Shown: one piece after another, positions 1 through 64,000 of the stretch | How positions within the stretch are numbered: the first letter of the stretch is position 1 | Layout: the number at the start of each line of letters is the position of its first letter | Source of the DNA: Xylogone sp. PMI_703 | Lineage: Eukaryota > Ascomycota > Leotiomycetes | NCBI GenBank assembly: GCA_021399445.1 | Contig: JAJTUQ010000017.1 | Coordinates: 123,581 to 187,580 of the forward strand | DNA: 64,000 nt | Direction of reading: 5' to 3' | Notes under the pieces: generated by a model | Seen by the model: the letters and a program-made list of their open reading frames with translations, nothing else | Database searches by the model: none | What the model was told of the DNA's origin: nothing | Program-made: the position numbers and the translations under genes

Positions 1-1583
1 ACTAGTCTTTACCTTATTCCTGGTAAAGTAAATCAAAGTCGTCTTGTCTAGCTCGAATATAACTCTGTTATACTTCTCTTACTGTATAGCTTTCTGGATT
101 ACCCCTTCAATTCTAAACCTGTTCACTTCTGCCAACTCTCTTATTACCCATATTGAGTAGTTGTTTACAAACGTTATAAATTCTCCTTTAAAACTCAGTT
201 TATACTATATTAAATCAGTATTGAAGAACAGAAAGAAGATTAAAGATAATAATGACCTTTATAATAACCTAGCCTATAATAATTCTTGCATTTCTGACAT
301 TGTACTATTGACTATTATAATTATTATTTTATTAGAACAAAAAACATCAATCCAGTTAACTATATATTATAGTATTCTGTATATCTTAAGTTTTTACAAT
401 AATCTTTCCTTATACACCTTATTATAAGTTTCTTTTACGTCAAAGCTGATCAGACTCAGTACTTTCTTCTTCTTCTACACATCATATATATATTCTTGTA
501 ATAATACTAGTACTTATTCAGTAGACTATTGCTTTCTAGCCCTAAAGTAATTTATGAATAACAATCCCTAATACTCTGTTATATACAATAACCTTTTTGT
601 TATTACTACTTCTAGGATCTTTCCTAGTATTAATAATAATAAGATTAATCTTTACACTTTAGTTATTACATAATCTCTTTTTTTGGGCTTCTTCAAAGAT
701 ATAATCTTTACGTTTCTCTATTATCTGAGTAATTCTCTTTCTTACAAAGACATTTAAAACAGGTATATAATAATGATTTTTATTACTGGCCAGATTTGTT
801 TCCATATTATAACTTATATCCTATCTTCTCTTAATACTTTCCATGAATTCATATTAAATACTTTTTTTCCCACTTCTTCTACTATTAACTAAGGCATATT
901 TACTACTTACTGTTAACTTTTCTCTTTCTCTTTCTCTATTTCTTCGGGCAGTGAAAAGAAAAATATAATTAATAATTCTTTTGACTGTTCTATTGTACCT
1001 TATGTTGTTATATTATCTTTCTTTTTCAATTAAAGGATTTTGTCGAAAGTTATATTATTATTCATATCTAAGAACTTAAAAATTTGTCATATGTTCTTAC
1101 TTTCTGTCAAAAAGCTATCTTAGTATACTTTCTTTTGTTTATTAATTGCCTTATAATATTCCTTTGTATTATCTTTGGCCCACTTTTCTAACTCTGGCAA
1201 TATACTCCTTCTTCTCCTTTGTACTCTGGCTTAGTTTCTTTAATAAATATATACTTTCCTCAGTTATGTCAAATCGGCTGTCTATTATTGTTTTACATAT
1301 AATGATAGTCTAGCTTTTGGTGTCAAACTCTGGATTATTTCCATTATTATTTCTATAAGTTTATTAATTTATTATTATATATCACCCAGTAATAGTTTAT
1401 TTTATAGTTTCTCTTTAACTCTCTTTCTTATCTTATTCTATAATACTTCTTTTATAAATAATCTTTTTGTCTATAAAGTTTCCAAAGTCTTTAAGTCTAT
1501 AAAGTTTCCAAAGTCTTTAAGTCTATAATCGTCTCTATAACTCAGTAGTCTAAGCTATATTCTGTCTTATGAATATTACACTT
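1..1583 (-). pseudogene. RIP-decayed Tad-like LINE, ORF2 reverse transcriptase part
   Basis: Minus-strand remnant of a non-LTR retrotransposon ORF2. At 157-171 the minus strand reads FVNNY followed by SIWV. This fits the FADDY/FVDDY catalytic motif of fungal LINE reverse transcriptases with both Asp codons changed to Asn, the expected RIP effect (GAY to AAY). About 25 codons on, ELDKTTLIYFTRNK matches the E-x-x-KT-x-LI-x-FTR motif of the same family. Stops are scattered through the frame. The upstream half of this LINE (ORF1 and the ORF2 start) lies at 8891-11150, separated by insertion of gypsy element A. The 3' end of the LINE lies outside the window. Assignment to the Tad clade is by recalled motif similarity, not by alignment. 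Confidence 0.7.
1471..1522. repeat. Perfect 26-bp tandem duplication inside the LINE remnant
   Basis: Two identical back-to-back 26-bp units (1471-1496 and 1497-1522), beginning ctataaagtttcc. The perfect identity inside heavily mutated DNA suggests the duplication arose after most of the RIP decay. Confidence 0.9.
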
Positions 1584-2167
1584 TGTAACGTTCCTACTAA
1601 GATATGGGGTTGTCTATCACTCAAATGATAGACGAAGGTAGAGGGCAAGAGAATAACTTCACAAAGCTTAGGATAGTTATTATGAAATGCAGGTATACTG
1701 TAAATCAATTGAGTTAAGCACGAGGCTCCTATCTATTGTGAAACTATCTACTTATATAATGAGGGTTAATATATTGAGTATATTGGTTATACCCTATACT
1801 CGATATACTGGATATACGCCTTACATGATCACTTATTTGCTAGTACTAACTGTTTGTACATACAAGTAAATAGTTAACATAAGCAGAAAGGTAGTATTAA
1901 TTTCCTGATAATACTATTATCTAGTTAGTACAACCAAAGGGTTAGTACTATCAAAGTTATAATACTATCCTTTAACTTGTACAACCCTTTTATAGTACTA
2001 GTGTTGAACTTGTACTATCCTTTTGCTAGTACTAGTAATGTGATAATACTAGTGATACTATAACCAGGTCTCTGATAATTATCTTAATTTATACTTATTT
2101 AACTAAGGCAACGGCTATGAAAGCCTTATAATCTGGTCATTTGTTACAACCTTGTAAGGTCATAACA
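1584..2167 (-). repeat. 3' LTR of gypsy A
   Basis: On the plus strand it starts TGTAACGTTCC and ends GGTCATAACA. It carries the family hairpin (GTCTATCA, loop CTCAAA, TGATAGAC) near the U5 end and the CTAGTAC/GTACTAG palindromes typical of these LTRs. Confidence 0.92.
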
Positions 2168-2257
2168 TTATCCCTTTCCTAGTTTAACGTCGTCTTAACA
2201 CTTAAAGCTATAACTACGAACTTCTTCCCAAGAACCAAACTTTCCCTTCTTTTCATC

Positions 2258-2833
2258 ATATTACCTAAATATAAGTCTAATTATAAAAAATATATGAGAA
2301 AAAGGAAAATGATAAAGAATTCTGGTTATTTCATGACTTTCAAGTGTTATTACTGTTTTGTTAATAACAAAAAATATTATTACAGTCCTTAATTCATTAA
2401 GTACAACGAATATATTTGTCGGGGTAGAAAATGTAAGTTTAATCCGAACATAGATAAGTTAGAATATTTGGTCGAAGAGGAGGAATATCTTGAATAAAAA
2501 GAGGAAGAAGTCTTGGCCTATGTGGCCCGTCTTCATAAACTGCAAAAGTTGGTCAAGACAAAGAGTCATAATATGATTATTCGAGGCGTTTCTACGATAA
2601 AAAAACTAAAGAAGATCGAAGAACAAGAAAAGAAAGAAGTAAAGGAGAAAGAGAGACTTAAACAGGAATAAAAGGAAAACGAAGCATCATAATAAGCAAA
2701 AACTACCCAGCCAGTGGAGGCAGGGCCCTCTGGGGCCTTCCCCTCCGAGGCTAAGTTACTTACTTATACTGATGTTCTTTTCAATGAAGCCTAGTTAATT
2801 TTATTTATTTATACTTCTCTAAAAGTTCATTAA
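2258..2833 (+). pseudogene. Antisense Zn2Cys6-like ORF of gypsy A (RIP-broken)
   Basis: One frame of 192 codons runs opposite to gag-pol, at the position of the intact 209-residue antisense ORF of element G. The start codon is ATA (from ATG), with about six in-frame stops. Cysteine-position codons keep exact Zn2Cys6 spacing C-x2-C-x6-[Y]-x8-[Y]-x2-[Y]-x6-C: three Cys survive and three are Tyr, as expected from TGT to TAT. A Lys/Glu-rich coiled-coil stretch follows. The tail TTQPVEAGPSGAFPSEAKLL and the last codons KVH-stop align with TTQPAEAGPFEAFPSDADFF and GAH-stop in element G. The conserved frame, spacing and end point argue that it was a real protein before decay. Confidence 0.75.
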
Positions 2834-5800
2834 AATTGGTAAAATATTCTTCTAGTTCTTAAGTATCTAACTATCTATACTCTTCTTATTTTTTTTATCT
2901 GACTAAATATTTTTTCTTATTCTTTACTAACTTATTATTTAAGATTTCCTTGACTTCCCATTTTATATTTAAGTTTTACTCTAACTTTAAATCCAGAGTT
3001 AATAATAATCCTAGGGGTGTTTTCTTTAGTATGGTTACATAAAATATTAAATATATTTACATAATATTAAAGAATTCTAGTTTATATATCAGATTTCCTA
3101 GTTTCTTTTTGATTTTGTATAGTTTAATCTTTTTCTAATCTAATTTATTACTTGATCTTGTCATTTTAATAAATCTACAGATAATATAAACTTTATCCCT
3201 TTCTTCAAGCTCAGGTTTTATATTATATTTTTGATTATAATATTTTTTTATACATTTTTATACAAATTTGATGTTGTACTTCAAGTGATTGTGGATTTTT
3301 TCTAATTTGTTTACTTACTGTTCAGTTATCTTGAAAATGTTTTTTACCTCCACTTTTATGAAGTGGGTTTGAGCTTTATAGCCATAATTCGCAAAGAAAG
3401 GCATAATTTTAGTAGTTTTACTTTTTGTATTATTATACATTAATTACATTATTAATAAGAAATCTTTCTAATTTGACTGTTTATAATTTATATAATAACA
3501 AAAATAAACTTTTATGATCTGGTTAACTTACTTAATCTGTCCGTCTGTCTGAGCCCATCCTTTCGTAATAATTTTCCTTTTGATGCCTAATCTTTTGTAG
3601 ATTACTTCCCAGAATTTTGACGTAAAGAGCTTATCTTTGTTCGAAATAATTTCTGCTAAAATACTATAATCTACTATAACCCTGGAAATCGTGATTTCCG
3701 TTAAATTCTTGGCTATCTACGTTTCTTTTCATGATAACATAATAAAGTACTTCGTAAGTTTATTAATTATAATAAAGATTAAGTTATAATGATCTTTATC
3801 CAGTTCATTAATACTTCTTAATAAGGGTAATCTTATGATAAAATCTTATGAAATAGAAGTCCAAGACTTTTTTGATATCTGAAAAGACATTAATTATCTT
3901 ATAAACTTCTTTCTTGATGTTCTAGCTCTATGACAAATGTTACAGTTATTGACAACTTTAATGACTTCTTGTTAAAGTTTAAAGATAAAGAATTCCTGTT
4001 ATAATTTATTCTTGGTCTTTGTGATTCCTTGATAATCATATATAAATAATTTGTGTTATTCTTTTATGAATTCCTGGGCAATTAATGATAAGATGAATAT
4101 TCTCCTGTCCTTTAGCTAAATGCCTGGAAATTCCTGATTTTTGAGTTAGCCAGCCTCGGGATCTTTAAAGATTTCTTTCTTTTTTGTAATAACTAATTTA
4201 ATCTTTTTTAGTCATTCTTCGTCAATAATCTACATGATTATTAATACTTATATATAATTAAGGTACAAGATGTTACTTTCCTTTTTAAATATAATGAATT
4301 CTTGCTTAAAACTTCCTTCTATATAATCTGGTTACTTGCTCAAAGTATTAACCTTAACATTTTCTGATTTTTAGATATAACAAATCTTGAAATTATATTA
4401 TGTTAACGTTTTGTACCAATATACTTGTCTATTGTTAAAATTTTTAATAGTCATAAAAGTTATTAGATTTTTATAGTCTAATAAAATCTCGAATAAATGT
4501 TTAGTACTACATAAATAAACTTTCTAATACTTACAGTAATCTACGATAGCCAAGAGTTCTTTTTTGTAAATATCATAGTTTAACTTTACTAAAATAAACT
4601 TTCGAAAGTGGAAGGCTACTAGCCTCCAACGTCCTTTGTCATCCTTTTGTGATAAGACTTCATTCAATGCCCTACTTGAGGTATTTGTTTCTAGCAAGTA
4701 TGGTTTCTTGAGATCAATATAGGCCAATATTCAGTCTTCATCGAACTGATCTTTAACCTCTTGAAAGATTCTCTCCTGTCTCTCTTCTCAAACAAAAAGT
4801 ATATCTTTTTTTGTTAATTCTGTTAATAAGTTGGTTATTTTTGAGTAAGTCATTATATAATATTTATAATAATTAACAAGTCCATTAAACTGCTGGACTT
4901 CTTTAACCATTCTTGGAATAAGTTATTCTTTAATAATTTTCATTTTTTCTAGGTTTATTCAGAATCTTTTGTCCAAAACTATTTTACTTAGAAATTTTAT
5001 TTTTGTCATATTAAACTAATATTTAGCCAGCTTACACTTCATGTTGTTATTAATCAATACCTTAAATACAACATAAACATATTACTTATATTCTTCTAAC
5101 ATCTTAGAATAAATCAAGATGTTATCTAAATATATTATTATAAAATAATCCAAATATAATCTCAAAATTATATTATTCATTTTCTGTATAATTATTAGTA
5201 TATTTGTTAAATCAAAAGGTATGACTAATAATTTATAAAGTCTATATTTAGTTCAAATAACAATATATGACTCATGTCTTTCCTTGATCCTTATTAAGTT
5301 GAATCTTGTAGTAAAGTTTAATTTCGTGAAATATTTAGCTTTAATGAATATATTTTGTATACTGTCAATATAAGGTAATAAATATCTATTTTTTATAGTT
5401 TTACTGTTTAAATTTCTGTAATCTCCATATAGTCTTCTCTGGGGATTGTCTAGCTTTAATACTTATATTAATAGTACTCCTCACGAAAAGCTCGATTCTC
5501 TGTAGAAGCTCTTCGTGGTCTGTTCATCTAGTCACTCTCTCAGGATCTCATCCCTAGCAAGATTCGTTCCATAAATAAATCTATATAAAAAGGTTATACC
5601 TTCTTGGAGAATGATTTCATGGTCTTATTCTTTGTGTAAAGATAAAATTATATCTTTTGGTCATAAAGTAAATAACTTACGACAGTCTTAGTATTCTTCC
5701 GGGAAAGTGTTTAGTTTATTCTAGAAGTCATCCTGAGTAAGTTCAACAGTAAAAACATCTTATGTAAGTTATTCTTTTGGTTTAATATTATAATAATATT

Positions 5801-8276
5801 TAAATGTTAATTTTTTTATTTTCCAGTTAACGTTTAGGTCATGGAATTCTAACCAAGGTTGTCTTAAGATGATATCTTCCTTTTTAAAGGAAAAAACCTT
5901 AAACTAAATTTATTCTTGATGATTTCCAATCTTTATAATAAGTAATTTAGTTCTGGCGAATACTTTTTTTTTTATTAATAAGCTGTCGGCTATTCGTAAA
6001 GGCCGATTATAGACTTCAGTCTATGTGTCTATTATCTTAGTAATTTATAGCAAGATTAAGTTAATCTGGCTTCCTGAATTTACTAAAGCTTTAAGGTTTC
6101 TGTTACTAAACTTAACATTTAACCAGATGATGTCTTCTTTGTCAGTCATAAACATATTAAAGGTGAATTCTGTATTGAATTCCTCTTTTCGAGTTATCTG
6201 AGATAATGCCTTCTTTGCTCTGGGCTTTCTCAGATTGAACAGGTTATCGACATACCTCTTAAAGAACATTTATTCGTTGTTAAACTCATAATAATGGCTT
6301 ATCCCATAGTTATAATATTACTCTTGATGCTTTATATAGAAAATTATTTTTTGACATACTTCCTTCTTGGCCTAGTACATCTTCTTTTAGTCTTCATAGT
6401 ACATAACCCAGGCATAAAAGTCTTGTCGGGGTAGTCGTATGTTTTTTCTTAAAGAATAAAATACTAAGTCATCATAATATAATCCACTGATAATGATTTT
6501 TTCGAAGTTAAACCATATAACCTTAACTATTGTTCTTAATTTCCATATTTTATACTGAAGAAGCTTATTTTGCTAAAGTAATATATTTTAGAAAATATTT
6601 CTTTTGACTAATCTCTAGGTTTCTATACAACTTCTGTCAAGGTGAAGAACTGTTCTAACCAATATTATTCTTTTACTTATTTGTGGTTCATTTGTTTAGT
6701 AAGGTTAGGTAATAAAATCCTCTTATTTTACGTAATTAAAGAGTTTGGAATCCTAGAAGATTTTCCGAAAAGATTCTTCTATCATTTTTTGGTTAGGTTC
6801 TGATGTTTTGGGTATTGTGTATAAGGAATACATTAGTAAAATCCTAGTATATCCCTTTCTTTTCGGTAAATCTTACAATATAGTGCCAAACATTGGTTTA
6901 CTGACGTCTGTTTTGATTAAAGTTTCCTCGACTTATACTTGATAAAATATATTTTTCAAGTCCAGTATGCTAAAGAATCCGGGCCTAATTTCTTCATGAG
7001 TCATTGGCACTCCTCCTATAGTCCTTGGAGAAAGGGGATCTGGTAAGTTGGCTGTGTCCTAGTATTCCTCAAGGGGGAAATTGTTAAAATGAGTAATTTC
7101 TAAGTTCTGTCACTTTACTTCTTCTGCAGTTGATATTAAGACATTTAACTTACTTATAGTTAAAGAGAAGACTCTTGAAGATGTTATACTCTTGGTATTA
7201 TGGTAAACTTCTGTCGTAAAATTTTCTGTAAGAAAAATTCATAAAATCTGGTTTATGGACCAATCCTTAACATCTTCTGGTAATTTGTCAGAGTTATTCT
7301 TTCTTATTAATGAAGTATTCTCTGAACTGTAGGATTTGTTATCTTTAACCAAAGATACCATAAATATAGTCTTAATTTCTTTTGGCTTTCTTTTGTCCTT
7401 GTTATTATATTCCCAGGCAGTATGTCCAGCTTGTCCATACTTATAGTAAAGTTTCTTTTCTCTCCTTTCTTTGTATTACTCAAAAAACAGGTTATATTTG
7501 TTTTTTCCTTTGAGTAATCTTTTGTTATAATTCTTAAGACTTTATCTTCTTCCTCCTATGATCTTATCGAAGTTTATCAAGTCTCCTCGATCATTAACAT
7601 AACCTTTTTGTTTATTTATTTATAAAAAGTAAAAAATTCTTCCTTTCTTTTCCATGTACTATTTGTATTAAAAATTATTAATTTCCTCAGCCTCTTTCAT
7701 TTATTTTAGCAAAGTATTTAAGCGAGGTCTAATTTGAGTCAATTTGTCCTTGACTATTTCCTTAAATCTTTTGTGATGCTAAAACATAAAAACTTTATTT
7801 TCTTAGTTAATTAAATTGTTTAATTACCTAAATCTGGTATTATATATTGTTATAGATTTAGTTTACTTAAAGGTATATAATTGTTGTTTTGCTTTATCCG
7901 TTTTATGAAAGTTACTAAAAACTTTTTTTAATTCTTCTTCAAAGTTATTAATAAATTTAAAAATATTAATAATGTCCTGTTATCTATCCTCATGTCCTGG
8001 TGGATATTTTTCTGTATTCTCAACATACAGAAAGATTTATTGTAATACTTCACCGTCAAAGTAGAAAATTATCTAAATAATCTTTTCGAAATTATTCTTG
8101 AGTGTTTACTTATGTAAGAATAAATAAAAGTAGACCTGAAACAGAAATATCTTTAGCTTGGTCCTCTTGTCATAATACTTCTCGATCTTTCTTAACTCAA
8201 GCTTCTTTTCCACGAAACTAGGTTACTAGTTCTGGTCTACTCCAGGAGCTAAGGGTATTGATGATTCTCTAGTCAT
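2703..8276 (-). pseudogene. gag-pol of gypsy A, RIP-decayed
   Basis: Gag ATG is at 8276, 30 nt inside the 5' LTR. The zinc-knuckle region is near 7440. Protease lies within 6045-6269, reading VNSGSQINL, so the catalytic Asp of DSG is changed to Asn. The conserved UGA stop between PR and RT (TGA CTA) is near 5530. RNase H lies within 4524-4727, reading LLETNTSSRAL, where element G has LLETDASGRAL (active-site Asp to Asn). Integrase fills about 3350-4150. Many additional stops occur. The 3' boundary is inferred from G, where pol ends 131 bp inside the antisense ORF. Confidence 0.85.
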
Positions 8277-8305
8277 GGTACCTTTGAGTTTCTAGGTGTT
8301 CAAAG

Positions 8306-8890
8306 TGTAACATTTTTACTAGGATATGGGGTTATTTATTACTTAAATGATAGACGAAAGTAGAGGGCAAGAGAATAACTTCACAAGGCTTAGGATAGTT
8401 ATTATAAAATGCAAGTATATTGTAAATCAATTAAGTTGAACATAAAACTTTTATTTATTATGAAATTATTTACTTATATAATGAAGGTTAATATATTAAG
8501 TATATTAGTTATACCTTATACTCGATATACTGGATATACACTTTACATAATTGCTTATTTGCTAGTACTAACTGTCTGCATGTATAAGCAAATAGTTAGC
8601 ACAAGCGGAAAGGTAGTACTAATTTCCCGATAATATTATTATTTAATTAGTATAACCAAAGGGTTAATATTATCGAAGTTATAGTATTATCCTTCAGCTT
8701 GTACAACCTTTTTTATAGTATTAGTGTTGAACTTGTACTATCCTTTCGCTAGTACTAGTAATGTAATAGTACTAGTGATACTATAACCAGGTCCCTGATA
8801 GCTGTCTTAATCTATACTTATTTAACTAAGGCGACAGCTATGAAGGCTCTATAATCCGGTCACTTGTTACAACCTTGCGGGGTCGTAACA
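8306..8890 (-). repeat. 5' LTR of gypsy A
   Basis: Plus strand TGTAACATTTT to GGTCGTAACA, 585 bp. It differs from the 3' LTR at 1584-2167 largely by C/T and G/A transitions. A TATATAA-type box is present on the minus strand near 8473-8482. The adjacent CACTT completes the target duplication. Confidence 0.92.
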
Positions 8891-11150
8891 CACTTGATTA
8901 TATTCTTCGTTATCTCGTTAAACATTAATACTAAATTAATTATTAACTTTTGGTCTCCTCGTTATTATATTTTAATTCTTCTTGGTAACAAGTTTTATAG
9001 TTTATACTTATTCATCAATTTAATAATAAAGTTAACTTTTTCTTATCTGGCCAGTATGATTTTGTCGCCTCTTTATAACTAGTTATACTTGTTGAAGTTT
9101 TTTATCATTACTGTCTTTATTATTTCTTTAACTTTTTTCTGTACTGTTTAAATTGCTTTTTGTATTTCTCTGATTCCCTTGTCTAATGCTTTTCTATTTA
9201 CTGGCTCTATATATACTATTATAGTCAAAACTTTACAGGTTTGTAACTAAAGGATTACTGTTATAATATCCAGTGATTCTACCGGAATTTGCTCAAAGTC
9301 AATGTCACTTTTAACCTATAACATACTACAAATCTTCTACCTCTTTTCGTTAAACTTTATAAGTATTAATTTACTTTAATTCTTATATATATTTGATGTA
9401 ATAATAAATCTTCCTTTTGTTTTCTATACATATAATTCTAATATTATTATAATCCCAAAATCTTGTAAACTCTTGTTATTCATTAAATTGTACTAAATAA
9501 CTTTCTGTTTTCGTACATTTAATTATAATATTTTTAAACTCTTATTCATATCATAAAAAATAAAGAATATAATAGGTTAGATTATATAATTCATATAAGT
9601 CTAAGTATAATATATATTTAAATATTTACGATTAATAATTACTATGTTAGTACTTTACATTAATACACTTTTTACATTTTTGTAATTTCTTATAATTAAA
9701 AGTTTTATGCCTTAATTCTTGACAATTATAACATTACTTTACCCTGTCCCTTTATTCAAAAGGACAAATATAGGCTGACTCTTTAGTTACATGAAAATAA
9801 TTCTTACATAATAATCTATCAGCTTCTTCTCGTTTTATTACATATATTACCATTAAGTTATATATTTTCTTTATATCTCTTTTACTTAATCATATAATCT
9901 TCACAATATTAACATTATTCTTTCTCCTTAATTTTTCTACTATATTAAGTATTAAACTATTATCTTCGTTAATTATTACTGCTCAGTTTATGTTATTTAC
10001 CTTTATTAGGTAAAATTAGTCTTAGAGTACTTATAGTCCTCTGATCCCTGAGCTTTCTACTATCTCTTTCACCTTCTCGAGTTCTGCTTCATTTTTACAG
10101 ACAATCTTGATTCTTCTCTTATTTCTAACGTCTCAAATTATTGCCATACATCTCCAGTTATCCTGGTTTATTGCTTTTCAGACTTTTTCTTCAATAACCT
10201 TTCTTATGAACCCTGGTTATATCTTCGGTTGGTCTTCCTTGTTAATCTGTATAATGTTGATTATACAATATACCAGTTCTACCCTGACAATCTTTAGGCT
10301 TACATTGTTTAGTTAACTTGCTGATGATAAGAGATTTACTGACTATAACAACATTACTGAGTATGACAATATTAAAAGGTTGGTGGTTAGAGTTATTCCT
10401 CCTCGTACATTAGTACTTAAGTTAAAGGACATTTCTAGTAATTAGATATTTATTTCCGTCAACTGTATTTTCGTTTCTGTAAGTTAGTTGTTAGTCTCTG
10501 CTAATTATGTTTTCGTCTCTGTAATTTAGTTATTGGTTTCTGTTAATTGTGTTTTCGTTTCTGTAAATTGGTTATTAATCTTTGTCAATTACTTTTTAGT
10601 TTCCTCTAGCTGTCCGCTGATATTGCTCATTTGTGCCTTGGCTTGCTCTAGTTATCCTTTTAGTTCTCTAATCTTCAGTTTTAAAGCTTTATTTAACTTA
10701 TATATCTTTTTCATTGTTTCTAGTACTATCTCCATTGCTTGAGCTTCCTTGTCTTTCTTAACTCTCGGTCTCTTCTTTGTTATTACTGATGTTATTATTC
10801 TTTTTACTATGATAACTAAGACTAGTGTTGTTGTATTAAATACCACAATTGTTTTAGGTGATCGGCCTCTTCCTTGTTTTACTGTTCCAGTTAAAGTGTT
10901 CTGGAAGAATTCCCCGTCTTCTAGATCTTCATTCTCCTTATTTTCCCTGGCTTTTGACGACGCTCTCGGTTCTCTCCTAAGTCTCCCTCCTAGACCGCCA
11001 TCTTCCTCTATTGCGCTCTCCGGTCGTAAGCAGTACCCTTACCTGGCTGTGTTGCCCTATACCTACCCTATACAATTCTCCCAATTGGTCTTGCTTGCCG
11101 TATTTGTCGTAGTTTCTATATTATCCCCGCCACTGCCACTATAAATTGTC
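8891..11150 (-). pseudogene. RIP-decayed Tad-like LINE, ORF1 (gag-like) and start of ORF2
   Basis: Minus-strand continuation of the LINE split by gypsy A. In one frame from about 11010 it reads an acidic N-terminal part (EDLEDGEFFQNTLTGTVKQ) and a basic segment KKRPRVKKDKEAQAMEIVL (within 10652-10846). A long heptad-type coiled coil of repeated LTETKTQ-like units follows. Near 10020-10150 it reads VRLVCKNEAELEKVKEIVES-type sequence, which I recognise from fungal LINE ORF1 proteins. Stops interrupt all frames. The 5' boundary is not visible; 11150 is an estimate. ORF2, beginning around 9.4 kb, would continue at 1583 after removing element A. Confidence 0.6.
10443..10610 (-). repeat. 42-bp degenerate tandem repeats encoding a coiled coil
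   Basis: Three to four imperfect units of about 42 bp (14 codons, two heptads) recur, recognisable by the phrase tttcgtttctgtaa. On the minus strand they read LTETKTQLTETNN-like heptads within LINE ORF1. The period is a multiple of 21, so heptad phase is kept. Confidence 0.75.
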
Positions 11151-11189
11151 ACTATTATTATCGTCCTCTCATATTTAATGGAAAGCCTA

Positions 11190-11590
11190 TGTTGGCATGC
11201 CTGTGTGGAGAGTGCGGAGGCGGAGCGGTATGACTTTATTCCGGGGCATAGGCGGCAGGGCACGGCAGTATTCTGTAGCTATATTCTTTCGTAGGCTACG
11301 CCTACACTTAGAATCTTCGTACCTCAATCAATACACGCAATACCCCCTAATATCGGGCGTACGTTGCGTACGATTAGTTACCACGTTCCCGTGTGAACCG
11401 ACAGCCTAGAACACCTCAAATATATATATATAAGGCCTTTGTGACGATCCTGTTACATGCTGTTACAGTTAGTGTTTCAGGCGAAGGATATGACTTCATT
11501 CTCTCCCTCAGTAAATCCTTCCTTCTGTATCTATTGTTCTAAGTCGAAAATACGAGTGTGCATTGAATTGATATTGCCAGGTTCGTGACA
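11190..11590. repeat. Possible solo LTR of an unrelated family
   Basis: This stretch of normal base composition starts TGTTGGCATG and ends GGTTCGTGACA. It contains a strong TATA-like run (tatatatatataagg) near 11420-11436, the layout of an LTR. No clear target duplication is present (gccta on the left, aaaag on the right), so the boundaries are tentative. No protein-coding gene is evident. Confidence 0.3.
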
Positions 11591-11609
11591 AAAAGCTTGC
11601 AAAATTATT

Positions 11610-11842
11610 TTGATTATTCAGATTCTACTACTGGGCTATTTTTTTGCAAAGTTAGCAAGACTATTGATAACAAGAAATATGGATTTAGTGCTTCAAGATC
11701 GCAAAATACATCAACTAGAGCTTCAGGTAGAAGATTTACGGCCTCAAAAGCGTCAAAGAGTAATTCCTGACCCAAATTGCAAATTTGTGAAGATAGAGGA
11801 TATCATAAAAGCAGGGGAGGTCCAGGGAGCTCAGGAGACCAA
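11610..11842 (+). pseudogene. pogo/Fot-like transposase, C-terminal fragment
   Basis: Open frame with MDLVLQDRKIHQLELQVEDL, then PQKRQRVIPDPNCKFVKIED. The coiled-coil followed by KRxRVxPDPNxxFVxIEDI is a pattern I recognise from C termini of fungal pogo-class (Tc1/mariner superfamily) DDE transposases. The N-terminal and catalytic parts are absent upstream. The 3' end is interrupted by the solo LTR at 11843. This frame is less RIP-mutated than its neighbours. Family assignment is by recalled similarity. Confidence 0.5.
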
Positions 11843-12291
11843 TGTAACGAACCTGCAAGGGCCTGTTGGGTTTCGCCTGCTAAATTACTTTATAGCAGGA
11901 AGGTAGAGGGTAGGAGAAGCACAAATGGTCTAGGCTGTTACTTATTGATAGCTTAAGAGTAATCAATTGAGTTGAGCACAAAGCTCCTATCTACTGAAGA
12001 CTTCATCTACTTATATAATGAGTGTGATGTCCTGGATCCTCTCGCTCCTATCAATCCCATTGGGATCCATGGGACCCGTAGGATTCCTTTATGTAATCTA
12101 TCACGTGATTAGGCCCGGCCTGGGCGTGGCCCGTCCTAAAAAGTTGTGCTAAGACCTTTGTAGTCCTAATTCTGCCAGGCTAGCCCGCCTTTAGTGCTAG
12201 GGTCACACTTGTCCGAGAACTGTTTAGTAAGGTAAACGACAGGGCGGCTGTTTGGCCTCTTTTTCCTGCGTGCGTCCCGTGGGTCGTAACA
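11843..12291 (-). repeat. Solo LTR of a divergent gypsy family
   Basis: Starts TGTAACGAACCTGC and ends GGGTCGTAACA (449 bp), matching LTR ends of the local gypsy family. It shares the blocks atcaattgagttgagcac, agctcctatctact and acttatataatgag. A hairpin CCTGCTA/TAGCAGG sits where the other LTRs have TCTATCA/TGATAGA. The flanks accaa (11838-11842) and gtcaa (12292-12296) differ by two transitions and could be a RIP-altered target duplication of GCCAA (inference). It interrupts the pogo transposase tail. Confidence 0.75.
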
Positions 12292-13162
12292 GTCAAATAC
12301 ATAGAGAATCATCCACTAAACGAGCTAGTATAAGCTTCCGAATTAATTGAATCAATTGGTTTTGAAGACCTCTGCACTCAATTCCAATTAGAATAGATGT
12401 AATTAATAGGTGGCGTAGCTAGAGTCAATTAAATTGTTGCGCATTTCTAATTTTGGCTAGTGTAGCCAGTAGCGCAAATTTTTGGAGAAAATACGGACTG
12501 TATGACTAGTCATCAAAAAATGTTGTACGATTACGGCTGTAAATACTGGAGTGTAACCGTAATACAGTAATACTGCAGTATTTGCCGTATTTCACACGGT
12601 ATACATCAAAAAATACCCCTGTAAAAATTTCTCTTGGCGGTTATGCAGTACGGCCTCTAGCGTGTGGCCCGAGCGTTTTGCACGGCGTGCGCACTACTGG
12701 CTACACTGATTTTGGCTTCAAAATGGGTGGCGAGTACTAGGGGTGGCGAGTAGCCGGGGGTCTGTCTTACCTATTACAGACATATCTAACTGGCTAACCT
12801 AATAAGTCAGCTCCAGTCTCAACTCCGGTTGTTAAAGTCCTCTATTCCTGTGATCAGTGATCACGGTGAGCATTTCGCTGGATCACGCCGAGCACGGTCA
12901 AGGGCGGCGGCACTTGAAAGGATCACAGAGCCGCGCAAGCCGTGGTCATTGTCACGGGTAGGTAAGACTGGGCGAAGCTTAGGCACAGCGGATCATGTGT
13001 ATCTTGCGCGGCTGGGGCTAATTTTACTAACGTTAATTACTGAAGTTGACCTAACACATACGTCCGGAAGTACGGAAGTACGTACTCGTATTCCCGGCAA
13101 CTTTCCCACTCCGGCAAATTTCCCACTTTTTTACCCCTGACCACCACACTTCAACCATCAAT
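12292..13162. other. Unassigned spacer, probably DNA-transposon ends
   Basis: No convincing gene. The open frame at 12829-13140 has no recognisable protein character. The first part probably holds the 3' end of the interrupted pogo element. A 12-bp repeat gggtggcgagta occurs at 12726-12737 and 12742-12753, and a tandem cggaagta pair at 13065-13080. Such short repeats are typical near fungal pogo termini. 13081-13162 looks like the 5' leader of the next transposase. Confidence 0.45.
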
Positions 13163-13834
13163 ATGAAAGTCAACGAAGCTTCAATTCAAGAGGTGATTGC
13201 AGATTTGAAATCGCAAAAGAAGCCTAATTTTAGTGCTATAGCTAAAAAGTATGGCCTTGAGCGTATTACCCTCGCAAAGCGATATGACAGTCAACATATC
13301 TCCATGAAGATTGTCATGTTTACTTATAGACAATGACTTAATAACGCTTAAGAAGGTGTTCTAATCAAGTATATTAACTACTTTACTGACCGAAGAATAT
13401 CTCTGACTAGTCAAATTGTTCATAATCTGGCGAAGAAAATCATACAAGGATTTGTCGGGAAAAACTAAGTAGAAGAATTTATGAAGTGTTACAAAAAGGA
13501 GATTATAAGTGTTTATTTACGAAATATAGATTATTATAAAGTCAAATCCGAATACAAACTGATATTTGAGCATTTTTATCAGTTAATTAAGTATTGTTTT
13601 ATGTGTTATAAGCTAATATATATTCTAATAGTCAATTATTAACCGAAGTTTATGTAGTCATCCTTTAGTATCAAAAAACATCATATTTAGTCTGAAAACA
13701 TATATAATATCAATGAAAAAAGGTTCTTGCTTAGATTTATAAAATCTTCTAAACAAATTATGACAGTTTAAGTCCTCAAATCCGGTAAAGTTCATAATAC
13801 ATAAGATAGGAGTAGAAAGTTCTTTATTATATTA
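13163..13834 (+). pseudogene. pogo/Fot-like transposase, N-terminal half, RIP-broken and truncated
   Basis: ATG at 13163 opens a frame reading ASIQEVIADLKSQKKPNFSA then IAKKYGLERITL, the N-terminal helix-turn-helix of fungal pogo transposases. The frame continues through RIP stops with TDRRISLTSQIVHNLAKKI, VGKN-stop-VEEFMK, and ENIYNINEKRFLL. The last matches the first DDE motif (NIYNMDEKGFLL) with catalytic Asp changed to Asn. It is cut at 13834 by gypsy G. The expected second half is not found beyond 21036. Base composition is normal up to about 13300 and AT-rich afterwards. Confidence 0.75.
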
Positions 13835-14441
13835 TGTAACGTTCCTACTAGGGTATGGGGTTATCTATCACTCAAATGATAGATGAAGGTAAAGGGCAAG
13901 AGAATAACTTCACAAAGCTTAGGGTAGTTACTATGAAATGCAGGTATGCTGTAAATCAATTGAGTTGAGCACGAAGCTCCTATCTACTGTGAGTTCTATC
14001 TACTTATATAGAGAGTGAATTTCCTTCGAGTCCCATTGATCCCATCGATCCCCCTGGGGATCCATGGGATCCATGGGATCCGCTTATCTAATCCAGGTGC
14101 TCGCTTAATCGCTAGTACTAGCTTTTTACACGTACGAGCAAATCGCTAGCACAAGCGGAAAGGTAGTACTATTTCTCCGATAGTACTACCACTTAGCTAG
14201 TACAACCAAAGGGTTAGTACTATAATTCCGATAGTACTATCCTTTAGCTTGTACAACCCTTTTTATAGTACTAGTGTTGAACTTGTACTATCCTTTCGCT
14301 AGTACTAGTAATGCGATAGTACTAGCGATACCATAACCAAGTCCCGGATAGCCGTCTTAACTTATACTTATTTAACTAAGGCGACGGCTATAGAGGCCTT
14401 ATACTTTAGGTCGCTTGTCACAACCCTGCGGGGTCGTGACA
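13835..14441 (-). repeat. 3' LTR of gypsy G
   Basis: 607 bp. It contains a minus-strand TATATAAG box near 14003-14011, several GTACTAG/CTAGTAC palindromes, and a U5 hairpin ATCTATCA-CTCAAA-TGATAGAT at about 13864-13885. An inverted CGG-N4-CCG site is at 14345-14354. It lacks the 22 transition changes seen in the partner LTR. Confidence 0.95.
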
Positions 14442-14455
14442 CTATCCCCTTCCTA
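14442..14455 (-). other. Polypurine tract of gypsy G
   Basis: Minus strand aggaaggggatag lies immediately before the 3' LTR (TGTCACGACC), the expected plus-strand primer site for reverse transcription. The same purine run precedes the 3' LTR of element D (aggaaggggatag) and, in mutated form, element B. Confidence 0.75.
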
Positions 14456-14531
14456 GCTTAGCTTCGTCCCGGAGCTTATAACTAGGACATGGAAGACCTC
14501 ATAACAATCCAAACCTTCCTTCCTTTCCATC

Positions 14532-15161
14532 ATGTCCCCTAAGCGTGGACTTGAACAAAATTATAGCGAAGCCGTACGGAAACGAAAGAAGGAAGCCTTG
14601 CCAAAATTATCGGCCCGTGTTGAAGATACTGGGATCAAAATGTCTCCTTGTAGTAGATGCGAAAAGAAAAAACTAACGTGTTGGGTCGCTCCAGATTCGT
14701 TGAGATGCTCGGAATGCATCAAGGCAGGCAACAGCACGAAATGTGATGTTCATGGCCCTTCAGCTGCCGATTGGGAGGCGCTTAGTCGCGAGGAGCGAAA
14801 ACTTTCGGAGGATTGGGAGAAGGCCAACTCCTTGTGGTTGGAAACCCAACAGAAGGCCATCGAGGCTCAGGCAAAGGTCCTTCGCCTTAACAAACAGCGT
14901 GAAATGTTCAGGACACGCGCAGCTGAGATGCTTCGTCGGGGTCTGAAATCGCTGGACGAACTAGATGCTGTTGAGGAGAAAGAGAGGCTCGAGAAAGAGA
15001 AGGAAAAGGAAACGCCGCAACAATCGGAAACTACTCAGCCGGCGGAGGCTGGGCCTTTCGAGGCTTTCCCTTCCGACGCTGATTTCTTTGCTTATGCCGA
15101 TGTTCCGTTCGATCCGTCCTGGCTTGCTTCGCCCGTTCGTACTCCTCCAGGAGCTCACTAG
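14532..15161 (+). CDS. Antisense ORF: small Zn2Cys6 coiled-coil protein carried by gypsy G
   Basis: 209 residues, opposite to gag-pol, between pol and the 3' LTR; ATG in context catcATGTCC, 91 bp from the LTR. Cys at 40, 43, 50, 59, 62 and 71 give C-x2-C-x6-C-x8-C-x2-C-x8-C, within the fungal Zn(II)2Cys6 (Gal4-type) consensus. A basic stretch (RKRKK, 16-20) could be a nuclear signal. Residues 80-165 are charged and heptad-like, probably a dimerising coiled coil. The tail DADFFAYADVPFDPSWL is acidic/aromatic, like an activation segment. The last 131 bp overlap the pol C-terminus tail to tail. Decayed homologues sit at the same place in A, B, D and E. A DNA-binding role is inference; I know of no characterised homologue. 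Confidence 0.8.
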   Translation: MSPKRGLEQNYSEAVRKRKKEALPKLSARVEDTGIKMSPCSRCEKKKLTCWVAPDSLRCSECIKAGNSTKCDVHGPSAADWEALSREERKLSEDWEKANSLWLETQQKAIEAQAKVLRLNKQREMFRTRAAEMLRRGLKSLDELDAVEEKERLEKEKEKETPQQSETTQPAEAGPFEAFPSDADFFAYADVPFDPSWLASPVRTPPGAH

Positions 15162-17859
15162 AGTTGGTAAGGTGTTCCTCTGGTTCCCAGGTGTCTAACC
15201 ATCCGTATTCTTCCCATTCCTTCCATCTGACCAAGTATTGTTTCTTGTTCCTTACTAACTTGTCGTCTAGGATTTCTTCGACTTCCCATTCCATATTTGG
15301 GTCCCATTCCAGCTCTAAGTCTGGAGCTGGCGGCGATCCAAGTGGTGCTTTTTCTAGTACGGCTGCATGAAATACTGGGTGTATTCGCATGGTGTTAGGG
15401 AGTTCTAGTTTATATGTCAGATTTCCCAGTTTCTTTTTGATTTTGTATGGTCCAATCTTTTTCCAGTCTAATTTATCGCTCGGTCTTGTTGTTTTGATAA
15501 ATCTGCGGATGATATAAACTTTATCCCCTTCTTCAAGCTCAGGTTCCATACTGTGCTTTTGATCGTAGTATTTCTTCATGCGTTCTTGTGCGAATTTGAT
15601 GTCGTACTTCAAGCGATTGTGGATTTTTTCCAATTCGTCTGCTCGCTGTTCAGCCGTCTTGGAAATGTTTCTTACCTCCGCTTTTATGAAGTGGGTTTGG
15701 GCTTCGTAGCCATAATTCGCAAAGAAAGGCGTAACTTTAGTAGTTTCACTCTTTGCGCTATTATACGCTAGTTGCGCCATTGGTAAGAGATCTTTCCAAT
15801 TTGACTGCTTATAATCCACGTAACAGCGAAGATAGGCTCCTATGATCTGGTTGACTCGCTCGGTCTGTCCGTCTGTCTGAGCCCATCCCTTCGTGGCGAT
15901 TTTCCTTTTGATGCCTAATCTCTTGCAGATTGCTTCCCAGAATTTCGACGTAAAGAGCTTGTCTCTGTCCGAAATAATTTCTGCTGGGATGCCATGGTCC
16001 GCTATGACCCTGGAAATCGTGATTTCCGCTAAATCCTCGGCCGTCCACGTTTCCTTCCATGGCAACATGATGGAGTACTTCGTAAGTCTATCGACTATGG
16101 TGAGGATTGAGTCATAGTGATCTTCATCCGGTCCGTTGGCACTTCTTGATGGGGGTAATCCTGTGATGAAATCCCATGAAATAGAAGTCCAAGGCTTTTC
16201 TGGTATCTGAAGAGGCATTAATTGTCCTACAGGCTTCTTTCTTGATGTTCTAGCCCTGTGACAAACGTTGCAGTTATTGACGACTTTAGTGACTTCCTGC
16301 TGGAGTTTGAAGATAAAGAATTCCCGTTGCAGTCTGTTCTTGGTCTTTGTGATTCCTTGATGACCATGCGTGGGCAATTCGTGTTGTTCTTTCACGAACT
16401 CCTGGGCGATTGATGGTGGGATGAATACTCTCCCGTCCTTCAGCCAAATGCCTGGAAATTCCTGATCTTCGAGCCAGCCGGCCTCGGGATCCTTAGAGAT
16501 TTCTTTCTCTTCTGCAGTGGCTAACTTAATCCTTTCTAGCCATTCTTCGTCAATAACCTGCGTGACCGCTAATACTTGTGCGTGGTTAAGGCGCAAGGTG
16601 TCGCCTTCCTTTTTAAACATGGTGAATTCTTGCTTAGAACTTCCTTCCATGTAGTCTGGTCGCCTGCTCAGAGCATCGGCCCTAGCATTCTCTGATCCTT
16701 GGACATGGCGAATCCTGAAATCGTATTGTGCTAACGTTTCGTACCAGCGCACTTGTCTACTGTTGAGATCTTTAGTGGTCATGAAGGTTGTTAGATTCTT
16801 GTGGTCCGATAGAATCTCAAATGGATGTTTGGCACCACATAAGTAAACCTTCCAATGCTTGCAGCAATCTACGATGGCCAAGAGTTCCTTCTCGTAGATG
16901 TCATAGTTTAACTCTGCTGGAATAAACTTTCGAGAGTGGAAGGCCACCGGCCTCCAACGTCCTTTGTCATCCCTTTGTGACAAGACTCCACTCAACGCCC
17001 TACCTGAGGCGTCTGTTTCCAGTAAGTATGGTTTCTCGGGATCGGCATGGGCCAGTATTCGGTCTTCGTCGAACTGATCTTTAACCTCTTGGAGGGCTCT
17101 CTCCTGCCTCTCTTCCCAAACGAAGGGTGTATCTTTCTTCGTTAATTCCGTCAACGGGCCGGCTATTTTCGAGTAAGCCGTCACGTAACGTCTATAGTAA
17201 TTGGCAAGTCCGTTAAACTGTTGGACTTCCTTGACCGTCTTTGGAGTAGGCCATTCTCTGATGGCTTTTACTTTCTCCGGGTCCATTCGGAATCCTTTGT
17301 CCGAAACTATTTCACCTAGGAATTTCACTTCTGTCGCGTTGAACTGGCACTTAGCTAGCTTACACTTCATGTCGTTATCGATCAATGCCTTAAGTACAGT
17401 ACGAACGTGCTGTCTGTGTTCTTCCAACGTCTTGGAATAAATCAAGATGTCATCCAAATACACTACTACAAAGCGATCCAAATACGGTCTCAAGATCGTA
17501 TTGCTCACTTTCTGCATAGTCGCTGGTGCATTCGTCAGACCAAAAGGCATGACCAAAGGCTCATAAAGTCCATACTTGGTTCGAATGGCAGCGTACTGCT
17601 CGTGTCCCTCCTTGATCCTTATCAAGTTGAATCCTGCGGCGAAGTCTAATTTCGTGAAATATCTGGCTCCAATGAGCACATCTCGTATACCGTCAATACG
17701 AGGTAATGGGTATCTGTTTTTTATGGTTTTGCTGTTTAAATTTCTGTAATCTCCACATGGTCTTCCCCGGGGGTCGTCTGGCTTTGGCGCCCATATCAAT
17801 GGCGCTCCCCACGAAGAGCTCGACTCCCTGTAGAAGCTCTTCGCGGTCTGTTCATCCAG
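15031..17859 (-). CDS. pol of gypsy G: RT, RNase H, integrase, chromodomain
   Basis: The frame is continuous with gag-PR, downstream of the UGA at 17860-17862. The first ATG is at 17799, but residues encoded upstream (LDEQTAKSFYRESSSSWGAP) belong to the RT N-terminus, so readthrough is the likely route. Counting from that Met: RT has LDFAAG (51-56) and YLDD (114-117). RNase H has ETDAS (261-265). Integrase has a His-His-Cys-Cys zinc site (H473, H478/480, C510, C513) and DDE residues D543, D611, E647. A chromodomain (WEVEEILDDK to ELLEEYE) is at about 838-888, followed by a basic tail encoded opposite the antisense ORF. All catalytic residues are intact, so this copy could be active. Confidence 0.93.
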   Translation of the reverse strand: MDEQTAKSFYRESSSSWGAPLIWAPKPDDPRGRPCGDYRNLNSKTIKNRYPLPRIDGIRDVLIGARYFTKLDFAAGFNLIRIKEGHEQYAAIRTKYGLYEPLVMPFGLTNAPATMQKVSNTILRPYLDRFVVVYLDDILIYSKTLEEHRQHVRTVLKALIDNDMKCKLAKCQFNATEVKFLGEIVSDKGFRMDPEKVKAIREWPTPKTVKEVQQFNGLANYYRRYVTAYSKIAGPLTELTKKDTPFVWEERQERALQEVKDQFDEDRILAHADPEKPYLLETDASGRALSGVLSQRDDKGRWRPVAFHSRKFIPAELNYDIYEKELLAIVDCCKHWKVYLCGAKHPFEILSDHKNLTTFMTTKDLNSRQVRWYETLAQYDFRIRHVQGSENARADALSRRPDYMEGSSKQEFTMFKKEGDTLRLNHAQVLAVTQVIDEEWLERIKLATAEEKEISKDPEAGWLEDQEFPGIWLKDGRVFIPPSIAQEFVKEQHELPTHGHQGITKTKNRLQREFFIFKLQQEVTKVVNNCNVCHRARTSRKKPVGQLMPLQIPEKPWTSISWDFITGLPPSRSANGPDEDHYDSILTIVDRLTKYSIMLPWKETWTAEDLAEITISRVIADHGIPAEIISDRDKLFTSKFWEAICKRLGIKRKIATKGWAQTDGQTERVNQIIGAYLRCYVDYKQSNWKDLLPMAQLAYNSAKSETTKVTPFFANYGYEAQTHFIKAEVRNISKTAEQRADELEKIHNRLKYDIKFAQERMKKYYDQKHSMEPELEEGDKVYIIRRFIKTTRPSDKLDWKKIGPYKIKKKLGNLTYKLELPNTMRIHPVFHAAVLEKAPLGSPPAPDLELEWDPNMEWEVEEILDDKLVRNKKQYLVRWKEWEEYGWLDTWEPEEHLTNSSELLEEYERAKQARTDRTEHRHKQRNQRRKGKPRKAQPPPAE

Positions 17860-17862
17860 TCA
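17809..17862 (-). promoter_or_regulatory. Putative stop-codon readthrough signal (UGA-CUG plus stem-loop)
   Basis: In element sense, gag-PR ends at UGA (17862-17860) followed by CUG. Thirteen nt downstream an 11-bp stem, CCGCGAAGAGC with GCTCTTCGTGG (one G-U pair), encloses a 16-nt loop (plus-strand 17809-17846). The frame continues without any other interruption into RT. The stop is conserved in copies A, D and E (TGA CTA, TGA CTA, TGA CTG) and is TAA in B. The stem is recognisable in each. UGA with a 3' CUA/CUR and a downstream structure is a known readthrough context; its use here is inferred. Confidence 0.65.
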
Positions 17863-20400
17863 CTCCCTCAGGATCTCATCCCTGGCGGGATTCGTTCCAT
17901 AAATAGGTCCATATGAAGGGGTTGCACCTTCTTGGAGAATGATTTCGTGATCCCATTCTTTGTGTGGGGGTAAAGCTGCGTCCTTCGGTCGCGGAGTGAA
18001 TAACTCACGACAGTCTTGGTATTCTTCCGGGAGAGCGTCCAGTTTATTCTGGAGGTCATCCTGAGCAAGTTCAACAGCAAAAACATCTTGCGCGGGCCAT
18101 TCCTTTGGTCCAGCGCCGCAGTGGCATTTAAATGTCAATTTCTTTGTTTTCCAGTTGACGTTTGGGTCATGGAATTCTAACCAAGGTTGTCCCAGGATGA
18201 TATCTTCCTTTCCAAGGGAGGAAACCTCAAACCGGATTTGTTCTTGGTGGTTTCCAATCCTCATGGTGAGGGGTTTAGTTCTTGCGAACACTCCTTCCTT
18301 TGCTAATGAGCCGTCGGCCATTCGTAGGGGCCGATTATAGACTTCAGTCTGTGCGTCTATCATCCTAGCAGCTCGTGGCGAGATTAGGTTAATCTGGCTT
18401 CCCGAATCCACTAAGGCTCTAAGGTTTCCGTTGCCAAACTTAACATCCAACCGGATGGCTTCTCCTTCGCCAACTTTAAACACATCGGAAGCGAATTCCG
18501 TATTGAACTCCTCCTCCCGGGTCATTTGAGGCGGTGCCCTTCTCCTGGGTTTTCTGATATTGAAGGGGTTATTGACACGTCTAGTTGGAGTCATCCATTC
18601 CGTGTCGATCTCGTAGTAATGGCCTATTCCATAACCATAAAGTTGTTCCCTTCGTTCTTCGCGGAAGGTGATGCCTTGGCGAGGTTCTCGTCGTGCCCAG
18701 TACGTTTTTTCCTCGTCCTCATGGTACGCAACCCACGCGTGGGAGTCCAGTCTTGGGGGCCGCATGTTTTTCCCTAGTACATAGACTACAGGATCATCGT
18801 GGAGCAGGCCACTAACAGCGATTTTTTCGAAGTTGGTCCACACCACTCTTACGATCATTCCCAGCTTCCAAAAACTGTACTGGAGAATTCCTTCTCTTTG
18901 GATCGGCATATCCCACAAGATATTTCGCTCGATCATCCTCCAGGTTTCTATGTGATTTCCATCGGGCAAGGTGGCCATGCTAACCAATATCATTCGCTCT
19001 CCTACTTGGGGTTGGTTCGTCAGGTAAGGCTGGGCGATGAAATCTTCTCGCTCGACATGTTTAGACAGCTCTGGACCCCAGACGTTTTTCTGAAAAGATT
19101 CCTTTGCTATTCTTTGGTAAGGTTCTGACTCTTTAGGTGTTGTGTATGGAGAATACACTGGTGAAATTCTGGCACGTTTCTTTCCTTTTTTGGAGTTCCA
19201 TTTAACTTTTCCAAACGCTGGTTCGCTGACATCCGTCTCCATGCTATAATCTTCCCGGATCATAGGGATTCCTCCGTACACAGGCTGGTTTCCCAAACTC
19301 GAGAGGCTGGCAGTATCCCAGTATTCTTCAGGGGGAAAATTGTCTGGGAGAGCGGTTCCCGAGTCCCGTCGCTCTCCTTCTTCCGCAGCTGATATTAAGA
19401 CATCCAGCTTGCTCGTGGTTGGAGAGAAAACTCCTGAAGACGTCTGGCTCCCTGCCTCGTTGTCTTCTGCTGACCATACCATGGATACGGTCTTGACTTC
19501 TTTGGACTTTCCTTTGTCTTTGTCACCATGCTCCGAGGCCCTGTGTCCTGCCTGGCCACACCTGAAGCAAAGGTTTTTCTCTCTTCGTTCCTTATATTGC
19601 TCAGGAGTAAGATCGAACTTCTTCTTTCCTTTTCCTTTGGTGTTCGATTTCCCGTTCCTCTTGCTTCCCGTGAGTGCCTTCACATCCGCTGTTTCTTTTT
19701 TCTTATGGGATCCTTTTTGCTCTTTTTTGTCGGAGAAAGCCCTTTTTTCTAGCTTGCGTTCATAATGTCGATTATCAAACTGAACAGCTTTATAGATCAT
19801 ATCGCTCAGGGTTTTGGGCCTTTCGTCGAGTCGGGCAATGTCGTCCTTTACTTCTTCCTTGAGGCTGTTGTAAAAGGCATCCTTCAAGTCTTCATCGCTA
19901 TAAGTCGTAAGGACAGCGTATCTTCTGAATTCTGCTGCATGGTGGGAGGCCGAGCCCTTTTGTCGGATGCTGTGTACTTTTCTTTTAGCATCGGCCACTT
20001 CATTGATATCACCGAAGACGGGCGTGACCTCTCTCCAAAAGTCTTCAACGGACTTAAACAATTGTTTTGTGGAGGCCCAACAATGGGTCTTGTCTGTCGT
20101 GGATAAATAGTTTTCAAGGTAGGGTCTCATCCAATCGAAGGCAGTTCCTTCTAGGTAGGAGGCGATCCAAAGGATCCGGTTGACGTCGTCGGCAAACCGA
20201 TCCTTATTAAAGAACAAGTACAGGGTAGCTTGCATCTTGAAGACTTTGAACTTGCTTCGTTCACCCTTGAACCTCATGGGCAAGCCCACCTTTGGGGTTC
20301 TTTCCACTTCCTGTTCTCGCATTGGGGTGTCTCGTTCCTCCGGGTTGGGGTTGCCCTGTTCCTCCGGCTTGGGAATTAAGTCTGAAGATTCTCCGGCCAT
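17860..20400 (-). CDS. gag-protease polyprotein of gypsy G
   Basis: The ATG at 20400 (ACCATGGCC, a good start context) is chosen over an upstream in-frame TTG at 20427; it gives 846 residues ending at the UGA at 17860. The capsid-like region lies in about the first 230 residues. A zinc knuckle CFRCGQAGHRASEH (C278, C281, H286, H291) has His instead of the usual fourth Cys. An unusually long middle region (about 300-640) has no domain I recognise. Protease has LVDSGSQINLIS (Asp 665). The last part (HEIILQEGATPSYGPIYG) is the start of the RT fold, so the stop falls inside RT rather than at a domain border. The frame is intact. Confidence 0.92.
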   Translation of the reverse strand: MAGESSDLIPKPEEQGNPNPEERDTPMREQEVERTPKVGLPMRFKGERSKFKVFKMQATLYLFFNKDRFADDVNRILWIASYLEGTAFDWMRPYLENYLSTTDKTHCWASTKQLFKSVEDFWREVTPVFGDINEVADAKRKVHSIRQKGSASHHAAEFRRYAVLTTYSDEDLKDAFYNSLKEEVKDDIARLDERPKTLSDMIYKAVQFDNRHYERKLEKRAFSDKKEQKGSHKKKETADVKALTGSKRNGKSNTKGKGKKKFDLTPEQYKERREKNLCFRCGQAGHRASEHGDKDKGKSKEVKTVSMVWSAEDNEAGSQTSSGVFSPTTSKLDVLISAAEEGERRDSGTALPDNFPPEEYWDTASLSSLGNQPVYGGIPMIREDYSMETDVSEPAFGKVKWNSKKGKKRARISPVYSPYTTPKESEPYQRIAKESFQKNVWGPELSKHVEREDFIAQPYLTNQPQVGERMILVSMATLPDGNHIETWRMIERNILWDMPIQREGILQYSFWKLGMIVRVVWTNFEKIAVSGLLHDDPVVYVLGKNMRPPRLDSHAWVAYHEDEEKTYWARREPRQGITFREERREQLYGYGIGHYYEIDTEWMTPTRRVNNPFNIRKPRRRAPPQMTREEEFNTEFASDVFKVGEGEAIRLDVKFGNGNLRALVDSGSQINLISPRAARMIDAQTEVYNRPLRMADGSLAKEGVFARTKPLTMRIGNHQEQIRFEVSSLGKEDIILGQPWLEFHDPNVNWKTKKLTFKCHCGAGPKEWPAQDVFAVELAQDDLQNKLDALPEEYQDCRELFTPRPKDAALPPHKEWDHEIILQEGATPSYGPIYGTNPARDEILRE

Positions 20401-20429
20401 GGTACCTTCGAGTTTCAAGGTGTTCAAAG

Positions 20430-21036
20430 TGTAACGTTCTTACTAAGGTATGGGGTTATCTATCACTCAAATGATAGATGAAGGTAAAGGGCAAGAGAAT
20501 AATTTCACAAAGCTTAGGGTAGTTATTATGAAATGTAGGTATACTGTAAATCAATTGAGTTGAGCACGAAGCTCCTATCTACTGTAAGTTCTATCTACTT
20601 ATATAAAGAGTGAATTTCCTTCGAGTCCCATTGATCCCATCGATCCCCCTGAGGATCCATGGGATCCATGGGATCCGCTTATCTAATCCAGGTACTCGCT
20701 TAATCATTAGTACTAGCTTTTTACACGTACGAGCAAATCGCTAGCACAAGCGGAAAAGTAGTACTATTTCTCCGATAGTACTACTACTTAGCTAGTACAA
20801 CCAAAGGGTTAGTACTATAATTCCGATAATACTATCCTTTAGCTTATACAACCCTTTTTATAATACTAGTGTTGAACTTGTACTATCCTTTCGCTAGTAT
20901 TAATAATGCAATAGTACTAGCGATACCATAACCAAGTCCCGGATAGCCGTCTTAACTTATACTTATTTAACTAAGGCGACGGCTATAGAAGCCTTATACT
21001 TTAGGTCGCTTGTCACAACCCTGCGGAGTCGTGACA
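20430..21036 (-). repeat. 5' LTR of gypsy G, with RIP-type changes
   Basis: 607 bp, equal in length to the 3' LTR. My reading of the two finds 22 differences, all transitions, always with T or A in this copy. The minus-strand TATA box (TATATAAG) near 20600 would start the genomic RNA. The LTR ends CGTTACA, 30 nt before the gag ATG. The leader has no TGG-type tRNA primer site. Confidence 0.93.
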
Positions 21037-21235
21037 ATATGACTTAATATGCTTTACTAATTTAGGTGTTGATTTAATAAATCTTAATGTTGATTTAGTT
21101 AAAGTCTTTATTTTCACGAGTTCAGCTAACCCCTTTGTGCTAGAAAAAAGGTCACGTATAGTATTATATGATTTGTGGCTGATAAGAGTCAGCTGAGCTA
21201 TACCCCTTGAGGTCAGGTCACCTGTATACTTACAA
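21037..21235. other. Spacer between gypsy G and the hAT element
   Basis: 200 bp of AT-rich sequence. I see no gene, no continuation of the pogo transposase from 13834 and no recognisable repeat end. Confidence 0.6.
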
Positions 21236-23565
21236 CAAGGTGGTTTTTGATTGTTAGGTAATCGATTAGTCAGCTGATTGATTAACTGATTGTGATTAAT
21301 CAGGTAGCTGATTAATCAGTACTGATTAATCGATTACTCTATGATTTTCATTGTTTTTCTTATTTTCTTTTATCTTTAAATTTGTAAAACAATTATTTAT
21401 CTTAAATATAACCTCTGAAGTAAATTCTTTTTATATTACTTTTATAACTCAAGAATTAACTTGAACTCATGGACCTATTTCTATAGTATAAAAGTATAGT
21501 CGTACAATGCTCGATGACGAGGATCCTACTTATCGATATTATGTTTTTTGTACAGAAGAGAATATAATATTAATCTTTAAAGTTAAAAAGGTTCTTATAA
21601 ATCTACGACGTTATCTTATGGCTATTCATTCTATTATTATTGATATTATTATAAGTTATATTCAAGCTAAAATACTTTTGTAATTAAGAGAACTTTATAA
21701 TCGAGCGGAGTCATCTGGTCAAACAGAAGAGATTAATATTTATATCTTTTTACAGTAACTAGATCTAGATGTAATTAATAAGGCTTTAATCTTATTAATT
21801 ATTATACGAAACCTTTCTTTTCGAACTATAGAATAACCTGAGTTTTACACCTTTTGTTAAGTCTTGAACCTATAATCAAAAAGTGTAATAACTATGACTT
21901 ACTCTTAAGTTATAAAGAAAATCGAGGAATCCTAGAATTACTATAAGGATATTGTACGACGGTCTCTTTAATCAGTAATCTTAAGTATTCACATTTTACT
22001 TGATATTTAGACTTCTTCAAATAGATACTTTCTTTTAAGGATTTATATATATTATACTATATACTTTCTTAGAAGACAAAAAGCTTTCCTCGCCCTTCGT
22101 CAAATAGTGGGTTATAATAAAGAGAATCAATTTGATATTCTTTTTCCGGTTCTTGAAGATTATAACATTCTACGACAGTTTAGAGTTATTATTGTTAATA
22201 ATGTTAGCCCAAATAATATTCTTTGTAAAGTAATAAAGAATTATATATGAGATAAACAAGATATTACATAGAATACAGAGTATTAACAGATTTGTTATAA
22301 TGGTCATATTATTAACCTTATTATTCAAGCTTTTTTATTTGCTAACATTGTAGAAATAAAAGAGCTTAAGTTATATAATAATCAAGATTAAAGAGGAGAA
22401 AAAGAAGACGAAGAGAAAAGAGTAAAGTTTTGACTTATGAAACTTCTTGGCAAGATGCACAATATCATTATCTATATCTATGGTTCAACTATTCGTATTA
22501 CTGAATTTTTAAGGTTTGTAACAAAACGGATTTTACTTAGTAATGGCACAAGGTAGAATAACTAGTATATAATACTTGTTATTGCTTTAGAACTGAGGCT
22601 AGTAGTTGAGAAATATTTTCAAAACTATAAGTCAGACTTAAAAGACGATGAACTTTCTAATATAGATTAAAGATGACTTCGTATGATTATAAAGTTTTTA
22701 GAACCTTTTAGTCAAGCAACTCTTTATACTGAAGGAGACTCTGTAGCGATCAATTGAGTCCTTTTTAGTATAGATGTTTTAATTATACACTTTCAACGTT
22801 CACTTGTTAAATATAAAAACAATAAAGACTTCGCTTCTCGGATTAATAAAGGGTAGCCAGTCTTTGATAAATTATTTAAAGACAGATCTGTTTCCATTAT
22901 ATGCAGCTGCTCTTATCCTTCACCCGGGTCATCGTACAAAATACATTGAAATCAATTGGCCAAAGAAATGGATAAAGTCGACTTTAGAAAAGGTTAAAAA
23001 GCTTTAGGAGAAGTACCGGGAAACTACTCCTTCTTCTGCTGTTTTAGTTTCTTCATCATACAGCAATACTTCTAAAGAGCCAAAAGAGCTTAATGCTTTT
23101 GATCAGATTGCCCAGAGCCTTGGCAGTTATGCTCGGCCAGCAAGCCAAGACAAGTATAAGGACTACTTTTCCGGAGAGCCATACGGCATCAGTCAACCCT
23201 CAGCACTTGAGTGATGGTGTGAGGATGCGCAGAGACAACGCTGGCCCTGGTTATCGCGTATGGCCATTGATATTCTTTCAATTCCAGCTATGAGTGATGA
23301 ACCAGAGCGAGTATTTTCAGGAGCTCGTCATACAATTACATAGGAGAGAGGACAAATGGATCCCGAGACTATTGAGATGACAGAATGTCTTAAGCACTGG
23401 AAAAGAAGTGGGGTTTTAATAAGCTTTTTGAGAGCGTGTTATAATAGATTGTAATAAAGAGCTTTAACTGATTACAATCGATCAATCAATCGCAATCAAT
23501 CAGCAATCAGTTAATCGGCTGATTAATCAATCAGTCAGCAATCAGACCAATCAAAAACCACCCTG
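21236..23565 (+). mobile_element. hAT-type DNA transposon
   Basis: The ends form an inverted repeat: left caaggtggtttttgattg (21236-21253), and right, read on the minus strand, cagggtggtttttgattg (23565-23548). Both ends hold clusters of short subterminal motifs (gattaatca, cagctgatt, caatcagt) at 21250-21340 and 23460-23545. The transposase lies between them. The 8-bp flanks (acttacaa and cctcctcc) do not match, so the target duplication has been lost or one flank was rearranged. The right end lies in the acidic-repeat part of an OrsD-like gene. Confidence 0.85.
21500..23454 (+). pseudogene. hAT transposase, RIP-broken
   Basis: The frame reads SSGQTEEINIYIF, then LDLDVINKALILL and IIRNLSFRTIE near the N-terminal part. 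Later comes FPLYAAALILHPGHRTKYIE (within 22804-23007). The C-terminal dimerisation domain reads WCEDAQRQRWPWLSRMAIDI, LSIPAMSDEPERVFSGARHT and MDPETIEMTECLKHW. These are hallmark hAT C-terminal motifs. Stops such as TGA and TAG stand where TGG is expected (E-stop-WCE, T-stop-ERGQ). The N-terminal two thirds are much more AT-rich than the last 500 bp. Inactive. Confidence 0.85.
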
Positions 23566-24393
23566 CCTCCTCCTCTTCATCATCATCATCATCATCCTTA
23601 TATTCGTCTTCATCTTCGCTCTCATCCTCCTCCTCGCTCTCATTCTCTTCATCATCATCATCATCATCATCGTCGTCATCTTGCTCCCCCCATCTTGATA
23701 AGGCCAGGTATTTCTCATGCAATCCGTTTCCGAGTCTGAGGCCCACTCAACATCTACTTTGCCCTCTGATTGACTTAAAATGTCATCTTCTTCAAGTAGT
23801 GTATTCCAGATATAATTCATCTGGCCGACTTCGATATCCCGAGAGTTTACTCCGAAAATTTTTTCACGTAATGCTTCTTTCCTGGCCCAAATTCGGAAAG
23901 CAAGGCACATGAAGCACTTCCATACCGCAATGTATCCCTTTCGGCCACTCGAAGATCGAAGGCGGTTAAATGCTACTGACCGAAAGCCGCGCTCGTGATA
24001 AGTCTGAAGCCAGCATCGAAGACGATAATTGGTGTGATCCAACGTCTGCTCGGCACGAGCAAACATGCAATCGATTGCGTGCATCAAGATCCGAAGCTTT
24101 CTTTCGTCTGCTCCGGGGCTCGTGATAGGACGACCCAGCCAGGATCCAAGGCAGTAATCGCTATGGTTCCAGATTGCCGGCTGCAATGTCGCAGCTGTCA
24201 AAATATCCAAAGGGCGATTTCGAAACCGGAGAGGCCATTTGGTGTGTTTGAGCCATGGAGTTGTTTCATTGTCTTCATCACACGAGAATTTCTCTTTTTC
24301 TTGCTGAATGTGAATGGACTGCCTGAGCAAACGTTGATCCTCAAGTTCTTCTTGAGCCAGGAGTAAAGGATCTAGTTCCATGCTAAAGTTCAA
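23566..24393 (-). pseudogene. Truncated OrsD-like (DUF3505-type) fungal protein gene
   Basis: Begins MNFSMELDPLLLAQEELEDQ. The core TTPWLKHTKWPLRFRNRPLD and later CWLQTYHERGFRSVAFNRL, then YIAVWKCFMCLAFRIW, resemble the PWL-x-x-TGW and YWKRF-x-x-YC-x-RAW blocks of the large OrsD-like family, often found with fungal dispersed helicase genes. The family usually has an acidic stretch next. Here the GAT/GAA-rich DNA at 23570-23690 reads poly-Met in the main frame and poly-Asp/Glu in the adjacent frame, suggesting a frameshift or missed intron near 23690-23740. The coding region runs into the hAT inverted repeat and stops there; the expected N-terminal zinc-finger part is also missing. Base composition is normal, without RIP stops. 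Confidence 0.5.
23575..23680. repeat. Trinucleotide (ATC/TCA) microsatellite, two tracts
   Basis: Runs of atc/tca near 23578-23596 and 23650-23682 are separated by imperfect ctc/tcc-rich DNA. On the minus strand one frame encodes poly-Asp with Glu/Ser. Such tracts change length easily, which may explain the frame change in the overlapping gene. Confidence 0.8.
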
Positions 24394-25274
24394 TTGAATG
24401 ACTGAACAAGGTAATCAGGTAGGTATATCAAGCTTTAATCTACATAAAATAACAGAGTATTTAGATGAAAAAGAAAAAGAAATACTATACTCTTTAAATA
24501 AATATCATTTACGTCTTCTTAACACAAACGCGACACGTTCAAAACACGTCTTTGTCGTCGTCTTACCACGAGCTTACCTGCAATTTCGCTTTCGCAAATA
24601 CAGTTAGGTTGATAGGCCTGTTCCTCGGAATTTTCCAACGGCCAAAATCGGCCATCCTCTGGTTCACTTCTGTGTAGTAAATCCCACGCAAAGGGGCTTA
24701 ATCCTTCAGGAGATAACCTCCTTGCAGCTGCAGCCTCTTTATCTCCAACGGGATTTAAGGTTATCAGCTTCCTCTTATCTATAAAGATACTGAAGTGGTT
24801 TAAGCGTAGCTGACTAACCATACACGAACCCTGTAGTCACTGTCCTTTTTCCGCCAATTAAAACGTTGCTATTGCAAAATTTGCTCCTTCAGCGAAAAAC
24901 ACAGGCAACATATAGCGCTGACCCAGCCATTGTTCGGTGGAAGAGTAGCGGCACGGACCAGACGCGATCACGGCACCGGCGGCAGCCAATGCGAAGCGGC
25001 CGAAGTGCGCTTCCGGGGAAAGAGGAGAGCAGCAATTAACACTGTAGGGCGACGGTCTGCTCCGCATTAAATACGATCGTTTCCGAGCACATTCTATTGA
25101 AAGTCATGTGCTCAGTCTTAACATAGATTTATGAAACAAATCATGATGGTGAAGAACGAGTCAATATTCTTATATTCAAGACTCAATCAAATCGGCCGGC
25201 TTCTACTGCATCTAAACAACAAATATACGCTCAAATCACCCGTCGCTCTCCATCCGCTGGCCCATTTTTTGCAC
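24394..25274. other. Intergenic stretch, with one weak ORF
   Basis: The only sizeable frame is minus 24519-24821 (100 residues, LSPEGLSPFAWDLLHRSEPE and GRFWPLENSEEQAYQPNC). I do not recognise it; the Trp/Pro/Glu-rich wording looks protein-like and it could be an exon or fragment. The rest shows no gene. 24400-24520 is AT-rich; the remainder has normal composition without RIP signature. Confidence 0.35.
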
Positions 25275-26408
25275 TCATTGGAAGACTTTATCTAACCACT
25301 CATGTACAATGTTAAGAGTTGTTGGAGCTGACAAGTGTAGTGACAAATCATGCCCAGTTTGCATTGGTACATAGAATTCATAATTTGACCGGGGGAAGAG
25401 AGAATTCGTGGCATTGAGAATATTGTTGCAGATGCCAAAATCCGTATTACAAAGTAATACATCCGAGTCTCCAGTGACGACGAATATGCTGCCGCTAAAT
25501 TCTGGTGCAGGCATTAATGCCCCAGCTTCCAACGTCAGCAACTCACCCATCGTTGCAGTATCTGCAATAGGGTAGTCCTTTTGAGGGACAGTGGGGTCGT
25601 ATGCTCCCGCATAGAATCCTCCCTCTCTTGTTTGCTCGCTCAAAGGCGTGACGTAACCCTTGGCAAGGCCTGAAAAGCGCTGTGGGAACACATCAACGGC
25701 AGGGGTCATTTTGAGATCCAGAGTGGCTTGGGCAGACAGAGAATTAGACCATCCTGTGACGACGAAAGCCTCTACGTCTGAGGGGTGAAGACGTACCAAC
25801 CCCGTACCGACCGAAGAGCCGTATGAATGACCGACCAGTGCAATTTTATCAAATGTTTTCCCGAGAGGGTTTGCTCCATCGTTGCGAATTGTCATCAGTA
25901 TTTGATGGTTTATCTCGATTTGGAGCGGAGCCTGAACGGTTGCAAATGGGTCCGGGCGATCTGGATTCTGGCCGTGGCCTAGACTCTCAACAGTGAGTGT
26001 GTGATAGCCATTAGCATTCGCGGCTAGCGGCCAGTTGTATATGTCGTTGATATCTAGACCATACCACACCGTTTGATTGTATGTAGCGCCGTGGATGAAA
26101 TATTCCAATACACCAGTGTCTGCAACGGCAGAATCAGGGGCGCAATATTTTCCGAGAATGGTGAACGAGCCACCGACGGTAGTAACACCGTTTGTCGGCG
26201 CCCCAGCTGCACTGCTCAGAGCGGCGTTTAAGTAGTCGATTATAGCTTGCGAGTTTGTCAGATCTGGTAGGTCAGTGAACACAATGTTCTCGGCGGATGC
26301 GGTGACCTCAAAAGCGACCTTGGCACAGTGAGGAGCAGAAGTTACCAAACCTGGTGCCGCTAATGAGAGCAGCATCAAGCTGCATTGAGCCAAGACGGTA
26401 TTTTTCAT
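25275..26408 (-). CDS. Secreted alpha/beta hydrolase
   Basis: Intact single-exon frame of 377 residues. Residues 1-25 form a typical signal peptide (Lys-Asn, a hydrophobic core LMLLSLAAPGLV, then TSA-P), so the product is probably extracellular. The alpha/beta-hydrolase fold is shown by an HG oxyanion motif (H106-G107 in FIHGAT) and the nucleophile elbow GHSYG with Ser195. A strand-loop VTGDSD (D314 or D316) may supply the acid, and TGHD the catalytic His353. Four Cys (28, 89, 320, 327) could form disulfides. Asn-x-Thr sites (N111, N332) suggest glycosylation. This is the only clearly intact host gene in the window; composition is normal. The substrate (lipid, ester or other) cannot be inferred from sequence. 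Confidence 0.88.
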   Translation of the reverse strand: MKNTVLAQCSLMLLSLAAPGLVTSAPHCAKVAFEVTASAENIVFTDLPDLTNSQAIIDYLNAALSSAAGAPTNGVTTVGGSFTILGKYCAPDSAVADTGVLEYFIHGATYNQTVWYGLDINDIYNWPLAANANGYHTLTVESLGHGQNPDRPDPFATVQAPLQIEINHQILMTIRNDGANPLGKTFDKIALVGHSYGSSVGTGLVRLHPSDVEAFVVTGWSNSLSAQATLDLKMTPAVDVFPQRFSGLAKGYVTPLSEQTREGGFYAGAYDPTVPQKDYPIADTATMGELLTLEAGALMPAPEFSGSIFVVTGDSDVLLCNTDFGICNNILNATNSLFPRSNYEFYVPMQTGHDLSLHLSAPTTLNIVHEWLDKVFQ

Positions 26409-26888
26409 GGTTTATGAGCTTTGAGATGGTTGATTATTGTTATATTGGCGATCCAGAAAAATGATTGTGGAAGGATTAAGTCTTATTTCACTGCTGAGAT
26501 TCTTCAGCTACCAGGGCCAGAGAAGTACCAAGTATATCTACATATATCCGACAAGAGATAATGAAAGTGAAATGGTGGTCTTCATAATAGGCTGCTGCAA
26601 CGGTATGCAGGAATGGGAGCTTTGTATGAATTTCGCGCTCAAGAAAAACAACCATGATTAGGAAGCATTCTCGTGTTCTATTCCCACTTTCGTATTTAAT
26701 CCTCATTAAACTCGCTCATTTATCCGCCTGGCAAGCAATGGCCAAGGGTGCATGCGTAAATATGGCATATTGATTAACGTATTTCCCGGCTGGTCCGGCC
26801 ACTGAATTTTAGGGAAAATCGAGCGAATCACCCTTCAACATATCAACAACTACATTTATCATTCTAGTCAAAGCAATTCTACTTTAAG
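26409..26888. other. Intergenic region with a pogo-like terminus
   Basis: Upstream region of the hydrolase gene; no coding feature supported. At 26774-26789 the sequence ttaacgtatttcccgg matches the start of the pogo-like terminus at 26889-26903 (ttaacgtaattcccg), so a second transposon end probably lies here. Confidence 0.4.
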
Positions 26889-27180
26889 TTAACGTAATTC
26901 CCGATCCACCGGTCATCCCGATCCACCGGTCACCTCCCCACCAAAATCATCAACATCAATACTTTCTATGAATTATTTTTCAACCAAAACACGTCGCAAT
27001 GGGCCCCTAGGAGTCCTCTTAGCAATTCAGGGGCATTTTGGGTTCCAGAGACGCCACAGAACACAATTCAATTGCAAAAACAATATGAGACCATCCAATC
27101 AAGGCTCCGGCAACATAGGAGTCCTTCTACACCTACTAGAATTACGTTTGCCCAGCTTATAAAGGGGTGTCAAATGGCTA
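26889..27180 (+). pseudogene. Internally deleted pogo-like element with transposase C-terminal fragment
   Basis: A terminus ttaacgtaattcccg is followed by a 16-bp repeat cccgatccaccggtca (26900-26915 and 26917-26932). A frame from about 26993 then reads SQWAPRSPLSNSGAFWVPET, then QLQKQYETIQSRLRQHR and AQLIKGCQMAM. The WVPETPxN-xx-QL-xxQ and QLxKGCQMAM phrases are a pattern I recognise from C-terminal regions of fungal pogo-class transposases. The central transposase is missing, so this is a deletion derivative. It is cut after GGCTA at 27180 by copia C1. Confidence 0.6.
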
Positions 27181-27513
27181 TGAGTTAATACTTTCTACTC
27201 TAAAAAGATAATAATTATAATAATTAACAATATAATATCAGAGAAACAAGAATTATCATAAACTGGATTATTACAAAAGTCACTGTTATCTTTAATTCTT
27301 TTCTTATATTTTAATACAAATTTAGTATATGTTAAGAGGTTATAAGGAATAGCAATATAGCATAGAGTACTGAATAGAATTGAATTGAACTAAAGAATTA
27401 ACTGTATGGTGGCAAGTATGGCCGTATATATAGACTACTATTTGGTTCTACTTTCGGAGTCTGACATACCTTAATTAAGCCACAGAATCCGAATTCGGAT
27501 TCCGATCTCAACA
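27181..27513 (-). repeat. 3' LTR of copia C1
   Basis: Plus strand starts TGAGTTAATAC and ends CCGATCTCAACA (333 bp). It is followed by ctcccctt, the polypurine tract aaggggag on the element strand. A minus-strand TATATATA-like box lies near 27427-27436. A palindromic gaatccgaattcggattc is at about 27485-27502. Confidence 0.75.
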
Positions 27514-30500
27514 CTCCCCTTATTTGTTATTATTCAAGCCTATAGAGAAGTGAAATATTATCAATTTTATGGTGTTTGTAGTTAATACAGTGTACTTATA
27601 CTTTTTGATCTGTTGTAAAGCCCCCTGGCCACCTATGGTCTTCTAACTTCTAATAAGCCTGTTTAAGCTAATAAGTCATTTATTAGCTTGTTGAATTTCT
27701 GCAATTGTAGTGGTTTCGTTAGTATGTCAGTTACCATTTCCTCTGTGGAACATATTGCACAGTTATCCTTTTGCTGGTTATCAGGTCTCTGATATAATAG
27801 TATTGTACATCAATATGCTTTGACCTATTATGTATTACAGAGTTGTTGGCCAGTGTAATACAGGCCTGATTGTCCGAATATATAAGGACCTTTAGGCCTG
27901 GTCTTAATAACTAGGCTTGCTTTAACTTCTGCAAGAATGTTCTAAGCTACTGGCCTTGTTTGCTAGCCTCGGCCAGGGCTATATACTCTGATTCAGCCAT
28001 AGAAGTAGCTATACAGTACTGTTTTGTAGAACTTCAAGATATAGCTTCTTTTTTTAATAAATAAATATGGCCTGTAATAAACCTCTTATTAACTATGTCC
28101 TTAGTATAATCAGTATCATAGTAATTCTGTAATTTAGCCTCTTCCGGTTTGTAGCCTCTTAATTGAATAGCTTTCTCCTGGGTGCTCTTCAAGTATTGTA
28201 TGACTCTTAGGGCACTGTTTATATACTTAATTATAAGGCTGTTATAGTGTTGTTAGAGCTTTCCTACTACATACGTTATATTACAGTGTATTTTGTGGGT
28301 TAACCAGCCTAATTAATCAATTGCCTCTTGATACAGGGCCTGATTAACCTGTGATTCGTCCGGAGACTTTTTATAGAACGTTTTTGGGTCTATGACAGGT
28401 GTACTGAATGGGGTAATATTCTGTAGCCTGAAATGAGTTAGTATATTGTTAATATACAGGCTCTGGTTTATTTTTAGGTTATTATTAGCTTTGTTTTTAG
28501 TAATCCGTAAGCCTAGAATTGACTTGACTTTTCCTAAATCCTTGAGTTCTTACTTAGTAGATAACTTCTTTATGATAGCCTTTATAACTTTTAAGTTAGT
28601 CTTTGTAATCATTATATTATTAATATATAAACTTATAATTATAGATTTATCAGTATTAACGAATATACTAAGATTATTATAATATAACTAAAACTTTTGT
28701 TCTTCCAGGTTTATATAATTCTTTATATATTACTCTTGGCTAAATTATTTTAGGCCATAAAAAAGTATATTTAGCCTATAAATTATATTTTTGAAAATAT
28801 TATTTAGGTTTATAAAAAGTTTCATAAATATAATAATATATAATTTAGCTCTTGGATAAGTTATAACTATATTGGCTTACTTAACTTTTTAGCTAAATAT
28901 AGTTATTATAGTTAGTATAACTTTTAATGATTTAATATATAAAGTGAAGCTAAAAGTCTTTAAATAATTAGTTTTATATTTCTGACTAAACCTTTAAACT
29001 ATTAATTAAGTTTTCTTTCGATCAAACAGATCTGTAAAAGTATATTTAATATTATATACTTATTTAGAGTTTATAAGGTTATCTTTTTCCGGTAATTTAA
29101 TATATTCTTAGACTTTTAGAGTTTATAGCTTTTTAGCTCTTTTATTATAGTAACTAGTATAAAGAGTCTTTTATAGCTTCTTTTACTGATTTAAGTATAT
29201 AAAACTTTGTAACTCTAAGAGCTATATAACTTATATTATCTGATTTGTTTGAATTTTCCTGAATTATATAATTAATCTTAATCATAAGGCTTATGTCAAG
29301 GTCAGGCTCTGAATTTTAGTCCTTTATTAACTCTAGAGTCCTTAGAGGTAATAAAGGTGTTAAAGGCCTTAAAGTAATGTTGTTAAAAGTATTTTTCCTT
29401 ATCGATTCAAGGGTTTCAGGTTTTACTCAGAGATTAAATAATATTATCTTTTTCTTTATTATAAACTTGTTTTAGTTAAATTTTAACCACAAATCCTCTT
29501 TGAATCAAGGTTCTATAGTTATAATTATTTTGTAAGTAATAAGGTTATATAGTTTATATTACTTCTTGATATCTGTATAATCAATAAAACAAATCTTTTA
29601 AGTTATAACCTTTATTTTGTTATCTTTTTACATTTCTAGTAAGACTAAGTATATTATATAACTGAAAGCTTTTAAGTAATTAATATAAAGTTTTTTACTA
29701 ATATAAGTTTCCTCTAGAATAATACTCTTAAGCTTTATTAATAATTGGTTTTGAATATAACAAGTTATATAAACTATATTTTCCCAGAATTTAACCAATA
29801 AATAAGTATTTGTTAATATAGCTTTAGCCAAGGATATTAAAGTACAGTTTAATTATTCAGAAACTTTATTTTGATAAAAAGTATAAGTTATAATATATTT
29901 GAAATATATATTAAAAATTAAGTATTATCTTGTTCTTAGAGTTTTGTATTCTTTAGTGTTATCATACCTGAACATCTTAATCTTATTACCGGTTTTTAAC
30001 TTTATAGTAAACTTAAATTCAGTGACTATAATAGTTAAAGAAGCTTTATCTTTTGTGAAATATATTTATGATTTTCGGTTATATTTATCTTCTAGGTTCT
30101 TAATCTTAAAAGGCTTTTATATATTATTATAGATATACTTTAACATCTTGATTTTATGTTTTAGGAATTATTAGTTAACTACTTTTACTGTTTTCGAAAG
30201 ATCATAAGCTTCATAAACCTTTAACAATAGGTTAATTAGTCTTTTTAAACTTTTTATAATCTTATGAAGTTTTTGAAGCTCTTTAATAACTATATAACTA
30301 AGCCTCCTGTATTATAACTGCTTAAAGTCTTTAATTAAGACTTTGTAAACATGTTCTTCTAAGGGTATTATATAGAGTATATAAGCCTTATTTAGTTTTT
30401 ATGTCTTTTTTATAACCTTTTCTTCGCTAAAGATTTGTAAGCTATTCTCTTTAGTAGTTAATATAAAGAGTTTTTTATTCTAAAGTTTTAGTATTAATAT

Positions 30501-32033
30501 AAGGTTTTTTATTAATTCAAGGATATATAATACTTTTGTAAGTGTTATAGGTTATATATAACTTTTTACTTTTATCTATAAGGATATTATTCCTTGGTTA
30601 ATAACTTTTAATTTGAGTTTATTCATGATTAATATCTTGATAAGTATAAAGAGTCTAATGTAGTCTCTGAAAACTTCTTAGCAGTATATTATATAACAAG
30701 ATGTTCTAAAATTAATGACTTATATTAACTTTTCAGATTAAGGTTCTATAGAGTTATTAATAATAACTTAGTTTGTCTTTATAGTTATAGTTATATTAAT
30801 TATATTTTCAGCTTTAGTATTAGTTTTGCTTTTAGTAAGGGTAAGTAAAAGTCTTATATTATTATTGTTAATCTCATTTTTGGTATTCTTTTTGTCCTTT
30901 TTACACTTAAAGTAATCCTTTTTCATATAACTTGTTTTATTATAATAATAATATTTTCTAGTAAACTTTAGTTTCTTGCCTCTTTTTCTAGACTCTAAAA
31001 TACTAACTTTTAAAGCCTTTTCTTTAAGAGGCTCTTTAGGCTTAAACCGGTGTTCTATATTTATTAGCTTTTTTATTATTAACTTGTAATCTTTCTTTAT
31101 AAAGCTTTTTATTTCTAACTATAAGATCAAGGAGTTAAATTGTTTATTAATATCTTTAAAGGTCAGGAATAAGGATAATAATTTAATATAGTTTATAAGC
31201 TTCTCCTTAGGCTTAATCTCCTGTCACGACCCCGCAAGGTTGTAACAAGCGACCTGATTATAGGGCCTCCATAGCCGTCGCCTTAGTTAAATAAGTATAA
31301 ATTAAGACGGCTATCAGGGACCTGGTTATGGTATCGCTAGTACTATTGCATTACTAGTACTAGCGAAAGGATAGTACAAGTTCAACACTAGTACTATAAA
31401 AGGGGTTGTACAAGCTAAAGGATAGTACTATTGAAGTTGTAGTACTAACCTTTTGGTTGTACTAACTAGGTGGTAATATTATCGGGAAATTAGTATTACT
31501 TTTTCGCTTGTGCTAGTTATTTGCTTGTACGTGCAGATAGCTAGTACTAGCAAATAAGCGATCATATGAGGCGTATATCCTGTATATCGAGTATAAGGTA
31601 TAACCAATATACTCAATATACTAACCCTCACTATATAAGTAGATAGTTTCACAGTAGATAGGAGCCTCGTGCTCAACTCAATTGATTTACAGCATACCTG
31701 CACTTCATAGTAACTACCCTAAAGTCTTGTGAAGCTATTCTCTTGCCCTTTACCTTCATCTATCATTTGAGTGATAGATAACCCCATACCCTTGTAGGAA
31801 CGTTACATCTCCTTTATTTTGGCCTGTAAAGCGTTTAGTTCAATGTTAATAATAAGTACTAAGGCCAGAGAGTCTGTTTATAAAGATTTATAAGCCATGA
31901 AAATTTGTAGCTTAATACTTAATTATTTTATATCCTTAAGAATACTTATAACTTTCAAAACTTCTTATTACTTCTTAATTATATACTTTTAGAAGATTTT
32001 AGTTAATATATTATAATTATAAGAAATAATAAT
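27514..32033 (-). pseudogene. Polyprotein of copia C1, RIP-decayed
   Basis: Minus-strand order from the 3' end. RNase H has SMAESEYIALAEASKQ near 27940-27990, and an MVTDILTKPLQLQKF-type ending is near 27690. RT has ISLYINNIM with YINN at 28616-28627, where copia RT has YVDD (both Asp to Asn by RIP), then KDLGKVKSILGLRI. Integrase C-terminal part (29628-29831) has LTNTYLLVKFWENIVYITCY. A zinc knuckle near 30920-30960 reads YYYYNKTSYMKKDYFK, expected Cys now Tyr. Stops in every domain. The gag part continues to 32033 past the solo LTR. Confidence 0.8.
31222..31807 (+). repeat. Solo gypsy LTR inserted in copia C1
   Basis: Starts TGTCACGACCCCG and ends GGAACGTTACA (586 bp), with a perfect target duplication TCTCC at 31217-31221 and 31808-31812. 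It resembles the LTRs of element A (585 bp) and is less RIP-mutated than the surrounding copia. The single LTR with matching flanks shows deletion of the internal part by LTR-LTR recombination. Confidence 0.93.
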
Positions 32034-32591
32034 TGTCATAACTCTGTAAAGTTGTAACAAACGACCTAGTTATATAATCTTTATAGTTATTACCTTAATT
32101 AAATAAGTATAAGTTAAGACAATTATCAAAGACCTAGTTATAGTATTATTAATATTATCATATTATTAATATTAACGAAAGGATAATACAAATTCAACAT
32201 TTATATTATAAAAAAGATTATACAAATTATAAAATAATATTATCGAAATTGTAATATTAATCTTTTGGTTATATTAATTAAATAATAATATTATCGGAGA
32301 AATAATATTACTTTTCTACTTATGTTAATTATTTACTTATATATATAAAAAGCTAATATTAATAGATTAAGCAAACACTTAGATTAGATAAACGAATTCC
32401 ATAAATCCCATAAATCCTCAAAAAATCAATAAGATTAATAAAACTCAAAGAAAATTTATTCTTTATATAAATAAATAAATTTATAATAGATAAAAAATTT
32501 ATACTTAACCTAATTGATTTATAATATACTTATATTTTATAATAAAATTTTATAGATTAAGTTTTATTTATTCTTTTAACTTCTTAAGTTT
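32034..32591 (+). repeat. 5' LTR of gypsy F, first part
   Basis: Very AT-rich LTR aligned over its length to the gypsy LTR family; interrupted just before the U5 hairpin by element B after agttt. The missing end is found at 60352-60393. Confidence 0.85.
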
Positions 32592-33234
32592 TATTATAAC
32601 CTTATAGGGTTATGACAAGTGACTTGAGTATAAGGCTCTTATAGCCATTGCCTTAGTTAAATAAGTATAAGTTAAGACAGCTATCAAAGACCTGGTTATA
32701 GTATTGTTAATATTATCGTATTATTAGTATTAGCAAAAAAATAATATAAATTCAATATTAATATTATAAAAAAAGTTATACAAACTAAAGGATAATATTA
32801 TCAAAGTTATAATATTAATCCTTTAGTTATACTAATTAAGTAATAATATTATCAAGGAAATAATATTACTTTTCTGCTTATGTTAATTATTCGCTTATAT
32901 GTACAAAAAGTTAATACTAGCAAATAAGTAAGTATATGACAAAAAGGACTAGATAAGATTCCTTAGATCTAGGACCAGATAGGATTTCTTGGATCTAAGA
33001 CTAGATAAGATTTCCTGGATCCAGGAACGGAGAAATCCAGGAGGATTCAGTCATTAGTATATATTATATAAGTAGATAATTTTACAGTAAATAAAAGTTT
33101 CATGCTTAACTTAATTAATTTATAATATATTTGTATTTCATTATAAAATTCTACAATTTAAGTTTTATTTGTTCCCTTGGCTTCTTAAGCTTATTATTTA
33201 AATAATAACTAAATCCTAATATAAGAATGTTATA
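32592..33234 (+). repeat. 5' LTR of gypsy B
   Basis: Starts TATTATAACCTTA (mutated TGTCACGACCCTG) and ends GAATGTTATA, 643 bp. Near the end the U5 hairpin has become the perfect palindrome ttattatttaaataataa. The middle holds three near-repeats of a gatccaggac-like motif (about 32948-33040). Confidence 0.85.
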
Positions 33235-33275
33235 CTTTAAACACCATCTTCAGAAGTTTTACAGATTAAGTAAAA

Positions 33276-36200
33276 ATGAGTTAATTCAGAGATTCTTCAG
33301 ACCTTATCAAGTCCGAGGAGTTGTCCAAGGATATTAAAATAAATGATAAAGAGAATAACAAAAATAAGAACAATGACGATTATTACAGAATTTCGAAAGT
33401 TTAATTATTTGACTAATTTAATAGAACTTGTTCTAAGTTCATCAAGTATAAGTTATAAGTTATTGTATATTTCTATTTCAATAAAACAAAGTTTAATACT
33501 AAAGTTGATCAAATCTTATAAATTATTTTATACTTAGACAATATTACTTTTAACTAATTTTAACCTTATCTCCTGAATTATTTGACTACAGATGACAAGA
33601 CTCAATGTTAACAAATAACAATAAATATCTTTAGTAATATAAAAAAATTCTAAAATAACCTCAAAATAATATTCAAGACTATAAACAAAATAATTAACAT
33701 AAAACAAAAACTGAAAAAACTTAAGCAGAAAGACATTATTACTGATTATACTGTTGACTTCCGGAAACTGAAAATAATGATTTAATACAATGAAGAAACT
33801 AAAATAAACTTATATTATAACAAACTAAAGAAAAAAATAAAGGATAATATTATTAAAATAAATAAAAAGCTAAAAATCTTTAATAATTTAATCAGTAAAG
33901 TTATTATCTTTAATAACTAAAACTTTGAACAAAAGTTAAAGAAAAACTCAAGATAAGTTTACTTTAACAAAAAAGAACACAAAAGTTCTTATAAAAGAAA
34001 AAAGATAATTAATGTAAGAATTATTGTTAATAATAAAAAAAACAAAAAGTCTAATCTCAAAAAAAAAAGAAAACAAAAGTTTGACTTTATTCTTGAGTAA
34101 TATAAAGAATATAAGAAAAAAAAACTTTATTACAAATATAAACAAATAAAACATTAAGCATTAGAATATGATAACAAAGACAAAAGAAAATCCTAAAAAG
34201 TCAAAATAGTTTTAATAATATTTTTAGTAAAAGATTATAAGTCTTAAAGCTCAAGAGATGTCTTAATAATGAATTAAAGTAACTTTGACGAATTACCTGA
34301 AGATTTTAAAGATTAGTCAATAGATTAGATTTTATGAGTTTTTTTAATAAAAAACTTTACTGAAAAAGTTTATTATAACATTAAAAATATAATATTTTCA
34401 AGAATCTTTTCTTTAACCATGAATAAATTAAATATATTAGTGTTTATTATAGAGAAAATAGAATAATAAAGCTTAAAAACTATTAATCTTAATAATTTCT
34501 TTCTAGAAGAATATTAAAATATTATTAACCTGCCAGACTTATTTTTCCTAAAATAAATTAAAGAAAAGCCAATGATCTATAAAAAGTTTTAGAACAATTT
34601 TTATTAAGTTAAATAAGAATCCTCGAAAAAAAAAGAATATATTAAAATTTCATTAATATATTCTTTATTTATAATGTTTAAAAAGTCAAAACTTAACCAA
34701 AGATAAGCCAAGGATTCTTTCTGAAAGATCTTCTGGAGTTTTAAGCTTTTTAACTATATAAAGTATAAGGATTTTATAGTTTAACTGTATTAAACAAATA
34801 AATTACAAATAAATAAAAAAATAATACTAATTAGTATAACTTTCTATCTTAATAAAAATTATATAAAAACTTAAAGATTAATCAAAAAAAATATTTTTTA
34901 AGATATATTACTTCAGTAAAACAAATTTCTTTAGTATAGAATATAAAAGCTAAAAGTAATAATTAAGATTGTATAAACTAATTTCGAAAAAATCGTTATT
35001 AGTAATTTATACCATGATAACCTAATATTTTATTCTTTAAGAGAAAACATATAACTATCTAAACAGGACTTCTCTGTATGAGTTATATACTATAAGGACA
35101 AAAAAAAAATATATTAGACAAGAAAAAAAATATATCAAAAAATAACATTTTATACAGAATATCAAGAGTAATATTATAATTATAGAATAAATCATTATTA
35201 TGAATTTAACAATGAATTTAACAATGAATAAATACTTCTTAAGAAATATGTTAATAACTTATTTAACATGAGTAAGCCCAAGAAATAAGCTTTATTATAA
35301 TTAACCTGAGAAGAGGAATTTAATATTGAGTTTATATTAAATATGTTCATAGCAAAAGAAAAAAACGTTATTTACTTGAATGTCAAATTTAGTAATAAAA
35401 AACTTAAAGTAATAATAAACTCTGGAAACTAGATTAACTTTATATTGTTTATAATTATTAAGTTATTAAAGACATCTATAGAAACCTTTAATTAATCCTT
35501 ATGAATAACTAATAATTCCATTAATAAAAAAAGAATATTTGCTAAAACCAAATCCTTTGTTATAAGAATTGGTAATCATTAAGAAAAGATTTAATTTAAG
35601 ATTTCAGTCTTAGAAAAAGAAAATATTATTTTAGGATAACCTTGGCTAAAGTTCTATAACCTGGATATTAACTAGAAAATTAAGAAATTAATATTTAAAT
35701 ATTATTATGACATTATACCAAAGAAATAGTTAATATAAGATGTTTTCGTTATTAAAGTAATTCAGGATAATCTCCAAAACTAGTTAAATACTTTTCTTGA
35801 CAAGTATTAAGACTATTATGAATTGTTTATTTTATAATCAAAGAATATAACTTTATCTTTATATAAAAAATAAGACCATGAAATTATTTTCTAAGAAAAC
35901 ATAATACTTTTGTATAAATCTATTTACAGAATTAATTTTGTAAAAGATAAGATCTTGAGAAAGTAATTAGATGAACAGAGTATAAAGAGCTTTTATAAAA
36001 AGTCAAGCTTTTTGTAAAAAATGTTATTAATATAAACGTTAAAGTCAGATGATCCCAAGGAAAAATTATGTAGAAATTACAGAAATTTAAATAATAAAAC
36101 TATAAAAAACAAATATTTATTACTTTATATTAATGATATATAAAATATACTTATTAGAGCAAAATATTTCACGAAATTAAACTTTGTTATAAGATTTAAT

Positions 36201-36860
36201 TTAATAAAAATCAAAGAAAAATACAAATAATACATTGTTATTCGAACTAAATATAGACTTTATAAGCTTTTAATCATACTTTTCAGTTTGATAAATATAT
36301 TAACAACTATACAAAAAGTGAATAATATAATCTTGAGACTATATTTAGATAATATCTTGATTTATTTTAAGATATTAGAAAAACACAGACAATACATTTG
36401 TACTATATTTAAAACATTAATCAATAATAACATAAAGTATAAACTGATTAAATATTAATTTAATATAACAGAAATAAAATTTCTAAGTAAAATAATTTCA
36501 GATAAAGAATTTCGAATAAACCCAGAAAAAGTAAAAATTATTAAAGAATAACTTATTCTTAAAATGGTCAAGAAAGTTTAGTAATTTAATGAATTTGTTA
36601 ATTATTATAAATATTATATAACAAGTTATTCAGTAAAGACTGATTTGTTAACAGAATTAACGAAAAAAAATATACTTTTTGTTTAAAAAAAAAGGTAAAA
36701 AAGAGTTTTCCAAGAAATTAAGAATTAATATAATAAAAACAAAATATTAACTTATATTAATCCTGAAAAACTATATTAACTAAAAATAGACATCTCAGAT
36801 AAAGTATTAGAAAAAGTCTTATTACAGAAAAATAACAAAGAATGTTAAAAGTCAGTAATC
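33276..36860 (+). pseudogene. gag-pol of gypsy B, first segment
   Basis: Gag begins MS-stop-FRDSSDLIKSEELSKD. The zinc-knuckle region is near 34130. Protease near 35400 reads INSGN where VDSGS is expected. The conserved stop between PR and RT is TAA (near 35965) followed by TTA GAT GAA. RT near 36340 reads YLDNILIY (YLDD to YLDN). The segment ends in RNase H at the C2 insertion. Stops throughout. Confidence 0.8.
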
Positions 36861-36915
36861 TGTTGAGATTATGACCATTAAGCTCATATTATGGAAGTGT
36901 TGGTTCACTAGGCAC
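36861..36915 (-). repeat. 3' LTR of copia C2, outer piece
   Basis: TGTTGAGATTATGACC to TTCACTAGGCAC; gypsy D enters after ggcac. The remainder is at 44317-44491. Confidence 0.9.
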
Positions 36916-37572
36916 TGTCACGACCCTGCAAGGTTGTGACAAGCAACCTGATTATAGGGCCTCTATAGCCTTCACCTTAGTTAAATAAGTATAAGATAAG
37001 ACAGCTATCAGGGTCCTGGTTATGGTATTGCTAGTACTATCGCATTATTAGTACTAGCGAAAGGATAGTACAAGTTCAACACTAATATTATAGAAAGGGT
37101 TGTACAAGCTAAAGGATAGTATTATCGGAATTATAGTACTAACCCTTTGGTTGTACTAGCTAAGTGGAAGTACTATTGGAGAAATAGTATTACTTTTCCG
37201 CTTGTACTAGCGATTTGCTTATATGTGCAAAAAGTTAATATTAATAATTAAATAAATATCTGGATTAACTAAGACGATCAGTCAGATCAGTACTGATCGA
37301 CATGACCTGGAGGGATCAGGAGGATTAGTACTGATCGTACTGATTCTATGATCAGTTGAGCTCGAACTGATCTATCTGATCCCAAGGTTCGTTCACTTTA
37401 TAAGTAGATAATTTTACAGTAGATAGAAGCCTTATGCTTAACTCAATTGATTTACAATATACTTACATTTCATAATAACTATCTTAAACTATAGTAAAAT
37501 TATTCTCTTACCCTTTATCTTCATCTATCATTTGAGTAATAAATAATCTTAAACCTTTGTAAAAACATTATA
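36916..37572 (+). repeat. 5' LTR of gypsy D
   Basis: TGTCACGACCCTG to AAACATTATA. The middle (about 37270-37390) contains repeated gatcagt/actgatc motifs forming inverted repeats. Confidence 0.92.
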
Positions 37573-37601
37573 CTTTAAGTATCTTGAAACTCGAAGGTAT
37601 T

Positions 37602-40600
37602 ATGGCTGGAGACTCATCTTTACAACAAAACTCTCAAGCCCTTGAGGCTAATCTTAATTCGATAACTAACTTTATTAAAAGAAAGCTGGACCTAGGAAAG
37701 ATCAAAAACTTTAAAGGAGACAGGTTTAAGCTAAAATTTTTCAAGTTCTGAACTTATTTATATTTAAACTTATATAAAAATAAGTTTCAAAATGACTTTC
37801 AACAGATTATATAACTATTTACTTACCTAGAAGGAGAAACATTACAATAGGCCTTATTATATGTAAAGAACTTTGAGAACTTTACCGAAAAAAATGAAGA
37901 AAGATGGCAAGATATTATTAACTTGTTTATATTTTTTAAGAGCTTTAAAGAAGAAATAGAAAGAGTCTTCAGGAATCTTCATAAAACGGATAGGGCAGAA
38001 TAGCAATTATATACCTTAAAATAGACTAACTTTATTTTTATTTATAATATTAAATTCTGGTAGTTAAGTAATATGACTAGCTGGGAGGACAGAACATTGA
38101 TGTTTTAGTATTACTAAAGGTTGAAAGAATTTATTAAAGATAAATTGGCTCATATTAAACCTCACCCGGATATGTTAGTTAAGTAGATGAAGGAGGCCAA
38201 GGAGATTGATAATTTTTAATATGAATAATATATAGAAAAGAAAGAAAGAATTCTTTATTCTTTACAGATAAATAAACGAAAAAGTTATATTAATGATTAA
38301 GAAGATTTAATAAATTTTGATAAAATTACAGGAAGAAGAAGATAAAGTCTAAAGAATTATAATAAAGGATTACCAAAAAGAAAAAACAAGTATAACCTGA
38401 CTCTTGAGCAATATAAAGAAAAGAAAGAAAAGAAACTTTGTTATAAGTATAGACAAGTTAGATATACTGCCTAAGAACACAGTAATAAGGACAAAAGAAA
38501 GCCAAAGGAGGCTAAGACTATATCTATGGTGTCCTTGACCAAAGATAATGAATTCTATAGTTTAAATAACATCTTATTAATAAGATAGAACAACTCTGAC
38601 AAGTTACTAAAGAATATTAAAGATTGGTCCATAGACTAGATCTTGCGAATTTTTCTTACAGAAGACCTTACGACGGAAGTTTATTATGATACTAAGAGTA
38701 CGACATCTTCAGGAGTCTTTTTTATTATTATTAATGAGTTAGACATATTAATGTTTGTTAAAGAAGAAGTAAAACGACAAGACTTAAAAACTATTAACCC
38801 TGATAACTTCTTTCCAAAAAAATATTAAGACATTATTGATTTACTGGACCTGTTCCTCCCAGGACAAGTTAAAGAAGAACCGATAATCCATGAAAAATTT
38901 CAGGACAGTTTCAATCAAGTTAACTAAGAATCCCCAAAAGGAAAAAGATATACTAAAATTTCACTAGTATATTTTCCATACATAATATTCAAGACATCAG
39001 AACTTAACCAAAGAATAACAAAAGAATCTTTTCGGAAAATCTTCTGGGGTTCTGAATTCTTTAATTATATAAAGTAAAAGGACTTTATCGCCTAACCTTA
39101 TTAAACAAATAAGTCATAAATAAGTAAAAGAATAATATTGGTTAAAATAAACTCTTTACTCTGATGAAAGTTATGTAAAAACCTAGAGACTAGTCAAAAG
39201 AAATATTTTTTGGGATATATTACTCTAGTAAGATAAGCTTTTCTAGTATGGAATATAGAAATTAAGAACAATAATTAAAATTATATAATTTAACTTCAAA
39301 AAAATTGTTATCAGCGGATTATATTATGATGACCTAGTACTTTATTTTCTAGAAGAAAACATATAACCACCCTGACAAGACTCTTATGCCTAGGTTATAT
39401 ATTATAAAGATCAAGAAAAAATGTATTAGGCTAAGAAAAAAGTACATCAAGAAACAATTTTCTATATAAAGCATCAAGAACAAGGTTATAACTATGGGAT
39501 AAATTATTATTATGAGTTTAACGATGAATAAATATTCTTTAAAAAATATATTAATAACCTATTTAACCTGAGGAAGCCCAGAGCAAGGAAAATACTGCCT
39601 CAAATAACTCGAGAAGAAGAATTTAATACAGAATTTACCTTTGATGTGTTTATGGCTAACGAAGAAGAAGTTATCCAGTTAAATGTTAAATTTGATAACA
39701 AAAACCTTAAAGTCTTAATGAATTCGGGAAGTTAGATTAACTTAATCTTGTCATAAGTTATTAAGACAATAAACATATAAACTGAAATCTATAATTAGTC
39801 CTTATGAATAACTAATAGCTTATTGGCAAAAGAAAGAGTGTTCGCTAGAATTAAACTATTTATTATAAAGATTAAAAATTACCAAGAACAAATCTGATTT
39901 GAGGTTTCTTTTTTGGAAAAGAAGATATTATCCTGGGATAATTTTGGTTAGAATTCTATGACTTAAACATTAACTGGAAAACAAAGAAATTGACATTTAA
40001 ATGTTACTATAGTACTAGACTAAAGAAATAGCTTACATAAGATGTTTTTGTTATTGAACTTGTTCAGGATGACCTTCAGAATAAACTGGACACTCTCCCG
40101 GAAAAATACCAAGATTACCATGAGTTATTTACTTTATGACCGAAAAATGTAGCTTTATCTTCATACAAAGAATGAGATTACGAAATCATTCTCCAGGAAA
40201 GTATAACCCTTTTATATAGACTTATTTATAAGACAAATCTTATTAGGGATAAGATCCTGAAAGAGTGACTAAATGAATAGACCACGAAGAGCTTTTACAG
40301 GGAGTCGAGCTCTTTGTAGGGAGTACTATTAATATAGGCACTAAAGTCAGACGATTCCCGGGGAAGATTATATGGAGATTATAGAAATTTAAACAGTAAA
40401 ACTATAAAAAACAAATATTCATTATTTTGTATTGATAGTATACAAGATATACTTATTAAAGCCAGATATTTCACGAAATTAAACTTTGTTACAGGATTCA
40501 ACTTGATAAGGATCAAGGAAGGACATAAGTAGTATATTGTTATTCGAACTAAGTATGAACTTTATAAACTTTTGGTCATACTTTTTGGTCTGACAAATGT

Positions 40601-43090
40601 ATTAATGATTATGTAAAAAATGAGTAATATAATCTTAAGATTATATTTGGATTATTTTATAATAATGTATTTGGATAATATCTTGATTTATTCTAAGACG
40701 TTAGAAAAATATAAACAATATATTTGTATTATATTTAAAACATTGATCAATAATAACATAAAATATAAATTAACTAAATACCAGTTTAACACGACAGAAA
40801 TGAAATTCTTAAGTAAAATAATTTCGGACAAAGGATTCCGAATGGACCCAGAGAAAGTAAAAGCTATCAGAGAATGATTTACTCTAAAAATGGTCAAAAA
40901 AATCCAACAGTTTAACAGACTTGTTAATTATTATAGATATTATATAATAACTTACTCAAAGATAACTGGCCTGTTGACGGAATTAACGAAGAAAGATATA
41001 CTTTTCGTTTGGGAAAAAAAATAAAAGAGAGCCTTCCAAGAAGTTAAAGATCAGTTCGACAAAGACCGAATATTGGCCCATGTTGATCCCGAGAAACCAT
41101 ACTTACTAGAAACAGACACCTCAAGTAAGGTGTTAAATAAAATCTTGTTACAAAAGGATGACAAAGGACGTTAAAGACTAGTAATCTTCTATTCTCGAAA
41201 GTTTATTCTAGCAGAGTTAAACTATGACATCTACAAAAAAGAACTTTTGGCCATCATAGATTACTGTAAGTATTAAAAGGTTTATTTATATAATACTAAA
41301 CATTTATTCGAGATTTTATCAAACCACAAAAATCTAACAACCTTCATGACCACTAAAAATCTCAACAGTAAACAAATACATTAGTACAAAACATTAGTAC
41401 AATACGATTTCAGGATTCGCCATATCCAAGGATCAGAGAACATTAAAGCTGATGCTTTAAACAGACGACCAGATTACATAAAAAAAGTTTTAAACAAGAA
41501 TTTACTATGTTTAAAAAAAAAGGTAATATTTTACACTTTAACCACATACAAGTATTAGCAGTCATATAAGTTATTAACGAGGAATAACTAAAAAAGATCA
41601 AGTTAATTACTGCAGAAAAAAAAGAAATCTCTAAAGATCTTAAAGCCAGTTAGCTCAAGGATCAGGAATTTCCGGGCATTTGGCTAAAGGACAGGAAAGT
41701 ATTCATCCCATTAATAATTACTTAAGAGTTTGTGAAAGAATAACATGAATTACCTATATATAGTCACTAAAGAATTACAAAGACCAAGAACTAACTATAA
41801 TAAGAATTCTTTATCTTTAAACTCTAGTAAGAAGTTACTAAAGTCGTCAATAACTATAATATTTATCACAAAGCTAGAACATCAAGGAAAAAGCCAGTAA
41901 GACAATTGATGTTTCTTCAGATACCAGAAAAGTCTTGGACTTCTATTTCATAAGATTTCATCACAAGATTACCTTTATCAAGAAATGTCAACAGACCAGA
42001 TAAAGATTACTATAACTTTATTCTTACTATAATGAATAAACTTACGAAGTACTTTATCATGTTATCATAGAAAAAAACATAAACAGCTAAAGATTTAGCA
42101 GAAATTACGATTTCCAGGGTCATAACAAATTATAATATCTTAACAAAAATTATTTCAGACAAAAATAAGTTTTTTATGTCAAAATTCTGGGAAACAATCT
42201 GTAAAAGATTAAGCATTAAAAGAAAAATCACCACAAAGAAATAGACTCAGACAGATAGTCAGATTAAGCAAGTAAACTAGATCATAGGAGTTTATCTTCG
42301 TTGTTACATAAATTACAAACAGTCAAATTGAAAAGATCTTTTACCAATAACGTAATTAGTATATAATAACACAAAAAGCAAAACTATTAAAGTTATACCT
42401 TTCTTTGTGAATTATAACTACAAAGCCTAAACCCACTTCATAAAAACAAAAGTAAAAAACATTTCTAAGATAACTGAATAATAAGCAAATAAATTAGAGA
42501 AAATCTATAATCACTTAAAGTATAATATTAAATTCGTACAAGAACATATGAAAAAATACTATAATCAAAAATATAATATAAAACCTAAGTTTAAAAAAAA
42601 GGATAAAGTTTATATCATCCATAGATTTATCAAAACGACAAAATTAAACAATAAATTAAACTAAAAAAAGATTAGATTATACAAAATCAAAAAGAAACTA
42701 AGAAATCTGACATATAAACTAAAATTCTTTAATATTATATAAATATACTTAGTATTTTATATAACTATACTAGAAAAAGTACTATCAGGATCATTACTAG
42801 CTCCAGACTTAGAACTAAAATAAGATTTAAACATAGAATAAAAAGTAAAAGAAATCTTAGATGATAAGTTAATAAGGAATAAGAAATAATACTTGGTCAG
42901 ATGAAAAGAATAAGAAAAGTATAAATGGTTAGATACATAAGAACCAGAGAAATACTTTATTAATTCTAATAAGCTCCTGGAGGTGTATGAACAGACGAAA
43001 TAAGCCAGGATAGATCGAATAAAATATTAGTATAAATAAGGAAATTAACGTCAGAGGAGAAGGCCTCAGAAGGACTAGTCTCTGTTTACT
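37602..43090 (+). pseudogene. gag-pol of gypsy D, RIP-decayed
   Basis: Gag ATG at 37602, again 30 nt after the LTR (MAGDSSLQQNSQALEANL). The zinc knuckle near 38440 reads CYKYRQVRYTA-stop-EH, keeping the His at the fourth position. Protease near 39715 reads LMNSGS (Asp to Asn). The conserved TGA CTA stop is near 40266. RT at 40620-40877 has YLDNILIYSKTLE. RNase H reads LLETDTSSKVL near 41100, and RADALSRR appears as KADALNRR. Integrase extends to about 42400. The 3' end is placed by analogy with G. Confidence 0.85.
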
Positions 43091-43565
43091 GAATAATTTC
43101 TGCCTGTCGGAGTGTTTCTTTTTCCTTCTGTTCTTGATCAAGTTTTTCTTTTTCCTTCTTAACATCTAATTTATCTAAAGTACTAAACCCTCTCCGGAGT
43201 ATCTCACCAGTGCAGGACCGAAGTTGTTGTTGTTATATATCAAGTCTAAGAAATTTAGCTAAAGCCTCCTTGTGATCAGCCTTTAACCAGGCTTTTTTAC
43301 AGGCTATCCTGTCTTATTTCTCAGAACTTAAAAGAAGAGTATCACATTTCGTATAGCCTCCGGCTTTTATGTATTCTATGTAGTAACGAGAACTTTTCGC
43401 TATAATATAATCTAGTTTCTTCCTTTTATAATATGAACACAAGAATAACATCAAAATTTCTGTGGATTTAATTTGAGAATACAATTTACTGTAATTTTCA
43501 GTTGTCAGAACCTTTTACCTTTCTAAGTCAATAAACTCTTCATTAACTGAATACTTTGAGGATAT
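42966..43565 (-). pseudogene. Antisense Zn2Cys6-like ORF of gypsy D (RIP-broken)
   Basis: A single frame of 200 codons including stop, antisense to pol; start ATA (from ATG). The cluster reads CSYYKRKKLDY, then RYYIEYIKAGGYTKC. First and last Cys are kept and the four others are Tyr at exactly the positions of Cys 4, 11, 20 and 23 in element G, numbering from the first. ILRRGLSTLDKLDVKKEKEK matches MLRRGLKSLDELDAVEEKER of G. The tail SSDVNFLIYTNILFDLSWL and the end VHTPPGAY-stop match G's SDADFFAYADVPFDPSWL and VRTPPGAH-stop. Few stops considering the level of decay. Confidence 0.75.
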
Positions 43566-43655
43566 AATAAAAAGGAAAAGAAGTTTGGATTTTTACGAGA
43601 CCTTTCATGCCTTAATTATAAGCTTTAGGACGGAGCTAAGTTAGGAAGGGGATAG

Positions 43656-44311
43656 TGTTATAACCCTACAAAGTTATGACAAGTAATCTGATTATAGGGC
43701 CTCTATAGCCTTTACCTTAATTAAATAAGTATAAGATAAGATAGTTATCAAGGTCCTGATTATGGTATTATTAGTATTATTGCATTATTAGTATTAACGA
43801 AAGAATAATACAAGTTCAATACTAATATTATAGAAAGGGTTGTATAAGCTAAAGGATAATACTATTAGAATTATAGTATTACCCTTTGGTTATATTAACT
43901 AAGTGGAAGTATTATCGGAGAAATAGTATTACCTTTTCATTTGTGCTAACGATTTGCTTATACGTGCAAAAAACTAATACTAACAATTAAGCAAGTATCT
44001 AGATTAGCTAAGACGATCAGTCAGATCAGTGCTGATCGACATAACCCAGAGGGATCAGGAGGATCAGTATTGATCGTACTGATTCCACGATCAGTTGAGC
44101 TCAAACTGATCCATCTGATCTTAAGGTTCGTTCACTCTATAAGTAAATAATTTCACAGTAAATAAAAGCCTTGTGCTCAACTTAATTAATTTACAGTATA
44201 CTTGCATTTCATAGTAATTATCCTAAACCATAATAAAGTTATTCTCTTGCCCTTTACCTTCATCTATCATTTGAGTGATAGATAACCCTAAACCCTTGTA
44301 GGAACGTTACA
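43656..44311 (+). repeat. 3' LTR of gypsy D
   Basis: TGTTATAACCC to GGAACGTTACA, 656 bp, preceded by polypurine tract aggaaggggatag. Confidence 0.92.
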
Positions 44312-44316
44312 GGTAC

Positions 44317-44491
44317 TACTATATTGTAGGGTTGAATAGGCTTATATTAGCTTATACATTGTATGTTTTTACTTGTGCTCAGTATTTAAGGAGTTGAACC
44401 CTTAAATACTCTCTTACCGGATTATTAGTCGTTTCACTCTGATTACATAGTTACCGAGCGCCAGTATGCTCTGCTCCTATAATTCCTAACA
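44317..44491 (-). repeat. 3' LTR of copia C2, inner piece
   Basis: Continuation after the gypsy D insertion, ending TTCCTAACA. It contains the palindrome tatttaaggagttgaaccc/ttaaata shared with the LTRs at 49715 and 62295. The Pol-side sequence follows directly. Confidence 0.88.
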
Positions 44492-47400
44492 CTCTTACTC
44501 AGATCATATAGGTACTATAATATAGTCTATGTCAGTTTCATCTCGTCAACATCATTTTCAACTACTCTTACTGTCTTTTAGCTACTCTTACTGTTGCTAG
44601 ACCAAGTAATTCCTTGAACTACATGAATATCGTCTTCTGTAATAACTTTGTCATGCTATCGGTTACTATGTCTGCTGTAAGAACATAGTTTATCTCAATA
44701 TGTTTATGTTCTTTTAAGTCATGGATATAATAATAACAGATATTAATATACTTTGATCGTTTGTGAAAGTATGAATTCTTTATTAGTATAAACATGCCTT
44801 GGTTGTCCCCTAATATTTGTACAGTTATTAGGTCTGGCTTAATATATTAAGGGAATCTTATATTATAGAATATTTAAGTAATTTATTAACTTTGCTTGGT
44901 GTATATTAATATTACAATATATTCTGATTTAGTACTTGAAGTTACCACTGAACATTATTTCTTATTTCCTCAGGAAATAAGTCCTTTATAAAATATGGCC
45001 ATATTTCCTGAAATATTCTTTTAGTCAGTTTTGTCTCTTGTTTAGTCTATATCTGAATATATAATTAGTGTAAGGTTATTGGCTTGTCTGTTATCGTCAT
45101 TACTTTAACATGACGATTAGTTAGCTTGAATTGGAGTAGGCCTATAACAGACACGTTGTTTGATCGTTAATCTGGTATATCTCAAGAGTTCCTTTACAGC
45201 ACTAGTGTAATACTCTCCAGGGTTACTCATGTATTGGCTAAACTTTCCCAGAGCAAATATAATGTCCAGTTTAGTATTTATTATTATATATATCAAACTT
45301 CTAATGTGCTCCTGATACTCAGTCAGGTTAACTTTCTTGTCGGAGTCCGAAGTCAAGTATAGTTTGTTATAACTAAAGATTAGTACTGACTTTGGTTTAT
45401 ATTTCTCTTGAGTTATTCTATATTAATTCAAAATGTTACCCAGGTATTACTCTTGATCCAAGAATAATGTCTTTTCTTTTTGATTCTTAATAACACAGAT
45501 ACCAAAAATTACTTGAATTTCCCCCAGGTTCTTAATATAAAATCGACTTGTTAATATCTTTCCAAACTATTCTAATTTTTGCGTTTTTAAGGTAATAACA
45601 ACAATATTATTCATATAAACAAATAATATAATCCTTCGTTCTTTGTAGATATAAAAACAAAAGTCAACTAAACTTTGGACAAATCTAGTCTTAACAAGAT
45701 AACTTTTACAGAGTAAGTTCTAGTCCTACGCAAACTACTTTAACTTATACAAACTTTATAAAATATATAATATATACCTATTCTTTAACTTAAGTATTCT
45801 GTCTGATTAAGACAAGAAAATTTATTTTTGTAAATATGATTTGGTAAAAGTATTTTTCATATTATATAAATAATATTTAAAGTTTTCTATTATAACAATA
45901 ACCATGAATATCCGAAGAATATTTATTTTAACTATAAGTACAAATGTCTTAGTAAAATCTTGTTTATACTTCTGAGAGAAGTCTTAAACAACTAATCTTA
46001 CCTTAAATTTGTTTAATATCTCGTCGAAGTTTATCTTGATAATGAATACTTATTTAATGAAGACTAAGTTTATTCTTTCCGAGGGTATTTCTTTTTCTTA
46101 TATATTATTTTGTTATAATAATATAATCTTTTCGTTAATTACCTCTTTCCATTTTTAATCATATTTATGATCTGAAATAGCTTCTTTATACATTATTAGA
46201 ATAATAATATTTAGATCTATTATTAGATTAACTAGAGTTATCTTATCTGGGTCTTAATAATCTTGATCTTCTAGTATTATAAGTATAGCTTTAATTATCT
46301 TGGCAAGGCAGTCTTCATCGTCAAAGTCATCAGGCCTCTGTCGTTTCCGAAGATTATACCTTGTTTCCATAGGTTCTGGTAGTATTTGATTTTCCTTGCT
46401 AGACAAGTTAAATCCAATAAATAATGTTATATTAGTATTATGTAGTGAATTATAGATCTTAGCTCAAGCCTGAGATTGATTTTTAATTTTATCTTCCTTA
46501 TTTTTTTCCTCTTTTTGTGAATAAGACATATTCATGCTTAGATCTCTTGCATTTTCCTGATCATATTGACGGTTAGCTAGGCTGATTGGATCGTTATATG
46601 TTATCACTAGATTCGTAATGGACAAGATCATAATTTCGAAGTTATTTAAGTTTTTCGGATCTGGGAATGATATAGACTTAATGACTTTATTTTGTGGTTG
46701 ACCTTTTGGTTTACGAATTACCAGTTCGTTCCTTGCTCCTTGAGGATTACCTGTCTGAAGTTTCAAATTAACTATTCTGCCTTAAATATCTTCATAAAAG
46801 CTGACATAACTTGATTTGATGACATAGCCTCTGTCTGGCGTATAGACTTTATATTGTTTAGTCATGTTTAGATTATATCTTACGAATATTGTAACTTGTC
46901 CATGATTTATAAACTTGTTCTTTCTTGACTCTTTTGGGTGTTCCTTCTGGTTGACGTATGACATGTATTTATATCCAAAAACTTTAATATAATTAATGCT
47001 TGGAATTTCCCCAGTGAATGCTTGGTAAGGGCTAACTACTTTTCTATTAATCGTCAGGCCAGATGTAGTTCGGTTCCGTAAATATACATCTGTCTCAACA
47101 GTATGATTCCAGAATTCAATTAGTAAATTTGCCTCCTTTAATAAAGCATGAGCATCTATAGTAATTATCTGGATCACTTGCTCAGCTGTGTTATTCTGGT
47201 TTGACCTGTATTTTGCTGTTGTCTCTGGTCAGATTCTAATCGAGGTACTCCACTCTTTTAGTAATGATAGTAGTTCTGAAGTGTTGTCAGTTTTGACTGT
47301 TTTGATTTTCTCCTTAATATTATATTTTACTTAGATCTTCTATGCTCTGAGTTTCTCAACCAGATTTGCTCGAGTCTTCCTAAAGATGTTCTAAATATAA

Positions 47401-49702
47401 CGAATAACATTATCGATAATCTGAGCAAAGTATTAATCTTTGGATATTGATGGTGGGAATAGCCTACATATATTTACGTAGATCAGTACAAGTTTCTTAA
47501 TCTTTTACTTACTTAATGTTTTATTTGTATAATCTTTCATCTTGATAAGGTCACAAACCTCATATAGCTCTTTACTTTTAGGCTTGCGTATTAGCTTATT
47601 TAATGTAATTATCTTATGTAAGTTACAGATTTTTTTTTCTCCAAGATAAGTAAATTGTCTATACCATAAATTATAACGTTGTATATCTTTCTCTGCTGAT
47701 TTTTGTATTAGTACAAATAAGATTTCAGTGTCATTGTCAAAGCCATTCTTTTCCCCGCCAGGCAGGGAAAATTACATTTGTCCCTCCAATTCAGCATCAC
47801 TAACCAGTACTGTTTCCTTTGGCCCATTCGTAATAGAACTCATAATATATACTCTTTTACACTGTTTAATTTTGATGATTTGATTTCTACAGGTAAAATA
47901 CATTTTATTTGGATCAAATAAACCATCAAAACCTTTTTCGTAAACACGTTGAACAGAGAAAAGATTAGCCCCAAGGTTCGGAACAAGTAAAGTATCAGAC
48001 AATAATGTAGTACTTCTATCCTTCAATTTCATTTCAGTGGTCCCCTTCTTCTATACATATAACTTTCCTTCTCTAACCTTTATTCTACGACGTCTAATAT
48101 TGACTATCAGTTGTTTAAAGAGTTAAAGATTGTCAGTTATATAAGAAGAAGTACCTGTGTCTGCAATCCAGACGGAAGATTTAACCATACGTATTACTTT
48201 CTTTGAAACTCCTACAACTTTGTCTTCTTCCTCAGATAAGTCATCAAAACTTGACTTTGTCTCTGACGTCGAATTAGACTCGGAAGAATGACTAGCCATA
48301 TGACCATGAGTATGACGTTTGAACTTGTTACTTTTGTGGTGACTCTTATGTTCGTCATCTCTTATTGCCTTTGAAGAGTATTATGATTTATTATCCTTGG
48401 ATTTAAGACTAAGAACATATTTTCTTGTATTATACTTAAGTTTACAATATTTGATAAAGTGGTTTCCGTCACATAAATAACATTTAATGTCCTTTCGGTC
48501 GAGCAAACTACTTTCATGTTTACTCTGTTAACTTGAGCTTCTGTTCCCTTTATCTTATGATTTTCATGCTTTTTTGTCTTTAGTAACAAGAGTTGTTAAG
48601 TTAATGACCTTTTCTTTGTATCTTTAGAGGATATTGATCTTGTCTACGATTTTAAGTATTAATTATATATTAATTATAATTATAATTATTGAATATTCCT
48701 TTGAGAGTCTTGCAAGAAAGAATTCGAATATTTACTTTATGTTAAAACTATCCTTGAGTTCAAGGGTTGCCTTCATAACTCTCCTCCTCAATTCCTGCAC
48801 TCGAATCTATCCCTCTTCAATTATCATGCCTTGTTCTAGCTTAAATAAAGTAAGTTAAGTTATCTCATTCTGAGTAATATGAAATAATAACTTGTTATAC
48901 TTAAAGTATAACTTTATCTATGTTAGCTAAACTTTAAACTTATCACAAATCAATTTATTATTTATAGTATTAATACAGATTAAGATTATATATAAAACTT
49001 TTATAAACATAGCTTTATATTTCTCTTGTTTTTCGATATTCTATATATCATTATTTAATTCACTTTTATTCTTTACCTTTAAGCTCTCCAGTTGTTTTTC
49101 CACACTTTTAATAATGATCTCAGGTGTTTTCGTACTTGCTGGTATAACAGAAGTACTAATCAATGATAAGGTTCTCTGAATCCAAATATATTCTGTGATT
49201 ATCTTGTTTAGTACAAATTCTAATGATTTTTCTTTAAAATAGAGTCTCATCAGTTTAAACTATTCTTGCTAATTTGCTCTGTTAAATATGCCAGCAGAGC
49301 ATTTACATATAAAGTGATCAGTGTCTATTTTCTCAAATATTAATAAGGTAAGGATGATGAAGATTTTGTTGTCTTTTGAGTTATTGTATTATAACTCAAG
49401 GTTAGAAAGACTTATAATTGATTGTTAAATTTAAGTAAATAAGTAAATATCACGCCAAAGTGCTTAATACCAATTAAGGGGCTGTGATCTTCAAGTACTT
49501 GCTGTAGACCGACAATTTGTCACATGTCTACTTGTCTTAAGGCTTAGAACCAATTAGTCTTAATTTTAACCAATACTCTGTAGATCTCTTTCTTTTACTA
49601 AAAACTTATACAGTTATGTATATTTTGGCTGTCCTTGGTGACAGACTTACGGTGAACACATTCCAACTGCTATTCTTCCTAGTGACACCTCAACATACGT
49701 CC
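44492..49702 (-). pseudogene. Polyprotein of copia C2, RIP-decayed
   Basis: Minus-strand fragments in domain order. A gag and zinc-knuckle region lies at about 48360-49250. The protease-to-integrase junction (47772-48032) reads LSDTLLVPNLGANLFSVQRV. The integrase C-terminal part (46782-47177) reads LLIEFWNHTVETDVYLRNRT and GYKYMSYVNQKEHPKES. RT follows at about 45400-46200. The RNase H approach (45117-45356) has YQEHIRSLIYIIINTKLDI, then FALGKFSQYMSNP. These are standard copia motifs. Several segments of 80-130 codons are still open, so decay is milder than in B or F. Confidence 0.82.
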
Positions 49703-49714
49703 GGGCTCATAACC
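49703..49714 (-). other. Primer binding site for half tRNA-iMet in copia C2
   Basis: Immediately after the 5' LTR the element strand reads GGTTATGAGCCC. This is complementary to GGGCTCATAACC, the CAU anticodon stem-loop of fungal initiator tRNA-Met, as in Drosophila copia, which primes from a cleaved initiator-tRNA fragment rather than the tRNA 3' end. Confidence 0.8.
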
Positions 49715-49944
49715 TGTTGAGATTATAACCATTAGGTTTATATTATGGAAATGTTGGTTCACTAAGCACTACTGTATTATAAGGTTGAATAAGCTTATAT
49801 TAACTTATACATTGTATATTTTTACTTATGTTTAGTATTTAAGGAGTTGAACCCTTAAATACTCTCTTACTGGATTATTAGTCGTTCCACTCTGATCGCA
49901 TAATTACCGAGCGCCAATATGCTCTACTCCCATAATTCCTAACA
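49715..49944 (-). repeat. 5' LTR of copia C2
   Basis: TGTTGAGATTATAACC to TTCCTAACA, 230 bp, equal in length to the reconstructed left LTR. TAATC follows at 49945. Confidence 0.92.
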
Positions 49945-49949
49945 TAATC

Positions 49950-50309
49950 TTCTATTCCTGAAAGTTTATTCTAATTAAGTTAAATTATAATATTTACAAA
50001 AAAGAATTCTTGGTTATCGTAAAATATTATAAGTATTAAAAAATCTATCTGTATAACATTAAATACTAGTTTGAGATTTTGTCAAACTATAAAAATCTTA
50101 TAACTTTTATAATTATTAAAGATTTCAACAAAAAACAAATATATTAGTACAAAACATTAATATAATATGATTTCAGAATTTGTTATATTCAAAGAACCGA
50201 GAATACTAAAACAAATACTTTGAGTAAACGACTAAATTATATAAAAAGAAATTTAAAACAGGAATTTATTATATTTAAGAAAGAAAACAATACCTTATAC
50301 TTTAATTAT
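49950..50309 (+). pseudogene. gag-pol of gypsy B, second segment (RNase H)
   Basis: Resumes at the codon after TAATC. The sequence corresponds to FHSRKFIPAELNYDIYEKEL of G in mutated form, then the RIRHVQGSENARADALSRR region near 50170-50240. Ends at attat, the target of gypsy E. Confidence 0.82.
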
Positions 50310-50916
50310 TATAACATTCCTACAAGGGTATGGGGTTATCTATCACTCAAATGATAGATGAAGGTAAAGGGCAAGAGAATAGCTTCACAAAGCTTTAGGG
50401 TAGTTACTATGAAATGCAAGTATGCTGTAAATTAATTGAGTTGAGCACCAAGTTCCTATTTACTGTAAGTTTTATCTACTTATATAAAGAATGAATTTCC
50501 TTCAAGTCCCATTGATCTCATCGATCTTCCTAAGGATCCATAAAATCCATGGGATCCACTTATCTAATCCAGGTATTTGCTTAATCATTAGTATTAACTT
50601 TTTACATATATAAACAAATTATTAACACAAATGAAAAAGTAATACTATTCCTCCGATAATATTATCACTTAACTAATACAACCAAAGGGTTAATACTATA
50701 ATTTCGATAATATTATCCTTTAGCTTGTATAACCCTTTTTACAGTACTAATGTTGAACTTGTACTATCCTTTTACTAATATTAATAATGTGATAATATTA
50801 ATAATACTATAACCAGGTCCCTGTTAACTGTCTTATCTTATACTTATTTAACTAAAACGACGGCTATAGAGGCCCTATACTTAAGTCACTTGTCACAACT
50901 TTGTGAAGTCATGACA
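50310..50916 (-). repeat. 3' LTR of gypsy E
   Basis: TATAACATTCC (mutated TGTAACGTTCC) to AAGTCATGACA; same length as the LTRs of G. Confidence 0.9.
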
Positions 50917-51006
50917 CTATCCCTTTCTTAACTTAACTTTGTCCCAGAGCTTATAACTAAGACATAAAAGATCTTATAACAATCCAAACCTTCCTTCCTT
51001 TCCATC

Positions 51007-51635
51007 ATGTCCCTTAAGTGTGGACTTGAACAAAATTATAATAAAGCTATACAAAAACGAAAGAAGGAAACCTTGCTAAAATTATCAATTTATGTTAAAG
51101 ATATTAAGATCAAAATGTTTCTTTGTAATAAATACAAAAAGAAAAAACTAATGTGTTAAGTTGTTCCAGATTCATTGAAATACTCAGAATACATCAAAGC
51201 AAGTAATAACATGAAATGTGATATTCATGGCCCTTTAGCTATTGATTAAGAAGCGTTTAGTCACGAAGAGCAAAAACTTTCGGAAAATTAGGAGAAAACT
51301 AACTTCTTGTGGTTAGAAACTTAACAAAAGGTTATTGAGGTTCAGGCAAAGGTCTTTCGCTTTAACAAATAATGTGAAATGTTTAGGACATACATAACTG
51401 AAATGTTTCGTCAAAATCTGAAATCGTTGGACAAACTAAATGCTATTAAAGAGAAAAAGAGGCTCAAGAAAGAGAGAAGAAGGAAATATTATAATAATCA
51501 GAAACTACTCAGCCAGCGGAGGTTAAGCTTTTCGAGGCCTTCCCCTCTGACACTGATTTCTTTGCTTATATCAATATTCTGTTTAATCTGTCTTAACTTA
51601 CTTTGCCTGTTTGTACTCCTCCAAAAGTTCATTAA
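51007..51635 (+). pseudogene. Antisense Zn2Cys6-like ORF of gypsy E (RIP-broken)
   Basis: ATG kept (MSLKCGLEQNYNKAIQKRKK), clearly the ORF of element G. The cluster reads CNKYKKKKLMC-stop and KYSEYIKASNNMKC, with Tyr at three Cys positions and unchanged spacing. In-frame stops stand at Trp codons. The total length is 629 versus 630 in G, so there is one single-base deletion. The end reads CTPPKVH-stop. Confidence 0.8.
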
Positions 51636-54600
51636 AATTAATAAGATATTCTTCTAGTTCCCAGGTATCTAATTATTTATATTCTTTTTATTCTTTTTAT
51701 CTGACCAAGTATTATTTCTTGTTCTTTATTAATTTATTGTTTAAGATTTCTTTGACTTTTCATTCCATATTTGGGTTTTATTTTAGCTTTAAGTCTAAAG
51801 TTAATAATAATCTAAATAATGCTTTTTCTAGTATAGCTACATAAAATATTAAGTATATTTACATAATATTAAAAAGTTTTAATTTATATGTCAGATTTTT
51901 TAGTTTTTTTTTGATTTTATATGGACTAATCTTTTTCTAGTCTAATTTATTATTTAATTTTATTATTTTAATAAATCTACAGATAATATAAACTTTATCC
52001 TCTTTTTCAAGCTCAGGTTTTATATTATACTTTTGATTATAATATTTCTTCATGTATTTTTGTATAAATTTGATGTTATACTTTAAGTAATTGTGGATTT
52101 TTTCTAATTTGTTTACTTATTGTTTAACTGTTTTAGAAATGTTTTTTATTTTTACTTTTATGAAGTGGGTTTAGGCTTTATAACTATAATTTGCAAAAAA
52201 AGGTATAACTTTAGTAATTTCACTTTTTGTACTATTATACATTAATTATACTATTAGTAAGAGATCTTTCCAGTTTGACTGCTTATAATCCATGTAACAG
52301 TGAAGATAGGCTCCTATGATCTGGTTCATTTATTTAGTCTGATTGTTTATCTAAACCTATCTCTTTATGATGATTTTTCTTTTAATACCTAATTTTTTAC
52401 AGATTGCTTCCCAGAATTTCGACATAAAGAACTTATTTCTGTCCGAAATAATTTCTGTTAAAATATTATAATTTATTATAACCCTGGAAATTGTAATTTC
52501 TGCTAAATCTTCGGCTGTCTATGTTTCTTTCCATAGTAACATAATGAAGTATTTTGTAAGTTTATCAACTATAATGAGGATTGAGTTATAGTAATCTTCA
52601 TCCAGTCTGTTAACATTTTTTAATGAGGATAATCTTATGATAAAATCTTATGAAATAAAAGTCTAAGGCTTTTCTGGTATCTAAAAAAGTATTAATTGTC
52701 CTACAAGCTTTTTCTTTGATGTTCTAGTCTTATGACAAACATTATAATTATTGATGACTTTAGTGACTTCTTGTTAAAGTTTGAAAATAAAGAATTCCCG
52801 TTATAATCTATTCTTGGTTTTTGTGATTCCTTGGTGATTATATATAGGTAATTCATGTTGTTCTTTTACAAATTCCTGGGTAATTACTGGTAGGATGAAT
52901 ATTTTTCCATCTTTTAGCTAAATGCTTAGGAATTCCTGATCTTTGAGTTAATTAACCTCAGGATCTTTAGAGATTTCTTTTTCTTCTGCAATGATTAATT
53001 TAATCTTTTTTAATTATTTTTCGTCAATAACTTATGTAATTATTAATATTTATACATAATTAAAGCATAAAATGTCATTTTCCTTTTTGAATATAATAAA
53101 TTCTTGTTTTGAACTTCCTTCTATGTAGTCTAGTTACTTACTTAAAACATCTGCTCTAGTATTCTTTGTTCCTTGGACATGACAAATCTTGAAATTGTAT
53201 TATGCTAACGTTTTATACTAATACACTTGTTTTCTGTTGAAGTCTTTAGTAGTCATGAAAGTTGTTAAATTTTTATGATCTATCAGAATCTTAAACTAAT
53301 GTTTAACGTTATATAAATAAACCTTCCAGTATTCATAACATTCTACAATGACCAAAAATTCTTTATTATAGATGTTGTAGTTTAACTCTGCTAGAATAAA
53401 CTTTCAAGAGTGGAAGGCTATTGGCCTCTAATGTCCTTTGTTGTCTTTTTGTAACAAAACTCTTTTTAACACTTTATCCAAGGTATCTGTTTCTAATAAG
53501 TATAGTTTTTCGGGATTAGTATAAGCTAGTATTTTGCTTATATTATAATGATTTTTAACCTCTTGGAAAGTTTTTTCCTGTTTCTTGTCCCAGACAAAAG
53601 GTATATTTTTTTTTGTCAATTCTGTTAACGGGCCCATCTTTGCTGAATAACTTATTATATAGTGTTTATAATAGTTAACAAGTCTATTAAATTACTGAAC
53701 TTCTTTGACTATTCTTAGAGTAAATTATTCCTTAATAACTCTTACTTTCTCCAGGTCTATTCAGAATCCTTTGTCCAAAACTATTTCACCTAGAAATTTC
53801 ACCTTTGTTACATTAAACTAACACTTAGCCAGTTTACACTTCATGTTATTATCAATCAATACTTTTAGTATAGTATGAACATATTATCTGTGTTCTTCTA
53901 ACATCTTAAAGTAAATCAAGATATCATCCAAATACATTATTATAAAATGATCTAAATATAGTCTCAAAATCGTATTACTCACTTTCTGCATAATTACTAG
54001 TATATTCGTCAAACCAAAAAGTATGACTAATAATTTATAAAGTCTATATTTGGTTCGAATAACAATATACTATTCATGTCTTTCTTTGATCCTTATTAAG
54101 TTAAACTTTATAATAAAGTTTAATTTTGTAAAATATTTTACTCTGATAAGTACATTTCATATATTATCAATATAAAGTAATGGGTATTTGTTTTTTATAG
54201 TTTTATTATTTAAATTTCTATAATCTCTACATAACTTTCCCTGGAGGTCATCTGGTTTCAGTACTTATATTAATAATACTTCCTACGAAGAGCTTGACTT
54301 TCTGTAGAAACTCTTCGTGGTCTGTTCATCCAGTCACTCCCTCAGGATTTCATCCTTAGCAGGATTTGTTCCATAAATAAGTCTGTATGAAAAGGTTACA
54401 CTTTCCTGGAGAATGATTTCATGATCCCATTCTTTGTGTAAAAGTAAAATTATATCTTTTGGTCATAGAATGAATAACTCATGATAATCTTAGTATTCTT
54501 CCGGGAGAATATCCAATTTATTCTAGAAGTTATCCTGAACAAGTTCAACAGCAAAAACATTTTGTGTAAGCCATTTCTTTAGTCTAATATTATAATAATA

Positions 54601-56997
54601 TTTAAATGTTAATTTCTTTATTTTCCAGTTAATGTTTGAGTCATAGAATTCTAACCAAGGTTATCCCAGGATAATATCTTCCTTTCCAAAGAAAGAAACC
54701 TTAAACTAAATTTGTTCTTAATAATTTTTAATCTTCATGATAAAAGATTTAATTTTAGTAAATACTTCTTTCTTTATTAATAAGTTATCAGCTATTTGTA
54801 AAGACTGATTATAGACTTCAGTCTGTGTATTTATTGTTTTAGCGGTTTGTAGCGAGATTAAGTTAATCTGGCTTCCTGAATCTACTAAAGTTCTAAAGTT
54901 TTTGTTATCAAACTTAATATCCAACCAGATGACGTCTCCTTCCCTTGCTATAAACATGTCTAATGTAAATTCTGTATTAAATTCTTCTTCTCAGGTCAAC
55001 TGTAATAAAGCTTTCTTCTTGGACTTGTTTAGGTTAAATAAGTTATTAATATACTTTTTAGAAAATATTTATTCGTCGTTAAATTCATAATAATAACCTA
55101 TCTTATAACTATAATATTACTCTCGTCATTCAATATAAAACATTATTTCTCAATATACTTCCTTCTTAGCCCAGTATATGTTTTCTTCATTTTCGTGGTA
55201 TACAACCTATGCAGAAGAGTCCTGTTTAAGTAGTTATAAGTTTTCTCCTAAAAAATAAAACACCAGATCATCATAGTATAAATTGTTAATAGTAATTTTT
55301 TCAAAGTTAGTTTATACAACCTTAACTATCACCTCTAACTTCCATATTCTATACTAGAGAAGTCTGTCCTGCTAAAGTAATATATCCCAAAAAATATTTC
55401 TTTTGACTAATCTCCATATTTTTATACAACTCCCATTAAATTAGAAAGCTATATCAACTAGTATTATTCTTTTGCTTACTTGTAGTTCATTTGTTTGATA
55501 AGGTTAAATTATAAAATCCTCACGTTTTACCTGATTAAAGAGTTCAGAACCTTAGAAGACCTTCCTGAGAGAATCCTCTGCCTGTCTCTGGTTAAGTTCT
55601 GACTCCTTAAGCATCGAGAATAAGGAATATACTAGTGAGATTTTTATGTGTTCTTTTCTTTTCGGGGATTCCCCATTAACCTGATAGAAACTGCCTTGAA
55701 ATTCTTCACGGATCATCAGTTCTCCCTCAACTTGTCCTAGGAGGAACAGGTCCAACAAGTCAGTAATGTCTTAATATTCTTCTGGAGAGAAATTGTCGGA
55801 TTTAGCAATTTCTAAGCCTTGTTGTTCCACTTTCTTTATGGCAGACATTAATATATTTAACTCATTAACAGTAAGAGAAAAGACTCCTGAAGATATTATA
55901 CTTTTAGTATTATAATAGACTTCTGTCATAAAGTTTTTTATAGGAAAAATTCATAAGATCTAGTCCATGGACTAATTCTTAATATCTTTTGGTAACTTAT
56001 CAGAGTTATTTTATTTTATTAATAAGGTGTCACTTAAACCATAAAATTCATTATCTTTGGCTGAGGACATTATAAATATAGTCCTAGCCTTTTTTGGTTT
56101 TCCTTTGTCCTTGTTATTATGTTCCTGGGTAGTATATTTAGTTTGTTTACATTTATAGTAAAATTTCCTTTCTCTCCTTTCTTTATATTGTTCAAGAGTC
56201 AGGTTATATTTGTTTTTTCCTTTAAGTAATCTTTTGTTATAATTCTTAAGACTTTGTCTTTTTCCTTTTATGATTTTATCGAAGTTTATTAGGTTCTTTT
56301 GATCATTGATGTGATCTTTTTATTTATTTATTTATAAAAAGTAAAAAATTCTTCCTTTCTTTTCCATGTATTATTTATATTAAAAATTATCAATTTCCTT
56401 AGTCTCTTTCATTTGTTTTAGTAAAATGTCCAGGCAAGGTTTAATTTGAGCCAATTTGTCCTTGACTAATTCTTTAAGTCTTTTATGATACTAAAATATA
56501 AAAACTTTATTTTCTTAGTTAATCAGATTACTTAATTACCTAAATCTGATGTTATATATTATTACAAATCTAGTTTACTTAAAAGTGTATAATTATTGTT
56601 TTACCTTATTTATTTCATAAAAGTTACCAAAAACTCTTTTCAATTCTTCTTCAAAGTTGTTAACAGATTTGAAAATATTAATAATGTTTTGCCATTTATC
56701 CTTATGTCTTAATGAATATTTTTCTATATTCTCAGTATATAGAAAAATTTATTATAATATTTTATCGTCAAAGTAAGAAATTATCCAGATAATCTTTTCA
56801 AAATCATTCTTGAAGTTTTGTTTATATAAAGATAAGTATGAGTGGACTTGAAATAGAAATATCTTTAGTTTAGTTTTCTTGTTATAATACTTCTTAATCT
56901 TTCTTAACTCAAGCTTCTTTTCCACGAAGCTAGCTTACAAGATCGAGTTTACTTCAGGAGCTAAGGAAATTAAAAGTACTGGAGATTCTCCTGCCAT
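51505..56997 (-). pseudogene. gag-pol of gypsy E, RIP-decayed
   Basis: Gag ATG at 56997. The zinc-knuckle region near 56150 keeps EH at the fourth position. A segment at 55552-55758 is open. Protease (54718-54957) reads LVDSGSQINLISLQ with the catalytic Asp intact. The conserved TGA CTG stop between PR and RT is near 54335, with the downstream stem CGAAGAGT/GCTCTTCG. RNase H near 53428-53637 reads LLETDTLDKVL. Integrase and chromodomain follow with many stops. 3' end placed by analogy with G. Confidence 0.85.
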
Positions 56998-57026
56998 AAT
57001 GCTTTTGAGTTTCAAGGTGCTTAAAG

Positions 57027-57633
57027 TGTAACATTCTTACAAAGGTATGGGGTTATCTATTACTCAAATGATAGATGAAGGTAAAAAACAAGAGAATAAC
57101 TTCACAAAGCTTTAGAATAATTATTATGAAATGCAAGTATACTATAAATCAATTAAGTTGAGCATTAAGCTCTTATCTACTGTGAGTTTTATTTACTTAT
57201 ATAAAGAATGAATTTCCTTCGAGTCCTATTGATCCTATCGATCTTCCTAGGGATCCATGGGATCCATGAAATCTGCTTATCTAATCCAGGTACTTGTTTA
57301 ATTGTTAGTACTAACTTTTTACATATATGAGCAAATCATTAACATAAGCAGAAAAGTAGTATTATTTTTCTGATAATATTATTACTTAATTAGTACAACT
57401 AAAGGGTTAATACTATAATTTCGATAATATTATTCTTTAGCTTGTACAACCCTTTTTACAGTACTAATGTTGAACTTATACTATCTTTTCGCTAATATTA
57501 GTAATGTAATAGTACTAGCAATACTATAACCAGGTCCCTGTTAACTGTCTTATCTTATACTTATTTAACTAAAGTGACAGCTATAGAGGCCCTGTACTTA
57601 AGTCGCTTGTCACAACCATGTGGGGTCGTGACA
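57027..57633 (-). repeat. 5' LTR of gypsy E
   Basis: TGTAACATTCT to GGTCGTGACA, 607 bp. The internal block gatccatgggatccatg is kept as in G. Confidence 0.92.
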
Positions 57634-57638
57634 ATTAT

Positions 57639-59190
57639 ATATAAGTATTAATAATTATACAGATTATTGACGAAAACTAACTAAAGAAGATTAAATTAGT
57701 TATTACAAAAAAAAGAAATTTCTAAAAATCTTAAGGCTAGTTAACTCGAAGATCAAGAATTTCCAAGCATTTAGTTAAAAGATAAAAAAGTATTTATTTC
57801 ATTAATAATTACCTAAAAATTTATAAAAGAATAACATAAATTACTTATATATAATTATTAAAGAATCACCAAAACCAAGAATAAGTTATAACAAGAATTC
57901 TTTATCTTTAAACTTCAGTAAAAAGTTACTAAAGTCGTTAATAATTATAACATTTGTTATAAAGCTAAAACATCAAGAAAAAAGCTTATAAAACAATTAA
58001 TACTTTTTCAGATACTAGAAAAGCTTTAAACTTTTATTTCATAAGATTTTATCACAAGATTACTTTCATCAAAAAACGTTAACAAACTAAATAAAGATCA
58101 TTATGACTTAATCTTTATTATAATAAATAAACTTACAAAATACTTTATTATATTATTATAGAAAAAAACATAAATAATTAAAGATTTAGCAAAAATCATA
58201 ATTTCTAAAATTATAACAGATTATAATATTTTAACAAAAATTATTTCAAACAAAAATAAACTTTTTATGTCAAAATTCTGAAAAATAATCTGTAAAAAAT
58301 TAAGTATTAAAAGGAAAATCATTATAAAAAGATAAACTCAAACAAATAACCAAATCAAACAAATTAACCAGATCATAAGAGCTTATCTCTGTTATTATAT
58401 AGATTATAAATAATCAAATTAGAAAAACCTTTTATTAATGACATAATTAATATATAATAATATAAAAAGTAAAATTACTAAAATTATATTTTTTTTATGA
58501 ATTATAATTATAAAGCTTAAATTTATTTTATAAAAATAAAAGTAAAAAACATTTCTAAAATAATTAAATAACGAGTAAACAAATTAAAAAAAATTTATAA
58601 TTACTTAAAATATAATATTAAATTTATATAAAAATATATAAAAAAATATTATAATCAAAAGTATAATATAAAACTTAAACTTAAAAAAAAGAATAAAGTT
58701 TATATTATTTATAGATTTATTAAAACAATAAGACTAAATAATAAATTAGACTAAAAAAAGATTAGTTTATACAAAATCAAAAAGAAACTAAGAAATCTGA
58801 TATATAAACTAGAACTTTTTAATATTATATAAATATATTTAATATTTTATATAATTATATTAAAAAAAGTATTACCAAGATTATCATTAACTTTAGACTT
58901 AGAACTAAAATGAGATTTAAACATAAAATAAAAAATTAAGGAAATCTTAAATGACAAATTAATAAAAAATAAGAAATATTATTTAATCAGATAAAAAAAA
59001 TAAAAAAAATACAAATAATTAAACACATAAGAACCAGAAGAATATTTTATTAATTTTAGTAAGTTTCTAGAAAAGTACAAACAGGTAAAACAAGCTAAAA
59101 CAGATTAAACAAAATATCAGTATAAACAAAGAAATCAACGTCAAAGGAAGAAGGCTTCGGAAAAGTTAATCTTGGTTTGATAAATAGTTT
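57639..59190 (+). pseudogene. gag-pol of gypsy B, third segment (integrase to chromodomain)
   Basis: Mutated equivalents of QVIDEEWLERIKLATAEEKE, then the integrase core and the GPYKIKKKLGNLTYKLEL region (58770-58810). The chromodomain region (about 58900-59070) corresponds to ILDDKLVRNKKQYLVRWKEW. Almost every Trp codon is now a stop. 3' boundary approximate. Confidence 0.78.
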
Positions 59191-59641
59191 TTACTTATTG
59201 TAACGTTTTGTCTTCCTTTTTCTTCTGTTTGATTCTCTCCTTTTCTTTTTCAATGTCTAACTTATTTAAAGAATAAAATTTTCAGTAAATCATTTTGGCT
59301 TTGTGTTTATTAAGCAAATATTGTTACTTTCGTAGACAAAAAATCTTTATTATAATATTTTCTTTTTTCTTTTTCAGTTTCTTACGTTGTTTATTAATAA
59401 CTTTTTAATCCTTAGTTAAAGTAACTTTTGTATTATAATTAGTATATTTTTTTCGAACATATTCTGTACATTAAGATGACTTATTAAAATTAATTAAACA
59501 TTTATAACTTTTAGTTTTGTAAAAAGAACAAAGAATTATTTCGTCGTCAACGTTATCAAGATAATAAGTCAGACGGATATATTTGTAATTTTTCTTAAAC
59601 TTTTTGATGTTTGTAGATTCAAGATGACGTTTTGGGGACAT
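59056..59641 (-). pseudogene. Antisense Zn2Cys6-like ORF of gypsy B (RIP-broken)
   Basis: ATG at 59641 is intact (MSPKRHLEST, compare MSPKRGLEQN in G). The cluster reads CSFYKTKSYKC, then stop-CTEYVRKKYTNY, again Cys with Tyr at Zn2Cys6 positions though with one-residue spacing changes. A long Lys/Glu-rich coiled coil and KLDIEKEKERIKQKKKE follow. The total length of 586 is not a multiple of three, so an indel is present. The end position is aligned to D. Confidence 0.65.
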
Positions 59642-59730
59642 GATAAAAGGAAGGAAGGTTTGAATTATTACAAAGTCTTTTATATTTTAGTTATAAGCTT
59701 CAGGACAAAGTTAAGCTAAGAAGGAGATAA

Positions 59731-60346
59731 TATCATAACTTTGTAAGATTATGATAAATAACCTAAGTATAAAACTTTTATAGTCATTACTTTAGTTAAA
59801 TAAGTATAAGTTAAGATAGTTATCAGAGATTTGGTTATAGTATTATTAGTATTATTATATTACTAATATTAACAAAAAAATAATACAAGTTTAACACTAA
59901 TATTATAAAAAGGGTTATATAAACTAAAGAATAATATTATCGAAGTTATAATATTAACTTTTTGGTTATATTAATTAAATAATAATATTATCGAGGAAAT
60001 AATATTATCTTTTGTTTATGTTAATTATTCGCTTGTACATACAAAAAGCTGATATTAATAAATAAGCAAACATATGACAAAGAGGACTAGATAAGATTCT
60101 TTAGATTTAGGACCAGATAAGATCTCTTGGATCCAGGAATAAAGAGATCTAAAAGGATCTAGTCATTAGTATATATTATATAAATAAATAGTTTTATAAT
60201 AAATAAAAACCTTGTACTTAACTTAATTGATTTATAATATACTTATATTTCATCGTAAAGTTCTATAATCTAAGTTTCACTTGTTCTCTTGACTTTTTAA
60301 GTTTACTATTTAAGTAATAATCAAATCCTAACATAAGAATGTTATA
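59731..60346 (+). repeat. 3' LTR of gypsy B
   Basis: TATCATAACTTTG to GAATGTTATA, 616 bp versus 643 in the 5' LTR, a difference from indels in the central gatccagg-like repeats. Followed by target copy agttt. Confidence 0.87.
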
Positions 60347-60351
60347 AGTTT

Positions 60352-60393
60352 ATTATTTGAGTAATAACTATACTTTAACATAAAAATGTTATA
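60352..60393 (+). repeat. 5' LTR of gypsy F, second part
   Basis: The missing U5 end of the LTR begun at 32034. It contains the hairpin ttattatttgagtaataa and ends AAATGTTATA, followed by the same gag leader as in B. Confidence 0.85.
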
Positions 60394-62294
60394 CTTTAAG
60401 CATTATCTTCAGAAGTCTTACAGATTAAGTAAAAATAAATTAATATAAAGAATCTTTAGATCTTGTTAAACCTAAAGAATTGCCCAAAGACATTAAGATA
60501 AATAACAAAGAAAATAACAAGAATAAAAATAAAAATAATTATTATAGAACCTTGAAAATTCAGTTACCTAACTAATTTAATAAAACTTATTTTAAGTTCA
60601 CTAAATACAAATTATAAGTTATTATAAACTTTTATTTTAATAAAACAAAATTTAATACTGAAGTTGACTAAATCTTATAAATTATTTCGTACTTAGACAA
60701 TATTACTTTTAACTAAATCTAACCTTATCTCCTGAATTATTTGATTATTAATAACAAGACTAAGTATTAACAAATAATAATAAATATCTTTAATAATATA
60801 AAAAAATTCTAAAATAATCTTAAATCAGTATTCAAAAACATAAACAAAATAATTAACATAAAACATAAACTGAAGAAACTTAAGCAAAAAAGTATTATTG
60901 TTAATTATATCGTTAATTTCCAGAAATTAAAAATATTAGTCTAGTATAATAAAAAAACGAAAATGAACTTATATTATAATAGATTAAAAAAATAATAAAA
61001 AAAAATATTATTAAGATAAATAAAAAGCCAAAAACTTTTAATAATTTAATTAATAAAACTATTATTTTTAATAATCAAAACTTTAAACAAAAACTAAAAA
61101 AAAATTCAGGACAAGTTTACTTTAACAACAAAAAACACAAAAAATCTTACAAAAGAAAAAAAACAGTTAATATAAAAACTATTACTAGAAATAAAAAACA
61201 AAAAGTCTAATATAAAAAAGAAAAACAAAAAAAAGTTTAACTTTATTCCTGAAAAGTATAAAAAATATATAAAAAAAATTTTATTTTAAATATAAACAAA
61301 CAGGATATTAGATCTCAGAGTATAACGACAAAAGAAAAGAAAAACTTGAAAAAGTTAAAAAAGTTTTAATAATATCTTTAATAAAAGATTATAAGTTTTA
61401 TAACTTAGGTAATACTTTAATAATAAGTTAAAATAACTTTGACAAATTACTTAAAAATTTTAAAAATTAATTAATAAACCAGATCTTATGAGTTTTCTTA
61501 ACGGAAAACCTTATAAAGAAAATTTATTATAACACCAAAAATATAATGTCTTCAAAAGTCTTCTCTTTAACTATAAATAAGCTTAATGTATTAATGTTTA
61601 TTATAAAAGAAGTAAAACGACAAGGTTTGAAAACTATTAACCCTGATAACTTTTTTCTGGAAGAATATTAAGACATAATTAATTTACTGGATTTTTTCTT
61701 CTTAGGACAGATTAAAGAAAAACTAATAATCTATAAGAAATTTTAAGACAGTTTTTATCAGATTAAATAGAAGTCTTCGAAAAAAAAAGAATATACTAGA
61801 ATTTCGCTAGTATATTTATTCCATATATACAATATTCAAAAAGTCAAAACTTAACTAAAAACAAGTTAAAGATTCTTTCCGGAAAACTTTCTAAAATTCT
61901 GAGCTTTTTAATCATATAGAATATAAAGATTTTATAGTTCAACCTTATCAAATGAATAAAATACAAATAAGTAAAAGAATAATATTAATTAATATAATTC
62001 TTTACTCTGACAAAAGTTATGTAAAAACCTAAAGATTAGTCAAAAAAATATTTTTTAAAATATATTACTCTAAAGAAATAAACTTCTTTAATATAGAATA
62101 TAAAAGTTAAAAATAATAGTTAAGGTTATATATACTAACTTTGAAAAAATCATCATTAATAATTTATATTATAATGACTTAATATCTTATTCTCTGAAAA
62201 AAAACATATGACCACCAAGATAAGACTTTTACACATAGGTTATATATTACAAAGACGAAAAAAAAAACATATTAAGCTAAGAAAAAAGTATATC
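60394..62294 (+). pseudogene. gag of gypsy F, RIP-decayed
   Basis: Leader and gag colinear with B (LSKDIKINDKENNKN-like near 60490-60530). A segment equivalent to KRQDLKTINPDNFFPKKY of element D is at about 61616-61670. Interrupted at atatc by the solo copia LTR. Confidence 0.78.
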
Positions 62295-62522
62295 TGTGAA
62301 GATTATGACCGTTATGCTCATATGGGAAGGGTTGGTTCACTAGGCACTACCGTAATGTAGGGTTGAATAGGCTTATATTGGCTAATGCATTGTATACTTG
62401 TTCTTCTATCTAGTATTTAAGGGGTTGCACCCTTAAATACTCTCTTACCGGATTATTAGTCGTTCCACTCCGATCGCATAGCTACCGAGCGCCAGTATGC
62501 TCTGCTCCCATAATTCCTAACA
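62295..62522. repeat. Solo LTR of the copia C2 family
   Basis: TGTGAAGATTATGACC to TTCCTAACA (228 bp), homologous to the C2 LTRs, with perfect target duplication ATATC at 62290-62294 and 62523-62527, inside gypsy F. It is distinctly less AT-rich than its surroundings, so it was hit little by RIP. Confidence 0.93.
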
Positions 62523-62527
62523 ATATC

Positions 62528-64000
62528 AAGAAATAATTTTTTATATAAAACGTTAAAAACAACGTTATAATTACAGAATAAGTTATTATTATAAATTCAA
62601 TGACGAATAAATATTTCTCAAGAAATATATAAATAACTTATTTAACATAAGTAAATCCAAAAAGTAAGCCTTATAATAATTAACCTAAGAAGAAAAATTT
62701 AATATTAAGTTCATATTAAATATGTTTATAACAAAAAAAAAAAGATATTATTCGTCTGAATATCAAGTTTGACAATAAAAAACTTAAAATAATAATAAAC
62801 TCTAGAAACTAGATTAACCTTATATTGCTTAAGATTACTAAAATACTAAAGGTATTTACGAAAACCTTTAACCGACTATTACGAATGACTAATAATTTGA
62901 TTAATAAAAAAGAAATATTTATTAAAACTAAATCTTTTACTATAAAAATCAGTAATTATCAGGAAAATATTTAGTTTAAAATCTTTACTTTAAGAAAAGA
63001 GAATATTATCCTAGGATACCTTAATTAAAGTTTTATAACCTGAACATTAACTAAAAAACCAAAAAACTAATATTTAAATATTATTATAATATTAAATTAA
63101 AAGAGTAATTAATATAAAACATTTTCGTTATTAAAATAACTCAAGATGACCTCTAAAGTCAATTAGATATTCTTTCCGAGAAATACTAAGATTATCATAA
63201 ATTATTTATTCTACGACCGAAAAATGTTATTTTACTTTTACATAAAGACTAAGACTACAAAATTATCTTATAGAAAAATATAACAAAAATAAAATTTCTA
63301 GATAAAATAGTTTTAGACAAAAAATCTTGAATAAACTTAAAGAAAGTGAAAATTATTAAAGAATAACTTATTCTAAGAATAGTCAAAAAAGTTCAATAAT
63401 TTAATAAACTTATTAATTATTACAGATATTATATAACAAGTTATTCAACGAAAGTTAGCTTATTAACGGAATTAACGAAAAAAAATATACTTTTTGTTTT
63501 AAAAAAAAAAAAAATTTTTAAAAAGTTAAAGATCAGTATAATAAAGATAAAATACTGATTTATGTTAATCCCGGAAAATTATATTAACTAGAAATAAATA
63601 TTTCAGATAAAACGTTAAAAAAGTTTTATCACAAAAAAATAACAAAAAACATTAAAAGTTAATAATTTTCTATTCCCAAAAGTTTATTCTAATTAAGTTA
63701 AATTATAATATTTATAAGAAAAAACTCTTGGCTATCATAAAATATTATAAACTTTAAAAAGTTTATTTATATAATATTAAACATTAGTTTAAGATTTTAT
63801 CAGACTACAAAAATTTAATAATTTTCATGATTACTAAAGATTTCAACAAAAAATAGATATATTAATATAAAACGTTAATATAATATAATTTCAGAATTTA
63901 TTATATTCAAAAAACAGAAAATGCTAAAGTTAATACTTTGAACAAATAACTAAATTACATAAAAAGAAGTTTTAAACAAAAACTTATTATATTCAAAAAA
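62528..64000 (+). pseudogene. PR and pol of gypsy F, with an RT deletion; runs off the window
   Basis: Protease region near 62790-62810 reads INSRN where VDSGS is expected. The sequence then jumps near 63280 from the pre-RT segment (HEIILQEG equivalent) to KFLDKIVLDKKS, equivalent to KFLGEIVSDKGF. About 570 bp of RT, including the conserved stop codon and the YLDD box, are missing. RNase H follows (LLETDAS region near 63590) to the window end. Confidence 0.78.

What the first reader, a model, noticed from the sequence alone, without database searches (positions are those of the whole stretch)
14532..15161. A chromovirus carries an antisense gene for a Gal4-type Zn2Cys6 coiled-coil protein
Seen: an intact 209-codon ORF opposite to gag-pol with six Cys in C-x2-C-x6-C-x8-C-x2-C-x8-C spacing, a basic stretch, a coiled coil and an acidic/aromatic tail. 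Known: this spacing is the fungal Zn(II)2Cys6 transcription-factor signature. Antisense accessory ORFs are described in some plant Ty3/gypsy lineages. Inference: the element makes its own DNA-binding regulator or a silencing/targeting factor from an LTR-driven antisense transcript. This is the best candidate here for an undescribed system.
Basis: partly seen in the sequence, partly recalled or inferred. Interest (0 to 1): 0.88.

Follow-up and report, generated by a model that had tools for sequence, protein, structure and literature searches.

The report
Retrotransposon regulator matched to its promoter
A fungal jumping gene carries, on its opposite strand, a gene for a Gal4-like DNA-binding protein that comes in several interchangeable versions, each found with its own kind of short repeats in the element's promoter, which suggests that the element makes a private switch for itself.

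Summary
The ORF is real. It encodes a divergent Zn2Cys6-like coiled-coil protein, lies antisense and tail-to-tail with pol (131-nt overlap), and is intact in all four near-identical copies of a recently mobile chromovirus. Transversion patterns show purifying selection, in the ORF's frame even inside the pol overlap. The antisense gene itself is not new: it resembles brtn of Botrytis Boty elements (2011; paper not held).

What appears undescribed is its evolution. In purine/pyrimidine coding, which hides RIP, the genome holds six discrete alleles of this gene (RY distances 0.15 to about 0.3) on practically one pol (0-0.011). A U3 patch just upstream of the TATA box switches with the allele in 44 of 44 scorable entries, while about 300 bp of U3 between the two differ by only 1-2.5%. 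The patch is an array, mostly with 9-bp steps, whose unit depends on the allele (GATCCCATG, GATCAGT, GTATATC, GGWCC and others). gag variants reassort.

Best reading: the protein is a self-specific regulator, probably an activator, of its own LTR promoter, and regulator and operator array form a matched cassette. Binding, antisense transcription and direction of regulation are untested. Linkage at the RNA 3' end is the main rival.

The parts
13835..21036 (-). whole chromovirus element (7202 bp)
   Evidence: LTR pair and comparison with three other copies
13835..14441 (-). 3' LTR (607 bp)
   Evidence: adjoining PPT GGAAGGGGATAG on the - strand
20430..21036 (-). 5' LTR (607 bp); 22 differences from the 3' LTR, all C-T or G-A (RIP-like)
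14038..14080 (-). array of five GATC units (steps 9, 9, 12, 9) upstream of the TATA box in the 3' LTR: proposed operator of this allele
20633..20675 (-). the corresponding array in the 5' LTR, upstream of gag-pol
14004..14010 (-). TATA box of the 3' LTR (TATATAA, LTR position 432)
   Evidence: motif by eye
14532..15161 (+). antisense gene (BRTN-like regulator), 209 aa
14649..14744 (+). Zn2Cys6-like cluster (residues 40-71)
   Evidence: sequence
14763..14939 (+). long helix / coiled coil (residues 78-136)
15030..15158 (+). acidic-aromatic tail (residues 167-209), antisense overlap with the pol C-terminus
15031..17859 (-). pol: RT, RNase H, integrase, chromodomain
17860..20400 (-). gag and protease; ends in an in-frame TGA at 17860-17862

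Best explanation
The ORF encodes a self-specific transcriptional regulator of the retrotransposon. A Zn2Cys6-like cluster and a coiled coil make a dimeric DNA-binding protein; the acidic-aromatic tail is a likely activation domain. It would be expressed from the antisense strand, starting in or near the 3' LTR (90 bp lie between LTR and ORF), and would bind the repeat array just upstream of the U3 TATA box in the LTRs of its own family, most likely switching on gag-pol transcription (activator about 60%, repressor or copy-number control about 30%, given that it is a regulator). Regulator and array are a matched pair: new specificities arise or are recruited as a cassette on to the same gag-pol core. 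Shown: the gene, its conservation and selection, the discrete alleles, the arrays, their co-segregation. Inferred: zinc and DNA binding, dimerisation, antisense promoter, direction of regulation, the cause of diversification (perhaps escape from titration by the many dead copies, or from silencing).
For: Six-Cys cluster, all six Cys present in 26 of 29 aligned homologues; the family profile's best PDB matches are PUT3 and, next among activators, HAP1/CYP1, weakly; aligned with 13 host Zn2Cys6 domains in register at all six Cys, E 3.2e-4 but probability 38.7%; one homologue, P0020, passes the Pfam cut-off. Selection on the protein: transversion N/S 0.34 in 63 matches from 60 loci; in the pol overlap 11 of 17 fixed-different columns fall on the ORF's third codon position, which is pol's second. 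Allele swap: L041 and L035 round to 0% RY difference in every 200-bp bin over sense 600-5600, but show 16-22% in the ORF bins. U3 patch type follows ORF allele in 44 of 44 entries of alleles 5-9. Arrays: GATC-GATC distance 9 bp seen 70 times, the next commonest 19; triple 9-bp GATC pattern 115 in the genome versus 6 for the reversed control; 9-bp lag is the top lag in 7 of 9 types, median p 0.021 or less in 8 of 9. Allele 5, with a clearly altered cluster loop, has no GATC array but a 9-bp GTATATC array. Allele 1 of a distant pol family has GGWCC units in the same place. Allele 2 sits on the main pol yet is closest to allele 3 of a distant pol family (RY 0.14), and their arrays are similar.
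Confidence: 0.68

Rival explanations
1. Linkage only. The U3 arrays are enhancers for host transcription factors; the antisense protein does something else, and the two co-segregate because they are neighbours at the 3' end of the genomic RNA and travel in one template switch.
For: ORF and patch are about 400 bp apart on the RNA. U3 diversity just upstream of the TATA box exists in crapaud, drawn with gag and pol only (PMC10787394). gag-N and ORF, which do reassort, are about 5 kb apart, so their reassortment is no fair control for a 400-bp distance. Alleles 2 and 6 have similar arrays without close ORFs.
Against: The U3-distal stretch between the two differs by only 1-2.5% (RY) between alleles, against 0.4-1.2% within them, while ORF and patch are deeply diverged; so the stretch between has been homogenised or shared, yet no mismatched pair was seen. 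Arrays keep their position, and mostly their 9-bp step, while the unit changes; alleles 8 and 9, with nearly the same cluster, share one array.
Confidence: 0.2
2. Repressor or copy-number control (a sub-case of the best reading, so the odds overlap with it): the protein binds the same array but shuts down its own family, as a phage repressor does.
For: The array lies immediately upstream of the TATA box (about 30-70 bp), a position that also suits repression; the module structure resembles a lambdoid immunity region (recalled).
Against: The acidic-aromatic tail is under selection within the pol overlap, which fits activation; the most recently mobile copies carry an intact gene.
Confidence: 0.2
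3. The function lies in the antisense RNA (for example dsRNA or small RNA with pol), not in the protein.
For: Tail-to-tail overlap with pol could make dsRNA; an LTR retrotransposon of Botrytis (BcGypsy3) is a small-RNA source (PMC8365987, passages).
Against: Transversion N/S 0.34 and third-position bias in the ORF frame, also inside the pol overlap; protein conserved in 30 homologues.
Confidence: 0.04
4. The protein marks its own DNA or RNA for another step, such as integration targeting, packaging or protection from silencing, by binding the array.
For: VANC proteins of VANDAL transposons bind tandem motif arrays and remove silencing (PMC5735166); this genome shows RIP-like mutation of repeats.
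Against: The array is confined to the core promoter side of U3 in the intact LTR (GATC absent from the rest of it), which points to transcription.
Confidence: 0.12

Closest known systems
brtn of Boty-like retrotransposons (Botrytis cinerea; Zhao et al. 2011, Virology 417:248; not held, seen only as cited)
   Same: Antisense gene between pol and 3' LTR of a fungal LTR retrotransposon; a Botrytis cinerea protein, P0027, is a homologue (39% identity over 79%).
   Different: Whether that paper described a zinc cluster, allele swapping or LTR arrays could not be checked; none of the passages that cite or use it and that I read mention them.
VANC proteins of Arabidopsis VANDAL transposons (PMC5735166, abstract and passages; PMC10398659, abstract)
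   Same: A transposon-encoded sequence-specific protein whose short target motifs form tandem arrays in the element's own non-coding DNA and change together with the protein.
   Different: DNA transposon in a plant; anti-silencing, with direct binding shown. Here an LTR retrotransposon, antisense gene, promoter-proximal array, binding not shown.
HTLV-1 HBZ (antisense bZIP factor; starts of abstracts in the listing)
   Same: Antisense-encoded, DNA-binding-type regulator of a reverse-transcribing element.
   Different: Different fold and host; no allele and operator swapping known to me (recalled).
U3 subfamilies of crapaud in Podospora (PMC10787394, passages)
   Same: Fungal element with chromodomain; U3 stretch before the TATA box diversified into 14 subfamilies, RIP present.
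   Different: Only gag and pol ORFs drawn; LTR subfamily shows little association with the internal region.
Immunity regions of lambdoid phages (recalled)
   Same: Regulator and its operators vary as a block between homogenised flanks.
   Different: Bacterial viruses, repressor-based; a functional analogy only.
Plant aORF-3R genes (Grande1, RIRE2, Retand, PvRetro13; PMC7264820, passages)
   Same: Antisense extra ORF between pol and 3' LTR, function unknown.
   Different: Sequence relation not tested here.

Membership tests
Fungal Zn(II)2Cys6 (PF00172) | Six Cys in C-x2-C-x6-C-x(5-12)-C-x2-C-x(6-8)-C (spacing recalled) | tested here: met
   C40, 43, 50, 59, 62, 71; all six present in 26 of 29 aligned homologues
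Fungal Zn(II)2Cys6 (PF00172) | Pfam gathering score (21 bits) | tested here: not met
   P0001 11.8 bits; among 8 homologues scanned singly, 1 (P0020, 21.8 bits) passes; 23 of 29 match at E up to 1. I therefore call it Zn2Cys6-like, not a filed member.
Fungal Zn(II)2Cys6 (PF00172) | Two-zinc fold | tested here: inconclusive
Fungal Zn(II)2Cys6 (PF00172) | Zinc-dependent sequence-specific DNA binding | not testable with these tools
   needs protein
BRTN (Boty antisense gene) | Antisense ORF between pol and 3' LTR of a gypsy-type element | tested here: met
BRTN (Boty antisense gene) | Sequence homology with the described brtn product | tested here: inconclusive
VANC-type anti-silencing protein | Encoded in a VANDAL DNA transposon | tested here: not met
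   The element is a Ty3-type LTR retrotransposon; works-like comparison only

The most novel reading that the evidence does not exclude
LTR retrotransposons of this fungus carry interchangeable regulator-operator cassettes: an antisense-encoded zinc-cluster activator plus a cognate repeat array, mostly of 9-bp step, in the U3 promoter. The cassette is swapped as a matched unit on a nearly invariant pol core, giving self-specific groups like phage immunity types, perhaps driven by escape from binding-site decoys in the many dead copies.
Probability: 0.52. Interest if true: 0.88.

Novelty: new variant of a known kind. Interest (0 to 1): 0.75.

Why it matters
[quoted passage not shown] The co-variation gives a concrete, testable answer for one family: each allele predicts its own DNA-binding site. 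It would be a eukaryotic retroelement counterpart of phage immunity groups and of the VANC system, could explain why U3 regions of fungal elements diversify, and would offer a natural set of zinc-cluster proteins with different specificities and matching operators.

Tried and rejected
Tried without result: IMG/VR scan with the family alignment (205 pattern stretches, no relative), so no un-RIPped elements of other species could be compared; the 2011 brtn paper is not held; one literature query failed on a sign. Foldseek and VIA gave no significant fold match. An early 9-bp lag test on a wide patch gave weak shuffle fractions (0.01 to 0.75 for one example copy per type), and one on an automatically located patch mis-placed the promoter in allele 7 and gave weaker p for alleles 5 to 9 (median 0.06 to 0.34); the test quoted is the third, on a patch cut by the LTR alignment or, for alleles 1 to 4, by hand at the TATA box. 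So the window for that test was chosen after seeing the arrays. One script failed on an off-by-one coordinate; sense coordinates in notes and outputs before one search are one too high.

Rejected: that the ORF is a chance antisense frame of pol (most of it lies outside pol, it has its own homologues and its own codon constraint); that allele differences are RIP damage (RIP-like changes are transitions, the differences counted are transversions); that gag variation explains the cassette (three gag-N types reassort with the ORF alleles).

Caveats on counts: copies are related by descent, so shuffles and per-copy counts overstate independence; the independent units are about nine allele types. 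The 44 entries are those of alleles 5-9 whose LTR aligned with enough of the patch. In one search eight of 72 entries were dropped by name as duplicates or fragments; of the remaining 64, one genomic copy (C9:166549) is still present twice (L053 and the window copy), but only its window entry has a scorable patch. In one search two pairs of loci (L005/L042, L029/L041) hold the same copies, and one match is an identical allele-9 copy.

Full report
OBSERVATION. The element is a 7202-bp Ty3-type chromovirus (RT, RNase H, integrase and chromodomain by Pfam), window 13835-21036, with 607-bp LTRs and a polypurine tract next to the 3' LTR. 90 bp lie between the 3' LTR and the ORF start, and the last 43 codons of the ORF overlap the end of pol tail-to-tail. 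Four copies in the 50-Mb genome encode the identical protein. Three of them (C12, C21, C25) are identical to each other over all 7202 bp, with identical LTRs and perfect 5-bp target duplications, so the family has moved very recently. The window copy differs from them by 28 C-T/G-A changes confined to its first 1.2 kb and shows no target duplication.

IS IT A GENE? The protein search found 30 homologues, among them proteins labelled Lachnellula arida, Hymenoscyphus albidus and Botrytis cinerea. In the own genome there are 124 matches; 9 rows show no stop within the match, the four identical copies among them. Of the 124, 98 have a scored pol match within 2 kb, and 97 of the 98 lie antisense and 3' of pol; the exception lies in a crowded spot where another ORF copy is nearer to that pol. 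26 of 124 had no scored pol nearby, and only 104 of 269 pol candidates had been scored; 16 of the 104 pol matches have no ORF match paired with them. RIP-like transitions dominate, so I counted transversions only: N/S ratio 0.34 over 63 matches from 60 loci, about 0.2 between the two commonest alleles, up to 0.98 in single matches (0.98 where only 6 transversions were counted, 0.8 otherwise); pol as positive control 0.17. Inside the pol overlap, fixed differences fall on the ORF's third codon position in 11 of 17 columns (3 and 3 on the others), which is pol's second position: there the antisense frame is the better kept one (arithmetic of frames by hand). The protein, not only the RNA, is therefore under selection.

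DISCRETE ALLELES ON ONE POL. In purine/pyrimidine (RY) coding RIP disappears. The ORF outside the pol overlap then falls into discrete clusters: allele 9 (window type, 17 entries), 8 (23), 7 (9), 5 (3), 6 (3), 2 (2), and alleles 4 (3), 1 (3) and 3 (1), which sit in more distant pol families where I could place them. Within allele 9 the RY distance to the window copy is 0-0.01; the other alleles lie at 0.145-0.29 from it. Yet the neighbouring pol of alleles 9, 8, 7, 6, 5 and 2 differs by 0-0.011. Six entries exceed this; in five of them (L044, L046, L021, L057, L059) the first 200 to 900 bp of pol are of the main type and then break off into other sequence, and L026 has no main-type pol beside its ORF. 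Allele 2 on the main pol rests on L060 (900 bp) and on 200 bp of L059. The cleanest pair is L041 (allele 8) and L035 (allele 7): rounded 0% in every 200-bp bin from sense 600 to 5600, 1-2% in the last two pol bins, then 18, 22 and 16% in the ORF, and 2-6% in the LTR bins that hold the promoter patch. gag N-terminal variants (three types in 11 elements) reassort with the alleles: one gag type occurs with alleles 9, 8, 7 and 5, another with 9 and 5.

THE PROMOTER PATCH. Within the LTR, one patch varies: sense positions about 307-457 of 607, which holds the TATA box (432) and the stretch upstream of it. Clustered without use of the ORF, the patch type follows the allele in all 44 entries that could be scored of 64 (16 allele 9 and 16 allele 8 share one type; 6 allele 7, 3 allele 5 and 3 allele 6 have their own; alleles 1-4 are not among the 44). 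The U3-distal stretch between patch and ORF, about 300 bp, differs by 1-2.5% between alleles and 0.4-1.2% within them; in allele 5 the leader next to the ORF start is diverged as well. So two islands of deep divergence, separated by shared DNA, stay matched.

THE ARRAY. The patch is an array. In the intact LTR GATC occurs at 362, 371, 380, 392 and 401 and nowhere else in the LTR. Over 64 entries the GATC-to-GATC distance is 9 bp 70 times; the next commonest distances (17 and 19) occur 19 times each. In the window GATC-N5-GATC occurs 17 times against 0.29 expected, 15 of them in LTR-like sequence. Genome-wide the triple pattern occurs 115 times against 6 for the reversed control. The unit changes with the allele: GATCCCATG (8, 9), GATCAGT and its complement (7), GGATCC with GGTCC (6), GTATATC without GATC array (5), GGATCC-type (2, 3), GATCATTAA (4), GGWCC (1) (units named by eye). 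A 9-bp lag is the top lag in 7 of 9 types and has a median shuffle p of 0.021 or less in 8 of 9; type 6 fails (p 0.34); the intact copy gives p 0.0008 (two earlier versions with wider or misplaced patches were weaker). ORF-allele distance and array 5-mer distance correlate over nine types (r 0.35, p 0.0045) but not significantly over the six same-pol types alone (r 0.46, p 0.11). Alleles 2 and 3, on very different pols, have related ORFs (RY 0.14) and related arrays (cosine distance 0.30). Alleles 2 and 6 also have similar arrays (0.27) although their ORFs are not close (RY 0.24), which counts against a strict rule.

MECHANISM. Most likely the protein binds the array of its own LTR as a dimer and regulates the LTR promoter, probably as an activator because of the acidic-aromatic tail. 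Binding, antisense promoter and sign are inferred. The alternative that ORF and U3 are only linked at the RNA 3' end, with host factors on the arrays, cannot be excluded; the shared stretch between them and the kept position and step of the arrays speak against it. I had no LTRs of elements without the antisense gene as a negative control.

KNOWN AND NEW. The antisense gene is known as brtn in Boty elements: PMC8365987, PMC7264820, PMC4227169 and PMC5987419 (passages) cite or use it; Zhao et al. 2011 itself is not held. In the searches I made (listings, and the passages named) I saw no description of allele swapping or of matching LTR arrays in these elements; the 2011 paper remains unread. 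U3 diversification before the TATA box is known in crapaud, without association with the internal region (PMC10787394, passages). VANC proteins of VANDAL transposons are the closest working analogue (PMC5735166, abstract and passages). I rate it a new variant of a known kind.

Noticed in passing
window 17860-17862 (-): An in-frame TGA followed by CTG or CTA separates gag-protease from RT in all four near-identical copies and in 10 of 11 aligned elements of several types (TAA, as by RIP, in the other): a likely programmed stop-codon readthrough.
   Followed up: partly
window 20430-21036 and first 1.2 kb of the element: The window copy carries 28 RIP-like C-T/G-A changes only in its first 1.2 kb (22 in the 5' LTR), and no 5-bp target duplication, unlike the three identical copies elsewhere.
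   Followed up: partly
gag N-terminus, element sense about 650-1150: gag occurs in three strongly diverged N-terminal types that reassort with the antisense alleles on the same pol; what drives gag diversification is open.
   Followed up: partly
window about 2273-2850 (+), 42969-43502 (-), 51007-51632 (+): Three more copies of the antisense gene, with stops, of alleles 5, 7 and 9 lie in the same window.
   Followed up: yes
G000 C6:192736-192829, C3:117966-117987, C6:62791-62812: A long array of GATCCCAAT units, and shorter ones of the same unit, suggest further array types not assigned to an allele here.
   Followed up: no
window 31222-33212 and 59749-60319: Further LTR-like stretches (66-84% identity to the window LTR) outside the four ORF-bearing elements.
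   Followed up: no
window 10442-10603: A degenerate repeat with 21-bp steps lies outside the element.
   Followed up: no
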